Positions 1 through 64,000 are shown, numbered from the stretch's first letter. The stretch is 64,000 bases of DNA from Candidatus Nitrosocosmicus arcticus (GCF_007826885.1 NZ_ML675579.1:124955-188954); one strand, 5' to 3'. Notes: generated by a model not told the origin, from the letters alone. Numbers and translations are program-made.

Positions 1-324
1 TCCAAGGGTCTTAAATAAGACTGATTTTCCTTCCATTACGGGCAATGCGCCTTCTGGACCAATATCGCCTAGTCCTAGGACTCTTGTTCCATCACACACT
101 ATCGCTATAGTGTTCCATTTTGAGGTGTAATCATATGCCAATTCTTTATTCTTTTGGATTTCATTTGATACATATGCTACGCCTGGAGTATAGATTGAGC
201 TTAAGGTTCCTTTGCCTTCTTCCTTTGAATTTTCAAAAATATTATCTGAAGATATCCTACTTGAAATCTCTATTTTCCCTCTAAGTAATCGGTGTAAATT
301 TATTGCGTCTTCCTTTAATGTCAA
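1..324 (-). CDS. Malic enzyme (malate dehydrogenase, oxaloacetate-decarboxylating), N-terminal part
   Basis: Partial gene that runs off the left edge. The visible ~108 residues match the N-terminal domain of malic enzymes: an INLHRLLRGKIEI stretch near the start, then the signature IYTPGVAYVSNEI, then VCDGTRVLGLGDIGPEGALPVMEGK. The family oxidatively decarboxylates malate to pyruvate with NAD(P) reduction in the cytoplasm. There is no ATG between the upstream in-frame stop (331-333) and the conserved region, so the TTG at 322-324 is the likely start; TTG starts are frequent in this window. The NAD-binding domain lies outside the window. Confidence 0.85.
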   Translation of the reverse strand, partial: MTLKEDAINLHRLLRGKIEISSRISSDNIFENSKEEGKGTLSSIYTPGVAYVSNEIQKNKELAYDYTSKWNTIAIVCDGTRVLGLGDIGPEGALPVMEGKSVLFKTLG

Positions 325-488
325 TCCTTCTTATGGATATCTCGAAAATTATTTAAACGAATCATTTGGTCAGTGTTCCAATAAATTTTTAGTACAAAAC
401 AAATTATTATTAAAGGCTAAATTCTGTCATGAATTTATTTATTACAATATTTGAGAAAAAAATAAGGTTAAGCCACTAGAAGAAGACG

Positions 489-1400
489 CTAATTAAGAAA
501 TGATGCATTCACAATTACATTTCTGACTTCTGAAAGTCTTTTTCTTAAAGTCATTATGTTAATATTAGCTGCAGAAGCGATTTTTGCCTGCGAAATTTTT
601 TGTTTATGCTTCCTACATGTTATGTAAAGAATGGCTGCCGCGATTGAGAGGGAGTTCTTTCCTGAGAATACATTCTCATTTTGTATAGCTAAAAGCAAAT
701 CTATGGATTCTCTTGCTGCTCTCTCGGTAATTTCTGCCTCATCTGCTATCTTTCTTATAAAAATAGCTGGTTTGAATTGTACGTGGGTAATTTTCAACTC
801 TCTCATTAAAAGACGATAGCATCTAGCTGCAAAGATTTCATCAGCTTCTACTATTTGGGAGATTTCAGACAATGTTCTTGGGATGTTGGTTTTCTTGCAT
901 ACTAGATATACACATGAGACGATCATTTCCTTTATTGACCTTCCTTTAATTAATCCTCTTTCTAGTGCCTTCTTGTAGTAGGATAGTGCTTCTTCTATGC
1001 AGTACGAAGTCAAGGATAATTTATCTCTTATACGATTCAAAAGGTCTATGACTATTTTCAAATTTCTCTTTTTGTTTGAGCAACTAACGATTTTGTTTAA
1101 GAACTCTATCTTATTATGTTCTTTCCTATTCGAAAACCTTTTGGAGGTAGTGGTATCATAATCTGCAATTACTGTTGACATTCCTTTATCATTAAGAATA
1201 ATGGAATGAGGCAAAACAGTGTTAGTATCGCTCCTACCTTTATAAAAATCAGTATCTAACTCGGCATCATATATCTTATCTTGAACAACCATACCACATG
1301 ACTTACAAAGCTTTTCACCTTTCTCGTAGTCGTAGATAACAGCATGTATATGTAGCGGTGAATATGTTTCTATATTTTTAACTATTAAACTATTATACAT
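489..1400 (-). CDS. tfb: Transcription initiation factor TFB (TFIIB family), degenerate zinc ribbon
   Basis: 303 aa. TFB bridges TBP at the promoter and RNA polymerase. Residues ~95-190 and ~195-295 form the two cyclin-like repeats (e.g. GRSIKEMIVSCVYLVCKKTN and SLSIAAAILYITCRKH). The N-terminal ribbon keeps only its second CxxC (Cys32, Cys35 in LCKSCGMVV); where the first CxxC belongs the sequence reads SPLHIHAV, so the zinc site is altered or lost. Thaumarchaeota often carry several TFB paralogues; this divergent one is probably a specialised factor rather than the housekeeping copy (inference). It is divergent from the ribbon-helix-helix gene. Confidence 0.85.
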   Translation of the reverse strand: MYNSLIVKNIETYSPLHIHAVIYDYEKGEKLCKSCGMVVQDKIYDAELDTDFYKGRSDTNTVLPHSIILNDKGMSTVIADYDTTTSKRFSNRKEHNKIEFLNKIVSCSNKKRNLKIVIDLLNRIRDKLSLTSYCIEEALSYYKKALERGLIKGRSIKEMIVSCVYLVCKKTNIPRTLSEISQIVEADEIFAARCYRLLMRELKITHVQFKPAIFIRKIADEAEITERAARESIDLLLAIQNENVFSGKNSLSIAAAILYITCRKHKQKISQAKIASAANINIMTLRKRLSEVRNVIVNASFLN

Positions 1401-1520
1401 TGAAGGATGATATATTGCAGAATATAAGACGTCTATGTATACTATGTCGCATTTCTCTTACTTCGATTACAAATGGTTACAAATAGTTACAGTTTTAAGA
1501 TATGTGTGCTAAGTAATGCC

Positions 1521-2057
1521 ATGGGTGTCTCGTCGTCCACTGTCAGATCATTTCGTATCGATAAATCCCTTTCTGAGATTCTAAATTCCGAGGCAGAGCG
1601 AATGGGTATATCTGTAAATGCTATGATTAACTCAGTCCTTAAACAATATGCTGAATTTACGAGGTTTCAATCAAAATTGGACATGCTTATTGTAAATCGT
1701 GAAGTTTTCAAGTCTTTATTGTGCCGCTTAAATGACGATGAGGCATATAACTTTGGTCTTGAAATGGGCAAAGACATTCCGAATGATACTATACTATTCT
1801 GGAAAAAGGATATCACGTTTAGTGGGGTTTTGGAATATATTGAAAAAATAGTATGTACTTACGGATATATGGGAACCTACGATGAATTGAATACCAATGA
1901 GTACAAAATAATTGTGATTAGACATAGATTAGAAGGGAAGGGCTCAAAGTTCCTGTCAGGATTTTTTAAATCATTACTCAAACAAACTTTGATGATAGAT
2001 GCTAATATTGATGTTACCGAGTACTCTGTAAAAATAAAGATAAGTTTATTGGAATAA
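1521..2057 (+). CDS. Ribbon-helix-helix-type protein of unknown function
   Basis: 178 aa from ATG 1521. The first ~45 residues (STVRSFRIDKSLSEIL...EAERMGISVNAMINSVLKQYAEF) read like a MetJ/Arc ribbon-helix-helix DNA-binding unit: a short strand with alternating polar residues followed by two helices. The rest (~130 aa) is a mixed alpha/beta region with no motif I recognise. A T/A-rich element (gttttaagat, ~1490-1500) sits ~25 bp before ATG 1521; an in-frame start at 1473 would add 16 residues. A DNA-binding role is inferred from the N-terminus only. Confidence 0.6.
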   Translation: MGVSSSTVRSFRIDKSLSEILNSEAERMGISVNAMINSVLKQYAEFTRFQSKLDMLIVNREVFKSLLCRLNDDEAYNFGLEMGKDIPNDTILFWKKDITFSGVLEYIEKIVCTYGYMGTYDELNTNEYKIIVIRHRLEGKGSKFLSGFFKSLLKQTLMIDANIDVTEYSVKIKISLLE

Positions 2058-2143
2058 ATAGATCTGCGATTTTCATATAAGCATAATCATTCTAACCAAT
2101 CATTTTTATGGATGAATAAAAACTTTGTTACAAATGGTGTTAT

Positions 2144-2350
2144 ATGTCAGAAGAACCTCTCAACAGAAAAGATGACGTCGAACAAGATGTGCGGGACACA
2201 GCAGATCATGTAGAAGAAGGCTTTGATGAAACAGGGGATAAAATAAAGACTGGTGCTAAAGCCGTAGGAAACAAAATAAGAGATCCAAACACTGACGTTG
2301 GAACCGAGTACAGAGAAGAAAAGTTAAAGGAAGACGTAAAAGATATTTAG
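2144..2350 (+). CDS. Small hydrophilic stress-type protein
   Basis: 68 aa, very rich in Asp, Glu and Lys, no Cys, one Met. The central run with Asp/Lys spaced around VEEGFDETGDKIKTGAKAVGNKI predicts an amphipathic helix as in CsbD-like or LEA-like desiccation and stress proteins. A TATA-like aataaaaactttg at ~2115-2127 lies the right distance upstream for a leaderless ATG. A second protein of the same style lies at 37005-37163. Function is not established. Confidence 0.65.
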   Translation: MSEEPLNRKDDVEQDVRDTADHVEEGFDETGDKIKTGAKAVGNKIRDPNTDVGTEYREEKLKEDVKDI

Positions 2351-2528
2351 ATTTCTACATTAGCATATCATCTCATTTTTCAAGATTGTTTTTGATGATG
2401 ATCATTATGGTAACATATGTAGACCGCAATGGTGTTTCTTATATGAGGCACGTTTTTAACTTTTGGATAAACATTCTAGATTCATTCTATATGTAAACTA
2501 TTTATAGTTTGTATTAGTTATTACTTTA

Positions 2529-2969
2529 ATGTCAAAAACAAAGATGTCGCTATTTGGGGTAGTAATTGTTACTATTCTTTCGATGACTATTAGTTTTCAC
2601 TCAATAAATGCTGAACCAGTTACAATGGACATAAATAAAGCTAAAGATCCAGGACCTGGATTTGGTACAGAAAAGATAGGAACACTCTCGATTGACGCTC
2701 AAAATAAAACCTTGGATATATCAGTTAATATGACTCAAGCACCTAAACAAGATAAAGTCTTTGAAGCATGGCTTGTAGATGCAGATGGATCCAACTATAA
2801 ATTAAGTCTGGGTGCAATGGATGGAAATAGCTTGAAAGTTTCAGATAATATGGTGAATCCTTATACTTATACCGAGTTCATAATAACTGAAGAGCCAGTT
2901 GAGGATGTCGACCCTAACGCAGCAGGTACTTATGGAGGAGCTGAATTACAGGCCCCGTTCGGACAATAA
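2529..2969 (+). CDS. Exported protein with an RskA-like (anti-sigma-K type) beta domain
   Basis: 146 aa. Residues 1-28 are a Sec-type signal (SKTKM, hydrophobic LFGVVIVTILSMTISF, cleavage near INA-EP). The mature part contains FEAWLVDADGSNYKLSLGAMDGNSL and YTEFIITEEPVEDVDP, the pattern of the extracytoplasmic domain of RskA-like proteins (xxWLVD..G..). Archaea lack sigma factors, so only the fold is suggested. TATA (ctatttatagtt, ~2500-2511) precedes ATG 2529 by ~25 bp. Probably a secreted or cell-surface protein. Confidence 0.65.
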   Translation: MSKTKMSLFGVVIVTILSMTISFHSINAEPVTMDINKAKDPGPGFGTEKIGTLSIDAQNKTLDISVNMTQAPKQDKVFEAWLVDADGSNYKLSLGAMDGNSLKVSDNMVNPYTYTEFIITEEPVEDVDPNAAGTYGGAELQAPFGQ

Positions 2970-2976
2970 TAATTTC

Positions 2977-2984
2977 TTTTTTTT
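2977..2984 (+). terminator. Oligo-T terminator after the exported RskA-like gene
   Basis: Run of eight T just after the stop codon of the exported protein, the usual archaeal intrinsic termination signal. Confidence 0.45.
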
Positions 2985-3129
2985 ACAATATCCTAATTTC
3001 CATAGGCTACCTATTTTTTGGTAGGATAAAATATCTTTAGATAACTTGTCATCTTTTTAGCCTTTGATTTGAATATTTACTAGCCGGTATAACTAAGAAT
3101 GCAATAATTCAACTAAACATTAATTATGG

Positions 3130-3414
3130 TCATTTTACTTTAAAGTCAAAATGTACCCGCATAGGAAAGTTGACAGATTCATGAAAGTGAAGTTTCTTGA
3201 GACCTCTTTCATTTGATAGGAAATCTTCGATCTTGCCCGAATACTTTATTATGTTTCCTGCCAATTCTGGTTTTATAATTTCTGTAACATTTAATGCAAT
3301 CCCGTTTTCATAGTCCACTTCCCATAATTCGTTTATAAACCCATCTAAAAGAACATATTCCACAGATTTTGCAGCCGTAGGTGTAGGAACATTACTTTCT
3401 TTTTCTGTGTTCAA
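3130..3414 (-). CDS. Hypothetical protein, 94 aa
   Basis: Not recognised. Soluble, no signal peptide or membrane segment, no Cys. Starts at TTG 3412-3414; a strong A/T box (aataaatataata on the minus strand, ~3438-3452) is ~25-30 bp upstream, which supports a leaderless transcript and hence a real gene. The C-terminal half alternates hydrophobic residues (beta-rich). No functional context in the neighbours. Confidence 0.5.
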   Translation of the reverse strand: MNTEKESNVPTPTAAKSVEYVLLDGFINELWEVDYENGIALNVTEIIKPELAGNIIKYSGKIEDFLSNERGLKKLHFHESVNFPMRVHFDFKVK

Positions 3415-3580
3415 CCAATCTACTATTGTATCTGATAGTTATTATATTTATTGCTGAATATCTGAATCTTGCATATCGGAGTCGAAAGTACATCCCAAGG
3501 GAGGATATCGACATCATTTTAGACCTGATACTCCCCATTATTGAAGTTAGTTTCATATCAAGCTATACTTTGGAATATAA

Positions 3581-3772
3581 TTGAATTATTATGGCAATTA
3601 TTATTTTGATATTATAACCGAGATTCCTCTTCGGAAGTATATAAGGAGCTATAGTAAATGCTCTGCAAACTCATCTGGATTAGTAAATGAGAAACTTTCT
3701 TCCCTACAGGAGTATTCTGAAAAACGAATAGAATCTATGTTATATCAGATCAAGAATTCAAGAAAATCCTAA
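3581..3772 (+). CDS. Possible small hypothetical protein
   Basis: 63-codon frame with TTG start and no recognisable domain; the C-terminal half (LVNEKLSSLQEYSEKRIESMLYQ) is helical and charged. Promoter support is weak. It may be a real small gene or a chance frame in an otherwise empty stretch. Confidence 0.25.
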   Translation: MNYYGNYYFDIITEIPLRKYIRSYSKCSANSSGLVNEKLSSLQEYSEKRIESMLYQIKNSRKS

Positions 3773-3855
3773 GTTGAAATATGATTTGACAAAGATAAAT
3801 TGAATTAGAAAATCCATATAAATTCGTCGCTATGTAAAGTTCTAAAAGGAAAAAC

Positions 3856-3874
3856 AACCACTCATCTAGTGGTT
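3856..3874 (+). other. Short hairpin, possible terminator
   Basis: AACCACT-catct-AGTGGTT is a perfect 7-bp stem with a 5-nt loop, followed by CTTTCTTG. It lies ~85 bp after the 63-codon frame and may end transcription or be incidental. Confidence 0.3.
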
Positions 3875-4082
3875 CTTTCTTGTTGCTAGGTCAAAAACTA
3901 TACAAGACAATTTGACATCCCCTATAGTCTTTCAATCCTTGAACTGACATCTTTCGTAAATTTGATCTAGAGATATACGTAATACCTATGCACCACAATT
4001 TGTGTCGCTATCTTTCTCCGAAATAAATGAAACGTTCATCCAATTATATGATCTATTTAAAACTTGTTTTATATGACACAAT

Positions 4083-4316
4083 ATGTCAGGTAATCTAAAT
4101 ATAAATTGGTCAGATGTAATTAAAAAGGAAGCCAGAGGAATTGATGATTATGATTTAGGAGAGGTCCAAGAAATTAGTGAAGACTATGTTATTACAGAAA
4201 GAGGTGTGGTTGACAAAACTAAATTTGTGATACCCAAGACCTTTACTTCTCATTTCGATGGACATAATTTGCATTTTAAAGTGTCCGAGCAAGATGCCTC
4301 TAAATATAAACAATAA
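4083..4316 (+). CDS. PRC-barrel/DUF2171-like small protein
   Basis: 77 aa. WSDVIKKEARGIDDYDLGEVQEISEDYVITERGVVDK...FVIPK resembles PRC-barrel or DUF2171 proteins (conserved G..D..LG.V..I..D.I....G.....FIPK), small beta-barrels that bind RNA or protein partners. ATG 4083 follows a TATA-like box (atctatttaaaact) by ~25 bp, indicating a leaderless message. Exact function unknown. Confidence 0.7.
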   Translation: MSGNLNINWSDVIKKEARGIDDYDLGEVQEISEDYVITERGVVDKTKFVIPKTFTSHFDGHNLHFKVSEQDASKYKQ

Positions 4317-4649
4317 GATGAAATTGTAAAAAACTGCCCCAAACATATACTACTTTTAAATCATCTTTTGGCGATAATACCTTGTTCATGTCTGGTCAGA
4401 TGATATATTCATAATCTTCTGACAGTTGATTTACAACTGAAATGCTAGTTAGAAATGAATAGTAAACATCTGGTGTTATGAATGGCTGACAGAATTATAG
4501 AATAAACATTTGGGACTTTAAGGTTTGAGTTAATAAAATAACTAAATCGTTTAGTTTTGACTATGTAAAGCAAATCTGCAATTGGAATATATCTATAAAA
4601 CATAAACATTATGATTATTAATGTATGTTGTAATTGATATCTTACAGAA

Positions 4650-5048
4650 GTGATAAAGATAATGATCATTGAAGATGAGCAGGATTTGTTAAATCTTTAT
4701 AAAGATTTTCTAATAAACAAGGGTTATCACATTTCTGTTACAAATACCACAGCTTCAAATGTTCTGAATGACTACGAAGAGTTTAAACCCGATCTTGTTA
4801 TTTTGGATTACAAACTTCCAGATGGTAAAAACGGGCTTGAAGCGGCAAATGAAATTTTTGGAAAGTATCCATTTGCATCCATTCTGATCATTTCTGCGTA
4901 TGATTCAGTTAAACAAGCTTTTAATAGTGAGAAAAAATTCGTCGCTAAAAACATTAAATTGTTGATTAAACCATTTAAGTTATCCAAATTAAATGAATTA
5001 GCAATTGATCTAGTGAACAAACAATCAAACAAACAAATCAGAAACTAA
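4650..5048 (+). CDS. Response regulator, receiver domain only (CheY-like)
   Basis: 132 aa. Complete receiver: acidic pocket Glu8/Asp9/Glu10 (MIIEDEQ), phosphoacceptor Asp53 (LVILDYKLPDG), Ser82 (LIISAYD) and Lys107 (LLIKPF). No output domain follows, so signalling must go through a partner. Start is GTG 4650, which preserves the first beta strand (IKIMIIEDE); ATG 4662 would truncate it. No histidine kinase is in the window. Confidence 0.88.
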   Translation: MIKIMIIEDEQDLLNLYKDFLINKGYHISVTNTTASNVLNDYEEFKPDLVILDYKLPDGKNGLEAANEIFGKYPFASILIISAYDSVKQAFNSEKKFVAKNIKLLIKPFKLSKLNELAIDLVNKQSNKQIRN

Positions 5049-5069
5049 TCAATTAATGTTGTGGTTACT

Positions 5070-5204
5070 ATGGATCGGATTGTTCATAAAACAGGGTTTA
5101 GATATGCCCTGAATGAAGTTGAACATCTACAACTTTTGGGATATCCATATTTGTTATCATATTCTGAAAAATCAATTATGAACAGTGATTATCATTTAAT
5201 CTAA
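5070..5204 (+). CDS. Possible 44-aa small protein downstream of the receiver gene
   Basis: Small frame from ATG 5070 (MDRIVHKTGFRYALNEVEHL...), 21 bp after the receiver stop. No recognisable domain. Codon composition resembles its neighbours and it could be co-transcribed with the response regulator, but nothing else supports it. Confidence 0.3.
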   Translation: MDRIVHKTGFRYALNEVEHLQLLGYPYLLSYSEKSIMNSDYHLI

Positions 5205-5240
5205 TAAACATTCATTGTTATTACATATTAGGTTATCAAG

Positions 5241-6251
5241 TTGAAAAAGGATCTAAAAATTAGCATTCAAGCTGCGCACGAGCAGTTTTCACCAAAGGAA
5301 TTGTTGGATGACGTGGTTTACATGGATAAAAAGGGAATAACACGATGCTGGACAAGCGATCATTACATGCCTTGGTGGCATTCAGGCGCATCAGGAGGAG
5401 CTGCGTGGCCTTGGATGGGCGCAGCTTTGGCTAAAACTACCAACATAACCGTTGGAACAGGAGTAACGGCCCCTATATTGAGATACCATCCAGCGATTGT
5501 AGCCCAGACCTTTGCAACCCTTGCCAATATGTTTCCAAATAGAGTAATACTTGGTTTAGGAAGAGGGGAAGCATTAAATGAAGTTACTACTGGTAATAAT
5601 TGGCCTTCTAATTCTGAAAGATTTCTTCGATTAAAAGAGTCCATTAAACTAATAAAAAAACTTTGGACGGGAGACTGGGTGAATTTTAAAGGCGATTATT
5701 ATTGGGTCAAAGATTCCCGTTTGTACACAAGACCTGATTGCGTAATTCCTCTCTACATCGCTGCTTCGGGTCCGCAATCTGCGAGACTGGCTGGAGAAGA
5801 AGGGGATGGATTTATAACACTCGAGACAAATTATACCAAAATAAAGGATGTTTTAATACCAGCATTTGAAGAGGCATCAAAAATGGGAAATGAAGTCCAT
5901 GAGATAAAGGAAAAGAGAAAAGAAAAAGTGTTATTTATTCCAGCATCATATGATGAAGATGAGGAAAAAGCCCTAAGCTCAATCAGATTTTGGCGAGGTT
6001 CAATGATTAAGGCATTTTATGAGACAGAGATACACGATCCCAGAAAAATTGAAGAGAATGGATTAGTCATAGAAGACGATTCATTGAAAAAGAATATGTT
6101 TTTGATCACAAACGAAGAAGAAGGAATCAAAAAGTTGTCCAATTTTGAAAATGCAGGAATTACTGAAATAGTATTGACAAACTCAAGTCCAAATAAGAAA
6201 AAACTAATAGATTTGTTAGTGGAAAAAATGATACCGGCTATGAGACAATGA
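5241..6251 (+). CDS. LLM-class F420-dependent oxidoreductase (Fgd-like)
   Basis: 336 aa, a luciferase-like TIM barrel. Family features: CWTSDHYMPWWHSG near the start (as in F420-dependent glucose-6-phosphate dehydrogenases), TVGTGVTAPILRYHPAIVAQTFATL, RVILGLGRGEALNE and PLYIAASGPQSARLAGEEGDGFIT. These enzymes move hydride between deazaflavin F420 and a substrate; the substrate here cannot be read from sequence. Start is TTG 5241; no nearby ATG keeps the first strand. Stand-alone gene. Confidence 0.85.
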   Translation: MKKDLKISIQAAHEQFSPKELLDDVVYMDKKGITRCWTSDHYMPWWHSGASGGAAWPWMGAALAKTTNITVGTGVTAPILRYHPAIVAQTFATLANMFPNRVILGLGRGEALNEVTTGNNWPSNSERFLRLKESIKLIKKLWTGDWVNFKGDYYWVKDSRLYTRPDCVIPLYIAASGPQSARLAGEEGDGFITLETNYTKIKDVLIPAFEEASKMGNEVHEIKEKRKEKVLFIPASYDEDEEKALSSIRFWRGSMIKAFYETEIHDPRKIEENGLVIEDDSLKKNMFLITNEEEGIKKLSNFENAGITEIVLTNSSPNKKKLIDLLVEKMIPAMRQ

Positions 6252-6294
6252 TCAATTGATGCATGCTCTTATCCTGTGAGTAGACTTGATTTTA

Positions 6295-6456
6295 CTACCC
6301 TCCTCCACCGTCTTTGCCACCGCCAGAACTTTCGACCTCTAACTCTTTTAATTCTTCGTCTACTTCAGTTTTTGCCTTGGTGATAGGTTTGAGCATTTCT
6401 TTTTTTAATTTGTCACTATCTAATGTTTCTTCATTTTTCTCATCATTTTTATCCAT
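6295..6456 (-). CDS. Small acidic protein with Gly-rich tail
   Basis: 53-aa frame starting at ATG (6454-6456). Highly charged (Asp, Glu, Lys), predicted helical, ending in SSGGGKDGGGGG. No recognised family. It lies convergent to the F420 oxidoreductase gene with a 43-bp gap. Regular codon use and a clean start suggest a real gene; function unknown. Confidence 0.45.
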   Translation of the reverse strand: MDKNDEKNEETLDSDKLKKEMLKPITKAKTEVDEELKELEVESSGGGKDGGGG

Positions 6457-7028
6457 AGACACAATATTGCAAGAACAATAAATAAACTTTGAAATTGTTG
6501 ATAAATGTGCTCTTGAAGAAAAACAAAACTAAAATTGTCGTGGATAATGTATCAGCCGGTTACACATCCGGTTTAATTAAACCTTGAATTACTATAATTT
6601 CAGAAGTAAAAAACATAATATCAAAAAAGTCCTACATTGTAGAGTTACTCATGTAATTACCAATCGCGTGTGCAGTATTGCTTGTTTATTTTGCTGTTTC
6701 TGTGCTGAATGGGGGGATAGATGATCCTCGTATTGTGGACACTTCCAATCGATTTAGGTAACATGGAGGTTCTTTTTGAAACTATATAGTAATAACATGA
6801 GTTACAAATCAAATTCATATCTTGACCCATTCTTAGCGCCTTTCGTATCTGATATCAAAATCCTCATCCTATGTTAGTAACGTTATTACCATACAGACAT
6901 TACGATTACTGTGCTAATAAAAAATAGGAAAATGACATAAGGGAATAACTTTGTAAATTTTATTATTTGGTTGACGTTAAAGGAGACTGAATAATATTTT
7001 AAAAAAAATTATAGGAGTTTAAGGGATA

Positions 7029-7188
7029 ATGTTGAAAGTTCTTGGATTGATAAATAAACCTAGATTAATGAAGACGTGTGTTGAATATAGAGATTTTAGG
7101 ACTATGATATAGATTGACTGTCTTGCGTCAAAAGTAGATGCTATTTTTGTACCCGATGAACTTACTCACGATATGATGTATTCTTAAA
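7029..7188 (+). pseudogene. Possible remnant of a luciferase-like (LLM) oxidoreductase
   Basis: From ATG 7029 the frame reads 27 codons to an in-frame TAG, then continues IDCLASKVDAIFVPDELTHDMMYS to TAA. The second part resembles the LLM N-terminal pattern (..A..LG.D.IWVPDHL..). Weak; it could be chance. Confidence 0.25.
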
Positions 7189-7452
7189 AGTTATTTATCA
7201 TCCAATCAGTAGAGATTCAAATCGGATTGATTACCTGAACAAAATTTATATTAAATATGAAATAATCGAGTCCAATTTTCTAATATTATCAAAATGTTTT
7301 TATATTTCGTTTGCCAAGTGAGGAAGAGCAGTTATCTATCGTTTATTTTAGTTTCAATGTTGTCTTGATGATAGATCATTTAGTACTATCTATCAAGTAA
7401 CTGGAATGTGGTTTTGGAAGACTTTTGTTTTGATTAGATCCATTGAAATCGA

Positions 7453-7465
7453 GTTATATTTATAT
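7453..7465 (+). promoter_or_regulatory. TATA box for the 90-aa membrane protein
   Basis: ttatatttatata centred ~28 bp before ATG 7488; it selects that ATG over the upstream in-frame one at 7443, which overlaps the box. Confidence 0.5.
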
Positions 7466-7487
7466 AGGAAAAAATGTAGTTCTTTGC

Positions 7488-7757
7488 ATGGTCAGTTATA
7501 AACCAATATTAATAGCTGGTTTAGTCATGGTAGTGATTGGATTTATAGGAATATCAATTACAGCTCCTATTGTAATCAGAGAGGCAATACCTGATACGGA
7601 TTATAATATACAATCTCCTCCTAATGTTACACAATTCCGAAATCCGATGGTGGATGGAGAAATTATGTCAATCATGTTAGTTATTGTTGGATGGGCTGTA
7701 TCGCTTTATGGGTGGGATGCGAAAAAAAACAAAAAAAATCCCTCCATTCCATCCTAA
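7488..7757 (+). CDS. Small two-span membrane protein
   Basis: 89 aa from ATG 7488, chosen because of the TATA box ~28 bp upstream. Two hydrophobic helices (ILIAGLVMVVIGFIGISITAPIV and IMSIMLVIVGWAVSLYGW) flank a polar loop; the C-terminus is Lys-rich and probably cytoplasmic. No family recognised. Confidence 0.6.
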   Translation: MVSYKPILIAGLVMVVIGFIGISITAPIVIREAIPDTDYNIQSPPNVTQFRNPMVDGEIMSIMLVIVGWAVSLYGWDAKKNKKNPSIPS

Positions 7758-8116
7758 AATCAAATCCAATAACTAAGAATTGACTAAAATTAATTTTGGT
7801 CAATATTTGGTTATTTGTAATTACCTTGTCTGTGGAAGTTTAGTATTCTCTACACTTGATTTCCGCAGACTCAAATATTAATAAATAGTGAAAAACATTC
7901 GATAGCGGTGAAATAAGTTCCTCTAGTACCCATTTGATACATTTGTTAAATATTACTTAATGATTGATGGCACTCGAGTCCCAAGGATCTTCTTCTATTT
8001 ACGCTGCTATGAAAATTATTAATTTAATATCGACCTTTTATAAACGTCCTATAATCAAGAACCTTACTAATAATAATGAGGATGAATTCAGAAGCGGAAA
8101 GAAGAATCATATAAAG

Positions 8117-8214
8117 CGCCGGGGCCGGGATTCGAACCCGGGTCAAGGGAGTGACAGTCCCCCATACTGGACCGGACTTTACAATGCACGAATGCATTTC
8201 TATACTACCCCAGC
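8117..8214 (-). tRNA. tRNA-Asp(GTC) with a D-loop intron
   Basis: Minus strand. Acceptor GCTGGGG/CCCCGGC with discriminator G, D stem GTAT/GTAT, anticodon loop CTGTCAC (anticodon GTC), T arm CCGGG-TTCGAAT-CCCGG. CCA is not encoded. The D arm is interrupted by ~24 nt (8176-8199) whose centre is a perfect hairpin AATGCA-TTCG-TGCATT. Removing it leaves a canonical 74-nt tRNA with D loop AGCCGGTCCA. Archaeal tRNA introns at non-canonical sites are known and are cut by the splicing endonuclease at bulge-helix-bulge folds. Exact splice points are inferred. Confidence 0.9.
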
Positions 8215-8325
8215 ACTTCAAATTTTATCATTACCAAAACCAATTAAAACGTTTGTTTTTTACTAGGTGTAGGTTTACTTCATCTAAATTATCAAGTTTA
8301 AATTCCAGTTCTCTGAATTTAACGT

Positions 8326-9135
8326 ATGCTCAGCCATGCCGACGATGACTTTCAATCAGTTTTCTTTGAACTTGCAGGAGACCTGCGAATATATATGCTT
8401 TTGAAATTGTCAATAAAACCTTATCGCTTATCTCAGCTGGCAACGGATTTGAATGCCACCATGCAGGAATCACATCGTAATATTAACCGATTAATTGATT
8501 CAAAACTTGTGAAAAAAACTGGAGAAGGCGAATTATTATTAACTGCGTACGGGGAGATCATTGTTTCTCTTATTCCAAACTTTGACTTCCCATTTAAACA
8601 CAAGGACTATTTCCAGGAACATACACTTAGTAACCTACCATTGAAATTTATTCATAGAATTGGTTCTCTGAACAATTGTGAAGTGGTCGTGGGTGTAATG
8701 GCTGTTCTTCAACGTTGGAAGGCTGTTTATCATAATTCTCAAGATTATATCAAGGAAGTTATTTCCCAAGTTCCAATCGATTTAATAGAAACCATTGCTG
8801 AAAGAGTGAATAATAATGTCAAATTCTGTTATATCTTCCCAGCTGATGTTGTGATTCCCAAAGGAAGAAATGAACTATTAAAAAAACTTGGATGGAAAAA
8901 TCTTGTATCTAAAGGTATCGTGGAACGTCGAATGATGGATAAAACAAACATAGTGACAATATTTAATGAAAAAGAATCCTGCATATCCTTTCCGACGCTT
9001 AAGGGGGAACCTGATCTTAATATCATGTTTTATAGCAAAGATGCCTCATTTCATGAGTGGTGCGAAGACTTCTTCAATTATGAATGGAGTAGGGCTAAAT
9101 TATTTGATGAATCAAAATTAAGCCCAGAAATCTAG
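8326..9135 (+). CDS. Winged-helix regulator with FilR1-type (DUF1724) domain
   Basis: 269 aa. N-terminal winged helix (~15-80): ELAGDLRIYMLLKLSIKPYRLSQLATDLNATMQESHRNINRLIDSKLVKKTGEGELLLTAYGE, a typical wHTH. The remainder matches the methanogen FilR1/DUF1724 domain layout (VKFCYIFPADVV..., late INIMFYSKDASFHEWCEDFF style segment). Such proteins are archaeal one-component regulators; the ligand is unknown. Stand-alone; target genes not evident. Confidence 0.75.
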   Translation: MLSHADDDFQSVFFELAGDLRIYMLLKLSIKPYRLSQLATDLNATMQESHRNINRLIDSKLVKKTGEGELLLTAYGEIIVSLIPNFDFPFKHKDYFQEHTLSNLPLKFIHRIGSLNNCEVVVGVMAVLQRWKAVYHNSQDYIKEVISQVPIDLIETIAERVNNNVKFCYIFPADVVIPKGRNELLKKLGWKNLVSKGIVERRMMDKTNIVTIFNEKESCISFPTLKGEPDLNIMFYSKDASFHEWCEDFFNYEWSRAKLFDESKLSPEI

Positions 9136-9214
9136 TATTAGCAACAAGCTATTGAACCAATAAATTTGATTCTAAATCACATTTTTATATTTGTTATAGG
9201 TACTAATCTGGTAT

Positions 9215-9445
9215 ATGCCAGAAGCTTTTGTGCTTATGAATGCAGAATTGGGTAGTGAGGAATCGATTGTTAATGAATTAAAAAAAATAGATTTAGTAAA
9301 ACACGTTTACCAGGTTTATGGTGTCTATGATATAGTAGCTCTAGTAGAAGGCGAAAGCATGGATAAAGTCAAAGAGACTATAACATGGAAGCTAAGAAAG
9401 CTCAATGGGGTAAAGTCTACATTGACTATGATAGTAATGGAGTAA
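9215..9445 (+). CDS. Lrp/AsnC ligand-binding (RAM) domain protein
   Basis: 76 aa consisting of only the RAM domain: FVLMNAELGSEESIVNELKKIDLVKHVYQVYGVYDIVALVEGESMDKVKETI...GVKSTLTMIV. The fold is the beta-alpha-beta-beta-alpha-beta amino-acid-binding module of Lrp regulators, here without a DNA-binding part. Such stand-alone RAM proteins are common in archaea and act through partner assembly. Confidence 0.85.
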   Translation: MPEAFVLMNAELGSEESIVNELKKIDLVKHVYQVYGVYDIVALVEGESMDKVKETITWKLRKLNGVKSTLTMIVME

Positions 9446-9539
9446 TCAAATTCCATCCAAGGGTTTCAGTCAAGTTTGGCAGATTTTTGGTAAGATGTTA
9501 ATAGCAACTTTAATTTATATCCTCATTTTGTAAATAGTT

Positions 9540-9725
9540 GTGAAATTGTTTTCTAAAAAAAATACGAAGGATAACAATAAAAAAAATGAGAAAGATGGTA
9601 ATAAGAAAAAATGCAAATATTGTGATATGATCTTCGAAGAAGATGATCGGCTAAGACGACATATTAGAAAAGCTCATAACGAAACGAATAGCGATATGCC
9701 TAATTTCAACCCTTTTGGCACATGA
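9540..9725 (+). CDS. Small C2H2 zinc-finger protein
   Basis: 61 aa, GTG start. Lys/Asn-rich N-terminal half, then one classical C2H2 finger: CKYCDMIFEEDDRLRRHIRKAH (Cys-x2-Cys, His-x4-His; positions ~26-47). Single-finger C2H2 proteins are a feature of thaumarchaeal genomes. The positive N-terminus suggests nucleic-acid binding; targets unknown. Confidence 0.75.
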   Translation: MKLFSKKNTKDNNKKNEKDGNKKKCKYCDMIFEEDDRLRRHIRKAHNETNSDMPNFNPFGT

Positions 9726-9771
9726 AAAACACAAATATTTTTCTGTTTTATAATTAACAATACGATTTATT

Positions 9772-10809
9772 ATGTTCCCAATCCATGATGATACTCCTCG
9801 ATTAAATGGACGGCCGTATGTTAACTATGGTCTAATTGGAATTAATATTGTCATTTTCATTTATGAAGTCATTATTACTGCTAACTTTTCAAACAGGGTA
9901 GCAGTAATTACATTATATTCCAATTATGGTTCCATTCCTGATATGCTCCTTTCGGGTCAAAACCTGGGATCACTTTTCAGTTCAATGTTCATGCATGGAA
10001 GCATAGCTCACCTTTTAGGTAACATGTTCTTTCTCTATGTTTTTGGTGATAATTTAGAAGATCGTTTTGGTCACTTCAAGTATTTGATGCTGTATCTTTT
10101 TTGGGGGGTCATGGCTGCTTTTGCACACAGTATTTACGCCGTAACTACAGGCGAAGGCAGTATACCCGCAATAGGTGCATCCGGAGCAATATCGGGTGTT
10201 TTAGGCGCCTATCTAATTTTCTTTCCTCGCGCCAAGATTCATACTATCATATTTGCATTTTTTATCACCACTGTCCGAATTCCTGCATTAGCGTACATCC
10301 CATTTTGGTTCATAATGCAACTAGCATTTGCATTAATCGGTCAATCAGGCGGAGTTGCATATCTAGCTCATATAGGCGGATTCATTATCGGGTTGGGAAC
10401 AGCTTTAGGATGGAAGTTCTTTTCTAATATGTTTTTTGAACAAAAGCAATACCCTTCACAAAACTATAGACGAAGGTCTTCTATATCTTCACCCTCTTTT
10501 TCAAACAACTCGTTAAATAAAAATGACCATTCAGAATCTACAAATACAGATAATTTGGAAAAATCCATTATCCCAGAAATCATAATCGGAGAAAAATTCA
10601 TTGACGTAATAATAGAAGATCGGAATACTTTGAGTGACTCTCAAATTCAAGCAAATTTTGATGGATCCACAAACATCTTATATGTACATATTATTGATAC
10701 TAACAAGAATTATGATATATCTGTTCCACATCCAGCGAATACCAATCTCCGTGTCTCAGATATTTCTGTTAGAAATGGAATTATTAGAATAAGACTCGAT
10801 GTGACTTGA
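9772..10809 (+). CDS. Rhomboid-family intramembrane serine protease with C-terminal soluble domain
   Basis: 345 aa. Six or more membrane helices in residues ~15-220. Catalytic dyad Ser137 (GASGAISGVLG) and His200 (YLAHIGGFIIG); the HGSIAHLLGNMFFLYVFGDNLED motif is also present. After a Ser/Asn-rich linker (~225-260) comes a ~75-residue beta-rich region (EIIIGEKFIDVIIE...LYVHIIDTNKNYDISVPHPANTNLRVSDISVRNGIIRIRLDV) that resembles an Hsp20/CS-type sandwich (inference). Cleaves membrane-spanning substrates within the bilayer. Confidence 0.88.
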   Translation: MFPIHDDTPRLNGRPYVNYGLIGINIVIFIYEVIITANFSNRVAVITLYSNYGSIPDMLLSGQNLGSLFSSMFMHGSIAHLLGNMFFLYVFGDNLEDRFGHFKYLMLYLFWGVMAAFAHSIYAVTTGEGSIPAIGASGAISGVLGAYLIFFPRAKIHTIIFAFFITTVRIPALAYIPFWFIMQLAFALIGQSGGVAYLAHIGGFIIGLGTALGWKFFSNMFFEQKQYPSQNYRRRSSISSPSFSNNSLNKNDHSESTNTDNLEKSIIPEIIIGEKFIDVIIEDRNTLSDSQIQANFDGSTNILYVHIIDTNKNYDISVPHPANTNLRVSDISVRNGIIRIRLDVT

Positions 10810-10997
10810 AATGTATGAAACTTGTAATTGAGAAATGTCCACAAACATTTTTCCTTTTTGTACAATTGCTTTGATTTAACAATTTAAAACTTGTTATTAT
10901 AAAGCATTAGATTTCTTTTTGGAAAAAATTAAACTCATTAAAAAAGTTATTTATGAATCAAGATCATGATGTTGGATATAAAAAATTTAAATAAAGA

Positions 10998-11006
10998 TTT
11001 ATAAGA
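10998..11006 (+). promoter_or_regulatory. TATA box of the Rieske-cytochrome b operon
   Basis: tttataaga lies ~28 bp before ATG 11031, indicating a leaderless message starting at that ATG. Confidence 0.55.
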
Positions 11007-11030
11007 TATCTTTTCACATTTTTGAATATA

Positions 11031-11645
11031 ATGTCTCAACGACAACCTCCAAAAGTTGACGGAGGAAAGATTTCACGTAGAGATTTTTTAAAATTGCTTG
11101 CAGCCGCAGGTACAGTTATGACTTTTACTCCTTTCGTAGATTGGGGAAAATTTTTGCCTAATCCAAAAGAAACCTCGGAAGAGCGATCAAAGGTGGTTCT
11201 GCCTGACGGAAGTCAAGCAAATGTCAATACATTCAAAATAAATCATGCTGAAGCTATTGTTTATCCGCTATCAGAAGATCCTGTATTAAATGAAGAAGCA
11301 TTCAGAACCTGGCAATTTATAAGACTACCACCAGAACTTGGAGGAGAAAAAAATGATGCTTCTGCCTTCAGAATGTATAGTATGGTTTGCTTGCATTTAT
11401 GGTGCTTATGGAAATATTGGCCTGAAGACGGCCGGAAACGTGGAGAATGTCCATGCCACGGGTCAATGTACGATCCTTTGACCGGAGTTGCTTTTGCAGG
11501 TCCTGCCGCACTTCAAGCCCCACCTTCTAATGTCTTACCAAGTTTAGATTTAGAGGTTGATGATGAAGGCAATGTTTGGATCAAACCTCCTAATTGGACT
11601 CCATCCGGAAATGGGGTAGTTGGATATGGGCGTTTCCTTACATAA
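11031..11645 (+). CDS. Rieske iron-sulfur protein of the cytochrome bc-type complex
   Basis: 204 aa. Twin-arginine signal-anchor SRRDFLKLLAAAG (residues 15-27). The 2Fe-2S site is CLHLWC (Cys120, His122, Cys125) and CPCHGS (Cys140, Cys142, His143); the family uses the first Cys and the His of each box as ligands and the other two Cys as a disulfide. Transfers electrons from quinol oxidation to the blue-copper carrier outside the membrane. Overlaps the cytochrome b gene by ~20-26 bp. ATG 11031 is preferred over 11022 because of the TATA spacing. Confidence 0.93.
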   Translation: MSQRQPPKVDGGKISRRDFLKLLAAAGTVMTFTPFVDWGKFLPNPKETSEERSKVVLPDGSQANVNTFKINHAEAIVYPLSEDPVLNEEAFRTWQFIRLPPELGGEKNDASAFRMYSMVCLHLWCLWKYWPEDGRKRGECPCHGSMYDPLTGVAFAGPAALQAPPSNVLPSLDLEVDDEGNVWIKPPNWTPSGNGVVGYGRFLT

Positions 11646-13422
11646 CCCAGATAACAGCCTGGTAAGGCTATTCAAGTGGATTTACACCGGTTTCGATAGA
11701 ACTATTTTCATGGGGCTAAAATTTACATTACCCGCCAAGTTTGTTAGCCCCCTTGGATTCCTTGGTATGTTGACTTTTGTTGTCTTTATCATACTGGGTA
11801 TCACAGGAGCTTTCTTAATGTTATGGTATGAACCTATACTCGATAGAGCGTGGGATAGTGTAAGTAAGATTAACGATACGATACCATACGGATTCCACAT
11901 GCGAAATATACATTATCATGCCTCTAATGCGATGGTTATGCTTGCAATACTCCATATGTATTACCAGTTTTTCAGTGGTAGATATAAAATTAGAAATGAA
12001 ATGCTGTGGGTAACAGGAATCTTATTAGGTGTACTAACTATTCTTGAGGCTTTTACCGGCTATGATATTATTTTTAGCGAAAGAGCTGAATTAGCTATTT
12101 CTATAGCGGCGTCACTGACTAATTCGATCCCTATTCTGGGGCCTGACATAATGAACGCATTTTTCGGATCTGGGTTTCATGACTTTGTACTCAGATTCTA
12201 CGCTTTCCATGTTTTCTTCTTGCCCATTGTACTGCTGGGATTAATGGTAGTACATTTTCCTCGATTTTTGGTATTTGATGTTCCTATGGTGATGGCTGTT
12301 ACGGGAGCGATAATGTTGACCGGAGGTGTATTTCCAATTGATATGGGGCTTAAATTTGATCCAAATGTACCACCGGGAATCACCGTTCCAGAATGGTATC
12401 TTACGGGGCTGTATTCTTTCTTAAGAAGTCAATTCGATAAGTTTACTACGGGTGTCGCTTGGCCTGGACTATTTATATTCACCTTGTTAATAATTCCATT
12501 CATAGATAGATACAAAAAATTCTCCTGGAAGGATAGGCCGATTATAACCGCGTTGGGCATAACTAGTATAGCGCAGATTATAATTACTACCTATTGGGGA
12601 TTTTATATCGATCCAGATAGAACCAAGTCTCTGCTGGAACGATTGGTAATTGATCCGATTTTCCTATATACAGTAATGGCCTTGTTAGTCCCGTTGTCCT
12701 TTGGCTTTACGTACTTGATGATCAAGCTGGCGAAAAATGCAGAGGCTAATGCAAAGAAACAAAAACCCGCCGAGAAGAATCCAATACAACTCCCCGCTAA
12801 ATGGTTGTATATTCTCTTTATAGTGTTAATAGGGTTCCAAGTTTATTTGAACATAGCTGCATATTACGCTGTATTGAATGGTATGAAGAACTACTCGCTC
12901 TTCTTGATTGGAATATTAATGCTCGTATTTTCGGGAATGTTCCATCTTTATAGATATGGACGGGGACTTTCCAAGTCTAATGTGGAAGTTGTAACTACCA
13001 ATAAGCGCAAATTCGTTTTTCCATCTTTTAGTACAGGTTCCACAAAGTCATTGCCCTCTAAAACTGCCAAGGTTGGTGAACTATCTGTTTCATCGGATCG
13101 TATCTTTAATGCCCCGCCGGGTAAATCATTAGACGACAAAAAACCTGTCCCGGTTCCTGAAATACCCACTTCGAAAGGAAGATCCTTATCGTCATCCTCA
13201 AACAATTCCGCGACAGGTGTTGATGCCAGTACTGGGTCTGCCTCGTCTAATGACCCTAATCCAAATTTACGAACCAATGCTGCTTCGCTGCGCTCCATCA
13301 AGAATGATCAAAATGAGAGGAAATTACGCCAGAAGCTTACCTCACCGGAATCATCCAGTGCTACTTCAGTTTCAGACATGGAGGGATCAACTACTACTAA
13401 TCCTGGCAAGAATCGTACTTAA
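11626..13422 (+). CDS. Cytochrome b subunit of complex III
   Basis: 598 aa from ATG 11626 (TTG 11620 also possible). Multi-span protein with paired heme-binding helices: HMRNIHYHASNAMVMLAILHMYYQF and FYAFHVFFLPIVLLGLMVVHFPRF; Q-site motif appears as VPEWYL. Further helices resemble subunit IV of b6f-type enzymes. After ~residue 445 a ~150-residue Ser/Asn/Lys-rich, low-complexity tail follows, unusual for the family. Translationally coupled to the Rieske gene by overlap; works with it and with the cupredoxin that follows. Confidence 0.92.
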   Translation: MGVSLHNPDNSLVRLFKWIYTGFDRTIFMGLKFTLPAKFVSPLGFLGMLTFVVFIILGITGAFLMLWYEPILDRAWDSVSKINDTIPYGFHMRNIHYHASNAMVMLAILHMYYQFFSGRYKIRNEMLWVTGILLGVLTILEAFTGYDIIFSERAELAISIAASLTNSIPILGPDIMNAFFGSGFHDFVLRFYAFHVFFLPIVLLGLMVVHFPRFLVFDVPMVMAVTGAIMLTGGVFPIDMGLKFDPNVPPGITVPEWYLTGLYSFLRSQFDKFTTGVAWPGLFIFTLLIIPFIDRYKKFSWKDRPIITALGITSIAQIIITTYWGFYIDPDRTKSLLERLVIDPIFLYTVMALLVPLSFGFTYLMIKLAKNAEANAKKQKPAEKNPIQLPAKWLYILFIVLIGFQVYLNIAAYYAVLNGMKNYSLFLIGILMLVFSGMFHLYRYGRGLSKSNVEVVTTNKRKFVFPSFSTGSTKSLPSKTAKVGELSVSSDRIFNAPPGKSLDDKKPVPVPEIPTSKGRSLSSSSNNSATGVDASTGSASSNDPNPNLRTNAASLRSIKNDQNERKLRQKLTSPESSSATSVSDMEGSTTTNPGKNRT

Positions 13423-13531
13423 TTTTTATAACCATCGTATCTCTTGATTTCTTTTTATTTATCAAGTACTTTTCTATTTTGTAATTTCATAAAAAAAAAT
13501 ATTTATTAACGTATTTAGGAATAAAAACTAA

Positions 13532-14008
13532 TTGGAAAAAGTAAAAAAACAGTCCCAAATTGGCGGGATTAGTATTATTTCTTTTGTAGTAATAGTCACC
13601 ATTAGCTTAGCATACTATCAATTCGTTTATACTCCAGCAATAAATGCAAAACCTGAAGTATCCGAGGAAATCTTGAATCCATCTGGAATTACTGAAATTT
13701 CAATAGTTGAAGGTTCTTCGCTACCTGCAAATCCAAATTTCTTTGTTCCCAAAGAAATAAGGACATCATTAGGGGTCTCTAATAAGGTGGTTTGGACAAA
13801 TGATGATGTTACTGCACATACCGTAACGACTGATAATGACTATGAAGACCCTATCAATGGGCGATTTGATTCTCTGGCTTCTATAGGCCTGATCCCTCCT
13901 AAAGGTACATTTGAATTTACTTTTACCCAACGGGGTGAATACCTATACCACTGTGAACCTCATCCTTGGATGACTGGGCAGGTATCAGTTGAACCTAGCT
14001 TTGGATAA
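13532..14008 (+). CDS. Plastocyanin-like blue copper protein (membrane-anchored)
   Basis: 158 aa, TTG start. One N-terminal membrane anchor (ISIISFVVIVTISLAYYQF) and an extracytoplasmic cupredoxin domain with type 1 copper ligands His96 (TAHTV), Cys141, His144 and Met147 (HCEPHPWM). Thaumarchaea use such proteins as electron carriers in place of cytochrome c. It lies 109 bp after cytochrome b with its own A/T box (atatttattaac, ~25 bp upstream), so it is the likely acceptor for the bc complex. Confidence 0.9.
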   Translation: MEKVKKQSQIGGISIISFVVIVTISLAYYQFVYTPAINAKPEVSEEILNPSGITEISIVEGSSLPANPNFFVPKEIRTSLGVSNKVVWTNDDVTAHTVTTDNDYEDPINGRFDSLASIGLIPPKGTFEFTFTQRGEYLYHCEPHPWMTGQVSVEPSFG

Positions 14009-14015
14009 ATTTATT

Positions 14016-14408
14016 TCATTTTTTTATTTTTATGAATTTAACATCAGATGCTATTTCTTTATGTTCTTGAATTAGTGTTGCTCTAAGCTTAACAACTGAT
14101 TCAGCACTTTTGGGAATATGTGTTGTAATAGCTTTCACTCTTATACTACTTGGGTTTTGAAGTTCCTTTTTCATTATAGAAAGCCTTGCATAGGGATGGT
14201 TGATTTTTTTACCATTAATCTCTGTGTATGTAAAAACATCCGACGAATCTTCGATCTGGGAATTAATGCTTATACTGTCGAATCTACCAGTATAATTGAT
14301 TGTTAATATACACTCTAACTCTTCTTCAGTATTGATCTCTTTGTTCTTGAAATCTAGAAAAATGTTCATATTCTTTTCGACACCCCTTGTGTCATCCTTT
14401 CTCCCCAT
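14016..14408 (-). CDS. Hypothetical protein, probably beta-sandwich
   Basis: 130 aa, ATG start. Alternating hydrophobic pattern (NIFLDFKNKEINTEEELECILTINYTGRFDSISINSQIED...) suggests a beta-sandwich of arrestin-like style; no catalytic motif, no signal. Convergent with the cupredoxin gene (7 bp gap). Not recognised. Confidence 0.6.
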   Translation of the reverse strand: MGRKDDTRGVEKNMNIFLDFKNKEINTEEELECILTINYTGRFDSISINSQIEDSSDVFTYTEINGKKINHPYARLSIMKKELQNPSSIRVKAITTHIPKSAESVVKLRATLIQEHKEIASDVKFIKIKK

Positions 14409-14446
14409 ACTTTATCTTCCTAAAGATGGTCTTTTTTAATTCTATG

Positions 14447-14466
14447 GGTTGAGCGATTGCTCAACC
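14447..14466. other. Perfect hairpin between two minus-strand genes
   Basis: GGTTGAGC-gatt-GCTCAACC: 8-bp perfect stem with a 4-nt loop, 30 bp after the stop of the upstream gene (14496). It may be a 3'-end or processing signal; it has no clear T-run on the minus strand. Confidence 0.4.
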
Positions 14467-14495
14467 AAGTTTTCTTGATTTATCTTAATACCGCT

Positions 14496-15155
14496 CTAAA
14501 GAACTTTCCAAACCCTCTTTTTATCATCGAATAAAAAAATCTGCATTTGGATCTCATTTTTTCTATTACTTATAGTCCCATGATAGTCATCATATAGACT
14601 ATGGTGAAACTTGGCTTTGTCGTATTCATATGTATCCTTTTTATATCGATCTTCTGAAACCGAGGATTGGGTTAATTTCTTAAATAATTCTGTAAAGTTT
14701 TCAATCGCTACCTCGATTCTTTCAAGCCCTTTAATAAATTCCGAGTCAATCTTATGTACAAGTAAAAAAATGGTTCTCTTAAAAAACAATAGCTCAATTT
14801 TCCCTTCATTATCTACATCATCACTATTTTTGATGTGCACGTTGATATCATTGGCTTCTCCAGATTCAAAATAATCTGTTATGATTATTTTTAATTTTAA
14901 CCCTTTTCTTCCCCTTCTTTTCTTTATATTTTTGATAACCTCTACCAGATCTGTCCATTTTTCGATTGGTATACAATCAAAGAAGTCCGTATCTTTGTTT
15001 TTTACAAATTCGATTTCTAAAGTGCTTGCGTAGCCTACATTTTGATTGATAGGGTTTTCTGAATTATCATAGTCTTTGAAAAGATTATTGATGGTCTCAA
15101 TTTCACCAAGCGATAAACCCCATTGGCTAACTATAATCTGATACAAGAGAAACAA
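14496..15155 (-). CDS. Hypothetical protein
   Basis: 219 aa from TTG 15155. Soluble, rich in Asp and Lys, with a central alternating strand region (TLEIEFVKN..., KLKIIITDYFESGEANDINVHI) and a helical middle (RIEVAIENFTELFKKLTQSS). No motif recognised. A strong A/T box (tttatataataaa, minus strand, ~15165-15180) precedes it. TTG 15146 is an alternative start. Confidence 0.6.
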   Translation of the reverse strand: MFLLYQIIVSQWGLSLGEIETINNLFKDYDNSENPINQNVGYASTLEIEFVKNKDTDFFDCIPIEKWTDLVEVIKNIKKRRGRKGLKLKIIITDYFESGEANDINVHIKNSDDVDNEGKIELLFFKRTIFLLVHKIDSEFIKGLERIEVAIENFTELFKKLTQSSVSEDRYKKDTYEYDKAKFHHSLYDDYHGTISNRKNEIQMQIFLFDDKKRVWKVL

Positions 15156-15208
15156 ACAATAATTAAAAATTTATTATATAAATAAAAAGGATTAATCCTT
15201 TTTATTTA

Positions 15209-15484
15209 TTACCAATGGTGTTTTTCGTCAGGCATTAATCCTATCTGTTCTTTTTGGAAGTATTTCTCTAATTCTTGTGTCCATTTCTCTTTAGCAGATT
15301 GACCACCAAGACCTTTCCTTCTCAACCAAAATGAAATTGCACCTAGTAAGAATACTCCAAATAACATGGTTCCAAATATGTATATCATTACATCGTAGAA
15401 CAATGGGTCATATTGAGGCCCGATTTGTAAGCCAAAGTTTTGGAACATACTACTTGTTTGAGACAGTACGTTTAACAAGCTCAT
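15209..15484 (-). CDS. Small single-span membrane protein near the respiratory genes
   Basis: 91 aa, ATG start. One hydrophobic helix (DVMIYIFGTMLFGVFLLGAISFWL, ~res 31-54) followed by RRKGLGGQ, so the charged C-terminal half (KEKWTQELEKYFQKEQIGLMPDEKHHW) is probably cytoplasmic and the N-terminus outside. The style is that of an accessory subunit of a membrane complex. Being within 2 kb of Rieske, cytochrome b and the cupredoxin, it may belong to a respiratory or ammonia-oxidation complex, but this is only positional. Confidence 0.65.
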   Translation of the reverse strand: MSLLNVLSQTSSMFQNFGLQIGPQYDPLFYDVMIYIFGTMLFGVFLLGAISFWLRRKGLGGQSAKEKWTQELEKYFQKEQIGLMPDEKHHW

Positions 15485-15658
15485 TATAATATGAGCCTGA
15501 CAACTAAGATATATACATTATGGTTGCGTTATTTCTCAAAACGATATATCATTAGCAATTGATATTTCTCCGTTAATATGAAATCTAAATTAATGTACAT
15601 TTAATAAAGTATATGCGTCTGAATTTTTATATAACCGGTCTGTGATATTTTTACGTTA

Positions 15659-16999
15659 TTAGCCTATTTCATCCATATCACCCATGTATTTTTTCAAAGC
15701 CTGCGGAACTATGATTGTCCCCTTGCTAGTCTGATAATTTTCTAGTATGGCGACCAGGGTTCTCTGAATTGCCACAAGGGTACTATTCAATGTATGAACC
15801 AAGGATGTTTCATCGTTAGGATTGTCTCTATACCTTATCCTTAAACTTCTTGCTTGATAATCAGTGCAATTTGAACATGAGCATATCTCTCTATAGGAAT
15901 TTTGAGCAGGAAACCAAGCTTCTATATCGTAAGTCTTTGCAGACACCTTTCCAAGATCTCCAGAGCACAAAATTATTGTCCTAAAAGGAATCTCTAGAAT
16001 TTCATAAAATTTTTCAGTAACTTGCAAAAGTCTTTCATGCTCCTTCCAAGAGTCCTCGGGTTTGCAAAAGACGAATTGTTCTACCTTATCAAATTGATGT
16101 ACCCTGAAAAGCCCTTTCATATCTTTACCGTGTGCACCTGCCTCCTTTCTAAAGCATGTACTACTCCCTCCATATCGGATGGGGAGATTTTTCCCATTCA
16201 GAATTTCATTCATGTGCATCGATGCTAAAGGATGTTCGGAGGTGCCTATCATATACAAGTCTTCATTTTCTATCTTGTAAATGGTTTCTTCAAAATCGCT
16301 CAATATGACTGCTCCTTCCATTGCTTCTCTTCTAATCATGAAAGGAGGTTGCACTACTGTATATCCTTCTTTAATCAAATAGTCTATTGCAAAATTAGAT
16401 AGTGCCATGCTTAGCTTGACCATTTCATTTTTTAAAATATAAAAGCGAGATCCTGAAATTTTTCCTGCTCGTTCTAAATCGATTAGACCTAGTCCATTCG
16501 CAAGGTCTATATGGTTTTTCATTTGAAAAATCCCTGGAGGTTCCTCATAGGCCTTAATTCCAATCCCTGATGTTTCAATTCCTTCTTCGGTAGGTTTTTT
16601 TAATAACTTTAGCCTACCCTGGTATTCTCTTGCTATTTTATTATCATTTTCATCTTTGCCTAACGGTACAGTATCATGAAAGAAATTGGGTAAGCTGCGG
16701 ATGTATTTCAAGAATAATTCTTCATTTCTTTTGCTTTCTTCTTCCAATCTTTCTATTTCCGTACCAATCTTACCCATTTCATCGATTTTTATGGAAGCAT
16801 CTTCATTTTTCTTCTTTCTTGTTGCTATATCCGTAGACAGTGTGTTTTTCTGATGCTTTACACGTTGTAATGCAACTATCAAATCCCGTCTTATTTTGTC
16901 TGCATTAAAAAGTATGTCCAGGGGAAAATCCATATTTCTGTTAGCTAGCATTTCTTTTACTAATCCTTGATTTTCTTTTATCATCTTTGGATCAATCAA
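15659..16999 (-). CDS. serS: Seryl-tRNA synthetase
   Basis: 446 aa, full length for the common class II type. N-terminal coiled-coil arm (~res 25-110; VALQRVKHQKNTLSTDIATRKK...EIERLEEES), then the catalytic domain: motif 2 with FRKEAGAHGKDMKGLFRVHQF, and a motif 3 region with CSNCTDYQARSLRIRYR followed by HTLNSTLVAIQRTLVAILEN. Charges tRNA-Ser with serine. Last gene of the rps15-recJ-like-pcc1-serS cluster; overlaps pcc1 by 8 bp. Confidence 0.96.
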   Translation of the reverse strand: MIDPKMIKENQGLVKEMLANRNMDFPLDILFNADKIRRDLIVALQRVKHQKNTLSTDIATRKKKNEDASIKIDEMGKIGTEIERLEEESKRNEELFLKYIRSLPNFFHDTVPLGKDENDNKIAREYQGRLKLLKKPTEEGIETSGIGIKAYEEPPGIFQMKNHIDLANGLGLIDLERAGKISGSRFYILKNEMVKLSMALSNFAIDYLIKEGYTVVQPPFMIRREAMEGAVILSDFEETIYKIENEDLYMIGTSEHPLASMHMNEILNGKNLPIRYGGSSTCFRKEAGAHGKDMKGLFRVHQFDKVEQFVFCKPEDSWKEHERLLQVTEKFYEILEIPFRTIILCSGDLGKVSAKTYDIEAWFPAQNSYREICSCSNCTDYQARSLRIRYRDNPNDETSLVHTLNSTLVAIQRTLVAILENYQTSKGTIIVPQALKKYMGDMDEIG

Positions 17000-17270
17000 T
17001 TTTAGTCACATCTCTGATAATTGCAACATGTTCCATAATCTCTTCAATTGTGTTTATAAGCGTGTTAATATTATTTTTCCTTCCCCTATTACCTCTGAAT
17101 CCAACTTTCAGCAAAAACTGTGTTCTGTTTGTTTGTACTTCCATTTTTAGTCCCTCGGGAAATTCTTTATTATCAGGATTTAGAGTTTTAAAAATGGTTT
17201 GTACCTCCTTTTCTTCTTTACATTCTATCACTATTTTTGTATCAATACAAATATCAGGATCTTTTTGCAT
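16992..17270 (-). CDS. pcc1: KEOPS complex subunit Pcc1
   Basis: 92 aa, the usual Pcc1 length. CKEEKEVQTIFKTLNPDNKEFPEGLKMEVQTNRTQFLLKV...INTLINTIEEIMEHVAIIRDV matches the KH-like fold of Pcc1/CTAG proteins. Pcc1 dimerises and bridges Kae1 in KEOPS, which makes t6A37 on ANN-decoding tRNAs. Overlaps serS (8 bp) and the recJ-like gene (17 bp), so translation is coupled. Confidence 0.85.
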   Translation of the reverse strand: MQKDPDICIDTKIVIECKEEKEVQTIFKTLNPDNKEFPEGLKMEVQTNRTQFLLKVGFRGNRGRKNNINTLINTIEEIMEHVAIIRDVTKID

Positions 17271-18780
17271 CCAAAACTATTTTTTTAATATTCGATAAAA
17301 AGACTTCTAAATTAATTATGGGAACCCTGATTTCTATCTTATTGATCATATCTACTATTACACTTGTTGAACTGGAGTTATTATTATTGTTATTATTCAC
17401 ATCGTCATGGATTTCGGCAAGGTCATAAATCTTTTTTTTTATTTTAACAAAGTCTACCTTTGCTAACTTTGGCTTTATTAAGGTGTATTTGTATTCTTCA
17501 TCACTCTCTGTTGACAGGATTCTAAGACAAATCAATCTATCTGCAAATGAAACAGATTTTTCGAGAATTGAGGTGAAAAGATCAATATTTTTTTCATCTA
17601 GTATTCCCTCCCCGTTAATGTAAATGGTTTCCTTGTCATCATAGAATCTCCATTTTTCATCAAAAATCTGGTTGCTTACACTTTTTATCAGATTATCATG
17701 ATCTATAATTTGGTTCGTTACTTGTATCATTGTGTCATTTCTATCACCGAGGCAAATCGATAATCCGAGTCCAAAAGTTTGATTTCTTACGCATAAGTCT
17801 AGAGCTTTAGAGAATGAACCGATATTTTTTAAAATACTACTTGCTTCTTCATTTGTCAAGATGTAGTTATAACCGAACAATAAATCTCGATTTCTTTTTT
17901 TCATCTCTTTGATGTTGTCATCGCTTTTGTTTTTATGATGGTAGTTTTCTTCTATGTACTTTTCGATGGCATTGAATATCTTGTTGAAGTCTTCATCCTC
18001 AAGCTCATTCAACGTTCTTATTCTATTATTATCTGTAAATTGAATACCTGATTTTTCTATTATTTTAAATGAATTTTCTTTGTTCCATGTAACCCCTTTG
18101 ATAAAGTGGGCTGTATTATTTTCTATCGCGTCTACAATAGGTGTAGTTTCAATTACTCCAAAGTTAAGTCCCTTTTTTCTCTCGATTAAGTTGAGGTCCA
18201 ATGCAGATTGTAAAATCTCTTTGAGTTCAATCTGATCATTATTGTTAAAATCAATGTTCTTAGAAAATGCCGCAACGATCGGTAAGAAAGAACTGCGAAT
18301 TATCTTTCTATCAAAGTTTTTAGCTATTAGATATGTCAAACTAGATGAAGTATACCTATTTTCTTTGTCATTGTCCCTTTGCCATATCCACGGATTCACA
18401 AAGGTTAAAGTTTTATCTTCTTGTAAAATTTTATCTAAATTGCGTGAATCTGAATTAACGAATAAGTAATCGCTTTCTTGAATGAGACTGGTTATAAGAT
18501 CAAAGAAGTTTGAATCAAAATCTACAAAAACATAAAAATCGTGTTTTTCATCAATCACCGTCGTCAATTCTGTTTTAAAGTCTTCAATTTTTAATGAATT
18601 AAAACATCTGATTGTGGTATTTCCGTTTGAATTATGAATGGAACTTAGTAAGATGGCGCTGCCCACTAAGCCGTCTACGGTTGAATTAGAAAGAATAAAA
18701 ATATCTTTTTGGTGTTCTATTTGATTTAATAATTTTTGACTTGCTGTACCTAATATATGATCACGATCAGTATATCGCAT
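17254..18780 (-). CDS. RecJ-like DHH-family protein with degenerate active site (GAN/Cdc45-like)
   Basis: 508 aa in the conserved archaeal setting next to rps15 and pcc1. The DHH fold is visible but the metal motifs are eroded: motif I reads SNSTVDGLVGSAIL (only one Asp, Asp36, of DxDG), motif II VFVDFDS, and the place of the DHH box reads FVNSDSRNLDK, lacking both His. Archaeal RecJ relatives bind GINS and MCM; the eukaryotic Cdc45 is an inactive RecJ homologue. I infer a structural replisome role (Cdc45-like) rather than nuclease activity. Three bases separate it from rps15. Confidence 0.8.
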   Translation of the reverse strand: MRYTDRDHILGTASQKLLNQIEHQKDIFILSNSTVDGLVGSAILLSSIHNSNGNTTIRCFNSLKIEDFKTELTTVIDEKHDFYVFVDFDSNFFDLITSLIQESDYLFVNSDSRNLDKILQEDKTLTFVNPWIWQRDNDKENRYTSSSLTYLIAKNFDRKIIRSSFLPIVAAFSKNIDFNNNDQIELKEILQSALDLNLIERKKGLNFGVIETTPIVDAIENNTAHFIKGVTWNKENSFKIIEKSGIQFTDNNRIRTLNELEDEDFNKIFNAIEKYIEENYHHKNKSDDNIKEMKKRNRDLLFGYNYILTNEEASSILKNIGSFSKALDLCVRNQTFGLGLSICLGDRNDTMIQVTNQIIDHDNLIKSVSNQIFDEKWRFYDDKETIYINGEGILDEKNIDLFTSILEKSVSFADRLICLRILSTESDEEYKYTLIKPKLAKVDFVKIKKKIYDLAEIHDDVNNNNNNNSSSTSVIVDMINKIEIRVPIINLEVFLSNIKKIVLDAKRS

Positions 18781-18783
18781 TCT

Positions 18784-19230
18784 CTATTGTAATTTGGCGA
18801 TTACTGCTGCGTATTTCCAAGATTGAGTTACTTTACCTGTTTTTTTATAATATCTAGATAGCCTATGTATTTTAGATTCTATCAACTCCAATGACCTGAC
18901 ATTTCTTTTATCACTGTTGTGGACATTCAAATGTTTTTGTAATCCTAAGGCCTTGCGAACAAGCCTTTCTAGATCCTCAGGCATTGATCTCTGGATATCA
19001 TTTTCCTCCATAATCTGAGTAATGGTTTTTCCAATAATTGGTTTAACTAACGGGACTGCAAATTCATCTCTTAATCTTAAACCAATTTCACTAGCGGTCA
19101 TTCCGTCCTTCCCAAACTCTACAATTTTTTTTATAATTTCTTGACTATCAATGGCCCATGAGGGTGCATTTTTAGAAGTTGGTCTAATTGAATGTGATTT
19201 TCCATGTGTGTGGGCATGAGTTCGCGCCAT
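18784..19230 (-). CDS. rps15: 30S ribosomal protein S15
   Basis: 148 aa, archaeal/eukaryal-type S15 with the N-terminal extension (MARTHAHTHGKSHSIRPTSKNAPSW). Core contains GKTITQIMEEND, RKALGLQKHLNVHNSDKRNVRSLELIESKIHRLSRYYKKTGK. Binds 16S rRNA in the small subunit. First gene of the four-gene cluster down to serS. Confidence 0.95.
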   Translation of the reverse strand: MARTHAHTHGKSHSIRPTSKNAPSWAIDSQEIIKKIVEFGKDGMTASEIGLRLRDEFAVPLVKPIIGKTITQIMEENDIQRSMPEDLERLVRKALGLQKHLNVHNSDKRNVRSLELIESKIHRLSRYYKKTGKVTQSWKYAAVIAKLQ

Positions 19231-19326
19231 TTTTCTCTGTCTTATTATGAAAATTTACATATCTTAAATGTTATCATTATTCTTTAACATAAAAGTTATA
19301 TAATTCCTATCTGAGTAATTTTTAAT

Positions 19327-19749
19327 ATGAACAAGGCATACTCAATGGTAGCGGCTTTTTCATTGGTAATGGGTTCTATACTATTATTACCAGTATTAAA
19401 TATTGCATATGCTCAATATAGCGGTCAACCGGGTTCCGCAACTTTGGAAGAACAACTTACCTTGGCTAAAGAGAAAATTACTAATGCTCAACAGCAAGGT
19501 GCATATGGTTCTGGTACTGCAATGTTTGGAACTAATTTGGATAACACAGTATTGATGATAATTATAATAACTGTAATTATTGGTGGAGTTGCTGCTGCAT
19601 TCTTTATTGCAGGCGGAAGTACTAAGAAGAAGAAAACATTGGTCGTAGGAGCTGATGGTACTTCTACCAGCGGCAAATTCTGCACAAACTGTGGTACCCA
19701 AGTAGGCGACGGACAAAAGTTCTGCGGAAACTGTGGAACCAAAGCCTAA
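19327..19749 (+). CDS. Membrane-anchored protein with signal peptide and C-terminal zinc ribbon
   Basis: 140 aa. Signal peptide (~1-29, ...LNIAYA-Q), a short extracytoplasmic helix-prone segment (TLEEQLTLAKEKITNAQQQ), a membrane span (VLMIIIITVIIGGVAAAFFIAGG) and then a double-CxxC zinc ribbon (FCTNCGTQVGDGQKFCGNCGTK). The ribbon is of the zf-ribbon_2 type and should be cytoplasmic. Function unknown; may anchor a partner to the membrane. Confidence 0.75.
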   Translation: MNKAYSMVAAFSLVMGSILLLPVLNIAYAQYSGQPGSATLEEQLTLAKEKITNAQQQGAYGSGTAMFGTNLDNTVLMIIIITVIIGGVAAAFFIAGGSTKKKKTLVVGADGTSTSGKFCTNCGTQVGDGQKFCGNCGTKA

Positions 19750-19756
19750 TTTTTTT
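19750..19756 (+). terminator. Oligo-T terminator
   Basis: Seven T directly after the stop of the zinc-ribbon membrane protein. Confidence 0.4.
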
Positions 19757-19816
19757 ATTTTAATCTTTTAACCATTTAGCGGTTTTCACTGGAATTAAAT
19801 GGGTAATTTTGGTAAA

Positions 19817-19826
19817 GTTTATAAGT
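19817..19826 (+). promoter_or_regulatory. TATA box of the phasin-like gene
   Basis: gtttataagt, ~26 bp before ATG 19848; it fixes that ATG as the start of a leaderless message. Confidence 0.5.
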
Positions 19827-19847
19827 CACTATTGTTTATCTATATCT

Positions 19848-20366
19848 ATGAGTAAAGAAGTTAATACAACTAATACAACTAATACAAACGTCTCTAACAA
19901 CATGGAAAAAAATGTAAATTCTTATATCAACCTCACAGAACAAACAGTAGAAAGGACACTTGATACTATTAAAGATAATATGATAAAATCAATCGATGAG
20001 TATGTTAAAATTCAACCACGATTTCTACAATCAGTTTCTGATTTCCAACTTGAAGTAATTCAATCTTCAAAAGATGTTATCAATAAAACCATTGCTCATC
20101 AAAAAGGATTAATAAAGGAATTTGTAAACGTGTCCCAAGCACAACCTAATGAAACTTATCAACAGCTATTCAATAAGACCAATGAAAATGTAGATAACTT
20201 TGTAAAAGCATTTACCGCCGGTAATCAGTTTAATTTTGATGCAATCGATACTACTCGTGAAAATGTAAAGCTATATAACAAAGCATTAGACGCATTTACC
20301 GACTATAGCACAAACACCTTCAATGCATGGACCTCATTTGCTAGGTCTTTTTATCGAAATAAATAA
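19848..20366 (+). CDS. Phasin-like helical protein
   Basis: 172 aa from ATG 19848. After an NTTNTTNTN N-terminus the protein is almost entirely helical and amphipathic (NLTEQTVERTLDTIKDNMIKSIDEYVKI..., DTTRENVKLYNKALDAFTDYSTNTFNAWTSFARSFYRNK). This is the style of phasins, which coat polyhydroxyalkanoate granules; Nitrososphaerales are known to carry PHA synthase. No PHA gene is adjacent, so the call is tentative. No Cys, no signal. Confidence 0.55.
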   Translation: MSKEVNTTNTTNTNVSNNMEKNVNSYINLTEQTVERTLDTIKDNMIKSIDEYVKIQPRFLQSVSDFQLEVIQSSKDVINKTIAHQKGLIKEFVNVSQAQPNETYQQLFNKTNENVDNFVKAFTAGNQFNFDAIDTTRENVKLYNKALDAFTDYSTNTFNAWTSFARSFYRNK

Positions 20367-20368
20367 CC

Positions 20369-20377
20369 TTTTTTTTT
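20369..20377 (+). terminator. Oligo-T terminator after the phasin-like gene
   Basis: Run of nine T, 2 bp after the stop codon. Confidence 0.5.
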
Positions 20378-20856
20378 GCAACCTCTGTTTAGTTTTTAGT
20401 TTTTTTAATTTATTTTTGCAATATTAAATAAATTTATTACATCATTCAAACCTTTGCTTTATATAATAACCTGATTCACACTGTATGGTATTTCCAATTT
20501 ATTGGAAAAAGATCCGAAAGTTTCGAGGATTAATCGCACGTTAAAGTGAAATCATTCAAGTTTGTTTACACCCTTCATCTAATGGTTAGTACTCTCTGAA
20601 TCAAGCTCATGGCAAGTATTAATTGGTAAGGAAATTGTGACCATTATACATTCAATTTGAATATTCGACCTTAAAACTTGAGATGCCTCGCTGACCAATG
20701 ATGATTTTTTAGCGAATATTATAAACGGACAAATGATAGATATTATTTCCATATGAGTAACTCTAAATAATTAAACTTACCCGTAATTGAAACTAGATGA
20801 GTATTGTTTGACTTTAACACTTTTAACTTGTTTGTTAGTATGCTGTACTTAGCGTT
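20378..20856. other. Intergenic stretch
   Basis: About 480 bp, AT-rich, no gene seen. Contains CTGA-cca-ATGATGA near 20690-20704, which resembles a D'/C' pair of a C/D RNA but lacks outer boxes. Confidence 0.4.
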
Positions 20857-20859
20857 TTG

Positions 20860-21804
20860 GTGCCTACTTGCAATAAATGTAATAAACAACCCGTGGTGTT
20901 TAACCGGCTCTACTCTGGTGAAGTTCTTTGTAAATCTTGTTTCACACATTCAATTGAAAAGAAAACTTTGCGCACCATTTCAAAGTATTCAATGATTAAT
21001 TTTGGTCAACGGATCGCAGTAGGGGTATCCGGCGGAAAGGATAGTCTTGTTCTTCTTTATATCTTAAAAAAAGTTTCAAAAAATAACAATAACGATATTA
21101 TTGCAATTACAATCGATGAAGGGATTGAGGGCTACCGTGATGAATCTCTCACCATAGTGAAAAATTTTTGCAATAAATTAGGCGTGCCTTCAAAGATTTT
21201 CAGCTATAAAGAATTGTTTGGTTCGAGTATGGATGAAGCGATTGTAAAAAGGCCCTCAAAAACGGTTAGCTCATGTTCTATTTGTGGGACATTTAGGAGA
21301 CGGGCATTAGATGTTGCAGCTCTTTCAGTGCAATCAGACATTATTGCAACTGCGCATAATTTAGATGATCACCTTCAAACATTTATGATAAATTTGTTTT
21401 CGGGTGATGTTGGGAGAATTGGTTGGATGTATCCTCGACCAATAGAATACCAAAATGGATTAAAGAAAATTAAACCACTTGTAGAGTTGTATGAAAATGA
21501 AATAGTGTTTTACGCCTTCCACATGGGTATTGAATTTCAGGCAGATGAATGTCCTTATATGAACGAAAGTATTCGTAGCGACTTTCGAGTATTTTTTAAT
21601 GATTTAGAAAAAATCCACCCGGGCATAAAATACAATTGTTTCAACTCTATGAACAAACTGTCTAAAATAATAAAAAATTCTAGTAATGGTAAACAAATCC
21701 AAAATGCTTGTCTAAATTGTGGTGGAATCTCTGTCGACGAAATTTGTTCCGTCTGCAAAACCGTTTTAATGTTGGATATGAGTAAAAAAAAACTAAAGAA
21801 CTAA
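20860..21804 (+). CDS. ncsA: tRNA 2-thiolation enzyme (NcsA/TtuA/Ctu1 family)
   Basis: 314 aa. N-terminal zinc knuckles CNKCNKQPVVFNRLYSGEVLCKSC, PP-loop VGVSGGKDSLVLL, the catalytic/Fe-S region with SSCSICGTFRRRALD and ATAHNLDDHLQTFMINLFSGDV, and a C-terminal zinc ribbon CLNCGGISVDEICSVC. Adenylates U34 of Lys/Glu/Gln tRNAs and inserts sulfur (s2U34) or thiolates U54 in some members. GTG 20860 (or TTG 20857) is the start. Its 3' end overlaps the convergent zinc-ribbon gene by 4 bp. Confidence 0.9.
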   Translation: MPTCNKCNKQPVVFNRLYSGEVLCKSCFTHSIEKKTLRTISKYSMINFGQRIAVGVSGGKDSLVLLYILKKVSKNNNNDIIAITIDEGIEGYRDESLTIVKNFCNKLGVPSKIFSYKELFGSSMDEAIVKRPSKTVSSCSICGTFRRRALDVAALSVQSDIIATAHNLDDHLQTFMINLFSGDVGRIGWMYPRPIEYQNGLKKIKPLVELYENEIVFYAFHMGIEFQADECPYMNESIRSDFRVFFNDLEKIHPGIKYNCFNSMNKLSKIIKNSSNGKQIQNACLNCGGISVDEICSVCKTVLMLDMSKKKLKN

Positions 21805-22010
21805 TGATCGTTCTTCTTATCTTTTTTGGAAGATTGCCACCAATCTAGATAATCGTCGCTTTTATTCTTCCGATCTACGGTATTTACCTTCTCATGCAAT
21901 TCCTCGAATTTCTCCCTAGGAGCATAGAGACCACAACCCCTACAAATAAAGTTCTTTGTAATTGTATCAAAATTCAAGCTACCTCCACATTCAGGACAAA
22001 ATTTGACCAA
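21801..22010 (-). CDS. Small zinc-ribbon protein
   Basis: 69 aa. FCPECGGSLNFDTITKNFICRGCGLY is a TFS/RpoM-type N-terminal zinc ribbon (Cys at ~5, 8, 23, 26), followed by a charged helical tail (FEELHEKVNTVDRK...). Such one-ribbon proteins are common in thaumarchaea. Convergent with and overlapping ncsA by 4 bp. No further function readable. Confidence 0.7.
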   Translation of the reverse strand: MVKFCPECGGSLNFDTITKNFICRGCGLYAPREKFEELHEKVNTVDRKNKSDDYLDWWQSSKKDKKNDH

Positions 22011-22223
22011 TAGTATAACTTGTAAAGATTTATACTAAAATGTTTTGGATTGTTTATCCGTCTACATTGTAATAACATGATTATTCTGAAAACTGAATAG
22101 CCATTCAATGAAGGATATACTACGCAGTTTGGATTATATGCTTTAAGACTTGTTAGACTAGTATTCATCACTTTAGATATTTAATGTAATCTTAATTTTT
22201 CAGACCAAAAAGTAACTATCTCT

Positions 22224-22301
22224 TGTCTCGACATATGGACTTTTATCTTCATTCCATACAAAAATGGTCCGTTCGCCCATCGAAAGCCATATGCCGAGAC
22301 A
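22224..22301. repeat. 15-bp imperfect inverted repeat with inner hairpins; candidate structured RNA
   Basis: TGTCTCGACATATGG (22224-22238) pairs with CCATATGCCGAGACA (22287-22301) with one mismatch. Inside, CCAT-acaaaa-ATGG and TTCG-cccat-CGAA can form two more hairpins, giving a three-way junction. It lies in a 326-bp gap upstream of the zinc-ribbon gene (minus strand) and after the dehydratase small subunit. Could be a small RNA, a leader structure, or the ends of a tiny mobile element. Confidence 0.45.
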
Positions 22302-22336
22302 CATTAGTTGAAAAGTATAGATTATATAGATTTTCT

Positions 22337-22774
22337 CTAATCGATGATAATCTTCTCTTCTTCCGTATCTAGTATAATTTCGATTTCCTTGTCATTACCT
22401 GAAATTTTAATACAATTGACTAAATCATCATAACTTTGGTTGTCAATAAAAGCTAATGGTATATTTGAAATCGCACAACCGGAAGCAGTAGTTATGTCCA
22501 CAATGTTAGTACAAATTATGCCATTAGGCGCTACGTTGTTACTCTTTAGAGAATAAATCGTATATGCGCCTACGCTACTCCCAATTGAATTAGGGAAAAC
22601 GAGGATTTTTCCCTTTAAATTTTGTTTTTCAAAACCGTTGTTACTGCTTGTTATTTCTCCTGATTTGGTATTTACCATTCCAAGAAAATTTATGGGTTTT
22701 TTTGACAACAATAATTTGCCTTTGGCCATACCTCCCACTATCTTTTTACATTTTATTTCCAGATCAAATCTCAA
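22337..22774 (-). CDS. Phosphomevalonate dehydratase small subunit (aconitase X swivel, DUF126)
   Basis: 145 aa. Contains GGMAKGKLLLSKKPINFLGMVNTKSGEI, GKILVFPNSIGSSVGAYTIYSL and IICTNIVDITTASGCAISNIPL, the swivel-domain pattern of aconitase X. With the large subunit it dehydrates (R)-5-phosphomevalonate to trans-anhydromevalonate phosphate in the archaeal modified mevalonate pathway to isoprenoids. Follows the large-subunit gene by 32 bp in one operon. Confidence 0.9.
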   Translation of the reverse strand: MRFDLEIKCKKIVGGMAKGKLLLSKKPINFLGMVNTKSGEITSSNNGFEKQNLKGKILVFPNSIGSSVGAYTIYSLKSNNVAPNGIICTNIVDITTASGCAISNIPLAFIDNQSYDDLVNCIKISGNDKEIEIILDTEEEKIIID

Positions 22775-22806
22775 CTCTATTACATTAAAAGTAATTCCAA
22801 ACTAGT

Positions 22807-23967
22807 TTATACCGTATATCCTTTGATTATTGATTTAAGACTCTTTAAAGCTACTGAAACCTTGTTTGATGTTTTCATATAATAAGATGCCTTGACGCTG
22901 TTGGTAATTATGCTATCGTAATTTTTCTTATTTATAAGAGGTGTTAAGCAGATACACGCGTCGGAAATAAATTCTACTCCTGATCTCTGTAATGAGTCGA
23001 TGATTCCATGCTGTTTAGCCTTACAAAATACTGATTTTGGACAAAAGATCTTGCAGGGTTTAGTGAATTTCTTTCCCTCCATTAATGTTTGAATTTTGCT
23101 CATCTCTTCAATTCCAAGCTGGGGGCTTCCAAATGTAATTAATTGACCATCCTCTGAGGTATTCAATTCATCTCTGGTCTCACTCATTTCCCCTTTTCCA
23201 TAATTTACTTTTTCTAGAAATTTAGATGGTTTTTTAGTTTGAAACATTCCGCAGGAACCAGATGTTCCTATACCTGCGGCAAGTGACTTCAAACTCCACA
23301 TATCTGTATTTTCGGAAATATTGCAAATTCCGGTACAACTCTTTTGAATCGTCTTTCCCGTAAAATATCCTAATAGTCCATAATCAAGTTCATTCTCTAA
23401 ATCCATCTCGTTAACTATTTCAACCACTGGTGTTCTGTTTTCATCAATCCTTAAATCTGAATAAGGGGATTTTCCGGTTAATGCGCTGGCTAATGCACTT
23501 AAAGCGCTTTCTTTATTTGTAATTATATTTAGGTTTGAATTAGCCAATACCGCCGCACTGCTTTCAGCAAAGCTTACTTGGGCACCTTCTTGCGGTATAG
23601 GTAAAATTTCGTACGGAATACATGAAAAAGTTGGTATGACTCCGATTTTTTCATAAGCCCTTGCTATTTCAAACTGTTTTTCTATAAATTCAGGCGGTAA
23701 TTCCGGTAGATTTTCTCTATCAAAACCCATTGGATTAAGTGATGTTTTTACCTTTACTTTCCCGTCTTTGCTAATTTCTTTTAAGAACTCTAATCCACTA
23801 TCTCCAATCGTATTATAGTTAACTCCTGAAACATGTGCCCATTTGATGGGTACAAGCTTTTCTGCATCTGTTGCTTCTCCTATTGCAACTAATATCCTAT
23901 AGGCAGTAGAAGTAGCCTCACCATATTCTCCGGATATTCCTTTTTCCTCTTCACGCGTAAGATGCAT
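22807..23967 (-). CDS. Phosphomevalonate dehydratase large subunit (aconitase X catalytic)
   Basis: 386 aa from ATG 23967 (MHLTREEEKGISGEYGEATSTAYRILVAIGEATDAEKL), the standard family N-terminus; the in-frame TTG 24009 would add 14 unconserved residues. Further family segments: AHVSGVNYNTIGDSGLEFL, SLNPMGFD, FSCIPYEIL, FAESSAAVLANSNLN, GSCGMFQ and the Cys-rich CKIFCPKSVFCKAKQ near the Fe-S site. Catalytic partner of the DUF126 subunit just downstream. Confidence 0.93.
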   Translation of the reverse strand: MHLTREEEKGISGEYGEATSTAYRILVAIGEATDAEKLVPIKWAHVSGVNYNTIGDSGLEFLKEISKDGKVKVKTSLNPMGFDRENLPELPPEFIEKQFEIARAYEKIGVIPTFSCIPYEILPIPQEGAQVSFAESSAAVLANSNLNIITNKESALSALASALTGKSPYSDLRIDENRTPVVEIVNEMDLENELDYGLLGYFTGKTIQKSCTGICNISENTDMWSLKSLAAGIGTSGSCGMFQTKKPSKFLEKVNYGKGEMSETRDELNTSEDGQLITFGSPQLGIEEMSKIQTLMEGKKFTKPCKIFCPKSVFCKAKQHGIIDSLQRSGVEFISDACICLTPLINKKNYDSIITNSVKASYYMKTSNKVSVALKSLKSIIKGYTV

Positions 23968-24070
23968 CTTTGTTTTATTAATGGCACAATATAATATTAT
24001 TTTATCCAATTAACTGATATTCTATTTTTTGCTAAGATAATTATATCAATTAACTTCAATTACTATACTG

Positions 24071-25200
24071 GTAAATTACAGGCGCATTACTTTACCACTT
24101 CATCCAGGTAATCCTCCTAATTATCTTATAAGAAGAATGATTGAATTGTCTGGAACCATCTCTAAGGTTCTAATAATTGAATCTGGCACCTTGAGTTTTT
24201 GAAAAGGCTATCTGACCCTCTCTGGTTTCAAGCTTTTGATGTGTTCTAGGATTTGATTGGCATTAGTCGGGAGTTAAAACAGTTGTAATGGAGGTCAAAA
24301 CAGTCTCTCTCCAGAATTTAACGGAATAGTGATAATAGGACGAAAAGGAAACCAAGCAAGGAAAACTCAAACTGAAATAACATCAAAGTGCAATCGATAA
24401 TTATTTGTGTCATTGGGGCGTTACATTAGAATAACAAAGTCATATACGTATCTTTGTAATTCTTTTAGTTTTACGGGCTTTGCAAAACCTCTGATAATGA
24501 GTTTAATCTCTGAAAGTCAATTAGATAATTTACTTTACGCGAGCAAAATGAGTGCTAAAGTTGATAATTCTGCTATTCAGGACAATTATTTTTTATATCA
24601 TCATAATATTGCATTTGATAGCGATGGAGACTGGTCAATCATACAGCAAGGAATGACTAAAGATAATAAAACTGCCAGACGTTATCAATGGTTTTCCAAG
24701 AGCGTTAGAATGGTAGTTTTGTGACTGAACCTCATTCAGGAATTATCGGGAATGTTATTTATGGTAATAATGTATTGGATATGACCTCTATAGGTTCAAC
24801 GGAAAGTCAAAAAGTAGTTGTTGATACATTAAGAGACAATCAAAATTGTCGGGATCTTTTTTCATCTGTTAATCAACTATTGTCTAAAAGAAAGGATAGT
24901 ACGATCGATCAATGGTTTGAACGATCTACATCTATCATAGATGTTGGTCCATCTACGGTTAGAGCTTTAACTTTGATAGCAGAGTTAATTTTTGAGACAA
25001 AATCTTCCTGGAAAGGTCCTGCTAAATATTCTTTTGCCCATGGAGGAAAGGGTGGTGTCCCCTATTTTGTTGACAGAAAAAGTTATGATAACTCCATCAA
25101 ATTCTTGCATCTTCAATTGAAGGTGCTTACATTACCAGAATCGAAGGGATTAATGCCCTCAAAAAATTGTCTAACTATAACTCCAGTATTTACTCCATAA
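24071..25200 (+). pseudogene. Decayed DUF763 gene
   Basis: Pieces of one DUF763 protein can be read in order across changing frames: ITLPLHPGNPPNYLIRRMIELSG (24086 on), LSDPLWFQAF, then in another frame CVLGFDWH followed by TAG, then VIIGRKGNQARKTQTEI, then SESQLDNLLYASKMSAKVDN...YHHN...VQQGM...ARRYQWFSKSVRM up to a TGA (24722-24724), then EPHSGIIG...GPSTVRALTLIAELIFE...WKGPAKYSFAHGGKGGVPYFVDRKSYD to the end. At least four frameshifts or stops separate them. Intact homologues are ~400 aa proteins of unknown function. Downstream parts (24407-24724, 24721-25200) are open but would lack the N-terminal third. Confidence 0.85.
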
Positions 25201-25240
25201 TGGAGGAAAGAGTAGAGAATTTATGATCGTATATCTCTCT

Positions 25241-26551
25241 TCATGGTAAGATCCTGGTCATTGTTCTAGGAAATAATGTTACGTTTTTGATGTCGTCAAA
25301 ATCTAAAATCCATCTCAGCAGTCTTTCCAAGCCTAGACCAAATCCTCCATGTGGTACCGACCCGTATTTTCTAAGGTCCAAATACCATGAATAATCAGTT
25401 GGATTTAGATTTGTCTCTCTCATCCTGTTTTTTAATTTTTCAAGGTTGTCTTCTCTTATCCCACCACCTGAAATCTCGCCATATCCTTGAGGAGCCAAAA
25501 GGTCTACAGCCAATCCTGTCATCTTATTGAGCGGATCTTGTTTGACGTAAAAGGGTTTTATACTCAAAGGATAATTCATTACAAATATCGGATTAGATCT
25601 GTCCTTTGTTAGTTCTCTTTCTGATTCCAGATTTAAATCGTCTCCCCATTCAATGAGCCTTTCTTTACCATCATTATCTCGGATTCTACATTCTGTGGAT
25701 CTCAAAATATCTATTGCTCTGTCATAAGTTATTTTTTCAAATGGAATTGAAATTTCATGTAGTTTTTTTATTGCAGCGGTATTCAAAAATTCTAGTTCCT
25801 TCTTATTGTGTTCCCTGATCTGAGTTATGATGCTGAAGATTACTTTCTCTTGAATGGTAATAAGATCGTTCATATCTATCCACGGTGCTTCTGCTTCTAA
25901 ATGGGTGAATTCTGCTAGGTGTCTTATGGTTCTAGACTTTTCTGCTCTAAAGGAGGGGCTAATGGTCCATACGGGACCTAAGCAGTAAATCATTGACTCG
26001 AGATACAGTTGAGAACTTTGGGACAAGTATGCTTTTTCATTAAAGTATTTTACTTCAAATAGTGTGGATCCTCCCTCTACAGAACTCTGAACTAGTATTG
26101 GCGGAGTTACTTCCATCCAATTATCTTTATCAAACCATTCTCTGGAGTATTTTAATAAAGAATTTCTTAATTTTCCCACATTTATCATTTTTCTTGTCCT
26201 TAGTGATAAATGCCTAAAATCCAGTAGGATTTCGTCACTCTGATATTCCCCTATGGGGTAGTCCACATCGGCTATATTGAAAATTGATATTTTGCCCACT
26301 TTTACCTCAAATCCACCTTCAACTGCTCTTGGATCTTTTTCCAATTTTCCTTGTATCGCTATGGAGGATTCGATCGTCAAATCTTCGCACAATTTAGAAG
26401 GACATATAGCTTGGATAATGTCTCCTCTATCATCTCTTAATATTATGAAGGTTTTTTCTTTCTGTTTTCGTAGTCTATGAATCCAGCCTCTTAATAAAAT
26501 GGTACTTCCTATATTATCTTCAGTTCTTAAATCTGCGATCCGCTTAAACAA
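25241..26551 (-). CDS. asnS: Asparaginyl-tRNA synthetase (archaeal type)
   Basis: 436 aa. N-terminal OB-fold anticodon-binding domain (ILLRGWIHRLRKQKEKTFIILRDDRGDIIQAI), hinge, and class II catalytic domain: SSVEGGSTLFEVKYFNEKAYLSQSSQLYLE, motif 2 TISPSFRAEKSRTIRHLAEFTHLEAE, motif 3 GGFGLGLERLLRWIL. The SxxLF.V.YF...YLSQSSQLYLE pattern points to AsnRS rather than AspRS (which has AQSPQLYKQ). Stand-alone, ATG start. Confidence 0.92.
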   Translation of the reverse strand: MFKRIADLRTEDNIGSTILLRGWIHRLRKQKEKTFIILRDDRGDIIQAICPSKLCEDLTIESSIAIQGKLEKDPRAVEGGFEVKVGKISIFNIADVDYPIGEYQSDEILLDFRHLSLRTRKMINVGKLRNSLLKYSREWFDKDNWMEVTPPILVQSSVEGGSTLFEVKYFNEKAYLSQSSQLYLESMIYCLGPVWTISPSFRAEKSRTIRHLAEFTHLEAEAPWIDMNDLITIQEKVIFSIITQIREHNKKELEFLNTAAIKKLHEISIPFEKITYDRAIDILRSTECRIRDNDGKERLIEWGDDLNLESERELTKDRSNPIFVMNYPLSIKPFYVKQDPLNKMTGLAVDLLAPQGYGEISGGGIREDNLEKLKNRMRETNLNPTDYSWYLDLRKYGSVPHGGFGLGLERLLRWILDFDDIKNVTLFPRTMTRILP

Positions 26552-26928
26552 TACATGCTTTGTTACTGAAATATTTTATTTATCTTTGCTCTGTGGTATT
26601 GATCAAGTAGTAAGGGTCATCAAAGTATCGGATTTAGTTGGTTTGTAATGTTGTATTTAACTATATCAATGACACAATTACAAATGTGGGAGATCAAAGA
26701 TTAGGTTATATGTAAGAATTGTTAATTTTTTCCTAGTAGATTTACGTTCATTCTCCTGGTTAAATTCCCAATTACCATCTATTTAATATTAAACTGCTTG
26801 TTTGAATGATTAATATCATCTATATAATAATTTCAATACCATCAAAGCTAAAAAATCACTAAAAGATACCTATTGGTCTTAGTATTGCTCCGTTTTTATT
26901 TTTTAAATTTAATAATCATTTAGATAAA
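26552..26928. other. Intergenic promoter region
   Basis: 377 bp between divergent asnS and the wHTH gene. AT-rich, no gene or repeat seen; a T/A box (tttttattttttaaattt, ~26892-26910) precedes the wHTH start. Confidence 0.4.
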
Positions 26929-27192
26929 ATGAAAAATAGAAGCCGCCTAGAAATTATAGCAATGATACTTGAAACAGTAGGAGACAATGGTGCGATACAG
27001 GCTAAAATCATGTACAAGGTATATCTTTCGTTTCTCCAAATGAAAGAATACTTATCTAACCTTATGAAAAACGACTTACTCATTTATGATGATGGGGCTC
27101 AAATTTATAAGATGACTGATAAAGGACGACGTTTTCTGATACTGTATAAACAAATGACCGAATCAATAATCATGACAAAACCAATACTTTAA
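26929..27192 (+). CDS. Winged-helix transcriptional regulator (HTH_45 type)
   Basis: 87 aa. KNRSRLEIIAMILETVGDNGAIQAKIMYKVYLSFLQMKEYLSNLMKNDLLIYDDGAQIYKMTDKGRRFLILYKQM is the compact archaeal wHTH seen in very many thaumarchaeal regulators (SRLEI..ILE...G....KI.Y...LS..Q...YL..L...GLL......Y..T.KG..FL). No effector domain. Monocistronic. Confidence 0.85.
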   Translation: MKNRSRLEIIAMILETVGDNGAIQAKIMYKVYLSFLQMKEYLSNLMKNDLLIYDDGAQIYKMTDKGRRFLILYKQMTESIIMTKPIL

Positions 27193-27259
27193 TTTTTTTA
27201 TTTTATCGACGTACAAACACTTTGATCAATTTATAAAGAGGATTTTTTCACTTGTATTC

Positions 27260-27616
27260 GTGATTTTTGATACCGGTTTGAAACTGAACGAATTAAAAGA
27301 AAATTCCTTTAAGAAAATCACTATAGAAAAAGAAGAGATTTTGATTGGAAAAAGAAACAATCGAGTATACGCTTTTAACAATAGATGCCCCCATAAGGGT
27401 GCATCTCTATCCAAAGGAAGCTTTCATAGAGATAATATAGTTTGTTACATGCACGGATACGAGTATAATATTTTTACGGGAAAGCTAGAAAACATGAAGT
27501 CATGGAAAAAAGATGAAACCTGGATTGAACAAAATGAGCAATGGAGGCATTCTGATGATCTTAAAATTTACAAAATTCATTTAAATGATGAGAAAATTCT
27601 AATTGAAATAAATTAA
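27260..27616 (+). CDS. Rieske-type 2Fe-2S ferredoxin
   Basis: 118 aa, GTG start with a TATA box (aatttataaag) ~25 bp upstream. Rieske cluster boxes CPHKGASL and CYMHGYEYN (Cys-x-His and Cys-x2-His). No membrane anchor or Tat signal, so a soluble cytoplasmic ferredoxin, of the kind that feeds oxygenases or nitrite-reductase-like enzymes; no partner is adjacent. Confidence 0.88.
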   Translation: MIFDTGLKLNELKENSFKKITIEKEEILIGKRNNRVYAFNNRCPHKGASLSKGSFHRDNIVCYMHGYEYNIFTGKLENMKSWKKDETWIEQNEQWRHSDDLKIYKIHLNDEKILIEIN

Positions 27617-27664
27617 TGTTATTGCAATTCAAACCATGCGGCATATGATAGGTTAACTTGCATA

Positions 27665-27811
27665 TCATTCTGGTACCGAATCACTTATCAATTTTCCGTT
27701 TTCCGTTTTAACAAATAAGAACCTATTGTCCTTGAAAATTAATGTCAATTCATTGTCTTTCTCCTCAACGTCTAGGAGTTCTTGTCCTTTGATACCATCA
27801 AATTTAGCCAT
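27665..27811 (-). CDS. Small hypothetical protein, 48 aa
   Basis: ATG start at 27811. Sequence style FDGIKGQELLDVEEKDNELTLIFKDNRFLFVKTENGKLIS is that of a small beta-rich domain (three to four strands). An A/T box on the minus strand (tttaaatata, ~27830-27842) precedes it by ~25 bp. Real gene likely; function unknown. Confidence 0.55.
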   Translation of the reverse strand: MAKFDGIKGQELLDVEEKDNELTLIFKDNRFLFVKTENGKLISDSVPE

Positions 27812-27864
27812 AATAAATGGCAATTATAGGTTATATTTAAATTAAATTATTTTACTTAATAATT

Positions 27865-28380
27865 CTAGTTATTGTCTATTTGTTGGATGTTCGATTCTTT
27901 TTTCACACTGTTTTTCTCTATGAATTCATGCTTACCCCATGACAATTCTACCAATACTGTAATGTCGTTCTTACCTTTTCTTAGTGCATCAGGTTTTATT
28001 TCTATATCCTTGATAAAATCAAACAACAACTGCCTAGCTTCTTCCTCCTCCAATGGATAAAATGGGGTATCATCTTTAACTATCATAATCCAAATCCTAT
28101 GATCAATTTTTGGATTTCTGGTCCAGAAAAAAATAGCTTTTCTTATTAATTTTATTGATTCAATAATTTTTCCGTTATTCTTGATGTCTAGTTTGACAGT
28201 GAGTCTCAGTGAATTATCGTGTTTATTATAAGCTTTCTCCCAATTCTTTTGTGTTAATACTTGTCGGATAAATCCATCAATGGAAAAACTTAAGGTCAAT
28301 ACAAACAATTTCTCATTCATTGGCCTTTCTTGTGCTCCTCTCAAGGTTAAAGCACTAATTCGACTTTCATTTTCGTCCAA
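27865..28380 (-). CDS. Hypothetical protein divergent from rpoL
   Basis: 171 aa from TTG 28380; a start at 28467 is possible but would overlap rpoL (ATG 28436) and its promoter, while a TATA-like gatataaat lies ~25 bp before 28380. Alternating strands (LRLTVKLDIKNNGKIIESIKLIRKAIFFW, HRIWIMIVKDDTPFYPLEEEEARQLLFDFIKDI) suggest an alpha/beta domain. No family recognised. Confidence 0.55.
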   Translation of the reverse strand: MDENESRISALTLRGAQERPMNEKLFVLTLSFSIDGFIRQVLTQKNWEKAYNKHDNSLRLTVKLDIKNNGKIIESIKLIRKAIFFWTRNPKIDHRIWIMIVKDDTPFYPLEEEEARQLLFDFIKDIEIKPDALRKGKNDITVLVELSWGKHEFIEKNSVKKESNIQQIDNN

Positions 28381-28435
28381 TTTAGATACTGAGAAGGTAT
28401 CATTTATATCCTCAATATGTAGTTGTCTTTTATAT

Positions 28436-28714
28436 ATGCATGCTGAGGTTACACATGCTAGGGACAAAGAATTAGAATTTAAAATACACGATATAGATAT
28501 ATCTGTTTTATATATAATTCAACATGAACTACAAAAGAATGCTGATAATAGATTTGCAGGTGTTGTATTAAAGCATCCGTTAGTCAAAGAATATATGTTA
28601 AAGATACTAACCACTAAGAACGATCCATACAAGGCAGTGGGTGAATCCGTAGAGTCAGCCATTAAATTTACAAACGATCTTGCAGGTATGTTGAAGCTCA
28701 CGATAGGCAATTGA
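28436..28714 (+). CDS. rpoL: DNA-directed RNA polymerase subunit L (Rpo11)
   Basis: 92 aa from ATG 28436. ELEFKIHDIDISVLYIIQHELQKNADNRFAGVVLKHPLVKEYMLKILTT...DPYKAVGESVESAIKFTNDLAGML is the Rpb11/AlpN fold that pairs with Rpo3 in the assembly platform of RNA polymerase. The frame is open upstream but those residues are not part of the family. 19 bp before the TFS gene; forms a group with tfs and pcna. Confidence 0.92.
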   Translation: MHAEVTHARDKELEFKIHDIDISVLYIIQHELQKNADNRFAGVVLKHPLVKEYMLKILTTKNDPYKAVGESVESAIKFTNDLAGMLKLTIGN

Positions 28715-28733
28715 ATGCGGTGATAACTAATAA

Positions 28734-29078
28734 ATGAAGTTTTGTCCTAAATGCGATGCACGTTTAAGGAATAGACAAGAGGAAAAAGTCCTAACATGCC
28801 TAAAATGTGGACATATAGTGGCAAGCGAGATAAATAGTACGACTAACTCTGCAAATGTGATCCAAACTGTTTCTAATTATGACTATTCTGATGATCCTTT
28901 AAAGATAATGGACTCTGAAAAGCCTATTGAGGCACTGCCTACAACCAATATGGAATGCCCAAAGTGTCTCAATAATATGGCCTTCTGGTGGATGTTGCAG
29001 ACAAGGTCAGCTGATGAAGCCACCACTCAATTCTATCGATGTACAAAATGCAGTCATACTTGGAGAAATTATTCTTAA
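28734..29078 (+). CDS. tfs: Transcription factor S (TFS/RpoM)
   Basis: 114 aa. N-terminal ribbon KFCPKCDARLRNRQEEKVLTCLKCGH and C-terminal TFIIS-like ribbon ECPKCLNNMAFWWMLQTRSADEATTQFYRCTKCSHTWRNY with the catalytic acidic pair in SADEAT. Stimulates RNA cleavage by backtracked RNA polymerase. Lies between rpoL and pcna, a common archaeal arrangement. Confidence 0.94.
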   Translation: MKFCPKCDARLRNRQEEKVLTCLKCGHIVASEINSTTNSANVIQTVSNYDYSDDPLKIMDSEKPIEALPTTNMECPKCLNNMAFWWMLQTRSADEATTQFYRCTKCSHTWRNYS

Positions 29079-29102
29079 GATTAATTTTTTTGATATGCAA
29101 TT

Positions 29103-29112
29103 GGAATTTATA
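29103..29112 (+). promoter_or_regulatory. TATA box of pcna
   Basis: ggaatttata about 28-30 bp before ATG 29140; favours ATG 29140 over the upstream TTG 29128. Confidence 0.4.
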
Positions 29113-29139
29113 GGACTGTTGTTTTAGTTGAATAATTTG

Positions 29140-29889
29140 ATGTTTGTAGCGAAAACAAAGTCCCCCGAAGAATGGAAGGTTGTTAATTCAGCTATATCTA
29201 CCCTAGTGGATGAAGCCACATTTGAAGCAACTTCAGAGGGAATTTCATTCAGAGGAATGGATCCGTCTCATGTAGCACTAATTGATATTTTTTGGCCCAA
29301 TACAGCATTTGAAAGCTATAAGTGCGATTCTGAGTTAAAATTTGGAGTCCGGATTTCTGAATTCTCAAAATTGATAAAACGAACAGACAAGAAAGACGAA
29401 TTGGAGGTATCTATTATTGATGAAGATGTTTTGAGGATAAAAACGATGGGTAGTTACAAAAGAGAATACAAGATGCGGCTTATAGAAAGTACAACTGTAT
29501 CTACACCGTTACCAAAACTGTCATTTAATTCCAAACTCGTACTTTCTTTATCTTCTTTTGATAAGATTCTATCTGATATAGAGGTCGTATCAGAATACGT
29601 TGAAATTGAATCCTATCCTGATAGGATCGAGTTTGTAGGTAAAAGTGATACTGGGGAAGCTGTGGTTACGATGGAATCAAACAGCGAAGGATTGGAAGAG
29701 ATCAATGTGAAAGAAGAATCCAAGGCAACTTACAGTCTAGACTATCTATTGAAAATTGTAAAATCGGTGAGCTCCGTTGGTGTATCAGCTGCGATTGAAT
29801 ATTCTACAAAGATGCCCATACGTCTTGAATTTAGAATCGCCAACATAGGTCGAATTCATTTTTATCTAGCACCACGAGTCCAGGATTAG
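29140..29889 (+). CDS. pcn: DNA polymerase sliding clamp PCNA
   Basis: 249 aa from ATG 29140 (MFVAKTKSPEEWKVVNSAISTLVDEATFEATSEGISFRGMDPSHVALIDIFWP), the family N-terminus. Later SLDYLLKIVKSVSSVGVSAAIEYSTKMPIRLEF...IHFYLAPRVQD matches the C-terminal PCNA domain. Homotrimeric ring that tethers polymerase, FEN1 and ligase on DNA. Full length, single domain pair, no oddities. Confidence 0.95.
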   Translation: MFVAKTKSPEEWKVVNSAISTLVDEATFEATSEGISFRGMDPSHVALIDIFWPNTAFESYKCDSELKFGVRISEFSKLIKRTDKKDELEVSIIDEDVLRIKTMGSYKREYKMRLIESTTVSTPLPKLSFNSKLVLSLSSFDKILSDIEVVSEYVEIESYPDRIEFVGKSDTGEAVVTMESNSEGLEEINVKEESKATYSLDYLLKIVKSVSSVGVSAAIEYSTKMPIRLEFRIANIGRIHFYLAPRVQD

Positions 29890-30025
29890 GTTGGAATGAA
29901 ATTGTCTCGACTGTAACTATGTTTCGTGTCCTCACTGGTTATCAGCAGAGACAAATATATTTTTAATTTTGTCTTCAGAATACTCTATTAATCCCATTGG
30001 TTAATAAAAAATGTAATTAGTTGAT

Positions 30026-31438
30026 ATGAGAATAATAATGAAGTTCGGAGGGTCGGTCTTAGACTCATCGCCAAAAATAAAGACTCTCGTGAATATTGTA
30101 AATTCTTTTAAAAACTTGGAAGGAAAAGATAATGAAATTGTTTGTGTAATATCAGCTATCTCTGGTGTAACAGATAAAATTATCATGCTTTCTGAACTGA
30201 TAATGAAGGGAAAAAGGAGTGCAATAAAGACATTCATAGATGAAATGACTAGCCTTCATGTCGATTTAATTGATAATACAATAATTGATCCGAAATTGCA
30301 AACAGAAGCCAAGAACGTAATCTTGGATGTTTTAAAAGAATTCCAAGCTATTTTAGAGGGATTGGTTTTAATTTCTGAAATTACTCCAAGGTCTTTGGAC
30401 CATATGTTATCATTTGGAGAACGCTTGGCAGCTCCAATCGTAAGTTATTCGTTACGAAATAACAACTTGGATTCTGATTTTCTTACTGGAAAAGAGATTG
30501 GTATCGTTACGGATTCTAATTTTGGTGAAGCAAGACCTCTGATGAATACCACAAAGTTCAGAGTAAATTCTAAACTGATCCCATTGATTCTAGAAGGAAA
30601 AATTCCGGTTATTACTGGGTACATCGCAGCAGACCAACATGGATATATTACAACCTTAGGTCGGAGTGGTTCTGATTATACTGCCACGATAATAGCTTCT
30701 TGCATTAATGCAGACGAGGTATATTTATGGAGTGATGTGGATGGATTATTAACTGCAGAGCCTTTGATCGTAAAAGACGCACAGGTACTTGATGAGATAT
30801 CTTATAGCGAGGCCGCTGAGATGGTCCTATTCGGAGCAAAATATATTCATCCAAGAGCATTGGAGCCAGTAATGGATTCCAATATCCCTCTGAAAATAAG
30901 AAATGCATTTAATTTATCTCACCCGGGGACTACAATAACCCAAAATTTGAGAATTTCTAATAATATCATTAAATCGATAATCGCTATAAGAAATACTGCA
31001 TTAATAGACGTTAGTGGTGGTGGAATGGTGGGATCACCCGGAACGGCTGCAAACATTTTTGATACATTGGCAAAGAATAAGGTAAATATAATGATGATAT
31101 CTCAGGGTCCCTCTGAATCAAGTATTTCTATGGTATTGAGAAAGGATGATTTGGGCAAGGCTATAACATCCTTGGAGTTGAAATTATTGGGAAAAGTAAT
31201 AAAACACCTAAATGTCTTAGAGGATGTTTCAATAGTTACCGTAGTGGGTTCAGGGATGCGTGGGATCAAGGGAATTGCAGGCAGAGTTTTTTCCTCCATA
31301 GCAAAAGAAGATGTTAATGTGATAATGATAGCACAGGGTTCTTCGGAATTGAATCTTGCATTCGTTGTAAGAGATGATGATTGTGAAAAAGCAGTTAGGT
31401 CATTATATAAAGAGTTTAATTTAGACAAGCCATCTTGA
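30026..31438 (+). CDS. lysC: Aspartate kinase
   Basis: 470 aa. Kinase domain starts MRIIMKFGGSVLDSS (family KFGGSS/TSV), with SFGERLAAPIVS and TTLGRSGSDYTATIIA; two C-terminal ACT domains (IAIRNTALIDVSGGGMVGSPGTAANIFDTLAKNKVNIMMISQGPSESSISMVL and SIVTVVGSGMRGIKGIAGRVFSSIAKEDVNVIMIAQGSSELNLAFVV). Phosphorylates aspartate, first step to Lys, Met and Thr; the ACT pair suggests feedback control. Not overlapping other genes. Confidence 0.95.
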   Translation: MRIIMKFGGSVLDSSPKIKTLVNIVNSFKNLEGKDNEIVCVISAISGVTDKIIMLSELIMKGKRSAIKTFIDEMTSLHVDLIDNTIIDPKLQTEAKNVILDVLKEFQAILEGLVLISEITPRSLDHMLSFGERLAAPIVSYSLRNNNLDSDFLTGKEIGIVTDSNFGEARPLMNTTKFRVNSKLIPLILEGKIPVITGYIAADQHGYITTLGRSGSDYTATIIASCINADEVYLWSDVDGLLTAEPLIVKDAQVLDEISYSEAAEMVLFGAKYIHPRALEPVMDSNIPLKIRNAFNLSHPGTTITQNLRISNNIIKSIIAIRNTALIDVSGGGMVGSPGTAANIFDTLAKNKVNIMMISQGPSESSISMVLRKDDLGKAITSLELKLLGKVIKHLNVLEDVSIVTVVGSGMRGIKGIAGRVFSSIAKEDVNVIMIAQGSSELNLAFVVRDDDCEKAVRSLYKEFNLDKPS

Positions 31439-31616
31439 TTTATTTTATTATCATAGCATTTTAATTGACATATTAGAGTATGAGAAATTAATTATTTCAT
31501 TCGTTCAAATTGACATCATCTAAATTTTCCCATGAATCCATATGATTCAGCTATATCCCCGATTAATTTGAAGAAAAGAAAGTAAATAAATGAATATATA
31601 TAATTAGTATCTTGTA

Positions 31617-32390
31617 ATGAGTTCAGGAAAATTATACGTTGTAGGGGTTGGCCCAGGCCATCATGATCATATGACCTTTCGCGCTAAACAGGTAATTGAA
31701 GAAAGTCAAATCATAGTGGGCTATGAAACCTATGTGTCATTAGTAGAGGATCTTATTAACGGTAAAGAAGTTTACAGATATCCCATGACTCAGGAAGTAG
31801 ATCGGGCTAACCAGGCCATAGATTTTGCTGAAAAGGGGAATACCGTATCGCTAGTTTCATCAGGGGATCCCGGAATATATGGAATGGTAGGTTTGATATA
31901 TGAAATTCTCGCTGAAAAAGGATGGAAAAAAAACAAAGGGATTGAAGTTGAATGTGTACCTGGAGTCTCATCTTTGAATTCATGCAGTGCACTTATTGGA
32001 TCCCCTCTGATGACCGATTTTGCAGTTGTGAGCATGAGTGACCTTTTGGTACCGTGGGATATTATCGTAAAACGCGTTGAAGCTGCTGCTCTTGGAGATT
32101 TCGTTACTGTTGTGTATAATCCATCGAGTAAAAAACGAATTCACCAACTTAAGGATGCAAGAGATATTTTTCTAAAATACCGGAATCCCGAAACTCCAGT
32201 TGCGATAGTAAAAGGTGCATTTAGAGACAGTCAGTCAATTGTTGTCACTAATTTAGAAAAAATGTTAGAATATCCTGACATGATGGGCATGATTACTACG
32301 ATTATTATAGGAAATTCATCCTCCTTTAATTATGATGATATGATGATAAATCCGAGGGGGTATCGATCTAAATACCAGTTGGTAAAATAA
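31617..32390 (+). CDS. cobJ: Precorrin-3B/cobalt-factor III C17-methyltransferase
   Basis: 257 aa tetrapyrrole methylase: LYVVGVGPGHHDHMTFRAKQVIEESQIIVGYETYV, SSGDPGIYGMVGLIYE, VECVPGVSSLNSCSALIGSPLMTDFAVVSMSDLLVPWDII, FVTVVYNPSSKKR. SAM-dependent ring contraction and C17 methylation in cobalamin synthesis, a capacity typical of Thaumarchaeota. Full length. Followed 44 bp later by a DUF218-like gene. Confidence 0.93.
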   Translation: MSSGKLYVVGVGPGHHDHMTFRAKQVIEESQIIVGYETYVSLVEDLINGKEVYRYPMTQEVDRANQAIDFAEKGNTVSLVSSGDPGIYGMVGLIYEILAEKGWKKNKGIEVECVPGVSSLNSCSALIGSPLMTDFAVVSMSDLLVPWDIIVKRVEAAALGDFVTVVYNPSSKKRIHQLKDARDIFLKYRNPETPVAIVKGAFRDSQSIVVTNLEKMLEYPDMMGMITTIIIGNSSSFNYDDMMINPRGYRSKYQLVK

Positions 32391-32434
32391 CGATCAACTT
32401 AATCTCATATTTTTGATTTTCGTTATCTATAAAT

Positions 32435-33073
32435 TTGTTAAGTATATACCATATTATAGAATTGTCTGATAATGCTTTTACTTACGGTAATCTGATTCTA
32501 CTATATTGTAATTTTAATAGGGATGGTCTCCCAAACGGTCAAATAGACGATGAATCAGCCAATAAAACTGTCCATGACTCACTTCCCGATTTTATTACTG
32601 GAAGAATTGCATTATGCATCCAAACATTCGATATCATAATGAAATCTAAACCTGACAAGTTTAATACCTCTATAATCTTGATATCAAAAAGTGAACATAC
32701 TCGAGTCATAACCGATCAGTTGTTAGAGGGAGGTATTTCTGAGCAATACATAGAAAATGATAATAATTCTAAAACTATTGACGCTGTCATCAATAACGTT
32801 CTCTCTAAAATAACTAGTGTTACTAACCCTCCAACTATTTATTTTATCGGGTCGGTTTGGCAAAAAGAAGTTTTTGATTCAATTGTGGTTTCAAAACTCA
32901 AGAAATTTAAAGTTCATTTTGAGGGTGCACTTGATCATAGGCCATATGACGTTATACAAAAAGATAAACTAACTGAGGAACCAAAAAAAGGATCCAACTA
33001 TTATAAGCATAAATTAACCAACAAAGCAATAGACACACTCTTAAACTATATTTTTTCTAACAAAAGGAAGTAA
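32435..33073 (+). CDS. DUF218/ElyC-like protein
   Basis: 212 aa, TTG start. NTSIILISKSEHTRVITDQLLEGGISEQYIENDNNSKTIDAVINNVLSKI follows the DUF218 pattern (..SGG..HT..I...LLE.GI.E..II.E..S..T.EN). N-terminal half and C-terminal Lys-rich tail are not recognised. It may be co-transcribed with cobJ, which gives no firm functional clue. Confidence 0.6.
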   Translation: MLSIYHIIELSDNAFTYGNLILLYCNFNRDGLPNGQIDDESANKTVHDSLPDFITGRIALCIQTFDIIMKSKPDKFNTSIILISKSEHTRVITDQLLEGGISEQYIENDNNSKTIDAVINNVLSKITSVTNPPTIYFIGSVWQKEVFDSIVVSKLKKFKVHFEGALDHRPYDVIQKDKLTEEPKKGSNYYKHKLTNKAIDTLLNYIFSNKRK

Positions 33074-33158
33074 GAAATTATCAATATTAACTTTTCTTTA
33101 CCCAAAGATAACCATATTGGAAAAGTTTAATATCAGAATAAAATAAAGAAATTGTGTT

Positions 33159-33284
33159 GCGGTCATCGTCTAGTTTGGTTAGGACACTGGCCTTCCATAT
33201 ATAATTTCATATGGAGAAAGCCCGTAACCCGGGACTTTGTCTTTTAATAAAGACACAGCGGGAATTCAAATCCCGGTGACCGCA
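33159..33284 (+). tRNA. tRNA-Gly(TCC) with two introns
   Basis: Acceptor GCGGTCA/TGACCGC, discriminator A, D stem GTCT/GGAC, anticodon loop CTTCCA-A (anticodon TCC), T arm CCGGG-TTCAAAT-CCCGG. Two insertions interrupt it: intron 1 at 33198-33218 after position 37 (canonical site) and intron 2 at 33234-33264 between positions 53 and 54. Each holds a hairpin (intron 1 with its exon edge: CCATAT...ATATGG; intron 2: TGTCTTT-taat-AAAGACA). Without them the tRNA is 74 nt and folds normally apart from a T28-C42 mismatch. Its 3' exon is the core of the att-like repeats at 34936 and 47664. Confidence 0.9.
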
Positions 33285-33346
33285 TTAAGTATTGGAATTC
33301 ATATACTAGTTGCGCCAAGTATAAAGTGAAGGAAAGGAAATTAATG
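33282..33346. repeat. Left-end repeat after tRNA-Gly
   Basis: Sequence following the tRNA (tattggaattcatatactag ... aagtataaagtgaaggaa ... attaatg) matches ~47680-47743 (aataggaattctatattag ... aagtacaaagtgagggaa ... attaatg) at roughly three quarters of positions. Read as the left end of an element integrated at the tRNA. Confidence 0.6.
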
Positions 33347-33689
33347 TACTCACGGTATATCTCTCAAATTTGCAAGAATTTCTTGTATTTTAGATACTAG
33401 TTATATTATGTTTTCAAATTGGAATACGAAAAAGATAATGTCCGTTAAGGTAGTTACCCTTTTAAAAAAGATTGATTCTCCAAATAGTAAATAAAACGTT
33501 GCTGTTATTATTGATTGATTTTTATGATAATGTGTAGAGAAAGGATCATCTGGGAATCATATAATAAATAATTTGAAGGTCCTAATCGAATATGTGAATT
33601 ACCTAAATAAAACAGAATTATATGATGTAAATAATAAAGAGCATATTATTCTATTCTTAAATAATAAAATTAAAGACCAACCCATGGTG
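33285..33689. other. Intergenic stretch after tRNA-Gly
   Basis: About 400 bp, AT-rich, no gene seen apart from the left-end repeat. Confidence 0.4.
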
Positions 33690-34361
33690 TTAATCAGGAT
33701 TAACGATACTATTGGATCCGACCATTAATTTACCCAACATGGTAATATTAATTACTGTTTTACCTCGGTTGCCTTTATCTACTTCTACCAGCCCCAAGTC
33801 TGCTAATCCTTTATTATCCTTACCGCCTTGAACATGATAACTTAAGAGAGGTTTTCCATATCCTGAAATTTGTTCTAATTCTTCCAAACTACTTACCATT
33901 CCGCCAATGCTATCAATACTTTTTAGTATATTTATTTTGGTACCTGATACGATTTCGCTGTAACTGAAATTTAGAACCGGCCACAGTAAAAGCATTCTGT
34001 GATCATGATCCATTGTAAATGCTTTCGTTCCATTAATAAATGCTGATGAGAGTGCGGCACAATTAATTAATTTATCGCCGGAACTTACATTCATTAGTAT
34101 ATGCTGATATTCCATACTTTTCCTTAACACTACTTCACTAACTCTTTCAACTGTATCCTTTACGACGTTTTCCTTTTCAACAAGAATTATTTCTGAACCA
34201 ATACCGATTATTGTTTCAATCTTCTTGGAATATTCGATGGCTTTGGCTTCATCGCTTGAATAGCAAAGGAGTATGAGTTGATGAATTGGAAAATTTTGAA
34301 TCCCCAATGCTATCCCATCCTGATCATCGTCGCTAAACGTAGCAATTTGGAGAGTTTTCAT
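33690..34361 (-). CDS. CARF-domain winged-helix regulator (Csa3/HFX_2341-like)
   Basis: 223 aa from ATG 34361 (MKTLQIATFSDDDQDGIALGIQNFPIHQLILLCYSSDEAKAIEYSKKI). Rossmann-like sensor with the CARF-type loop ILMNVSSGDKLINCAALSSAF, then a linker and a wHTH (GKPLLSYHVQGGKDNKGLADLGLVEVDKGNRGKTVINITMLGKLMV). CARF domains bind cyclic or linear oligonucleotides. There is no CRISPR array or cas gene in the window, so this is probably a stand-alone defence or stress regulator carried by the first element. A TATA box (tttttaataaag) supports ATG 34361. Confidence 0.75.
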   Translation of the reverse strand: MKTLQIATFSDDDQDGIALGIQNFPIHQLILLCYSSDEAKAIEYSKKIETIIGIGSEIILVEKENVVKDTVERVSEVVLRKSMEYQHILMNVSSGDKLINCAALSSAFINGTKAFTMDHDHRMLLLWPVLNFSYSEIVSGTKINILKSIDSIGGMVSSLEELEQISGYGKPLLSYHVQGGKDNKGLADLGLVEVDKGNRGKTVINITMLGKLMVGSNSIVNPD

Positions 34362-35225
34362 TCTACGAATTCTAATAAGACTCACTTTATTAAAAAATGT
34401 TAGTATTCTTTCTAATTAAATTTGAATTCTCTAAATCTCTTTTAACCTAAAAATTTGTTAATTTTATCAATTTTCGTTGGTTACAACCACTGTCCTTTTA
34501 AGATCATCAGTGATATCACCTACATTTCCCAAATTGGGCATACAGTGTGTATAATTATTATTTATCACTTTAGCTTCAAGAAAATGCCAATAGTATCCTC
34601 ATTTGTGTTTGCCTATCTAAATAGAACCGAATCGATAGAGGTAGAATACAATACAAGATTATAATCATCAAGCCCAAGAGAATCTAAAAGTCTACTAAAT
34701 TTCAGATCAATAGTAATCCAGTATCTTTTAGTAGTGATTTTAAGTGATTAGATAAATTTATTAACAAAATGGCAAAATTAAATTTATACATTAGTTCCCC
34801 CTATACCTAATGGATTCCAAGCCCACCAAACCCGTACTTATCCATCTCATCATGGCATTTTATACATACAATCTAATAATCAACCTTGATTATCTTATCA
34901 TGTTCTAATTATATGAATTCCCAGACTACTAGATATCAAATCCAGATGAATCTCTGCTTTATTATCGAAAGGATTGATTCGGACAGTATATCCCATACTA
35001 TCGAAAAAACTAATCAAAATAGAATTATAATTATATTATACTTGATGTAAATTATGTGAGCCTACACATGAACCATGAAGTAACATACTTCTATATCATT
35101 CATTTTTGTTACACAGCGAGAGTGCAATTAATAGTTGATGATAACTTTATTGTTAAAGTTTTATATTTCAATATTTGGGTTTAGTGTTATTCTGTGGTTT
35201 TAAAGTTTGTAGCTAACCTTATTGT
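34362..35225. other. Gene-poor stretch containing an element boundary
   Basis: About 860 bp without a convincing gene; contains the right-end repeat 34822-34943. Confidence 0.4.
34822..34943. repeat. Right-end repeat, copy 1, with tRNA-Gly remnant
   Basis: Begins cccaccaaacccgtactt and shares cattttatacat, ctaata, tatcatg and gaattcccanactactaga with 47553-47670, in the same order and spacing. It ends in tcaaatcc (34936-34943), the T-loop end of tRNA-Gly; the rest of the tRNA remnant is lost. Interpreted as the right end of a small decayed element. Confidence 0.65.
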
Positions 35226-35530
35226 GACCAAATAAATCGTGGCTCTGGTAACAAGAGATCAAAAGTAAAAGGGTACAAAACTCATTATGATTCCTTGTAC
35301 GATGCTCTACTATATCTGTGAGTCATTATCCGATTCCATTAACTAAATATCGGATTACAACAAACAAGCACGTATTATTGTCGTTATTATCAAATCAATT
35401 TATCCAGCTGGTTAATGATAAAAACCTTTTATTAAATAGTGAATATGATGATGTTCCTCATTATATTATATCTCCAAAAGGAATAGAATATATCAAACGA
35501 TACGAATCGCTTAATCAGTTGTTTTTATAA
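35226..35530 (+). pseudogene. Broken winged-helix regulator (HTH_45 type)
   Basis: RSKVKGYKTHYDSLYDALLYL reads to a TGA (35319-35321), then in another frame HYPIPLTKYRITTNKHVLLSLLSNQFIQLVNDKNLLL...VPHYIISPKGIEYIKRYESLNQLFL to 35530. Together these give the usual archaeal compact wHTH, interrupted by one frameshift; no start codon is found for the first part. The 70-codon downstream frame alone lacks the first helix. Confidence 0.6.
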
Positions 35531-35655
35531 TTTAATTCATTAGCGATAATGGTGAGTTGACTTTATCTGTTTCATGAATTAACCCTATATAGCTGGATCT
35601 TTATAAGCAAAATCAATTATACTATAAGTGCTATCAATCCCTTAGATTATTATTA

Positions 35656-35961
35656 TGACTAACTATTCGACAGAAATAATAGAATGTCTGGCATTATGGA
35701 CCCAACAATTACAAAACTGTAAATGCGATCCCAATGTATAGAACAATGTAGCAAGGAGTTGAGAAAAAGGTTGGATACTATTTTTCCCCCCATCTACCAA
35801 ATTAGAATTTGATAATGATAAATCGTTATATTTTTTCTACGATATTTTTTTATCTAATAGGCTAAATAAAGCATTAATTGGATTGGTTGATACTTCATAA
35901 TCCAGTTGAATTAGATAAGGTCATAAAGGAATTTTTGAGTGAGATGAATGAAGTTAAGTAA
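35656..35961 (+). pseudogene. Decayed reading frame of unknown family
   Basis: From ATG 35656 (MTNYSTEIIECLALWTQQLQ) to TAG, then in other frames EQCSKELRKRLDTIF, KLEFDNDKSLYFFYDIFLSNRLNKALIGLV and HNPVELDKVIKEFLSEMNEVK to a TAA at ~35961. The segments join into one plausible ~100-aa helical protein with two to three frameshifts. Family not recognised. Confidence 0.4.
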
Positions 35962-36135
35962 CTGTTTCTAAAAAAATATAGATATTGACACTCTCCTTAA
36001 TGGTTAAATATTGTTATTGTTCTAGTTAAGACGAAAGACGGTGAGTTCCACTAAACAATAACTAGAATAAGTGTTTAAAAAACATTTTATTTATTAATTG
36101 ATTTTTTATTTTCTATTGTGGACCAATTCGAATTA

Positions 36136-36465
36136 TTAATAAACTAATCCTGCAGCCATCGTAATCTCGGAGACATTATTATAAGATTTTTCTTCTAAAC
36201 TACTTAATGAGGACAAAATCTTATCCTTGTTTTGAATAGACTGGTGTTGCCTTATAAATTCTAGAACCTTACTTTTTTCTACCGGAAAATCTAAATCTTT
36301 CAAAACCTGTCCTAATTCCGCTACTGTAGAATAGCTTTCCACACTGACTTCCTTTCTTTGTCCTTCGATAGCATTTTGCTGACTTACAAATTTTCCTGTT
36401 TGTCCCTCAGGTCCATCTTCCTTTGGAATTTGTTCTTTCTTTTCATTATTATATGAAGTGTTCAT
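36136..36465 (-). CDS. DUF2795-domain protein
   Basis: 109 aa, ATG start. C-terminal ~60 residues (YSTVAELGQVLKDLDFPVEKSKVLEFIRQHQSIQNKDKILSSLSSLEEKSYNNVSEITMAAGLV) match DUF2795 (V..L...L.G..FPA.K..L...A...GA......L..LP...Y....EV..A.G). N-terminal 45 residues are Gln/Glu/Lys-rich and disordered. Function unknown. Confidence 0.75.
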   Translation of the reverse strand: MNTSYNNEKKEQIPKEDGPEGQTGKFVSQQNAIEGQRKEVSVESYSTVAELGQVLKDLDFPVEKSKVLEFIRQHQSIQNKDKILSSLSSLEEKSYNNVSEITMAAGLVY

Positions 36466-36975
36466 ATGTTAAAATGGATACTATACTATATAACGACAAT
36501 ATTTTTCAAACAATCGTTCTTTAGATATTGGACCCAATTGATGCATGCGACCATGAAGCTAGTTGATAAATCAAATGTTAACTAAAATGTTAATGTGCAT
36601 CGTGCGATAGTCCTCATATACTATCTTCTATCCAAATTTGAGACTGAAAGCCTCAAAGCCATTTACAAAAATTAATGCTTACTTTTCTTCTAATTTCTTT
36701 AGAATATTTTTTAGCCTACCAACAACTATTTTTGTTTTTTCTCTCACGTTAGATTCAGTAGACAAATGTACAAATATTTCATCTATAGGCCAGTATTTTT
36801 TCTGGAAGTACTACAGACCAGATTATATAATTTATAAACAATCTCATCATCTTCTTCACGGCTGCCTGCTCATCATTATGTTAATTGTATTTGATAATAT
36901 ACTTAATATCCAATTTAACTGCTGTAACTAAATCATTACTAAAAAAGCCGTATTATTATAGCTATAATTGATTGG

Positions 36976-36985
36976 TTATAAAGCA
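36976..36985 (+). promoter_or_regulatory. TATA box of the small Ala/Lys-rich gene
   Basis: gttataaagc ~25 bp before ATG 37005; it supports that ATG rather than the in-frame start at 36972. Confidence 0.45.
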
Positions 36986-37004
36986 TGTTAATTATAACCA
37001 ATCA

Positions 37005-37163
37005 ATGACGGATAATTTTGTTGATGATGCAGCAAAGAAATTGAAAAATTCACAACAAGACGCTAAAGCAGAGGCTGAGACTGCAAAAGATCATGCAGAG
37101 GGAAAACCTAGCTCAGAAACACTAAACAAAGCAAAAGAAAAGGTAAAGGACGCTCTCAGTTAA
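37005..37163 (+). CDS. Small Ala/Lys/Asp-rich stress-type protein
   Basis: 52 aa: MTDNFVDDAAKKLKNSQQDAKAEAETAKDHAEGKPSSETLNKAKEKVKDALS, one long amphipathic, highly charged helix of CsbD/LEA style, like the protein at 2144-2350. Leaderless start from the TATA box above. Island cargo; function inferred only from composition. Confidence 0.6.
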   Translation: MTDNFVDDAAKKLKNSQQDAKAEAETAKDHAEGKPSSETLNKAKEKVKDALS

Positions 37164-37171
37164 TTTTTTTT
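37164..37171 (+). terminator. Oligo-T terminator
   Basis: Run of eight T immediately after the stop of the small stress-type gene. Confidence 0.45.
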
Positions 37172-37220
37172 ATTTTTCTTCTGTAAGTTTATTCAAGTTT
37201 AAAACCATATCTTCATTATC

Positions 37221-37270
37221 TGTATGAGAACCTCATTACCACAGGGAACTTAATCCCAACGGATGAGGAC
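37221..37270. repeat. Dispersed structured repeat, copy A
   Basis: agaaCCTCATtaccacaGGGaacttaatCCCaacggATGAGGac: outer stem CCTCAT/ATGAGG and inner GGGA/TCCC around AACTTAA. Related copies at 41061 and 42650. Confidence 0.55.
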
Positions 37271-37332
37271 TTATAGTTGATATCTTTTAAGATGTTTCAA
37301 AAAAATTGGGGATACTATCCTGGTATCGTTGC

Positions 37333-38823
37333 TTAAACCGCAGCATCTATTGTTTTTCTCCTTAGTATAAATGCGAATCCAAGGGATACTGCCGAAAGTA
37401 ATAGAGCAGTAAAATACACCAGATCATATGACTGAGCTGATGGATATGATCCCTGGGTTCCAATATTCTCATGATCGGCCATATAAACTCCCGCCAGTGC
37501 GGGACCTATTGCCATACCTATAAACAATAATAGTGCACCAATTCCTACGGATATTCCAGTAAATTCTTTTGGGGAGGAGGATACTATTAAATTCCAAGTT
37601 GTAGTCATTGTGAGCGATAGGCCTGTGGCAATTATGGCTAAATCTACAGAAACTATGAACTCCGTTGCATGGAACATTAGTAATCCAAATGTACCAAATA
37701 GGCTAATGATTCCACCAATTATGGCCGGTTTTGTACTGCCTATTCTATTTATTATAAATGGAGTGACGCTTGCAAACACCAGAAAACTGATCATAAAAGG
37801 TAACTGAACATTTGCAGCATCTATTGAATCACCTCCAAAACCTAACGGAATTGGACTCCTCACCAACTGGACTATCGTGGGATAAATCATGAACATAGCG
37901 ATTCCAGTAGATATTAGTAGGATAAATGAAGGTAGAAGGGTTTTGTCTCGTAACAATCTCAAGTTAACGAACGGAGGTATAGCCCTTCTTTCTATTATAA
38001 CAAAGATAAGTAATGAAATTGCAGATATAATGAATGCTACAGCAATTTGGAATATATTTTCATTACTTATGCCGATTTGTATGACTGTAAGTGCAATGAG
38101 AAATGAAGTTATTGTAACTGAAAGAGCCACTATACCTTTAATATCTATCGAAAACGGTTTTCCTTTCTTCTCTGATACATCTCCTTGTATGTTTGAATTC
38201 TTTGATCGATTTGGTAATTCGTATTCCTTTACAAATCTTGCAATCAATAATGTGACCAAAATAGAGAAAGGTATTATAGCCAAGAAAGTAGCATGCCAAC
38301 CAAAGGTTTGAATTATGCTAGCTCCAACTAATAGTCCAACTACTGAACCAGCTGAATACGCAGAACCAAATACCCCTACAGCTATAGATAATTTGGCCGG
38401 TGGAAATGTATCTCGAAGAAGACTAAATGCAGCTGGAACTGCTGCTAATCCAACACCCTGAATAATTCTTGTAATGAGTAGAAAAGTTATGTTATCTGCA
38501 AATCCGCCAGCGATGAGTCCTGCTATATATATTACAAGTAATGATAGTAATACTTTCTTTTTCCCAAATAGATCCGAAAGTCTACCAGCAATTGGGGTCA
38601 TCACTGCAGCTACAATTAAGTAAGCACTGAATATCCATGCAGCCGTTCCATAAGATATATCAAAATCATCGATTATCTCTGGTATTGCAGGCAAAAGCAT
38701 GGTTTCTGAGAAAAAAACTGTCAATAGGGTACTACTAAGAATTGCTAAAGTTAACCACGCATGGCGACTAACAACCGTCTTTGCGTTAATCATATTATCT
38801 TTTTCACTTCTATCTTTGATCAT
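37333..38823 (-). CDS. MFS drug-efflux transporter (DHA2/EmrB-QacA type)
   Basis: 496 aa, about 14 hydrophobic helices. N-terminal half has FFSETMLLPAIPEIIDDFDISYGTAAWIFSAYLIVAAVMTPIAGRLSDLFGKKKVLL, the MFS loop 2-3 motif (GRLSDxxGKKK), and RIIQGVGLAAVPAAFSLLRDTFPP. Expected to export lipophilic compounds by proton antiport. Preceded by a perfect inverted-repeat operator identical to that in front of the Cys-rich gene at 39866, so it probably belongs to the HxlR regulon. Confidence 0.9.
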   Translation of the reverse strand: MIKDRSEKDNMINAKTVVSRHAWLTLAILSSTLLTVFFSETMLLPAIPEIIDDFDISYGTAAWIFSAYLIVAAVMTPIAGRLSDLFGKKKVLLSLLVIYIAGLIAGGFADNITFLLITRIIQGVGLAAVPAAFSLLRDTFPPAKLSIAVGVFGSAYSAGSVVGLLVGASIIQTFGWHATFLAIIPFSILVTLLIARFVKEYELPNRSKNSNIQGDVSEKKGKPFSIDIKGIVALSVTITSFLIALTVIQIGISNENIFQIAVAFIISAISLLIFVIIERRAIPPFVNLRLLRDKTLLPSFILLISTGIAMFMIYPTIVQLVRSPIPLGFGGDSIDAANVQLPFMISFLVFASVTPFIINRIGSTKPAIIGGIISLFGTFGLLMFHATEFIVSVDLAIIATGLSLTMTTTWNLIVSSSPKEFTGISVGIGALLLFIGMAIGPALAGVYMADHENIGTQGSYPSAQSYDLVYFTALLLSAVSLGFAFILRRKTIDAAV

Positions 38824-39319
38824 ATCGACTTACCTTATCTCATTAACTATAATAAGGTAAGTATTTAAAATAGTAGGTGACGATTTGGTGAGTAGATGGA
38901 AATTGGAAGACTAAATAATTATTAAAGAGAGTTATAAAAAGGTACCCTATAGATTCTACACGAAGTAATGATTAAAAGGATGTGAATATTATTTCACTCA
39001 TCATATATCAAATGAATACACTTTAACCTACAAAAATTTATCATTTTGACGTTCAAATAATTTGTTCCAATTTAAACTAAATAGAGATATTGAAACGAAA
39101 TATATGAGAAGTCATGTTAATTGCTGCCTTTTACTTTTATACGATAAGAAAATTCAGAAAGAAAATTAAAGCAAGTAATATGTAATATCTCGTAAGATGG
39201 TCACCAGTGTTTCAAATAGCAAATCCACCAATCAATTCTGTTTTTCTCTTCCTGTAAACTTAATTAAAGTCAGAATCTGGGAACAACGGTTTCAAATTAA
39301 ATGCAAAAGGTCTGTTTAT
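38824..39319. other. Intergenic stretch with operator
   Basis: About 500 bp between the MFS gene and hxlR-type gene; apart from the operator next to the MFS start nothing is seen. Confidence 0.4.
38828..38862 (-). promoter_or_regulatory. Promoter-operator of the MFS gene
   Basis: ACTTACCTTAT (38828-38838) and ATAAGGTAAGT (38852-38862) form a perfect 11-bp inverted repeat with a 13-bp spacer, ending 5 bp before the MFS start. Read on the minus strand its first ~21 bp are the same as 39825-39845. Likely bound by the neighbouring HxlR repressor. Confidence 0.7.
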
Positions 39320-39775
39320 TTACATATACTGTCTAATAGATTTGGCAGTTATCTTTCCAATTTTAATAGGATCGGGATTCTCAAATATTTGATCGCAACA
39401 ATATTTGACCGAAAATAGCGCCATTTGTTCCATTATCGGTTGTAGTTCTTTACCCTTTTGAGTAAGATAGTATTCTATCCTAATGGGAGTTTCATTATAT
39501 ACATGACGTTTAATAAGACCATCTTTTTCCATTTCTTTTAGCCGTATTGACAAGGTTTTTGGGTTAATCTCTTCTATAGAATTCAGAAATTCATTAAATC
39601 GTTTTTGTTTATCATAAAGCATATTACGTAATATTAAAAGAGAAAATTTTTTACCAATTATATTAAAGGTGTTAAAAACAGGACAACATTTGCATTCCAT
39701 ATCCTCTATTAGCCTTTGGTGATTTAGATTTCCCTTCTTTTCTTGACATTGTTCTGAGGTTTTGAGGTCTACCAA
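39320..39775 (-). CDS. HxlR-family transcriptional regulator
   Basis: 151 aa, TTG start. wHTH with CKCCPVFNTFNIIGKKFSLLILRNMLYDKQKRFNEFLNSIEEINPKTLSIRLKEMEKDGLIKRHVYNETPIRIEYYLTQKGKELQPIMEQM, the HxlR signature (C.....L.IIGGKW...IL..L..G..RF.EL......I....L..RLKELE..GLI.R). Cys cluster CKCCP at the N-terminal end is a candidate redox or electrophile sensor. Sits between the MFS gene and the Cys-rich gene, with ACTTAC repeats in its own promoter. Confidence 0.9.
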   Translation of the reverse strand: MVDLKTSEQCQEKKGNLNHQRLIEDMECKCCPVFNTFNIIGKKFSLLILRNMLYDKQKRFNEFLNSIEEINPKTLSIRLKEMEKDGLIKRHVYNETPIRIEYYLTQKGKELQPIMEQMALFSVKYCCDQIFENPDPIKIGKITAKSIRQYM

Positions 39776-39793
39776 CTTAACAACCCTATATCT

Positions 39794-39846
39794 ACTTACA
39801 GATCAATCACTTACCGGTTTATATACTTACCTTATTATAGTTAATA
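39794..39846. promoter_or_regulatory. Operator region between hxlR-type and Cys-rich genes
   Basis: ACTTAC occurs three times in the same orientation at 39794, 39809 and 39825, spaced 15-16 bp; the last extends into ACTTACCTTATTATAGTTAA, the same as the MFS promoter. The TATA for the leftward gene (tatataaa) lies between repeats two and three. Confidence 0.65.
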
Positions 39847-39865
39847 ACACAAAGTGATTTATGAA

Positions 39866-40246
39866 ATGGTAGAAACTCAATGTGATTCAAATTGTGCGGC
39901 TTCCACTAGAACCGGAGAAGCGACAAGACATAGGCAGAATAGTTCTACATGTGGATGTCAAACGATATCTAATGATTGCAACAGCTGTTCTTGCTGTGAC
40001 ACCGATCCTATTGAAACAACAAAGAACCTATTAGAAAGCTCATTTTTTACAGCACTAAAAGAAATTCATGTGGACAAAATTAAGAAAATTATTGAAAGAG
40101 AATGGGGAAGTACCATTGATAGAACCGCCGAATTAGCTGTCAAAACTATTGAAAAACAATGGCAAACCTCCGTATCATCATCAGTTACGAACAAAGAATT
40201 CTATGAAGAACTAGGAAAGATAATGACATCTAATAGCAAACAATAA
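39866..40246 (+). CDS. Cys-rich small protein of the HxlR module
   Basis: 126 aa from ATG 39866 (GTG 39854 is in frame upstream). The first ~45 residues hold eight or more Cys (CDSNC, CGC, CNSCSCC), likely a metal or redox site; the rest is helical (ETTKNLLESSFFTALKEIHVDKIKKIIEREWGSTIDRTAELAVKTIEKQW). No family recognised. Its promoter matches that of the MFS gene, so both are probably controlled by the HxlR regulator. Confidence 0.65.
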   Translation: MVETQCDSNCAASTRTGEATRHRQNSSTCGCQTISNDCNSCSCCDTDPIETTKNLLESSFFTALKEIHVDKIKKIIEREWGSTIDRTAELAVKTIEKQWQTSVSSSVTNKEFYEELGKIMTSNSKQ

Positions 40247-40361
40247 CCGTAAGAGAATGTTATTTTAATTCCATCATTTTTTATATCGTTGTACTCTAAG
40301 GAACAATAGTTAACCGTGTTTAATTAAGTATTAGTCTATCTTGATGCCTTCCGTAATATAT

Positions 40362-40580
40362 TCAACTAGTCCCTAAATCTAGAAGAGAAGAATGCTCATT
40401 ACAATAAAATGCAAGCCTTTCTATAAAATAAGACCATCCTCCTTCATATTGTGTAGTGTCTCCATGTAGACCAGAATGTATTAAAATTACTCGAGTTTTG
40501 GTATTATCTATTGGTCCAAGAATCCAAGTAACTATAGATTCAGGATAGACTACCCAAATTATCGTCCCAGAATTGGTCAA
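40362..40580 (-). pseudogene. C-terminal remnant of an AHSA1 (SRPBCC) domain protein
   Basis: 72-codon frame. IIWVVYPESIVTWILGPIDNTKTRVILIHSGLHGDTTQYEGGWSYFIERLAFYC matches only the last third of AHSA1 proteins (..TRVTLTHSGF......Y..GW..FL..LA.Y.). The N-terminal two thirds are missing; it overlaps the end of the ArsR gene by 41 bp in another frame, suggesting a deletion joined them. Confidence 0.65.
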
Positions 40581-40833
40581 AGAATTGACTCATTGGTGCC
40601 ATACCTTCTCTATTAACCGAATATGCTTTGTTTTGTCCTATTTTCCTTTCTTTAACAAGATGTGATTCCCTTAATATTTTTAGATGAACTGAAACAGCCA
40701 GTAAAGAAAAACTAAACTGTTTTGATATTTCGCTTGGTGTCTTGTCACTATCCTTGAGTATAAGTATTTGTCTTCTACTATCATCATTGATAGCCTTTCC
40801 ATGCCGAATCCACAGTATTAAATAATTAAGCAA
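40540..40833 (-). CDS. ArsR-family winged-helix regulator
   Basis: 97 aa, ATG start. GKAINDDSRRQILILKDSDKTPSEISKQFSFSLLAVSVHLKILRESHLVKERKIGQNKAYSVNREGMAPMSQFFDQFWDD is the ArsR pattern (..DP.RR.IL..L......V.ELA......S..HLK.L...GLV...R.G....Y.L). No metal-binding Cys. Such ArsR genes are commonly paired with an AHSA1 gene, of which only a fragment remains here. Confidence 0.8.
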   Translation of the reverse strand: MLNYLILWIRHGKAINDDSRRQILILKDSDKTPSEISKQFSFSLLAVSVHLKILRESHLVKERKIGQNKAYSVNREGMAPMSQFFDQFWDDNLGSLS

Positions 40834-41060
40834 TTACTTATATTTAATAAACGAGGGAGAATAATTGGAATGAACTTTGGTTCAGAGGTTGCTACAGTAA
40901 GTAAAGGTTCAATCATTGGTAACCTCAGATAATATTGATTCAATAAGCCCGCATTGCCAGCATTGAACTTTTAGAATTGATACCAATATAAAAATGAGAT
41001 TTGTCCATAAATCGCTAAAATCTGAATCGTATGATTTTAGATACAATGTATAGACAAAAT

Positions 41061-41105
41061 ATAGAACTCGCTACCTCCGGGAACTTAATCCCCAGGCACG
41101 AGAAC
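41061..41105. repeat. Dispersed structured repeat, copy B
   Basis: atagaaCTCGctacctccGGGaacttaatCCCcaggcaCGAGaac: same loop as copy A but outer stem CTCG/CGAG, a compensatory change. Confidence 0.55.
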
Positions 41106-41229
41106 AATAACATTCTTGCAGTCTCATATTTTCCCAACCTTTATAATTTCCTATTCTAAAACTGCTAGAATATTAGAGTATTGCAGTCAGTTAGCAATCC
41201 CAATATATTTTTTCTTACATCCTAAAGGT

Positions 41230-41484
41230 ATGAGCAAAATAAAAACAACTCGTACAAGGAGCAAAGAACCATGGGTCATGTTTGGCCTGTTAACAGTAGC
41301 AATGTTGTCGATGTCGTTGGTCGTTGTGATGGGAGTATCACATCCATTACTGCAAGAGGTCGAAGCGAAGACATGGCATCTTGATCTTCCGCTAAAGACT
41401 AAAGAATGCAAACTAGATACAAACCCCTCTGGACCATCGTGCAAACCTGATATACAATCAAGTGTAATTGTTGAGTTCAGATAG
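41230..41484 (+). CDS. Small exported or membrane-anchored protein
   Basis: 84 aa from ATG 41230, ~25 bp after a TATA-like box (atatattttt). N-terminal Lys/Arg (SKIKTTRTRSKEPW), hydrophobic span (VMFGLLTVAMLSMSLVVVMGV), then a polar tail with two Cys (KECKLDTNPSGPSCKP). Upstream in-frame residues are not needed. Function unknown. Confidence 0.6.
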   Translation: MSKIKTTRTRSKEPWVMFGLLTVAMLSMSLVVVMGVSHPLLQEVEAKTWHLDLPLKTKECKLDTNPSGPSCKPDIQSSVIVEFR

Positions 41485-41892
41485 CCATAGCTTTGAATAG
41501 AAATGAGGTAACATTCTAACCTTAGCAAATACTCTATTTTTTATTTATTAAAACTCACTAGATGTTGATAACCACTATAAATAATTGATACAATATCAAC
41601 AGTCTATACTATAACCCGTAAAAATCCTTAATTGGAAACATGATTTAAATTAATCAACGCCGCAATATTTAAATGAAACAAATCTCCAAACAAAATTAGA
41701 ATCGCTTTTATAGAACCGATATCAGCATGAATTTCCACGGATTCGAACTGTTACTAACCGCTATTTGATATCTAGGTTTTTGATAGAGTATAAGATAGAA
41801 ATAGAATGTCTTGACGCTACAGGATTTCCTTGAATGAAGCGTCTCCAAGAAGGAAGGAACTCTTATCTATATATGCATGTAATTGATCTCTT

Positions 41893-42363
41893 ATGAAAAT
41901 TATTAGTGCCACCTCCGAAATTCCCAGTATGACCAAGGAAGAAGCAGAGAAATTTCTTGAAAGTAAATTGAATTTGCAGTTGGCTACTATCGATGAGCAA
42001 GGTAATCCAAATATCCAGCCCGTCTGGTTTTACTATAACAAAGATGAGGAAAAACTCTGGATAAACACATCTAAATCAGCTAAGAAAACTCGAAATATCC
42101 GAATGAGGCCAACTATTTATTTTTCCATAGATGATGAAAATCCTCCAGTTAGGGGAGTTAAAGGTAGAGGTATTGCAACCATAATAGAAGATCCAAAAAT
42201 AGTTGTTCCACTAGGAGATAGAATTAGTTTGAAATATCTTGGCACACTAGATCATCCTATAGCAAAAATGATATCAGAAGATTCGAAGAAGGGGGAAGTT
42301 GTACTTATTGAAATTGGTCCAAAGTTCTTTTCTACTTGGGATTACGGTAAAATGCAGTTCTGA
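41893..42363 (+). CDS. Pyridoxamine 5'-phosphate oxidase-like flavin/F420 protein
   Basis: 156 aa split-barrel protein: MTKEEAEKFLESKLNLQLATIDEQGNPNIQPVWFYYNKDEEKLWINTSKSAKKTRNIRMRPTIYFSIDDENPPVRGVKGRGIATI. This is the PNPOx-like/FDOR pattern (LATI...G.P...PVWF...). Binds FMN or F420 and reduces small substrates, or degrades heme in some members; role here unknown. Confidence 0.85.
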   Translation: MKIISATSEIPSMTKEEAEKFLESKLNLQLATIDEQGNPNIQPVWFYYNKDEEKLWINTSKSAKKTRNIRMRPTIYFSIDDENPPVRGVKGRGIATIIEDPKIVVPLGDRISLKYLGTLDHPIAKMISEDSKKGEVVLIEIGPKFFSTWDYGKMQF

Positions 42364-42990
42364 TTTACTTATAATTAGCTCTATTCTCCTTTTTACATTA
42401 GTATTGAATTCTGATTAAATTTGTCTATTAAATGATTGTATTTTTAAATGATTTATTGGTTTAAAAATATGGTTGAGAATATTATTGATTGATATAAAAA
42501 AATCCTGAAAATCTAGTTATTTATTCTTTTAGTCAAAGCTCATTGACCGGTATGACAATGGTTGTACATTTAGAAGCTGTACTCAAGGACGCTATCATAT
42601 TAAAGTCACCAAATTCTTTCCTAACTTTTCACATAGAAATATTCATTCTGTATTAGAACCCTGCTACCACTAGGAACTTAATCCCCACGAATAAAAACTG
42701 CAACTATAATTTGCTTGTTTGATGATTACTTGAATTTTTCCGATAGCGATTTTTTTCGAATTATCGGTTTGCAAAAATAACAATATCATTATGGATATTG
42801 GACAAACATATAATGATCATGATAGCGAATCCAAGGATGACATTGGGATCAAAATATGGATGATGAATCCAATTCTCCTACAGGGAATGAACTAATCGTA
42901 TTGAAATACAAGTCCAATTTTTATAATTCTTTTCTTTCTGGCCTAGGTTATCCATAATAAAAGTACCTACGATTATACCTATTCTCATAT
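42364..42990. other. Intergenic stretch with repeat copy C
   Basis: About 630 bp, AT-rich; contains the third dispersed repeat and no gene I can support. Confidence 0.4.
42650..42700. repeat. Dispersed structured repeat, copy C
   Basis: ctgtattagaaccctgctaccactagGAACTTAATCCCCACGaa: same core as copies A and B; outer stem is weaker, so probably a decayed copy. Confidence 0.5.
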
Positions 42991-43170
42991 AACCACCCGT
43001 GTTTCCTCCTTGTAATAATTTTACATTATTATGTCCAAGATGTTTAAAAATCCAATATTTTGTATTTGAAAAATTAAGGTCCAGATTAATCCAAATACAA
43101 TTAAAGGATTTGTGAGCCAATCATTTTCCCTAATGGAGATAGGTCTCTTGCAATATCTTGCCGTAGAATT
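42914..43170 (-). pseudogene. Rhodanese-domain remnant
   Basis: One minus-strand frame contains CIWINLDLNFSNTKYWIFKHLGHNNVKLLQGGNTGGYM, which fits the middle of thiosulfate sulfurtransferases (..RAYW.LKYLGHKNV..LDGG..GW). The catalytic Cys loop and both ends are missing. Decayed fragment. Confidence 0.45.
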
Positions 43171-43209
43171 AATTAATTATCTTTAATAATTGATAAAAAA
43201 TTATTTACC

Positions 43210-43503
43210 TTATTCAGATTCAAATCCAAAGAGGTCATCTATATAGCCATTTTCTCTAAACTCTTTTTTATAGTAGAAATATCCCTTCTCGCTGTTTTGG
43301 TTGTTTGTATTGGATGTATCCAATTTTCCTGTTCCGTTCGACTCTACGGCTGTTGGCTCAAATTTTTCTAAAATCTGGAGATGCTTTCTCATATGCCCTT
43401 GAAGCCGGACTCCTTCGCTTTGTAAACATTGGTCTAGTTCCAAATTGCATTTTAGTGTCAAAACCATTTCAGAAAAGCAATGTGGGCATTTCAATTTCAT
43501 CAA
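43210..43503 (-). CDS. Zinc-finger-like small protein
   Basis: 97 aa. KCPHCFSEMVLTLKCNLELDQCLQSEGVRLQGHMRKHLQILE has a CxxC, two further Cys and a HMRKH pair, so a C2H2 or mixed zinc site is likely; the C-terminal half is disordered and acidic. Two ATG codons (43503, 43500) are possible. Function unknown. Confidence 0.55.
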   Translation of the reverse strand: MMKLKCPHCFSEMVLTLKCNLELDQCLQSEGVRLQGHMRKHLQILEKFEPTAVESNGTGKLDTSNTNNQNSEKGYFYYKKEFRENGYIDDLFGFESE

Positions 43504-43676
43504 TTTGTTTCATTTTGTGTATTTATGCGTTAGTTAAACTTTTACTAAACAAGTTTGTCAAAATAATTAAAGTTTCCTAGAATGCACAAAAAACTACTTT
43601 TTTTTTATTCAACTCAATGATGTTATTTGATATGTAGTTACTATCTATTGAACCATCGCTCTCTTCCATTCCCTTC

Positions 43677-43907
43677 GTGGCGTTTAGCAATGTATTGATA
43701 ACAAAACACGTGCATGAGAAATTCCAATTATACACTTCTGAAGTTCTTATTCGACCAAAGGGGCATACCATTGAAGCTCACGTCAATATCAAATTAGATC
43801 CTACTTTGACGCTTGAAGACACTTTAAAGATCACCGATGAGGTAAAGGCATCTATATCTCCTGAATTTAAGATAAAAGATCTGTTTGTAATTCCAGTCAC
43901 ATCATGA
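43677..43907 (+). CDS. Stand-alone cation-efflux dimerisation domain (CDF C-terminal)
   Basis: 76 aa, GTG start. VHEKFQLYTSEVLIRPKGHTIEAHVNIKLDPTLTLEDTLKITDEVKASISPEFKIKDLFVIPV matches the cytoplasmic ZT-dimer domain of CDF zinc/iron exporters (V.....V....G....H..I..D..L.L......T..I...I...F.I....V.P). The six-helix transporter part is absent, so this is either a truncated gene or a free metal-sensing domain. Confidence 0.6.
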   Translation: MAFSNVLITKHVHEKFQLYTSEVLIRPKGHTIEAHVNIKLDPTLTLEDTLKITDEVKASISPEFKIKDLFVIPVTS

Positions 43908-43945
43908 TGGTGAATGTAGAAATGCATATACAAGCATCTTCTTGA

Positions 43946-44317
43946 TTAAGTAGATCTTGTTCGTTTATCTTGATAGTCTAAATCATCACCATCATTGTTT
44001 GCTTCGATCATAATAACAAGATCTGCATAATCTGAGATTGAACTCTCACGCTGCGAATAAATAATGTATAACATGTCCCAGCCAGCAGCTTCAATTAAAT
44101 ATATTTTCCTGGCTCGATTGTAGGATATGAACGAATTATTTACCAAGTGAAGTATGTATTCTCTCAAAATTACTTCCGACTTTGAAATAACTCTCGCAAC
44201 ACTTGATTCAATCTCCGAGAATGATGACCCCTTTATGCATGCTAATAAGATTGATTCTATAATAGCTACCTTTAGATAAATTGGGTGTATGTTTATTTTA
44301 ATATATTCCTGATTCAT
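43946..44317 (-). CDS. Winged-helix regulator
   Basis: 123 aa, ATG start. IIESILLACIKGSSFSEIESSVARVISKSEVILREYILHLVNNSFISYNRARKIYLIEAAGWDMLYIIYSQRES is a wHTH of the thaumarchaeal HTH_45 style (helix, recognition helix, wing with R.R..Y.I...G...L). Acidic C-terminal tail. Target unknown. Confidence 0.65.
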   Translation of the reverse strand: MNQEYIKINIHPIYLKVAIIESILLACIKGSSFSEIESSVARVISKSEVILREYILHLVNNSFISYNRARKIYLIEAAGWDMLYIIYSQRESSISDYADLVIMIEANNDGDDLDYQDKRTRST

Positions 44318-45498
44318 TTAATCTTTGTTACCTTTTATTTCATGAATTAAAAAAATTGAAAACTTGCATTTAATAAATAATGCTGAAATTAACAACTATT
44401 TACTAAAGGATGAAAGGATCTTTATCTACTCGACATCCGTACTAATCTAATTATTTTAAACATTTGTGTTAGCTAGTTGACACTGCTAACTCAACTCGTC
44501 ATAATATTTACATGGATGACGGCAAATTATTGTCTGATTCATTAATTATTTCCTTCTTGCATGTTTGTTCCGTTAAGCATTTCACCTATTGTTAAAGTTG
44601 GATTGTTTGGATAAGTTAGATTAGAAGAATATTCTATTGACGATTATGATTCAACTAGAAGTACAGTCTCGTTATGGAAAGAAATTACTATGGTAGAATT
44701 CCCAGAAATATTAAGAGACCGGATTTAATCACGTGATTATAATGCTATAATAATATAAATAATTCCAAGATGTTGCTACTGAAGTTTTGTAGATTTGGCT
44801 GGGGCCATTAAAATATTATATTTGAATTCTCAAAACAATGGATTTCTTATAAATAGCAGAAAAAAATAGCGAGTTATTCACAGGTCTGCTAATATTCTCA
44901 CCGAACCCGCGTGCCTTTGCTAATATTTTTACGGTTTTTTGACTAATTAAACAAAATGAACTCTAAGGGTAGTTATCAGCCAGCATTCATATAAATAAGA
45001 AAATGGCCGTGATCATTTTGAAATTGTTCAATCTCTTCATGTTTCAATCAGATGATGAGTTGCAGGTTTGACAGACCAGTGAATATCTTTTTTCGGGTAA
45101 ACCCTCTTTAATAGCAGTAATTGCTCGCTAATAATAGTCATAGATTCAATTATGTTATATCTTTCATATAGAATCAGTAACGTTAATTATTCCTGTCATG
45201 CCTTCCGGATGATAAGTTCCGTAATTCATAATGTCTAAGATAAAGATATTGTTGCAGGGGTTCCTGCCAAATCCATGAGGAACAAGATAACCATAAGCGA
45301 CGATAAACTTTATTTGATGGGGGGACAATCTAATGAAAATTGAAATGAGATGCACAGACAAACATTGCTGAAAAAAGATTATTCTATAAAACTAAAGGAT
45401 TTGGCATACCTAAATATATTGATTGGAACACTCTTGACTAGGGTTTAGGAGAATAAACTAACCTCTAATCATAATTATTTCTTGGTATTATACAATTG
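44318..45498. other. Gene-poor island stretch
   Basis: About 1.2 kb, AT-rich. A 35-codon piece (44621-44728: LEEYSIDDYDSTRSTVSLWKEITMVEFPEILRDRI) looks like the end of a lost gene. A minus-strand frame at 45164-45361 is open but resembles nothing I know. Confidence 0.4.
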
Positions 45499-45933
45499 TC
45501 ACTTTGTTAGTGATGACGCATTTATTGTAAGAACATTAGATATCTTTTCTGTTCCTAGAGTGTTGGTCAAGTAAACATCCGCATTGACTCTTTGTATGGC
45601 TTTGTCTGTGAAAGACGTTGCAAATTGAATAGTGCCAGATTGACCTACTACGTATCCTTTTTGAATGGATGATGTTTTTAAAGGAGTTCCATCAGGCAGA
45701 GATACTTTCATAGTTCCAGTCATAGGGGTGTTAACTACTGATAGATCATTTGTATTATAATCTACAAGAACCTTAAGTTGGTTAAAATTAGTTTCTGATA
45801 AGGGGGCATACTTTACAGAGGTTAGCTGAATTGTTATCTTATTTGGTGAAGCTAGACTATCGGTTTGTTGATTGACTTGTGCATATACATTGTTACTCAT
45901 TCCAACTGACTCTTCATTGATGATAATGGACAA
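45499..45933 (-). CDS. Exported protein; true N-terminus unclear
   Basis: The frame from TTG 45933 gives 144 aa: SIIINEESVGMSNNVYAQVNQQTDSLASPNKITIQLTSVKYAPLSETNFNQLKVLVDYN..., a beta-rich, low-Cys extracytoplasmic protein. In the same frame upstream, a clear signal sequence is encoded (KKWRRLLFVTKSKIAITTIVISIILSLSIII, to ~46009), so the protein surely starts earlier, yet no ATG, GTG or TTG exists there; the first candidates are CTG codons at 45993 and 46023. Either an unusual start is used or the start codon is mutated. Confidence 0.6.
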   Translation of the reverse strand: MSIIINEESVGMSNNVYAQVNQQTDSLASPNKITIQLTSVKYAPLSETNFNQLKVLVDYNTNDLSVVNTPMTGTMKVSLPDGTPLKTSSIQKGYVVGQSGTIQFATSFTDKAIQRVNADVYLTNTLGTEKISNVLTINASSLTK

Positions 45934-46109
45934 AGAAAGTATTATGCTAATTACAATAGTAGTGATAGCAATTTTTGATTTTGTAACAAACAGAAGTCGT
46001 CTCCATTTTTTGTTTGTGGTCAGTGTATTTTTTTTTAATGAGTTTGATGAGTAAGATAAAGTTACACCTATTGACTTATTTTTATTGGAATGTAATATAA
46101 CTAATAATG

Positions 46110-46470
46110 CAGTATCTAATTGAACTTAATTATAACAAAAATATTGTTAATTTTTTTCTTTCATTTTCTTCTCCTTAAGTATTATAGTATTGAGCCAGTG
46201 ATAAAAAATAAAATAATAAAAGGGACTATAAAATCAGCACGAAGGTTTCTGGAATCTGTATCGGATCAGATTTCTTCATGGTAATTTGATTAAGTATTAA
46301 CTAACATGGAATGCAAGAAAGTTAGAGAATCAAGAATGTTCTGATTTATGCTGTATCACAATTAATGATAAAAGGAGGTTCTGATCGATGGAGACTTGTA
46401 ATAACACAAATAAGGAGATTCAATTCGTTCTACATGTGGTTAAATTATGCCCGTTTACTGCGTTTGTAAA
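46110..46470. other. Intergenic stretch
   Basis: About 360 bp, AT-rich, no feature found. Confidence 0.35.
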
Positions 46471-46480
46471 TTTATAAGCC
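46471..46480 (+). promoter_or_regulatory. TATA box of the microprotein-zinc knuckle pair
   Basis: tttataagcc, ~26 bp before ATG 46503, predicts a transcript starting at that ATG. Confidence 0.5.
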
Positions 46481-46502
46481 TCAGAATCTAACTATTTTTA
46501 GA

Positions 46503-46577
46503 ATGTCTCTTGATGAAGATGTTCAGAATAATTTAGAAAATATGAGAAATTTAAGAGTGGTACACCTGAATAAATAA
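46503..46577 (+). CDS. 24-aa leader microprotein
   Basis: MSLDEDVQNNLENMRNLRVVHLNK, starting at the predicted leaderless transcript start. Its stop overlaps the next start as TAATG (46575-46579), so translation of the zinc protein is probably coupled to it. No homologue recognised. Confidence 0.5.
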   Translation: MSLDEDVQNNLENMRNLRVVHLNK

Positions 46578-46768
46578 TGCTATATCATAAATTAAAGTTA
46601 GAAAACCTAAAGATAATCAGTGATAAAACTAATTATTTAGACATGGATCGTGCTAAGATTCCTATTGTAGAATTTGTTTGTGATAAATGCAATCTGACTA
46701 TGGAAAACCGACAATTTCCATCCAAAGTAGATCTCTTCTGCATTAACTGTAATCTGCCCTATCCTTAA
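46577..46768 (+). CDS. Small zinc-knuckle protein
   Basis: 63 aa. Central CDKCNLTM...FCINCNLPYP gives two CxxC pairs (a zinc ribbon) after a Lys/Leu-rich helical N-terminus. TAATG overlap with the 24-aa frame. Function unknown; similar in size to the zinc protein at 47152-47313. Confidence 0.6.
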   Translation: MLYHKLKLENLKIISDKTNYLDMDRAKIPIVEFVCDKCNLTMENRQFPSKVDLFCINCNLPYP

Positions 46769-46854
46769 TTTCTTGATAATTTACGTTACTTTCAACTACT
46801 TTTCGAATAGAAATTTAAGATTTGAATTGTTATTCATGATTTATTCTTGTTAAA

Positions 46855-47061
46855 CTAATTTTTCAGAGAAAATTTATTATTAGAAAATTTTCTTGCTTTT
46901 TCTAGTATATTATGATAAGTTACTATTTGTTGAATAGCCATGCAAATTATAAAAAACACTGTGAAAATCACAGCTAGGAAAAAAGTTAGATATCCAAGAA
47001 AATTCATAAACACTGTGAAAATCACAGCTAGGAAAAAAGTTAGATATCCAAGAAAATTCAT
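46855..47061 (-). CDS. Small membrane protein with duplicated helix
   Basis: 68 aa, ATG 47061, TATA-like box (aaatataaataaaatg) ~25 bp upstream. The first 36 residues are two exact copies of MNFLGYLTFFLAVIFTVF, followed by FIICMAIQQIVTYHNILEKARKFSNNKFSLKN. The second copy also begins with ATG, so a 50-aa form may be made too. Function unknown. Confidence 0.55.
   Translation of the reverse strand: MNFLGYLTFFLAVIFTVFMNFLGYLTFFLAVIFTVFFIICMAIQQIVTYHNILEKARKFSNNKFSLKN
46954..47061. repeat. Perfect 54-bp tandem duplication
   Basis: 46954-47007 is repeated exactly at 47008-47061 with no spacer. 54 bp is 18 codons, so the duplication keeps the membrane protein frame. Confidence 0.9.
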
Positions 47062-47151
47062 AAATTTTCATCTACGTCATTTTATTTATATTTTTAGATC
47101 TTTTTTTTAGTTCCTTCACTATTGCCTATTAAGCCAACAATTATACTCTGA

Positions 47152-47313
47152 CTAATTAAAATTATAATCTGATTCATCACATTTAGATACATGTCCACAG
47201 CTAGGACAACTTTCAAGATTTGAAAAATGTCTATGAAAAATCTGTCCCTCCAATCGGTATATGTTTGAAATGTGGTTAAAATCACATTGTTTACATTTTA
47301 TCCTAAGAGTCAT
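47152..47313 (-). CDS. 53-aa zinc-ribbon protein
   Basis: ATG 47313. Cys pairs KCKQCD (Cys7, Cys10) and SCPSCGH (Cys36, Cys39) frame a short strand region (HISNIYRLEGQIFHRHFSNLE), so a compact zinc ribbon; tail SKCDESDYNFN. A different minus-strand frame over the same region (47094-47285) is a shadow with no cysteine pattern. Function unknown. Confidence 0.65.
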   Translation of the reverse strand: MTLRIKCKQCDFNHISNIYRLEGQIFHRHFSNLESCPSCGHVSKCDESDYNFN

Positions 47314-47552
47314 AGTATAATATAATACTGCATAGTACTTTAGTCTTTTTTTATAAGGCCGTTAGCAATCGTCTTACAAGGTTTGCTGATTTAATTTATA
47401 TAATTAATCACCTATCTTATACTCGTTTGAAATTAATTATTATTTTGGAGCGTGGCAGGGCGGTAATAGTTAAAGTTTGAAAAATAATAAAATCTCTTAA
47501 TATTGCAAAAATCGTAGAATTAATAACGAAATCTCCCAGATCTGTGAATAAT

Positions 47553-47682
47553 CCCACCAAACCCGTACTTTTTCTGTTATGTCATTTTATACATGGCTCT
47601 AATACTCCCGCTTAATTATCTACCATCATGCTTTTAGCATGTGAATTCCCATACTACTAGATGTCAAATCCGGTGACCGCAT
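47553..47682. repeat. Right-end repeat, copy 2, with tRNA-Gly 3' remnant (att-like)
   Basis: cccaccaaacccgtactt ... gaattcccatactactagatg, matching 34822-34943, runs straight into TCAAATCCGGTGACCGCAT (47664-47682): 18 of 19 bases of the tRNA-Gly 3' end (one C missing). Read as an attR-like junction of an element that integrated at tRNA-Gly. Confidence 0.75.
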
Positions 47683-47743
47683 GTACAATAGGAATTCTAT
47701 ATTAGTTTTCATAAGTACAAAGTGAGGGAACGATTATTAATGC
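47680..47743. repeat. Left-end-like repeat, copy 2
   Basis: Matches the sequence directly after tRNA-Gly at 33282-33346 (ggaattc, tatattag, aagtacaaagtgagggaa, attaatg). If 33282-33346 is an element left end, another element or the original chromosome flank begins here. Confidence 0.55.
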
Positions 47744-48319
47744 CTCCTGAAATAGCCTTAAACATAATTATTTGCTACATTTTAATTATTGGTTACATTA
47801 CTTTTAAAATTTAAACTTCATATAGAATATGTCCCTAAATTTGGGATTCTCTTGACTCATAAAAACATTTTTTTGCTAAATCTTGCATAAGCTTGATCCA
47901 TCATTAAATTACTATTGAAGGTTACATCACATAATTTTTCTAATTACCTGAATACAAGATAGGTAATTTGTTTTTGAGATTAATAACATACTTACTGATT
48001 TAGATGATATCGTAATTATGATAGAGTATTACTCATAAATATCCTTATACACAATACCTGGTCATAGAATGATACTATCAATTGATGCACTTCATTTAAT
48101 AAGTATGCTTGTTCGGCATCATCATTACTCCATATATGCATTTGATTCTTTCAGAAAGGGTGGATCAATTCAGAAATTAACCTAGAAAATGTTATTTCTT
48201 GTCTATTCAAATTCAATCAAGATTTACTTTTGATCTTATTACAAATCAGCCTGATACGCGAATGAACAATGTGTATAGTGATATAGCATATGAGTGGGTA
48301 ACTAATTGTAAATTCTAGA

Positions 48320-49102
48320 TCAATCAATTCTCAAAGTTTTATTCGCGACTATTACGCCTATTAGTAACATGATGGTAGCAAAAATTATGAGATAAAAAAA
48401 ATACAACCAGTTAGCATTAGCAATATTGCCAGAAATAATAATTTCTCTTCCAAACGTAGACGAAAATGAAACGGGATTTAGGTTTGAAATTATTTGCATC
48501 CAAGTCGGAAAGTTTTCGTTTGGAAACAGAGCAGTACTAGAAAACATCAGAGGAAGGTTTATGAAGTTGGATACTACAGTGGGGATTTGCCAGTCTGAAC
48601 TTTTCATTGTTAAGAATAGATATATCGAAGAAAGACCTAAACTAAGAAGGAATAATGATACTATAAAAGCCACTAATCCAATTATGTCCGGAACTTGTAC
48701 GCCAAATAACATTATACCAGCAAAGACGATTGGAACTTGCAGCATCCCGCGGGTTGAAGCTCCTAATACTTTTGATAGGAATATAGTATAATTTCTAGTA
48801 GGGGTGACCATTATTCTTCTTAGATATCCAGATTTCTTATCTTGAATGAGACTTAATGAACTAAACATTCCTACAAATAGCATCGAAGTAGAAAGCTGTC
48901 CTGATACAAGGAATGCTATGTAATTATCCGTATGAAAGAAATCTTCAAGAAACGCTCTTGGTGCGGAAGCAAAACTGCTCCCAAAAAAAATTATCCATAA
49001 TAAAGGTTGGATGATGCTTAATACGATTATGGCAGGACTTCTAAACGTGTTTTTTATTTCCCTCACATACAATCCAATAAGTTGATTTAATATTCTAATC
49101 AT
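48320..49102 (-). CDS. ABC-2 type transporter permease
   Basis: 260 aa, six membrane helices; ABC-2 features such as NTFRSPAIIVLSIIQPLLWIIFFGSSF near the start, GYLRRIMVTPTRNYTIFLSKVLGA, and the C-terminal LNPVSFSSTFGREIII. Pairs with the ATPase gene immediately upstream (37 bp gap) to form a drug- or lipid-type exporter. ATG start. Confidence 0.88.
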   Translation of the reverse strand: MIRILNQLIGLYVREIKNTFRSPAIIVLSIIQPLLWIIFFGSSFASAPRAFLEDFFHTDNYIAFLVSGQLSTSMLFVGMFSSLSLIQDKKSGYLRRIMVTPTRNYTIFLSKVLGASTRGMLQVPIVFAGIMLFGVQVPDIIGLVAFIVSLFLLSLGLSSIYLFLTMKSSDWQIPTVVSNFINLPLMFSSTALFPNENFPTWMQIISNLNPVSFSSTFGREIIISGNIANANWLYFFYLIIFATIMLLIGVIVANKTLRID

Positions 49103-49139
49103 TCTTGTCTCAACTTTTTATACTCGGTTTTGACAGACT

Positions 49140-50108
49140 CTATTTTTGATCATAGGTTGTTTCTTCCATTTCTTCAAATCGTCTTCCGGTCAGTTCTAGG
49201 AAAGCTGATTCCAAATTTGGTTTTTCTATCTTGATTGATTTAATAAGTGATGGCTGAAACTCTGATATTTTAGAAATTAATTCCGGTAAAATAGTTTCAG
49301 CATTCCTGACTTTAATACGTAATCTCAAAGATCTCTCTGATCGTGTTCTTTTTTCTTTATCACTATTTTCTAAACCTATTTCAATTATTTCTAGTATCCC
49401 ACTAACACTTTCTAAAACCTTATAGTCGAAATATGAGGAGAAATCAATTTCCACAATGTCGCCGCTGGTTCTAGACTTTATCTGTTGTGGTGAGCCGGTA
49501 GCTACAATTTTGCCATTGTTAATTATCGCAATATCATCACACAATACATCAGCTTCTTCGATATAATGAGTAGTTAATAATATCGTAACTCCATATTGCG
49601 CATTTATTTTCCTTATCAATCTCCAAAGCAATCTTCTGGAATTTGCGTCTAGTCCAATTGTTGGTTCATCCATAAACAGTACCTTGGGATCATGCAATAG
49701 CGCCATGATGATTTCCAACTTCTTTTTCATCCCAGTCGAAAATTTTCCAACCTTTTTATTGTCTTTTTCATCCAATTCCAAGTATTTCAATAACCCAGTT
49801 GCTTTTTTCTTCCAAGTATTATTCATACTATGTAACCTAGATTGAATCCAAATATTCTCCATTATTGTAAGAGAGTCATCCAAAATTACCTCAGATGAAA
49901 CCCAACCTATATTTTCCTTCACTTTTAAAGAATGAGTAGTAACATCATACCCTGCAACTAGTGCTTTCCCTTGAGTTGGTTTAGATAAGCCAGTTAACAT
50001 CTTAATCACCGTAGTCTTACCGGCCCCATTCGGGCCCAATAAGCCAAATATACTTCCACTTTTGATTTGTAAATTTATTTGATCAACGGCAGTTTGTGAC
50101 CCATACAC
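49140..50108 (-). CDS. ABC transporter ATP-binding protein (DrrA-like)
   Basis: 322 aa from GTG 50108. Walker A GPNGAGKTT, signature FSTGMKKKLEI (variant of LSGGQ), Walker B VLFMDEPTIGLD, H-loop TTHYIEE; C-terminal DrrA/DUF4162 domain. The conserved first strand (ILCNGLTKVYGSQTA) is encoded upstream of GTG 50108 in the same frame, but the only non-ATT start-like codon there is CTG 50168. Drives export through the ABC-2 permease downstream. Confidence 0.88.
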   Translation of the reverse strand: MYGSQTAVDQINLQIKSGSIFGLLGPNGAGKTTVIKMLTGLSKPTQGKALVAGYDVTTHSLKVKENIGWVSSEVILDDSLTIMENIWIQSRLHSMNNTWKKKATGLLKYLELDEKDNKKVGKFSTGMKKKLEIIMALLHDPKVLFMDEPTIGLDANSRRLLWRLIRKINAQYGVTILLTTHYIEEADVLCDDIAIINNGKIVATGSPQQIKSRTSGDIVEIDFSSYFDYKVLESVSGILEIIEIGLENSDKEKRTRSERSLRLRIKVRNAETILPELISKISEFQPSLIKSIKIEKPNLESAFLELTGRRFEEMEETTYDQK

Positions 50109-50436
50109 TTTAGTGAGTCCGTTACATAATATTGCATTATCTTGACTACTAGAGGTAGAATTAACCAGAGGTCAAAATCACACTTTATGTTCTATGTGAG
50201 GTGATAAATACGTTAATGCTTGTATTTTTTATTGGATCTATCCTGCTACCTAATCCCAGAGAATGGGCATGAAACCCTTTAATCTTGTAACTTTCATAAA
50301 TATAAAATTATTACCTAAATGAAAATCTTTTCATGACATCTCACACTTCTTTACTTGATAAAAATCAGGATATGCTTGTCTTACATAATAAATTAATAAA
50401 AAAATACTTTTATTAGATGTTAGTTTTACCTACTAT
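50109..50436. other. Intergenic promoter region
   Basis: Divergent promoters for the ABC genes and the 92-aa gene; the start of the ATPase may lie inside (to 50168). Nothing else seen. Confidence 0.35.
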
Positions 50437-50715
50437 ATGGATTTTGTAAATAATAGCATCAAGAGACTTGGTCCAAAATATCCTGATAGTCCCCATGATT
50501 TATATCAAGTACCAAAGAAGAACCCGTCCGAGCTTGAACAGATACGCGATCAGATGATTTCATCTCTTAAGTTTCGCATGCAAAATCTACCTAACGAGCA
50601 TAGTAATCAAAATTTTGAGAAAATGGTAAACCAGATGAGAGGACAAGATATTTCTGCAGTTTCAAATTTAACTAAAAATTTCCTAAAAGCAACAAGAAAA
50701 AATTTAGATGAATGA
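50437..50715 (+). CDS. Hypothetical protein, 92 aa
   Basis: Soluble, helical, charged: NNSIKRLGPKYPDSPHDLYQVPKKNPSELEQIRDQMISSLKFRMQNLPNEHSNQNFEKMVNQMRGQ. A T/A box (acttttatta) precedes ATG 50437 by ~25 bp. No family recognised. Confidence 0.55.
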   Translation: MDFVNNSIKRLGPKYPDSPHDLYQVPKKNPSELEQIRDQMISSLKFRMQNLPNEHSNQNFEKMVNQMRGQDISAVSNLTKNFLKATRKNLDE

Positions 50716-51238
50716 AATGCACGTAGGCACGCTATTGTGCACCACCACAGCATAGTATGTCCATAACAGGTGGAACTTAATTTTGTTCTTTGTATGAAAT
50801 ATTGTGAAATACACTTTCCTTATTACACCTGATATATTTTATAGGATACTATGTTAATAAATCCCAAAAAAATCGAATATATTCAATAATAGGACAAACT
50901 CTTTTGACTAAATATTGAAGGTCGGTTCAATCTTGTGAAAAAAGAAAAACTATCAAAGAATTGATTCGTTTTTAGTGGGTCCAAGAATCTTTAGTGTTTA
51001 TCATGCGCGATGATATTCCAATCAAATCATGCTAAAAGCCACGCAAATTAAACATGTGTCAATTTTTTAACAATATTAATAGGATGGAATTAAAATTAAA
51101 ATTTTTCTTATATAATGCTAATACCATATGAAACGTTAGTCTTCTATATTTTTATTCTTTCTCTTTCAAATCTTTCTTCTATTTTTAGGATGGATTTTAA
51201 GGTCTGGTCATGATGTTTATCTAATCCTTCTATTTTTT
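50716..51238. other. Intergenic stretch
   Basis: About 520 bp, AT-rich, no supported feature. Contains ggaacttaat at ~50764, a partial match to the dispersed repeat core only. Confidence 0.35.
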
Positions 51239-51466
51239 TTAGTAATGTATAGTACAATTCTTCCAAATCTGCAATTTTTTTATTATTTCATCTTGTTTTT
51301 CAGTAGTCTTCTTTTGTCTATAATATATCCACCAGGATACTATTACACCACTTAGGGCGCCAATCAGAATACCTAAATGCATACTAGCTGATTTTGTCAT
51401 ATTAGTACAATCGGAAGGAAGTTCGGGACTGCATCCATTAATTGATAGAATGAATATTTGGATCAA
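51239..51466 (-). CDS. Small membrane protein with coiled-coil tail
   Basis: 75 aa, TTG start. Short hydrophobic N-terminus (IQIFILSING), a Cys pair (CSPELPSDC), a membrane span (LGILIGALSGVIVSWWIYY) and a charged helix (RQKKTTEKQDEIIKKLQIW). Looks like a small signal-peptide-bearing membrane protein; function unknown. Confidence 0.45.
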   Translation of the reverse strand: MIQIFILSINGCSPELPSDCTNMTKSASMHLGILIGALSGVIVSWWIYYRQKKTTEKQDEIIKKLQIWKNCTIHY

Positions 51467-51800
51467 TATATAAGTTTAAGAATAAACAAGTTCCTTTAGT
51501 TTTTCCTTTTTTTACTCAATTAGGGCCTGATTTTAAATTGTCTGTTATTTCATATAGATTAGTTAATAATTTGGCTGAGTTCATACTGATTAAATCTTTT
51601 GTAATTTTTCATGAAAAACAGTACCCTATCAGCAAAATATCTGATTATAGATACTCTCTTAATAAATAAACCCATTCTGCGTTGTCATCTTGGGGTATTT
51701 TCCAAAAATCTGCTATCGTGTTCTATAAGTTGTCATTTTTATTTTGGGGCGTCATTTTGTTATAAAGACATTTATATCATTTTGTTGTTTATAATATGTT
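51467..51800. other. Intergenic stretch
   Basis: About 330 bp; the only feature is the TATA box of the TFE-beta-like gene (catttatatcatt, ~51769-51781). Confidence 0.4.
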
Positions 51801-52253
51801 TTGTCATCTGAAATTATTGGTTCAAAATTATCTGTTCGTTCTAAAAGTGATCTTATTGATAAAGTGTTCGACGCTATCACGGTAAGCGGTGAAGAGGGGG
51901 TTTTTCAAACCGAATTATGCAAACTTTTCTCGCTAGATAGTAGAGATGGTTCAAGACTGGTAGGAAATTTGGAAAAACAGTCATTAATTACACGAGAAAA
52001 AGCACTTTATCGGGGCCGATGGACATATAAACTGGTCATGAAAAAGACTATTTCTATTGATGCTGAAGAACAAAAACCTATCGATGTAAGTATGGTTGAA
52101 GGTGCACCTTGTCTTTGTTGTTCTTATCAACATCTTTGTTCAAATGAGGACGAATCAAATCAATACAGTCCTGCTAAATGTCAAATAATTGAAGAATGGA
52201 TTGTAACTTCTTTTGATAAATTCATATTAACTCAGGAAGAACAACCATCCTAA
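51801..52253 (+). CDS. TFE-beta-like factor (RPC34/RPC39 homologue) with Fe-S cysteines
   Basis: 150 aa. wHTH (DLIDKVFDAITVSGEEGVFQTELCKLFSLDSRDGSRLVGNLEKQSLITREKALYRGRWTYKLVM) followed by a Cys motif CLCCSYQHLC...C (Cys104, Cys106/107, Cys113, Cys127), as in archaeal TFE-beta, the partner of TFE-alpha and homologue of Pol III RPC39. These factors help open promoters and recruit polymerase; the cysteines bind a 4Fe-4S cluster in characterised members. TTG start placed by the TATA box ~25 bp upstream. Confidence 0.78.
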   Translation: MSSEIIGSKLSVRSKSDLIDKVFDAITVSGEEGVFQTELCKLFSLDSRDGSRLVGNLEKQSLITREKALYRGRWTYKLVMKKTISIDAEEQKPIDVSMVEGAPCLCCSYQHLCSNEDESNQYSPAKCQIIEEWIVTSFDKFILTQEEQPS

Positions 52254-52337
52254 CAAGATCTACTTTAGAATAGTCATATTTCATTTTTATTTTTATTTCA
52301 TACAACTCAAAAAAATAGTATGTTTAAAATAAACGAT

Positions 52338-52838
52338 TTACCACGTTGCATTAAATATTTTAGGAGCCGAACTAAATCCTGACTCTATTATTGCATCTCC
52401 ATTAATTGTCCATTCAATATTTTGTAGTGATTGATTATTATTCCTTAAATCCAACCTAATTTTTTCATCAAGAACCGGTGTTTCTATCACTGAACTAATG
52501 TTAGTCTCTGTATTTGAAAAGAGTTGAGGTCTACCATTAACAGGTATGTCAATATATGACTTTGTGTATTCTCCAATGGATTCTTCGTTAGCATATAATT
52601 CATAATCAATTTTTGATGTAGTTAGCGCTTGACCTGTTGGATTCTTTATATTGAATACTACGTTTAGGGTAGCAGTATTATCTTCAGAAATATCTTCTAA
52701 TTCTATATTCTTTATTGTTATGTCAATGGCACTTAAATCAGGTAAGGTTATTGTTAATATTAAAGGTAATAATACAATGACTCCTACGATAACCGTAACT
52801 GTTCCTATTAATACTAATCTGCGTCTACTTAAAAACAA
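52338..52838 (-). CDS. Membrane-anchored LEA14-like (WHy) protein
   Basis: 166 aa. N-terminal span (LVLIGTVTVIVGVIVLLPLILTITL) then a beta-sandwich LEA_2/WHy domain: IDITIKNIELEDISEDNTATLNVVFNIKNPTGQALTTSKIDYELYANEESIGEYTKSYIDIPVNGRPQLFS. WHy domains occur in desiccation and stress proteins. TTG 52838 is the only start after an in-frame stop. Confidence 0.72.
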   Translation of the reverse strand: MFLSRRRLVLIGTVTVIVGVIVLLPLILTITLPDLSAIDITIKNIELEDISEDNTATLNVVFNIKNPTGQALTTSKIDYELYANEESIGEYTKSYIDIPVNGRPQLFSNTETNISSVIETPVLDEKIRLDLRNNNQSLQNIEWTINGDAIIESGFSSAPKIFNATW

Positions 52839-52926
52839 TATTCTATCGATTTTATCTGTAAAGTATTGGTATTAAAAAACTTTGTTTATAATAATATATT
52901 ATGGGACAGGGATATGACCCTATCCA

Positions 52927-53433
52927 ATGTTTATTCTTGATCCATTAGTTACATGGATTCATCTAGTTTTTTCTTCAATATGGGTGGGTGGCGCTATTTT
53001 TCTAGGAATTGTTTTGGCACCTCTTCTTAAGAAAACTATGCCAGATGTCAATAAGAGAATTTCATTCATGGTTGTAGTAGGACGCCGATTCAACTATCTA
53101 GGGGGAACTTCATTAATTATACTAGTCATTACAGGGGTGTATAATGCTCGATCGTTTTTGGACCAACCCCTCTTTTTATTTGAATCTACATATGGGTATA
53201 TTCTTCTAGCTAAAATCATACTAGTATGTATAATGACAATTGTTTACGTTATCCACATTTTAATTCTAAACAAGAATGTTGAATCTCGTATTCTGCAAAG
53301 AGACGTCCCAGATGAATATTTTTCATCTTTAAGAAATAAAATAATATTATTAGGTAGATTAACTGTTGGTTTATCTATAGGCATACTGTTCCTGGCTGCA
53401 TTGCTAGACAGGGGTGGAGTGGGAAGCCTCTAA
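52927..53433 (+). CDS. CopD-like membrane protein
   Basis: 168 aa, four membrane helices: WIHLVFSSIWVGGAIFLGIVLAPLL, NYLGGTSLIILVITGVYNARSF, GYILLAKIILVCIMTIVYVIHILIL and ILLGRLTVGLSIGILFLAALL. The WIHL...WVGGAxF motif is typical of the CopD/YcnJ copper-resistance membrane family. May help handle copper, which ammonia oxidisers need. Ends 4 bp into the convergent gene. Confidence 0.75.
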   Translation: MFILDPLVTWIHLVFSSIWVGGAIFLGIVLAPLLKKTMPDVNKRISFMVVVGRRFNYLGGTSLIILVITGVYNARSFLDQPLFLFESTYGYILLAKIILVCIMTIVYVIHILILNKNVESRILQRDVPDEYFSSLRNKIILLGRLTVGLSIGILFLAALLDRGGVGSL

Positions 53434-54197
53434 TCTGTATCAAAACATTTGAAACCTCTGTTTAAGTTATTTTGTAACATCACAGTCCTGATAGTTTCTC
53501 CAGTTTTTTCATCATTATCTATCGAAACCACCACACCATTTTTAGACTTTGGGAGCAAATCCAAAATTACTGTTTTTTCATCCACGAGCATTTCAATATT
53601 AAGAATTTTTCTAGAAACAGATATATCTTTGATTTCAATATTTCGACCATTTAAACTATTAGCATCCGCACCTGATTGGGTCATCAAAAGATAAATACTT
53701 TGAATGAATGAATCCAACAAATAGAAAGTTAATGTGGCTTCCTTCTCCATCAAATGAAGATTTGGCTCATCCTGAGAATTATTCTCCCGATCATCTCCAA
53801 ATTTAATCCCACTTGTTGAATGCTTATTTGTATTCCAGTTGATTTCATTCGTATCTGCACTTAGTTTGTCGAATGTTTTTACAAAATCTGGGATAATTGA
53901 TTCTAAGGATATGTCTATTGTATATTTGTCAATAATCTTTATCTTGACTCTTATTGTATGATAATTGAATTCATAACCTAAGAATTTAGTAAATATCATG
54001 GGCTTGCCATACTTTATCTTGTGAATATCACATCCTTCAATCCTGCTTACTACTTCATTAAAATACTTCAAAGATATAAGGTTCCTTTCAAGACAATTTA
54101 GTTTGGATATTATTATCAACTTCATGATCTTTGTAAAGTAGCTGCGAAATTGCTCAGGATGTTCTCTAAAATCATATCTTATCTCTTCAATTACCAA
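53430..54197 (-). CDS. Hypothetical protein
   Basis: 255 aa, TTG start. Alternating strands and helices (EFNYHTIRVKIKIIDKYTIDISLESIIPDFVKTFDKL..., TLTFYLLDSFIQSIYLLM..., VVVSIDNDEKTGETIRTVML) suggest an alpha/beta domain; the central ~35 residues are polar and low in hydrophobics. No family recognised. Overlaps CopD by 4 bp (convergent). Confidence 0.55.
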   Translation of the reverse strand: MVIEEIRYDFREHPEQFRSYFTKIMKLIIISKLNCLERNLISLKYFNEVVSRIEGCDIHKIKYGKPMIFTKFLGYEFNYHTIRVKIKIIDKYTIDISLESIIPDFVKTFDKLSADTNEINWNTNKHSTSGIKFGDDRENNSQDEPNLHLMEKEATLTFYLLDSFIQSIYLLMTQSGADANSLNGRNIEIKDISVSRKILNIEMLVDEKTVILDLLPKSKNGVVVSIDNDEKTGETIRTVMLQNNLNRGFKCFDTD

Positions 54198-54328
54198 ATA
54201 GCTAACTCAACTTGTTAGAATTTTTCTTTTAACTGTTTGTTTTTTTCTTGATTTAAATTTGACCATCATACCTTATCATCTCCTGCGTATAATTGACGAT
54301 CAAATAGTAGCCAAAGTATACATTTTGT

Positions 54329-54625
54329 TTATGGCTTGTACCATTTTGAAAATTTGTCCTGATCTGTCAATTTATTTTTAAATCGTCTAAGTATGAATCC
54401 GATTACCACATGATGTTTATAGATATAAGCTATTGCTATCGTTACTATGCCGACTATCACGAATCTACTTCCTATTTCTCTCAAACCTTCGGTAAATTGG
54501 TTTACAACTATATCAATAATTATAAATGCTAAACCGAATAATAAAACTAATATTCCTATTGTTATGAATGCTTTGAACAGGGGTAAATCATTCTTGGCTG
54601 AAATCCTTATCCCACACTCACTCGT
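54329..54625 (-). CDS. Two-span membrane protein without a canonical start
   Basis: The frame TSECGIRISAKNDLPLFKAFITIGILVLLFGLAFIIIDIVVNQFTEGLREIGSRFVIVGIVTIAIAYIYKHHVVIGFILRRFKNKL...KWYKP is clearly protein-like (two membrane helices, basic tail) but between its last upstream stop (54626-54628) and the first helix there is no ATG, GTG or TTG. A nine-codon ORF (ATGACTATG...) with a TATA box overlaps its 5' end in another frame. Either a frameshift joins them, an unusual start is used, or the gene is damaged. Confidence 0.5.
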   Translation of the reverse strand, partial: TSECGIRISAKNDLPLFKAFITIGILVLLFGLAFIIIDIVVNQFTEGLREIGSRFVIVGIVTIAIAYIYKHHVVIGFILRRFKNKLTDQDKFSKWYKP

Positions 54626-54715
54626 TTATGTATCTATACATAGTCATAATTATGTCTATTTATTATCCACTTTTTTATTCTGCAGAATCGTCAGCAACTC
54701 CATTTTCAAGTTCCT

Positions 54716-55996
54716 CTAAAAACCTGACTCGATAGGATTAACGGGTTTAATTAGTTCCCTTAGCAAAACGGTTGCATATGATCCCTTAGGTACTGAGAAC
54801 CCTACCAATAATGAGTTTTCTTCTCTTTTATATTTGAAGTTTTTACACACATAGCAAGCTTGCCTGAAGCCACCTGATTCACTTAATTCCTGCATTTCCT
54901 TGATAAAAAAATCTTTGGAGGATAAATTTTCTTGTTTCATGAATTCCTTTATGATCTTGTCAAATCTATTTTTTCCAGGTTGGAAAGAATATCCTGGTAA
55001 CCTAATAATAGGCAACCTCTGAACTCTACTGTCCGTAGGTTTTTCTTTTTCATATTTACGAATTTTTCCAAAGATCAAATCATCTTCAAAAACATCAAAA
55101 CAGAGATCATTTTCTTCAGGTATGGTGAGGGAGAAGTTATTCTTAATAGCGATACTTAAGGTCTTGTTAAAAAGAAACGCCTGAAATGCTTGAACAAATA
55201 GCCTTCTGATACTAATGGGGATTGTTCTTAAGGCAGTAATAGAGTCTTTTCCCCTTACTATTGCCTGAGCCAAATTTTTCTCTATATCCATTCCAGGGGG
55301 GATTTCTCGTATTAAATTTGGATTACTTTTGATGTCTCTCAATTTTTCCCTGATTTCCCGACTAAATTTTGAATCATATTTAGTGGTATAAGTCAATAAG
55401 ATCTCCGTTGCCTTATCAAATTTTCTTTCGAGAATGGCTCTTCCAACCAAATGAGTCACCAACCTTTCACTTCCGAATCTTTGTAATCCATAATAGTTGC
55501 CCAAGCTATTAATATCGCCCAAAAATTGTAAAATGTTATCTAATTTGTCCATTTTTGGTTCAGCAATTCTTATTTCAAACGTGTTTCCAACCAAATTGTT
55601 CTTTTCAATTGGTTTTCTGGAGAAACCAACCAGTGTTAGTTTTATTTTTCCAAGATCAATATTTTTTATGGCCCTTCTTGTCCTGCTGCTAGCGTATTGA
55701 ATTGTAGTCGCCTTTGCATCTTTAATGCCTACTATTTTAAGATCAAGGCCAGTTTTTTTTCTCAAAGTTAAAATTGCATGACTCGAATCCATTCCCTTTT
55801 TTCTTATTTCATAAACTGGGAAAATATTGCTTGTAGTCTGATCAGGAGAGACCTGGTCTATGAAAATTTTGCTTATTATTTCTTGCACATGAAAATCCTC
55901 TGTATTTTTTTTTATAGTTCCGCCTATACCATCAAACTCTGTTGTATAATATTCAATTCCTGCAAGTTTATCGATGTCTGGTGATGATTGCTTCAT
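54716..55996 (-). CDS. truD: tRNA pseudouridine synthase TruD
   Basis: 426 aa from ATG 55996 (MKQSSPDIDKLAGIEYYTTEFDGIGGTIKKNTEDFHVQEI); TTG 56023 is in frame upstream but its codons form the TATA-like region (catataag). Family segments: HAILTLRKKTGLDLKIVGIKDAKATTIQYAS, RFGSERLVTHLVGRAIL, LFVQAFQAFLFNKTL, FSVPKGSYATVLLRELIKP. Converts U13 in tRNA to pseudouridine. Confidence 0.9.
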   Translation of the reverse strand: MKQSSPDIDKLAGIEYYTTEFDGIGGTIKKNTEDFHVQEIISKIFIDQVSPDQTTSNIFPVYEIRKKGMDSSHAILTLRKKTGLDLKIVGIKDAKATTIQYASSRTRRAIKNIDLGKIKLTLVGFSRKPIEKNNLVGNTFEIRIAEPKMDKLDNILQFLGDINSLGNYYGLQRFGSERLVTHLVGRAILERKFDKATEILLTYTTKYDSKFSREIREKLRDIKSNPNLIREIPPGMDIEKNLAQAIVRGKDSITALRTIPISIRRLFVQAFQAFLFNKTLSIAIKNNFSLTIPEENDLCFDVFEDDLIFGKIRKYEKEKPTDSRVQRLPIIRLPGYSFQPGKNRFDKIIKEFMKQENLSSKDFFIKEMQELSESGGFRQACYVCKNFKYKREENSLLVGFSVPKGSYATVLLRELIKPVNPIESGF

Positions 55997-56161
55997 TAAT
56001 CGATCATTCGTTCTTATATGCAAGGAAAGTGCTTAAGGATCTTAATTACTACTACAATCATTTATAATTGTTTTATATAAGAAAATAAACTAATATAAAT
56101 CCCTATCTTTTATTCAGTAAAACATAAATCATATTTTGCATATACAAAATATGAATTATTA

Positions 56162-57046
56162 ATGTCTAGTGAAAAAATCTATAGTTTTAATACATTACAA
56201 AATCATAGTAATTTTGATATCAAATTAAATAAATCCAAGTTCATTATACTTTTACTCCCTGTCTTATTGGTTTCCGCCCCTCTTGCTTTTAACATTGGTA
56301 CTGTAAATGCGCAATTAAATCTTGATGATTTCATGAAACAGACTCAGGATAATATTCAATCAACCATTGAATCTAGCGACAATAACAACAATAACAACAA
56401 TTGTGATAACAATATCTCAGTTCAGTCGCAAACTAATGAGAACGGTAAAACAACAAGTACAACAAAAAATACATGCGATGATGGAACAACTACAACGACA
56501 TCTACTAACAATGTTAATTCTGGATCAGTTAAGGCCAATCTAAATGGGACAATTGTGGGTTCAGAGTATAATCAAGATAGTGGTGTTATTATAAATAGTC
56601 TGTTCGGTAATTGGTCTCTAACTACTAAGGATAATGGTTCAAAGGACTTTAATGCCAGTTTTATAAAACAGCCTGTTTATTATAACTTGTCTGCATCTAT
56701 TGGCTCGGGAAATGATACTACGACAAATAACAACAATAACATCAATACTCCATTAACTGATAGTAATAACAACATAGGCAATACAACATCCTATCATATG
56801 TCAAATTTTGTGGTGAATTCGGTACAGCAACAGAATGAAGATGTAACATATTCGGGTAAGATAGATGTTATTAAAGAAATAAAGTCAAATAATGCATCTA
56901 TTTCCGATGAGACAAATAACTTTAAAGGCGTAGGGGTGTCGGTATCGGTTATTGACAATAAAGTATTGTTTATTAATTTCGACAGTCAAACACCCTTGTC
57001 CAAAGAGTTTGTAAATATACCTATTGTTGGTCTCGTAAAACAATAG
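56162..57046 (+). CDS. Exported, Asn-rich surface protein
   Basis: 294 aa. Signal peptide (KSKFIILLLPVLLVSAPLAFNIGTVNA-Q), then a polar region with runs of Asn and Thr (NNNNNNN, TTTTTS) and repeated N-x-T/S sites suited to archaeal N-glycosylation, ending in a more ordered beta-rich part (DVTYSGKIDVIKEIKSNN...VGVSVSVIDNKVLFINFD). No family recognised. Own promoter. Confidence 0.65.
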   Translation: MSSEKIYSFNTLQNHSNFDIKLNKSKFIILLLPVLLVSAPLAFNIGTVNAQLNLDDFMKQTQDNIQSTIESSDNNNNNNNCDNNISVQSQTNENGKTTSTTKNTCDDGTTTTTSTNNVNSGSVKANLNGTIVGSEYNQDSGVIINSLFGNWSLTTKDNGSKDFNASFIKQPVYYNLSASIGSGNDTTTNNNNNINTPLTDSNNNIGNTTSYHMSNFVVNSVQQQNEDVTYSGKIDVIKEIKSNNASISDETNNFKGVGVSVSVIDNKVLFINFDSQTPLSKEFVNIPIVGLVKQ

Positions 57047-57234
57047 ATTGAGCGATTAGGTTTAACCGATCTCGACTACATCCCCAAATCATGGTCCTGA
57101 TTTTCCTTTGTTCTACATCTGGGTTTTATGATGCTTTCTCGCATACTCATACGATGATTCATAAAATATCTTTCTTCTAGGGTTTATTTACAAAAGTGTA
57201 TAAGTAGTATGTTATTAAATATTAAGTAGTAATC

Positions 57235-59412
57235 ATGTCTCAGAGTAATACTCTTTCTTTAAAGGTGCTTGAAGCTTATACCCGAGATGTAGGCCGTGGT
57301 GTTGCTAGAATTGATTATGATTCTATGGATGCTTTGAGCGCATCTACAGGTGATGTCGTGGAAATTAGAGGTAAACGTAAAACAGTTGCAAAATGCTTAC
57401 CTCTTTATCCCTCGGACGAAGGTAAGGGTATAATCAGAGTTGATGGTCTGGTTAGGAATAATGCAGGCGTAGCTATAGGAGACACTGTAATTGTTAGAAA
57501 GATTAAAGCTGTTCCTGCAGAAAAAGTCATTGTTGCACCATTAGAAGCTATTCCTCCAATTGATGAACGTTATTTAGCTGATGCTCTTGAAAGTGTACCA
57601 TTAATCAAAGGCGACAATGTGATGGTACCATATTTTGGCGGTAGACTTACATTTCAAGTCATAGGTGTCACACCTGGTCCTGGTGTTGATGCCGTTTTAG
57701 TTACTCAAAAAACTGTATTTCATATAGCTGAACGTGGAGAAACTCTCCGTGGAGTACCCCAAGTAACATACGAAGATATTGGTGGCTTAAAAGAAGAAAT
57801 TCAAAAGGTTCGTGAAATGATAGAACTGCCATTAAGACATCCTGAAATATTTGAAAAACTGGGTATAGAGGCACCAAAGGGAGTGTTGTTGTATGGACCT
57901 CCAGGTACCGGTAAAACCTTGTTGGCAAAAGCAGTGGCCAATGAAAGTAATGCACACTTTATCAGTATCTCTGGTCCAGAAATAATGAGCAAATTCTACG
58001 GTGAATCTGAAGCAAGACTCCGTGAAATATTTAAAGAAACCAAGGAAAAGGCTCCTTCTATAATATTTATAGACGAAATAGACTCTATAACTCCAAAGCG
58101 AGAAGAAGTAACAGGAGAAGTTGAACGAAGAGTTGTATCTCAGTTATTATCTTTGATGGATGGATTAGAAGCAAGAGGTAAAGTTATAGTTATTGCTGCC
58201 ACAAATAGACCAAATGCTATCGATCCAGCTCTAAGAAGACCTGGTCGATTTGACCGAGAAATTGAAATTAAAGTTCCTGATAAGCGTGGTAGATTGGAAA
58301 TTCTACAAATTCATGCAAGAAATATGCCTTTAGAATCAGATGTAAATCAAGAAAAAATAGCAGCTGTGAGTCATGGTTTTGTTGGTGCAGATTTGGAATA
58401 TCTCTGTAAAGAAGCTGCAATGAAATGTCTTCGACGATTGTTACCTGAACTTAACTTGTCAGATGAGAAAATCCCACCCGAGACACTTGAAAAATTGATT
58501 ATATCAATGTCTGACTTTGAAAATGCTCTTAAAGAAGTAACGCCCTCTGCCATGAGGGAAGTCTATCTAGAATCTCCTGATGTTGAATGGAATGATATAG
58601 GTGGATTGGATGAAGTTAAACGAGAACTACAAGAAGCAGTGGAATGGCCATTAAGGTATCCTGACCTTTATACAAAACTAGGTCACTCTGTACCTAAAGG
58701 AATTCTGATGCACGGTCCATCTGGTACCGGAAAAACAATGCTTGCCAAGGCAGTTGCTACAGAATCTGAAGCCAATTTCATTAGCGTTAAAGGACCTGAA
58801 TTATTGTCAAAATGGATAGGTGAATCTGAAAGAGGGGTTCGGGAAATTTTCCGACGTGCAAGACAAGCCGCACCATGTGTTGTTTTCTTTGATGAAATAG
58901 ATTCTATCGCTCCTATCAGGGGAATGGAAGGTGTTAATGCTGGCACCGAACGAATGGTTTCTCAACTATTAACGGAAATGGATGGTATTCAAGAATTAAA
59001 TGGCGTAGTTATAATAGCAGCAACCAACCGTCTCGATATGATTGACAGCGCACTACTAAGACCAGGTAGATTCGACAAGATAGTTTTTGTTCCAAAACCC
59101 GACATAAGTACAAGGTTAAAGATCTTGGAAATTTATGCAAAGGAAAAGCCCTTAACAAGTGATGTCAATTTACAGAGAATTGCCGAGCTAACTGATGGAT
59201 TTAGTGGCGCAGATATGTCCGCAGTTGCAAATACGGCGGTTTCACTTGTATTACATGAGTATCTTCAACAATATAGTAGTCCTGAAGAGGCTACAAAACA
59301 CGCAACGGAGGCACATGTTACTATGAAGCATTTTGAAGATGCTGTTAAAAAGATAAAAACTCAAAGAGATATGAAACCAGGAGAAAAGGTTACGCTTTCT
59401 CAATACCGATGA
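57235..59412 (+). CDS. CDC48/VCP-like AAA ATPase
   Basis: 725 aa. N-terminal double-psi barrel ([40 protein letters not shown]), then two AAA modules. D1 (~res 190-420): [30 protein letters not shown], second region [14 protein letters not shown]2 (~460-690): Walker A reads [18 protein letters not shown] (PPG to PSG), Walker [13 protein letters not shown], arginine-finger region [13 protein letters not shown]. Hexameric unfoldase that segregates proteins for the proteasome and DNA or membrane quality control. No HbYX motif at the C-terminus (LSQYR). Confidence 0.93.
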
Positions 59413-59529
59413 TAACCTACTTTCCCTCCATATTTTCTTATTTTCCTCTAGGGCATTTATGCATAACTTTTGTGCATAACCTATATACAAAAAATTAAAT
59501 AAACTTCTTTTTTGTAGTTTTTATTATAG

Positions 59530-60696
59530 TTGTATGCCGAGTCAATAGAGTCTAAGAAAAAGGAAAGTCTTGCTATAATAGATCTTGGTTATAATTCTAT
59601 AAAAATTTCTACTTATGATATTTATAAAAATGGGCATTACAAGAAGCAGTATCAAAAACAGGATTATGTTCAAATCGGTTCAGAATTGAATAGCAATGAC
59701 AACATCATTTCTGATAGAAATATTGATCGAACAATCAAAGCACTCGATAATTTTAAAAAAGATTTGAAAGAAAAACACATCGATGTAGTTATTCCAATAG
59801 CTACTAGTGCAGTAAGAGATGCATCTAACCAGAAATTCGTGGTGAATACCTTAAAAGACAGTACTGGATTTCTGTTTAATATTTTATCAGGACCGGAAGA
59901 AGGATTCTTTTCATATTTGGGCGCTCAATCCTATAATCATATCCCTAATGGCCTATTCTTTGATCTTGGTGGTGGTAGTCTTGAATTGATTTATGTTCAA
60001 GATTTTAGGATATTAAAAACGATTTGTTTGGATATGGGCGTCTTGAGACTAACTGAAGAATACGTAAATCATAATAGTGTCATAGGAGAGAGGAAGAACT
60101 GGCCCGATATTAGCTATAAAAGATTGGAGAAGTCACTGATTGAAAATATCTCCTCAAATGATCAATTGAGTTGGGATCGAGCATCTGATACAAAGATGGT
60201 TGCAATAGGCGGAACAATTAGAGCAATTTACAAATTTTTATCAAAAATAATTGATTTAGCCCCCTCTGTTTATCATAGTCACGCAGTGCTTGATAAAAGA
60301 ATGATAGCCCTTGCAAATACAATTTTTCAAGAACTATCTGTCGAGGAATTGTCAAATTTAAAATCCATCGACCCGGAGAGAGCTAAAACAATTACGACCG
60401 GTAGTTTTATAGTAAAAATATTGATGAATAAACTAAGTTTTAACAATTTATTGGTATGTCCTACTGGGCTTCGGGAAGGAGTGGTGGAATACTATCTTTA
60501 TTTTAAAATGGATAAAAAATATCGTAGTAGGAAGAAATTCATTAAGGTAAATTGCGAGCCATTGTTTGCAATTGAAAGTAGTAGAAAAAATACTCCATCT
60601 ACAGTTTCTGATTCAACTTTATCTATACCCGAACCTGATTCTTATGTTTTTCCAAGAAAGCTCAACAGCATAAAAGTTGACAAGTTAAAAGATTAG
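59530..60696 (+). CDS. Ppx/GppA phosphatase family protein
   Basis: 388 aa, TTG start after a TATA-like attaaataa. ASKHA fold motifs: LAIIDLGYNSIKISTYD, IPIATSAVRDASNQKFV, FDLGGGSLELIYV, KMVAIGGTIRAIYKF. Family members hydrolyse polyphosphate or pppGpp; polyphosphate handling is the likelier role in archaea. C-terminal Ser/Pro-rich tail is not conserved. 92 bp before tyrS. Confidence 0.85.
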   Translation: MYAESIESKKKESLAIIDLGYNSIKISTYDIYKNGHYKKQYQKQDYVQIGSELNSNDNIISDRNIDRTIKALDNFKKDLKEKHIDVVIPIATSAVRDASNQKFVVNTLKDSTGFLFNILSGPEEGFFSYLGAQSYNHIPNGLFFDLGGGSLELIYVQDFRILKTICLDMGVLRLTEEYVNHNSVIGERKNWPDISYKRLEKSLIENISSNDQLSWDRASDTKMVAIGGTIRAIYKFLSKIIDLAPSVYHSHAVLDKRMIALANTIFQELSVEELSNLKSIDPERAKTITTGSFIVKILMNKLSFNNLLVCPTGLREGVVEYYLYFKMDKKYRSRKKFIKVNCEPLFAIESSRKNTPSTVSDSTLSIPEPDSYVFPRKLNSIKVDKLKD

Positions 60697-60788
60697 TAGA
60701 ACTTTCATCTCATAAACCGAGTTGGTCTTGTTCAATAAAGTATGTTGAATTAAACAATTTATAATAATCTCTATATTAAAATTTTACA

Positions 60789-61850
60789 ATGGACGTTGAA
60801 GAAAAGATCCGATTAATTGAGAGGCCTCCAACAGAAGAAATAGTGGCATCAAATGAACTTGCTACATTATTTGAAACCAAAACAACTCCTAGACATTATA
60901 TAGGATTGGAAATTTCCGGAAGATTACATTTAGGTAGTCTCATAGTAACAGGTTTTAAGATCAATGATTTTATGAAGGCCGGCGTCCAAGCTAATGTGTT
61001 TCTAGCTGATTGGCATACTTATATTAATAACAAACTAAATAGTGATTGGGAATTAATTTCAAAAATTTCAGATTATTATGAAAAAGCTTTCAAATTTTTT
61101 TGCCCTGGAGTTAACATTATTCAAGGTACAAAGCTTTATGAGGAAACTGATGATTATTGGAAAAATTTTGTACTTTTTTCAAAGCAAATTACGCTTGCTA
61201 GAACATTAAGATCATTAACCATTATGGGAAGAACAGAGAAAGATTCACTTGATTTTTCCCAACTACTTTATCCTTCTATGCAATCTGTGGATATCAAAGC
61301 CCTGGATTTGGATATTGTTCATGCAGGAACGGATCAACGCAAGATCCATATGTTGGTGAGAGAAGTTTTTCCAAAGTTAGGTTGGAAAGTCCCCGTTTCT
61401 GTTCATCATCATTTGTTACCTGGTCTATCTGATCCTGTTTCTACTAGTGCTACTAGTGAATCAGACGCTGGAACATCTGATGATGATTATAAAATCTTTA
61501 GCAAAATGAGCAAGAGTAATCCGTCGAGTAGTATACTAATTCATGATACTCGGGATGAGATTTTTAGAAAAATAAAAAAAGCTTATTGTCCTACTAAGAT
61601 CTCATCGAACAATCCGGTCTTAGAAATCATTAACTATGTAATATTCCATCAGTTCGATGAATTTGTATTAGAACGCCCACAAAAATATGGAGGGAACCTG
61701 TCATACTTCTCGTACGATGAACTTAAAAATGATTACGAACAAGACAAGATTCATCCAATGGATTTAAAGGCCGCAACTTCTAGATACTTAGACAAAATTA
61801 TTTCCCCTATTAGAAACTATTTGCAAAATGATAATCCAGTTACCATTTGA
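60789..61850 (+). CDS. tyrS: Tyrosyl-tRNA synthetase (archaeal type)
   Basis: 353 aa. Class I motifs: HIGH box HYIGLEISGRLHLGSL, KMSKS box (FSKMSKSNP). Archaeal features include LADWHTYINNKL, GTDQRKIHMLVREVFPKLGWKVPVSVHHHLLPGLSD. Size matches archaeal/eukaryal TyrRS rather than the bacterial enzyme. Charges tRNA-Tyr. An unusual Ser/Thr-rich loop (VSTSATSESDAGTSDD) sits before the KMSKS helix. Confidence 0.94.
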   Translation: MDVEEKIRLIERPPTEEIVASNELATLFETKTTPRHYIGLEISGRLHLGSLIVTGFKINDFMKAGVQANVFLADWHTYINNKLNSDWELISKISDYYEKAFKFFCPGVNIIQGTKLYEETDDYWKNFVLFSKQITLARTLRSLTIMGRTEKDSLDFSQLLYPSMQSVDIKALDLDIVHAGTDQRKIHMLVREVFPKLGWKVPVSVHHHLLPGLSDPVSTSATSESDAGTSDDDYKIFSKMSKSNPSSSILIHDTRDEIFRKIKKAYCPTKISSNNPVLEIINYVIFHQFDEFVLERPQKYGGNLSYFSYDELKNDYEQDKIHPMDLKAATSRYLDKIISPIRNYLQNDNPVTI

Positions 61851-62016
61851 TTAATCCTCGTTTTACCTATTTATTTTAGAACCCAAATCATTAACTAGAT
61901 TTTTATTTGATATTTGTATTCCTTTTTACAAAGAATCTGTGTTCATTTTATTCTCTGATACGTGGGGCAATCCAGGCAATACAATCCACCAATCAGTCAT
62001 GATTCTGTACATGATT

Positions 62017-62835
62017 TCACTTGATGGCGCCAATGTTTAGTCTTGTGTAATCTATACTATAGTCATTAGTTACTTCGGAAAATCCTTTATTACTCTTCTT
62101 ATGATGTTTCAGGAAACAATCTATAAAAGAATCTATGATTTGATTATCGCAATCAGAAGGCAAATATGATAGATATGGTTTCATCACCACCGTTTTCATA
62201 AATAGTCTATATTCTTCAAAACTCGAAAATTTACTATTTTTTTGTTAGACTGTATTCAATCTTCTTAAACCCCACTCTTTCCATTATTTAAAACGTCTCT
62301 TCGGCTGTCGCAAAATTCCATGGATCTTTCCAATCATGAAAATAGCCTTTGAAAGCATTGCTTTTTCTTGTTAAATCTAACAAGGAGTGGACTGTTCCTA
62401 GACTTCCTTTACCACCGCATTGAATTAAGATTTCTCCAGACTGCTTTAGTAATTTCCAAAAGTTACTGAATAATTGATAATGATCTTTGATCCAATGCAT
62501 TACTGCATTAGAAAAGATAACGTCTACTGGTTCTGGTAATTCGACAGGGGGATAAATCTGATTTGACAAAAATTACATTTTCTTGATCCTTTAGATTAAT
62601 CTTTGCGTTTTCAATCATGTTTTGATCCAGATCAATTGCATAGATTTCACCTTCTTTCAAAATGTTTGAGATGATTTTGGTAACCCTTCCACTTCCACAT
62701 CCTGCATCTACTAATACCTCATTTCCCTTCCATTTTCTTTTAGATAATAGTCCTAGTGCCTAGGTTTCTTGTATTGAAGAAACTTTGTGATAATTTTCCG
62801 CATCCCATTTCCCTTTCTCATGTGTTAGACCTCAT
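62017..62835 (-). pseudogene. Decayed SAM methyltransferase (trans-aconitate methyltransferase type)
   Basis: Minus strand, joined pieces in order: GKWDAENYHKVSSIQE then TAG; ALGLLSKRKWKGNEVLVDAGCGSGRVTKIISNILKEGEIYAIDLDQNMIENAKINL...VIFVKSDL (SAM motif VDAGCGSGRV); frameshift in a C-run; PPVELPEPVDVIFSNAVMHWIKDHYQLFSNFWKLLKQSGEILIQCGGKGSL...KDPWNFATAEE; two stops and frame changes; KFSSFEEYRLF...SIDYTRLNIGAIK. The whole domain is present but broken at four or more points, so recently inactivated. Confidence 0.8.
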
Positions 62836-62922
62836 TTGATAGAGTTTATAACACTCCATGGGTTCATTCTTAAAATTTTTTCTAAACCATTTTATAGGCT
62901 CAAATAGTAAATCCTCATATTT

Positions 62923-63585
62923 ATGAATACGAGGATTATATATGCAGTTGGTATAGGTATAATAATTATTGGAGTAGTTTTTTACTTATTTAACATAGGA
63001 TTTTTACCTCAAAATTCAGAATCAAACAATATGCCTGAGTCAGTGGGTAATGGTACAAATGACATATCGAGCCAGTCAAACTTGTCCTCATCATCTGGTT
63101 CAGCAGAAACGACAGAACTAACCCCTCAGCAACTCAACAGCCAAAATTTGTCTTTATCAGTCAATTCGGTGAAAATAGTACCGGTAAGCAATGAATCTCG
63201 AATGGAAGTTGTCTTCAATGCATATAATCCAAATAAGGGGACAGCAATCCTTGAAACTGTTACCTATAATGTTTATCTTGATAATTTAAGGGTAAGTTCT
63301 GGAGATATAGGATCTAGAACAGAGGGATTTGTAGATTCTCTCGAAGGGGTGTATACAATAATAGGAAATCAAACCATCGTACTTCGTGATAGAGAACCCT
63401 TGACCGAAGATGCAACTTCACTTTTTGATTCTCAAGGAAAATTAGTAGGTGCAATGGCAGATAATTCTAATTCTTATACTTCACAAGCGTATGACGTAAA
63501 TGGAACCTATTTCTATACTCTGAATCGGGGAAGCGAAGCACAAGTGAGAGAACATGAGTTCAACTTTCAATATCCCCTCAGTTAA
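62923..63585 (+). CDS. Membrane-anchored extracytoplasmic protein
   Basis: 220 aa. N-terminal span (IIYAVGIGIIIIGVVFYLFNIGF), then a Ser/Asn-rich stretch with many N-x-S/T sites, then a beta-rich domain (SLSVNSVKIVPVSNESRMEVVFNAYNPNKGTAILETVTYNVYLDNLRVSSGDIGSRTEGFVDSLEGVYTI). The domain resembles the WHy/LEA-like fold at 52338 in its NxxNPNxxxAxLxxVxYxVYLD pattern. Possible surface or stress role. Confidence 0.7.
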   Translation: MNTRIIYAVGIGIIIIGVVFYLFNIGFLPQNSESNNMPESVGNGTNDISSQSNLSSSSGSAETTELTPQQLNSQNLSLSVNSVKIVPVSNESRMEVVFNAYNPNKGTAILETVTYNVYLDNLRVSSGDIGSRTEGFVDSLEGVYTIIGNQTIVLRDREPLTEDATSLFDSQGKLVGAMADNSNSYTSQAYDVNGTYFYTLNRGSEAQVREHEFNFQYPLS

Positions 63586-63755
63586 TTTTCCTACTTCTCT
63601 TCAAGGTAGTTAAATTCACGATAAAAATAAACTAATATATTTGAAAAGCATTTCTAACGATAAAAATATAGATGGTCAAAAAACTAAAGGTACCTCACTA
63701 TTCAATTAATTCATCTAAATCGGAACTGACAAAGGATAATAATTAAATTCGATTT

Positions 63756-64000
63756 ATGGAGAAAAATAATATTGATACATTAGAAGATTTGTTGATGAAA
63801 TCTATAGAAAATGTTGAATGGTATTGGAAGGTCGTAAATGAGGATCTTGGAATCAAATGGAGGGAACCATTCAATAAGGTAGTTGATCTACAAAAGGGAT
63901 TACCTTGGTGCGAATGGTTTGTGGGAGGGAAATGTAATATTATTGATAATGTTATTCAAAGTAATCTTGATAAACACCCAAATAAGACTGCATTTATTTT
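63756..64000 (+). CDS. Acyl-CoA synthetase (acetyl-CoA synthetase-like), N-terminal part
   Basis: Partial, runs off the right edge (~81 residues visible). TLEDLLMKSIENVEWYWKVVNEDLGIKWREPFNKVVDLQKGLPWCEWFVGGKCNIIDNVIQSNLDKHPNKTAFI is the ACAS N-terminal region (W.GG..N...N..D.H.......A). Such AMP-forming ligases activate acetate or propionate-type acids; in Thaumarchaeota relatives serve the 3-hydroxypropionate/4-hydroxybutyrate cycle. ATP-binding and C-terminal domains lie outside. Confidence 0.85.
   Translation, partial: MEKNNIDTLEDLLMKSIENVEWYWKVVNEDLGIKWREPFNKVVDLQKGLPWCEWFVGGKCNIIDNVIQSNLDKHPNKTAFI

Follow-up and report, generated by a model that had tools for sequence, protein, structure and literature searches.

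The window analysed here is a stretch of 64,000 nucleotides, corresponding to positions 124955 to 188954 of contig C2 in a 2.64-Mb genome of 22 contigs, and its host is probably a soil ammonia-oxidising archaeon of the family Nitrososphaeraceae, belonging to Nitrosocosmicus or very near it. A tRNA-Gly(UCC) gene lies on the plus strand at window positions 33159-33284 and was recognized by comparison with relatives; it contains two introns, one in the anticodon loop (33198-33218) and one in the T-loop (33234-33264), the latter followed by exon 3 (33265-33284). Because of these two introns, the unspliced gene gave no match by ARAGORN or by Rfam at the gathering threshold. Once both were removed, ARAGORN returned a 74-nt cloverleaf, and the anticodon loop, CTTCCAA, read by eye as UCC, which confirmed the tRNA-Gly that an earlier note on this DNA had placed here. 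The T-loop intron, which hides the gene from common tRNA finders, has fixed flanks (ACT...AGCGGGA) and a variable middle; it was present in 27 relatives and not in two Nitrososphaera-like genomes (G025 and G032), and is thus family-wide apart from the Nitrososphaera-like genomes. Elsewhere in the window, a minus-strand Rfam tRNA match at 8125-8182, covering model positions 10-63, is probably another interrupted or altered tRNA. Exon 3 of tRNA-Gly contains the 18-nt attachment core (attL), CAAATCCCGGTGACCGCA, at 33267-33284 on the plus strand.

Directly behind the tRNA, on the same strand, we found a left arm (33285-33420) with the motif TATTGGAATTCATATACTAGTT at 33290-33311, and then a tyrosine integrase pseudogene (33423-33677, plus strand) that consists of the N-terminal 85 codons, carries four stops and is 67% identical to the N-terminus of the integrase in G014, the nearest relative (E about 1e-27). 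The earlier note overlooked this scrap and considered the integrase lost; no full gene is indeed present in the island, but the loss is not complete, since the broken N-terminal piece stays. The DNA alignment with G014 is unbroken from 33000 to 33676 and ends there, and G014 keeps a longer integrase at exactly the place of the scrap. As that note had anticipated, a tyrosine integrase was found beside tRNA-Gly in relatives: G014 and G001 hold longer, apparently frameshifted copies, and G036 holds an uninterrupted frame of 465 codons about 80 bp behind the core. In all, integrase pieces lie behind tRNA-Gly in 11 genomes, and none was detected within 1.5 kb behind it in G013, G009, G005, G007, G002, G004, G003 and G031. 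The assignment as a tyrosine integrase is based on a PF00589 match that is weak and often below the cut-off, a PHROG integrase profile match (E 6e-12), and the catalytic Arg, Lys, YxxR, Trp and Tyr, which by eye are kept in the alignment of the relatives (A1); the window scrap is without the catalytic domain. Neither the single sequence nor the alignment found a relative among viral contigs, and a PDB profile search with the alignment gave no meaningful relative.

Elsewhere in the family, related integrases lie behind genes for tRNA-Pro, -Ile, -Arg and -Lys. The genome under study itself holds one of 467 uninterrupted codons behind tRNA-Lys(UUU) on contig C6 (L126:11312-17146), with a Prim-Pol protein nearby (L126:11312-14275), and this is a candidate intact element; over the 27 kb that separate it from the start of the contig, no attR was found. 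At three further loci (L157, L172 and L174), integrases of the same family are preceded by a tRNA-end-like core and a left arm with no whole tRNA, an arrangement that would be expected inside tandem arrays or circular forms.

The far side of the island is formed by a right end (47553-47664, plus strand) with GTGAATTCCCATACTACTAGATGT just ahead of the core, and homologous right ends are found in G014, G006, G036, G008 and G001. It is followed by the attR core CAAATCCGGTGACCGCA (47665-47681, plus strand), which is one C short of CAAATCCCGGTGACCGCA, so that the 3' end of tRNA-Gly stands as a direct repeat at both island ends, with 18 nt at 33267-33284 and 17/18 nt at 47665-47681. Behind attR lies a second left arm (47682-47812, plus strand) with AATAGGAATTCTATATTAGTTT, which G014 and G006 share; the integrase that belonged to this arm is gone. 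The previously noted resemblance between the DNA behind the tRNA (33285-33420) and that behind attR was recovered, with an alignment score of 46 against a shuffle maximum of 30 when the tRNA part was left out, and 69 against 38 when it was kept. A left arm directly 3' of attR was observed here and in G014 and G006, with a similar one in G036, and the corresponding sequence in G008 and G001 is too worn to judge. Because the second left arm adjoins attR at 47681, an earlier element occupied the site before the later one arrived. A search of 47.7-53 kb for the distal boundary of the older layer gave no convincing core or right end.

Another copy of the right end lies within the island (34822-34943, plus strand). 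Its homology to 47553-47682, which had been proposed before, is clear, with a local score of 105 compared with a mean of 19.4 and a maximum of 28 in 500 dinucleotide shuffles. Both copies had been taken to terminate in the 3' part of tRNA-Gly; this is true of 47665-47681 (17/18) but not of the copy ending at 34943, which carries another core, CAAATCCAGATGAA, agreeing with the tRNA-Gly core at only 11/18 positions (CAAATCC and a few further bases). We set aside the interpretation of this sequence as a decayed tRNA-Gly core, since it recurs in other genomes: CAAATCCAGATGAA follows the same type of right end in G014 (on C101, inside the island) and in G007. A form one base shorter lies beside a right end on contig C21 of the genome under study, and the core position next to the right ends of G013 and G002 is occupied by still different sequences. 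No left arm was found behind any right end with a non-Gly core (the middle copy and those in G014, G007, C21, G013 and G002), and these sites may represent another target or an old rearrangement. At the C21 locus (L041, 6489-8068), the 46807-47386 cassette occurs again next to the right end, and the two are arranged as they are in the island of G014. On C14, four 14-nt matches to the right end were rejected as element ends, being part of a separate intergenic repeat.

The two homologous right ends had led to the proposal of two att-bounded elements in tandem at tRNA-Gly, one of 1.7 kb (33285-34943) and one of 12.7 kb (34944-47681). We consider this division unsupported and unlikely, since the middle copy has neither a tRNA-Gly core nor a left arm after it and its own core recurs elsewhere. 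The DNA ahead of it also argues against a 1.7-kb unit: the block 33674-34734 starts where the integrase scrap breaks and matches, at 82%, a place elsewhere in G011. This block holds a gene for a Csa3/HFX_2341-like regulator (33690-34385, minus strand; Pfam matches weak and below the cut-off), a family with copies in many genomes and several per genome across the genus; CRISPR genes were not seen near 33690-34385.

The remaining cargo is similarly composed of segments with counterparts in the genus. The segment 35080-35894 is repeated on C15 of the same genome and in G014. A relocated block of about 3 kb (37279-40290), containing genes for an MFS transporter (37333-38823, minus strand) and an HxlR regulator (39320-39775, minus strand), is 84-88% identical in DNA to a block that sits at another locus in G011, G012 and G013, where its neighbours are conserved; the left-flank neighbours of that locus are found here on C9, without the block. 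The genes for the MFS transporter, the HxlR regulator and a pyridoxamine-oxidase-like protein appear undamaged. A cation-diffusion transporter fragment (43677-43907, plus strand) comprises the dimerisation domain only (ZT_dimer, E 4e-4, below the cut-off) and is probably a broken gene, which together with the integrase bears out the suggestion of broken genes between the repeats. Two cargo stretches are common to the island of G014, one at 43935-44819 (92% DNA identity) and the other, with small zinc-ribbon-like proteins, at 46134-47552 (91-94%); at the place corresponding to 46794-46808, G014 is longer by about 2.3 kb. A small membrane-protein gene contains a perfect 54-bp tandem duplication at 46954-47061.

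An intergenic repeat around GGAACTTAATCCC is present at 37219-37271, 41054-41106 and 42647-42699, and also on contigs C9, C14 and C20. This 13-mer has 17 exact copies in the genome versus 0 for the reversed control, and the repeat, which forms clusters whose members mostly share an orientation, was found in 13 of 15 genomes from the genus.

Pfam and PHROG scans of the cargo revealed no virus or conjugative-element marker, and the whole island had no match in a plasmid collection. The cargo is a patchwork of ordinary genus genes. With so much ordinary genus DNA in it, the island is more than one element simply inserted. Homologous recombination is a likely contributor to its interior.

Next, we compared the corresponding sites of relatives. 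The distance from tRNA-Gly to the ABC permease gene (window position 48320) is 0.7-1.4 kb in G013, G003, G002 and G009, in which the island is absent, and it is 2.8 kb in G005, 4.2 kb in G007 and about 10 kb in G012. The uninterrupted tRNA-Gly locus envisaged by the earlier note was therefore approached at the near-empty sites of these four genomes but not fully matched, since left-arm traces remain at several of the short-spaced sites, which are island-free but not pristine. Nitrososphaera-like outgroups have no left arm and no island, and a homologue of window gene 52338 lies within about 60 bp behind their tRNA. The 18-nt core CAAATCCCGGTGACCGCA recurs beside right ends in G014, G008, G001 and G036; it also occurs in G033, 1.65 kb 3' of tRNA-Gly, where a unit of this length separates the tRNA from the second core and is followed by a homologue of gene 51801. 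No single contig assembled in the genus carries both an uninterrupted integrase at tRNA-Gly and its right end. The first conserved genes after the island are, across most of the genus, an ABC-2 transporter pair (48320-50108, minus strand), which lies behind tRNA-Gly in G013, G003, G002, G009, G005 and G007. In G008 and G033 this pair does not occur in the interval from the core to gene 51801, and it may therefore have been added even earlier; no end sequence was found in support.

From the ends, the cores, the integrase scrap, and the near-empty sites and fuller integrases of relatives, we infer an order of events and a recombination chemistry in which the region is very probably a layered graveyard of integrase elements at a tRNA-Gly(UCC) hotspot, produced by serial integration and later decay. 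In the tyrosine-integrase elements of Nitrososphaeraceae, attP would recombine with the final exon of tRNA-Gly(UCC), and since attP brings an identical 18 nt, the tRNA would be restored. After integration, the left arm and the integrase would lie just behind the tRNA, and the right end with its copy of the core at the far side. Re-use of the site would stack the elements, each newcomer adjoining the tRNA. The latest recognisable layer would thus extend from 33285 to attR at 47681, with the left arm of an earlier one at 47682-47812. Later, the integrase would have decayed to its 85-codon scrap, and the interior would have been rebuilt from genus genes; on these two grounds, the island is probably immobile now. 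The claim of serial integration by related elements made in the earlier note was accordingly sustained, as two left arms stand behind two cores and relatives have the same architecture.

The fact that only one integrase scrap is left could also be explained by one integration followed by an internal duplication of the ends, with the second left arm duplicated in place. This is very unlikely, since the left arms in the window are strongly divergent from each other, whereas the older one matches the sequence behind attR in G014 and G006. The divergence is therefore older than the separation of these genomes.

The left-arm motif has the form TAYGGGTTCATATACT (GGGAATTC in the Gly lineage) and lies a few bases 3' of the tRNA end at the targets read. 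It follows tRNA-Gly in most genomes of the genus, and this distribution, along with a cargo that largely has homologues elsewhere in the genus and includes one moved 3-kb block, could suggest that the chromosome itself has a conserved feature behind the tRNA, such as a terminator or processing signal, and that no integrase was involved in the origin of the island, which would then go back to homologous recombination or to a duplicated tRNA end. Such an origin is highly improbable, and as the sole cause it is largely refuted, by integrase scraps and fuller integrases at the exact place, by right ends with a core common to several genomes, and by the restriction of the motif at other tRNAs (Pro, Ile, Arg and Lys) to places that carry this integrase family. 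Moreover, the motif is missing behind tRNA-Gly in 8 genomes (6 from other genera of the family and 2 Nitrososphaera-like), and it thus belongs to the element and not to the chromosome.

The left-arm motif further seems to resemble the T-arm of its target: the motif is GGGTTC at several targets that have no T-loop intron, and GGGAATTC at tRNA-Gly, whose gene reads GGGAA|TTC owing to its T-loop intron. A permutation test on 10 pairs of T-arm and left arm gave 0.003 for a better-than-random pairing and 0.024 without Gly, values that serve as a lead only, the sequences having been chosen and trimmed by eye and being mutually related, and the test having been devised post hoc. It is conceivable, if rather doubtful, that the Gly lineage tuned its own DNA site to the intron-exon junction, in which case the intron would be no shield and would have been followed by the integrase.

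The serial-integration reading places the island among known systems. Cryptic integrated elements of thaumarchaea use tRNA 3' ends as targets, including those of intron-containing genes, and have short att sites with a median of 17 bp (Krupovic et al. 2019, PMC6563490). The island resembles these elements in its tyrosine integrase, its tRNA 3' end with an 18-nt att site in an intron-containing tRNA, and its lack of identifiable virus or conjugation genes, and it is a well-resolved new case of this class. It differs from them in being decayed, layered and rebuilt in its interior from genus genes, and in that one tRNA is used recurrently across the genus and neighbouring genera. The name Nitrosocosmicus does not appear in the text of PMC6563490. 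Re-use of one site by successive elements is cited in PMC6563490, and arrays are discussed in a review of archaeal tyrosine recombinases (PMC8371274); the older left arm behind a newer attR agrees with such arrays, whereas the case in the window is known from remnants only, with integrases that are mostly broken. The suicidal (SSV-type) integrases treated in PMC8371274 are likewise archaeal tyrosine recombinases that act at tRNA genes and leave integrase pseudogenes in the chromosome. In contrast to the SSV type, the core here is not part of the integrase gene but precedes it by about 60-220 bp, and integration therefore leaves the gene unsplit. Consistent with this, the integrase copies in G036 and on C6 are uninterrupted after integration, with no gene splitting of the SSV type. 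The breakage of the integrase in the window is later decay.

Relative to the open-licence papers searched, this case contributes a series of sites that spans the genus at a single tRNA, with ends defined to single-base precision; the attachment site falls entirely in the last exon of a tRNA gene with two introns. The stages stand side by side, from an element-free outgroup through a left arm only, an integrase scrap and an uninterrupted integrase to stacked layers. The turnover of integrated elements in Nitrososphaeraceae thereby becomes measurable, and exact ends are available for annotation.
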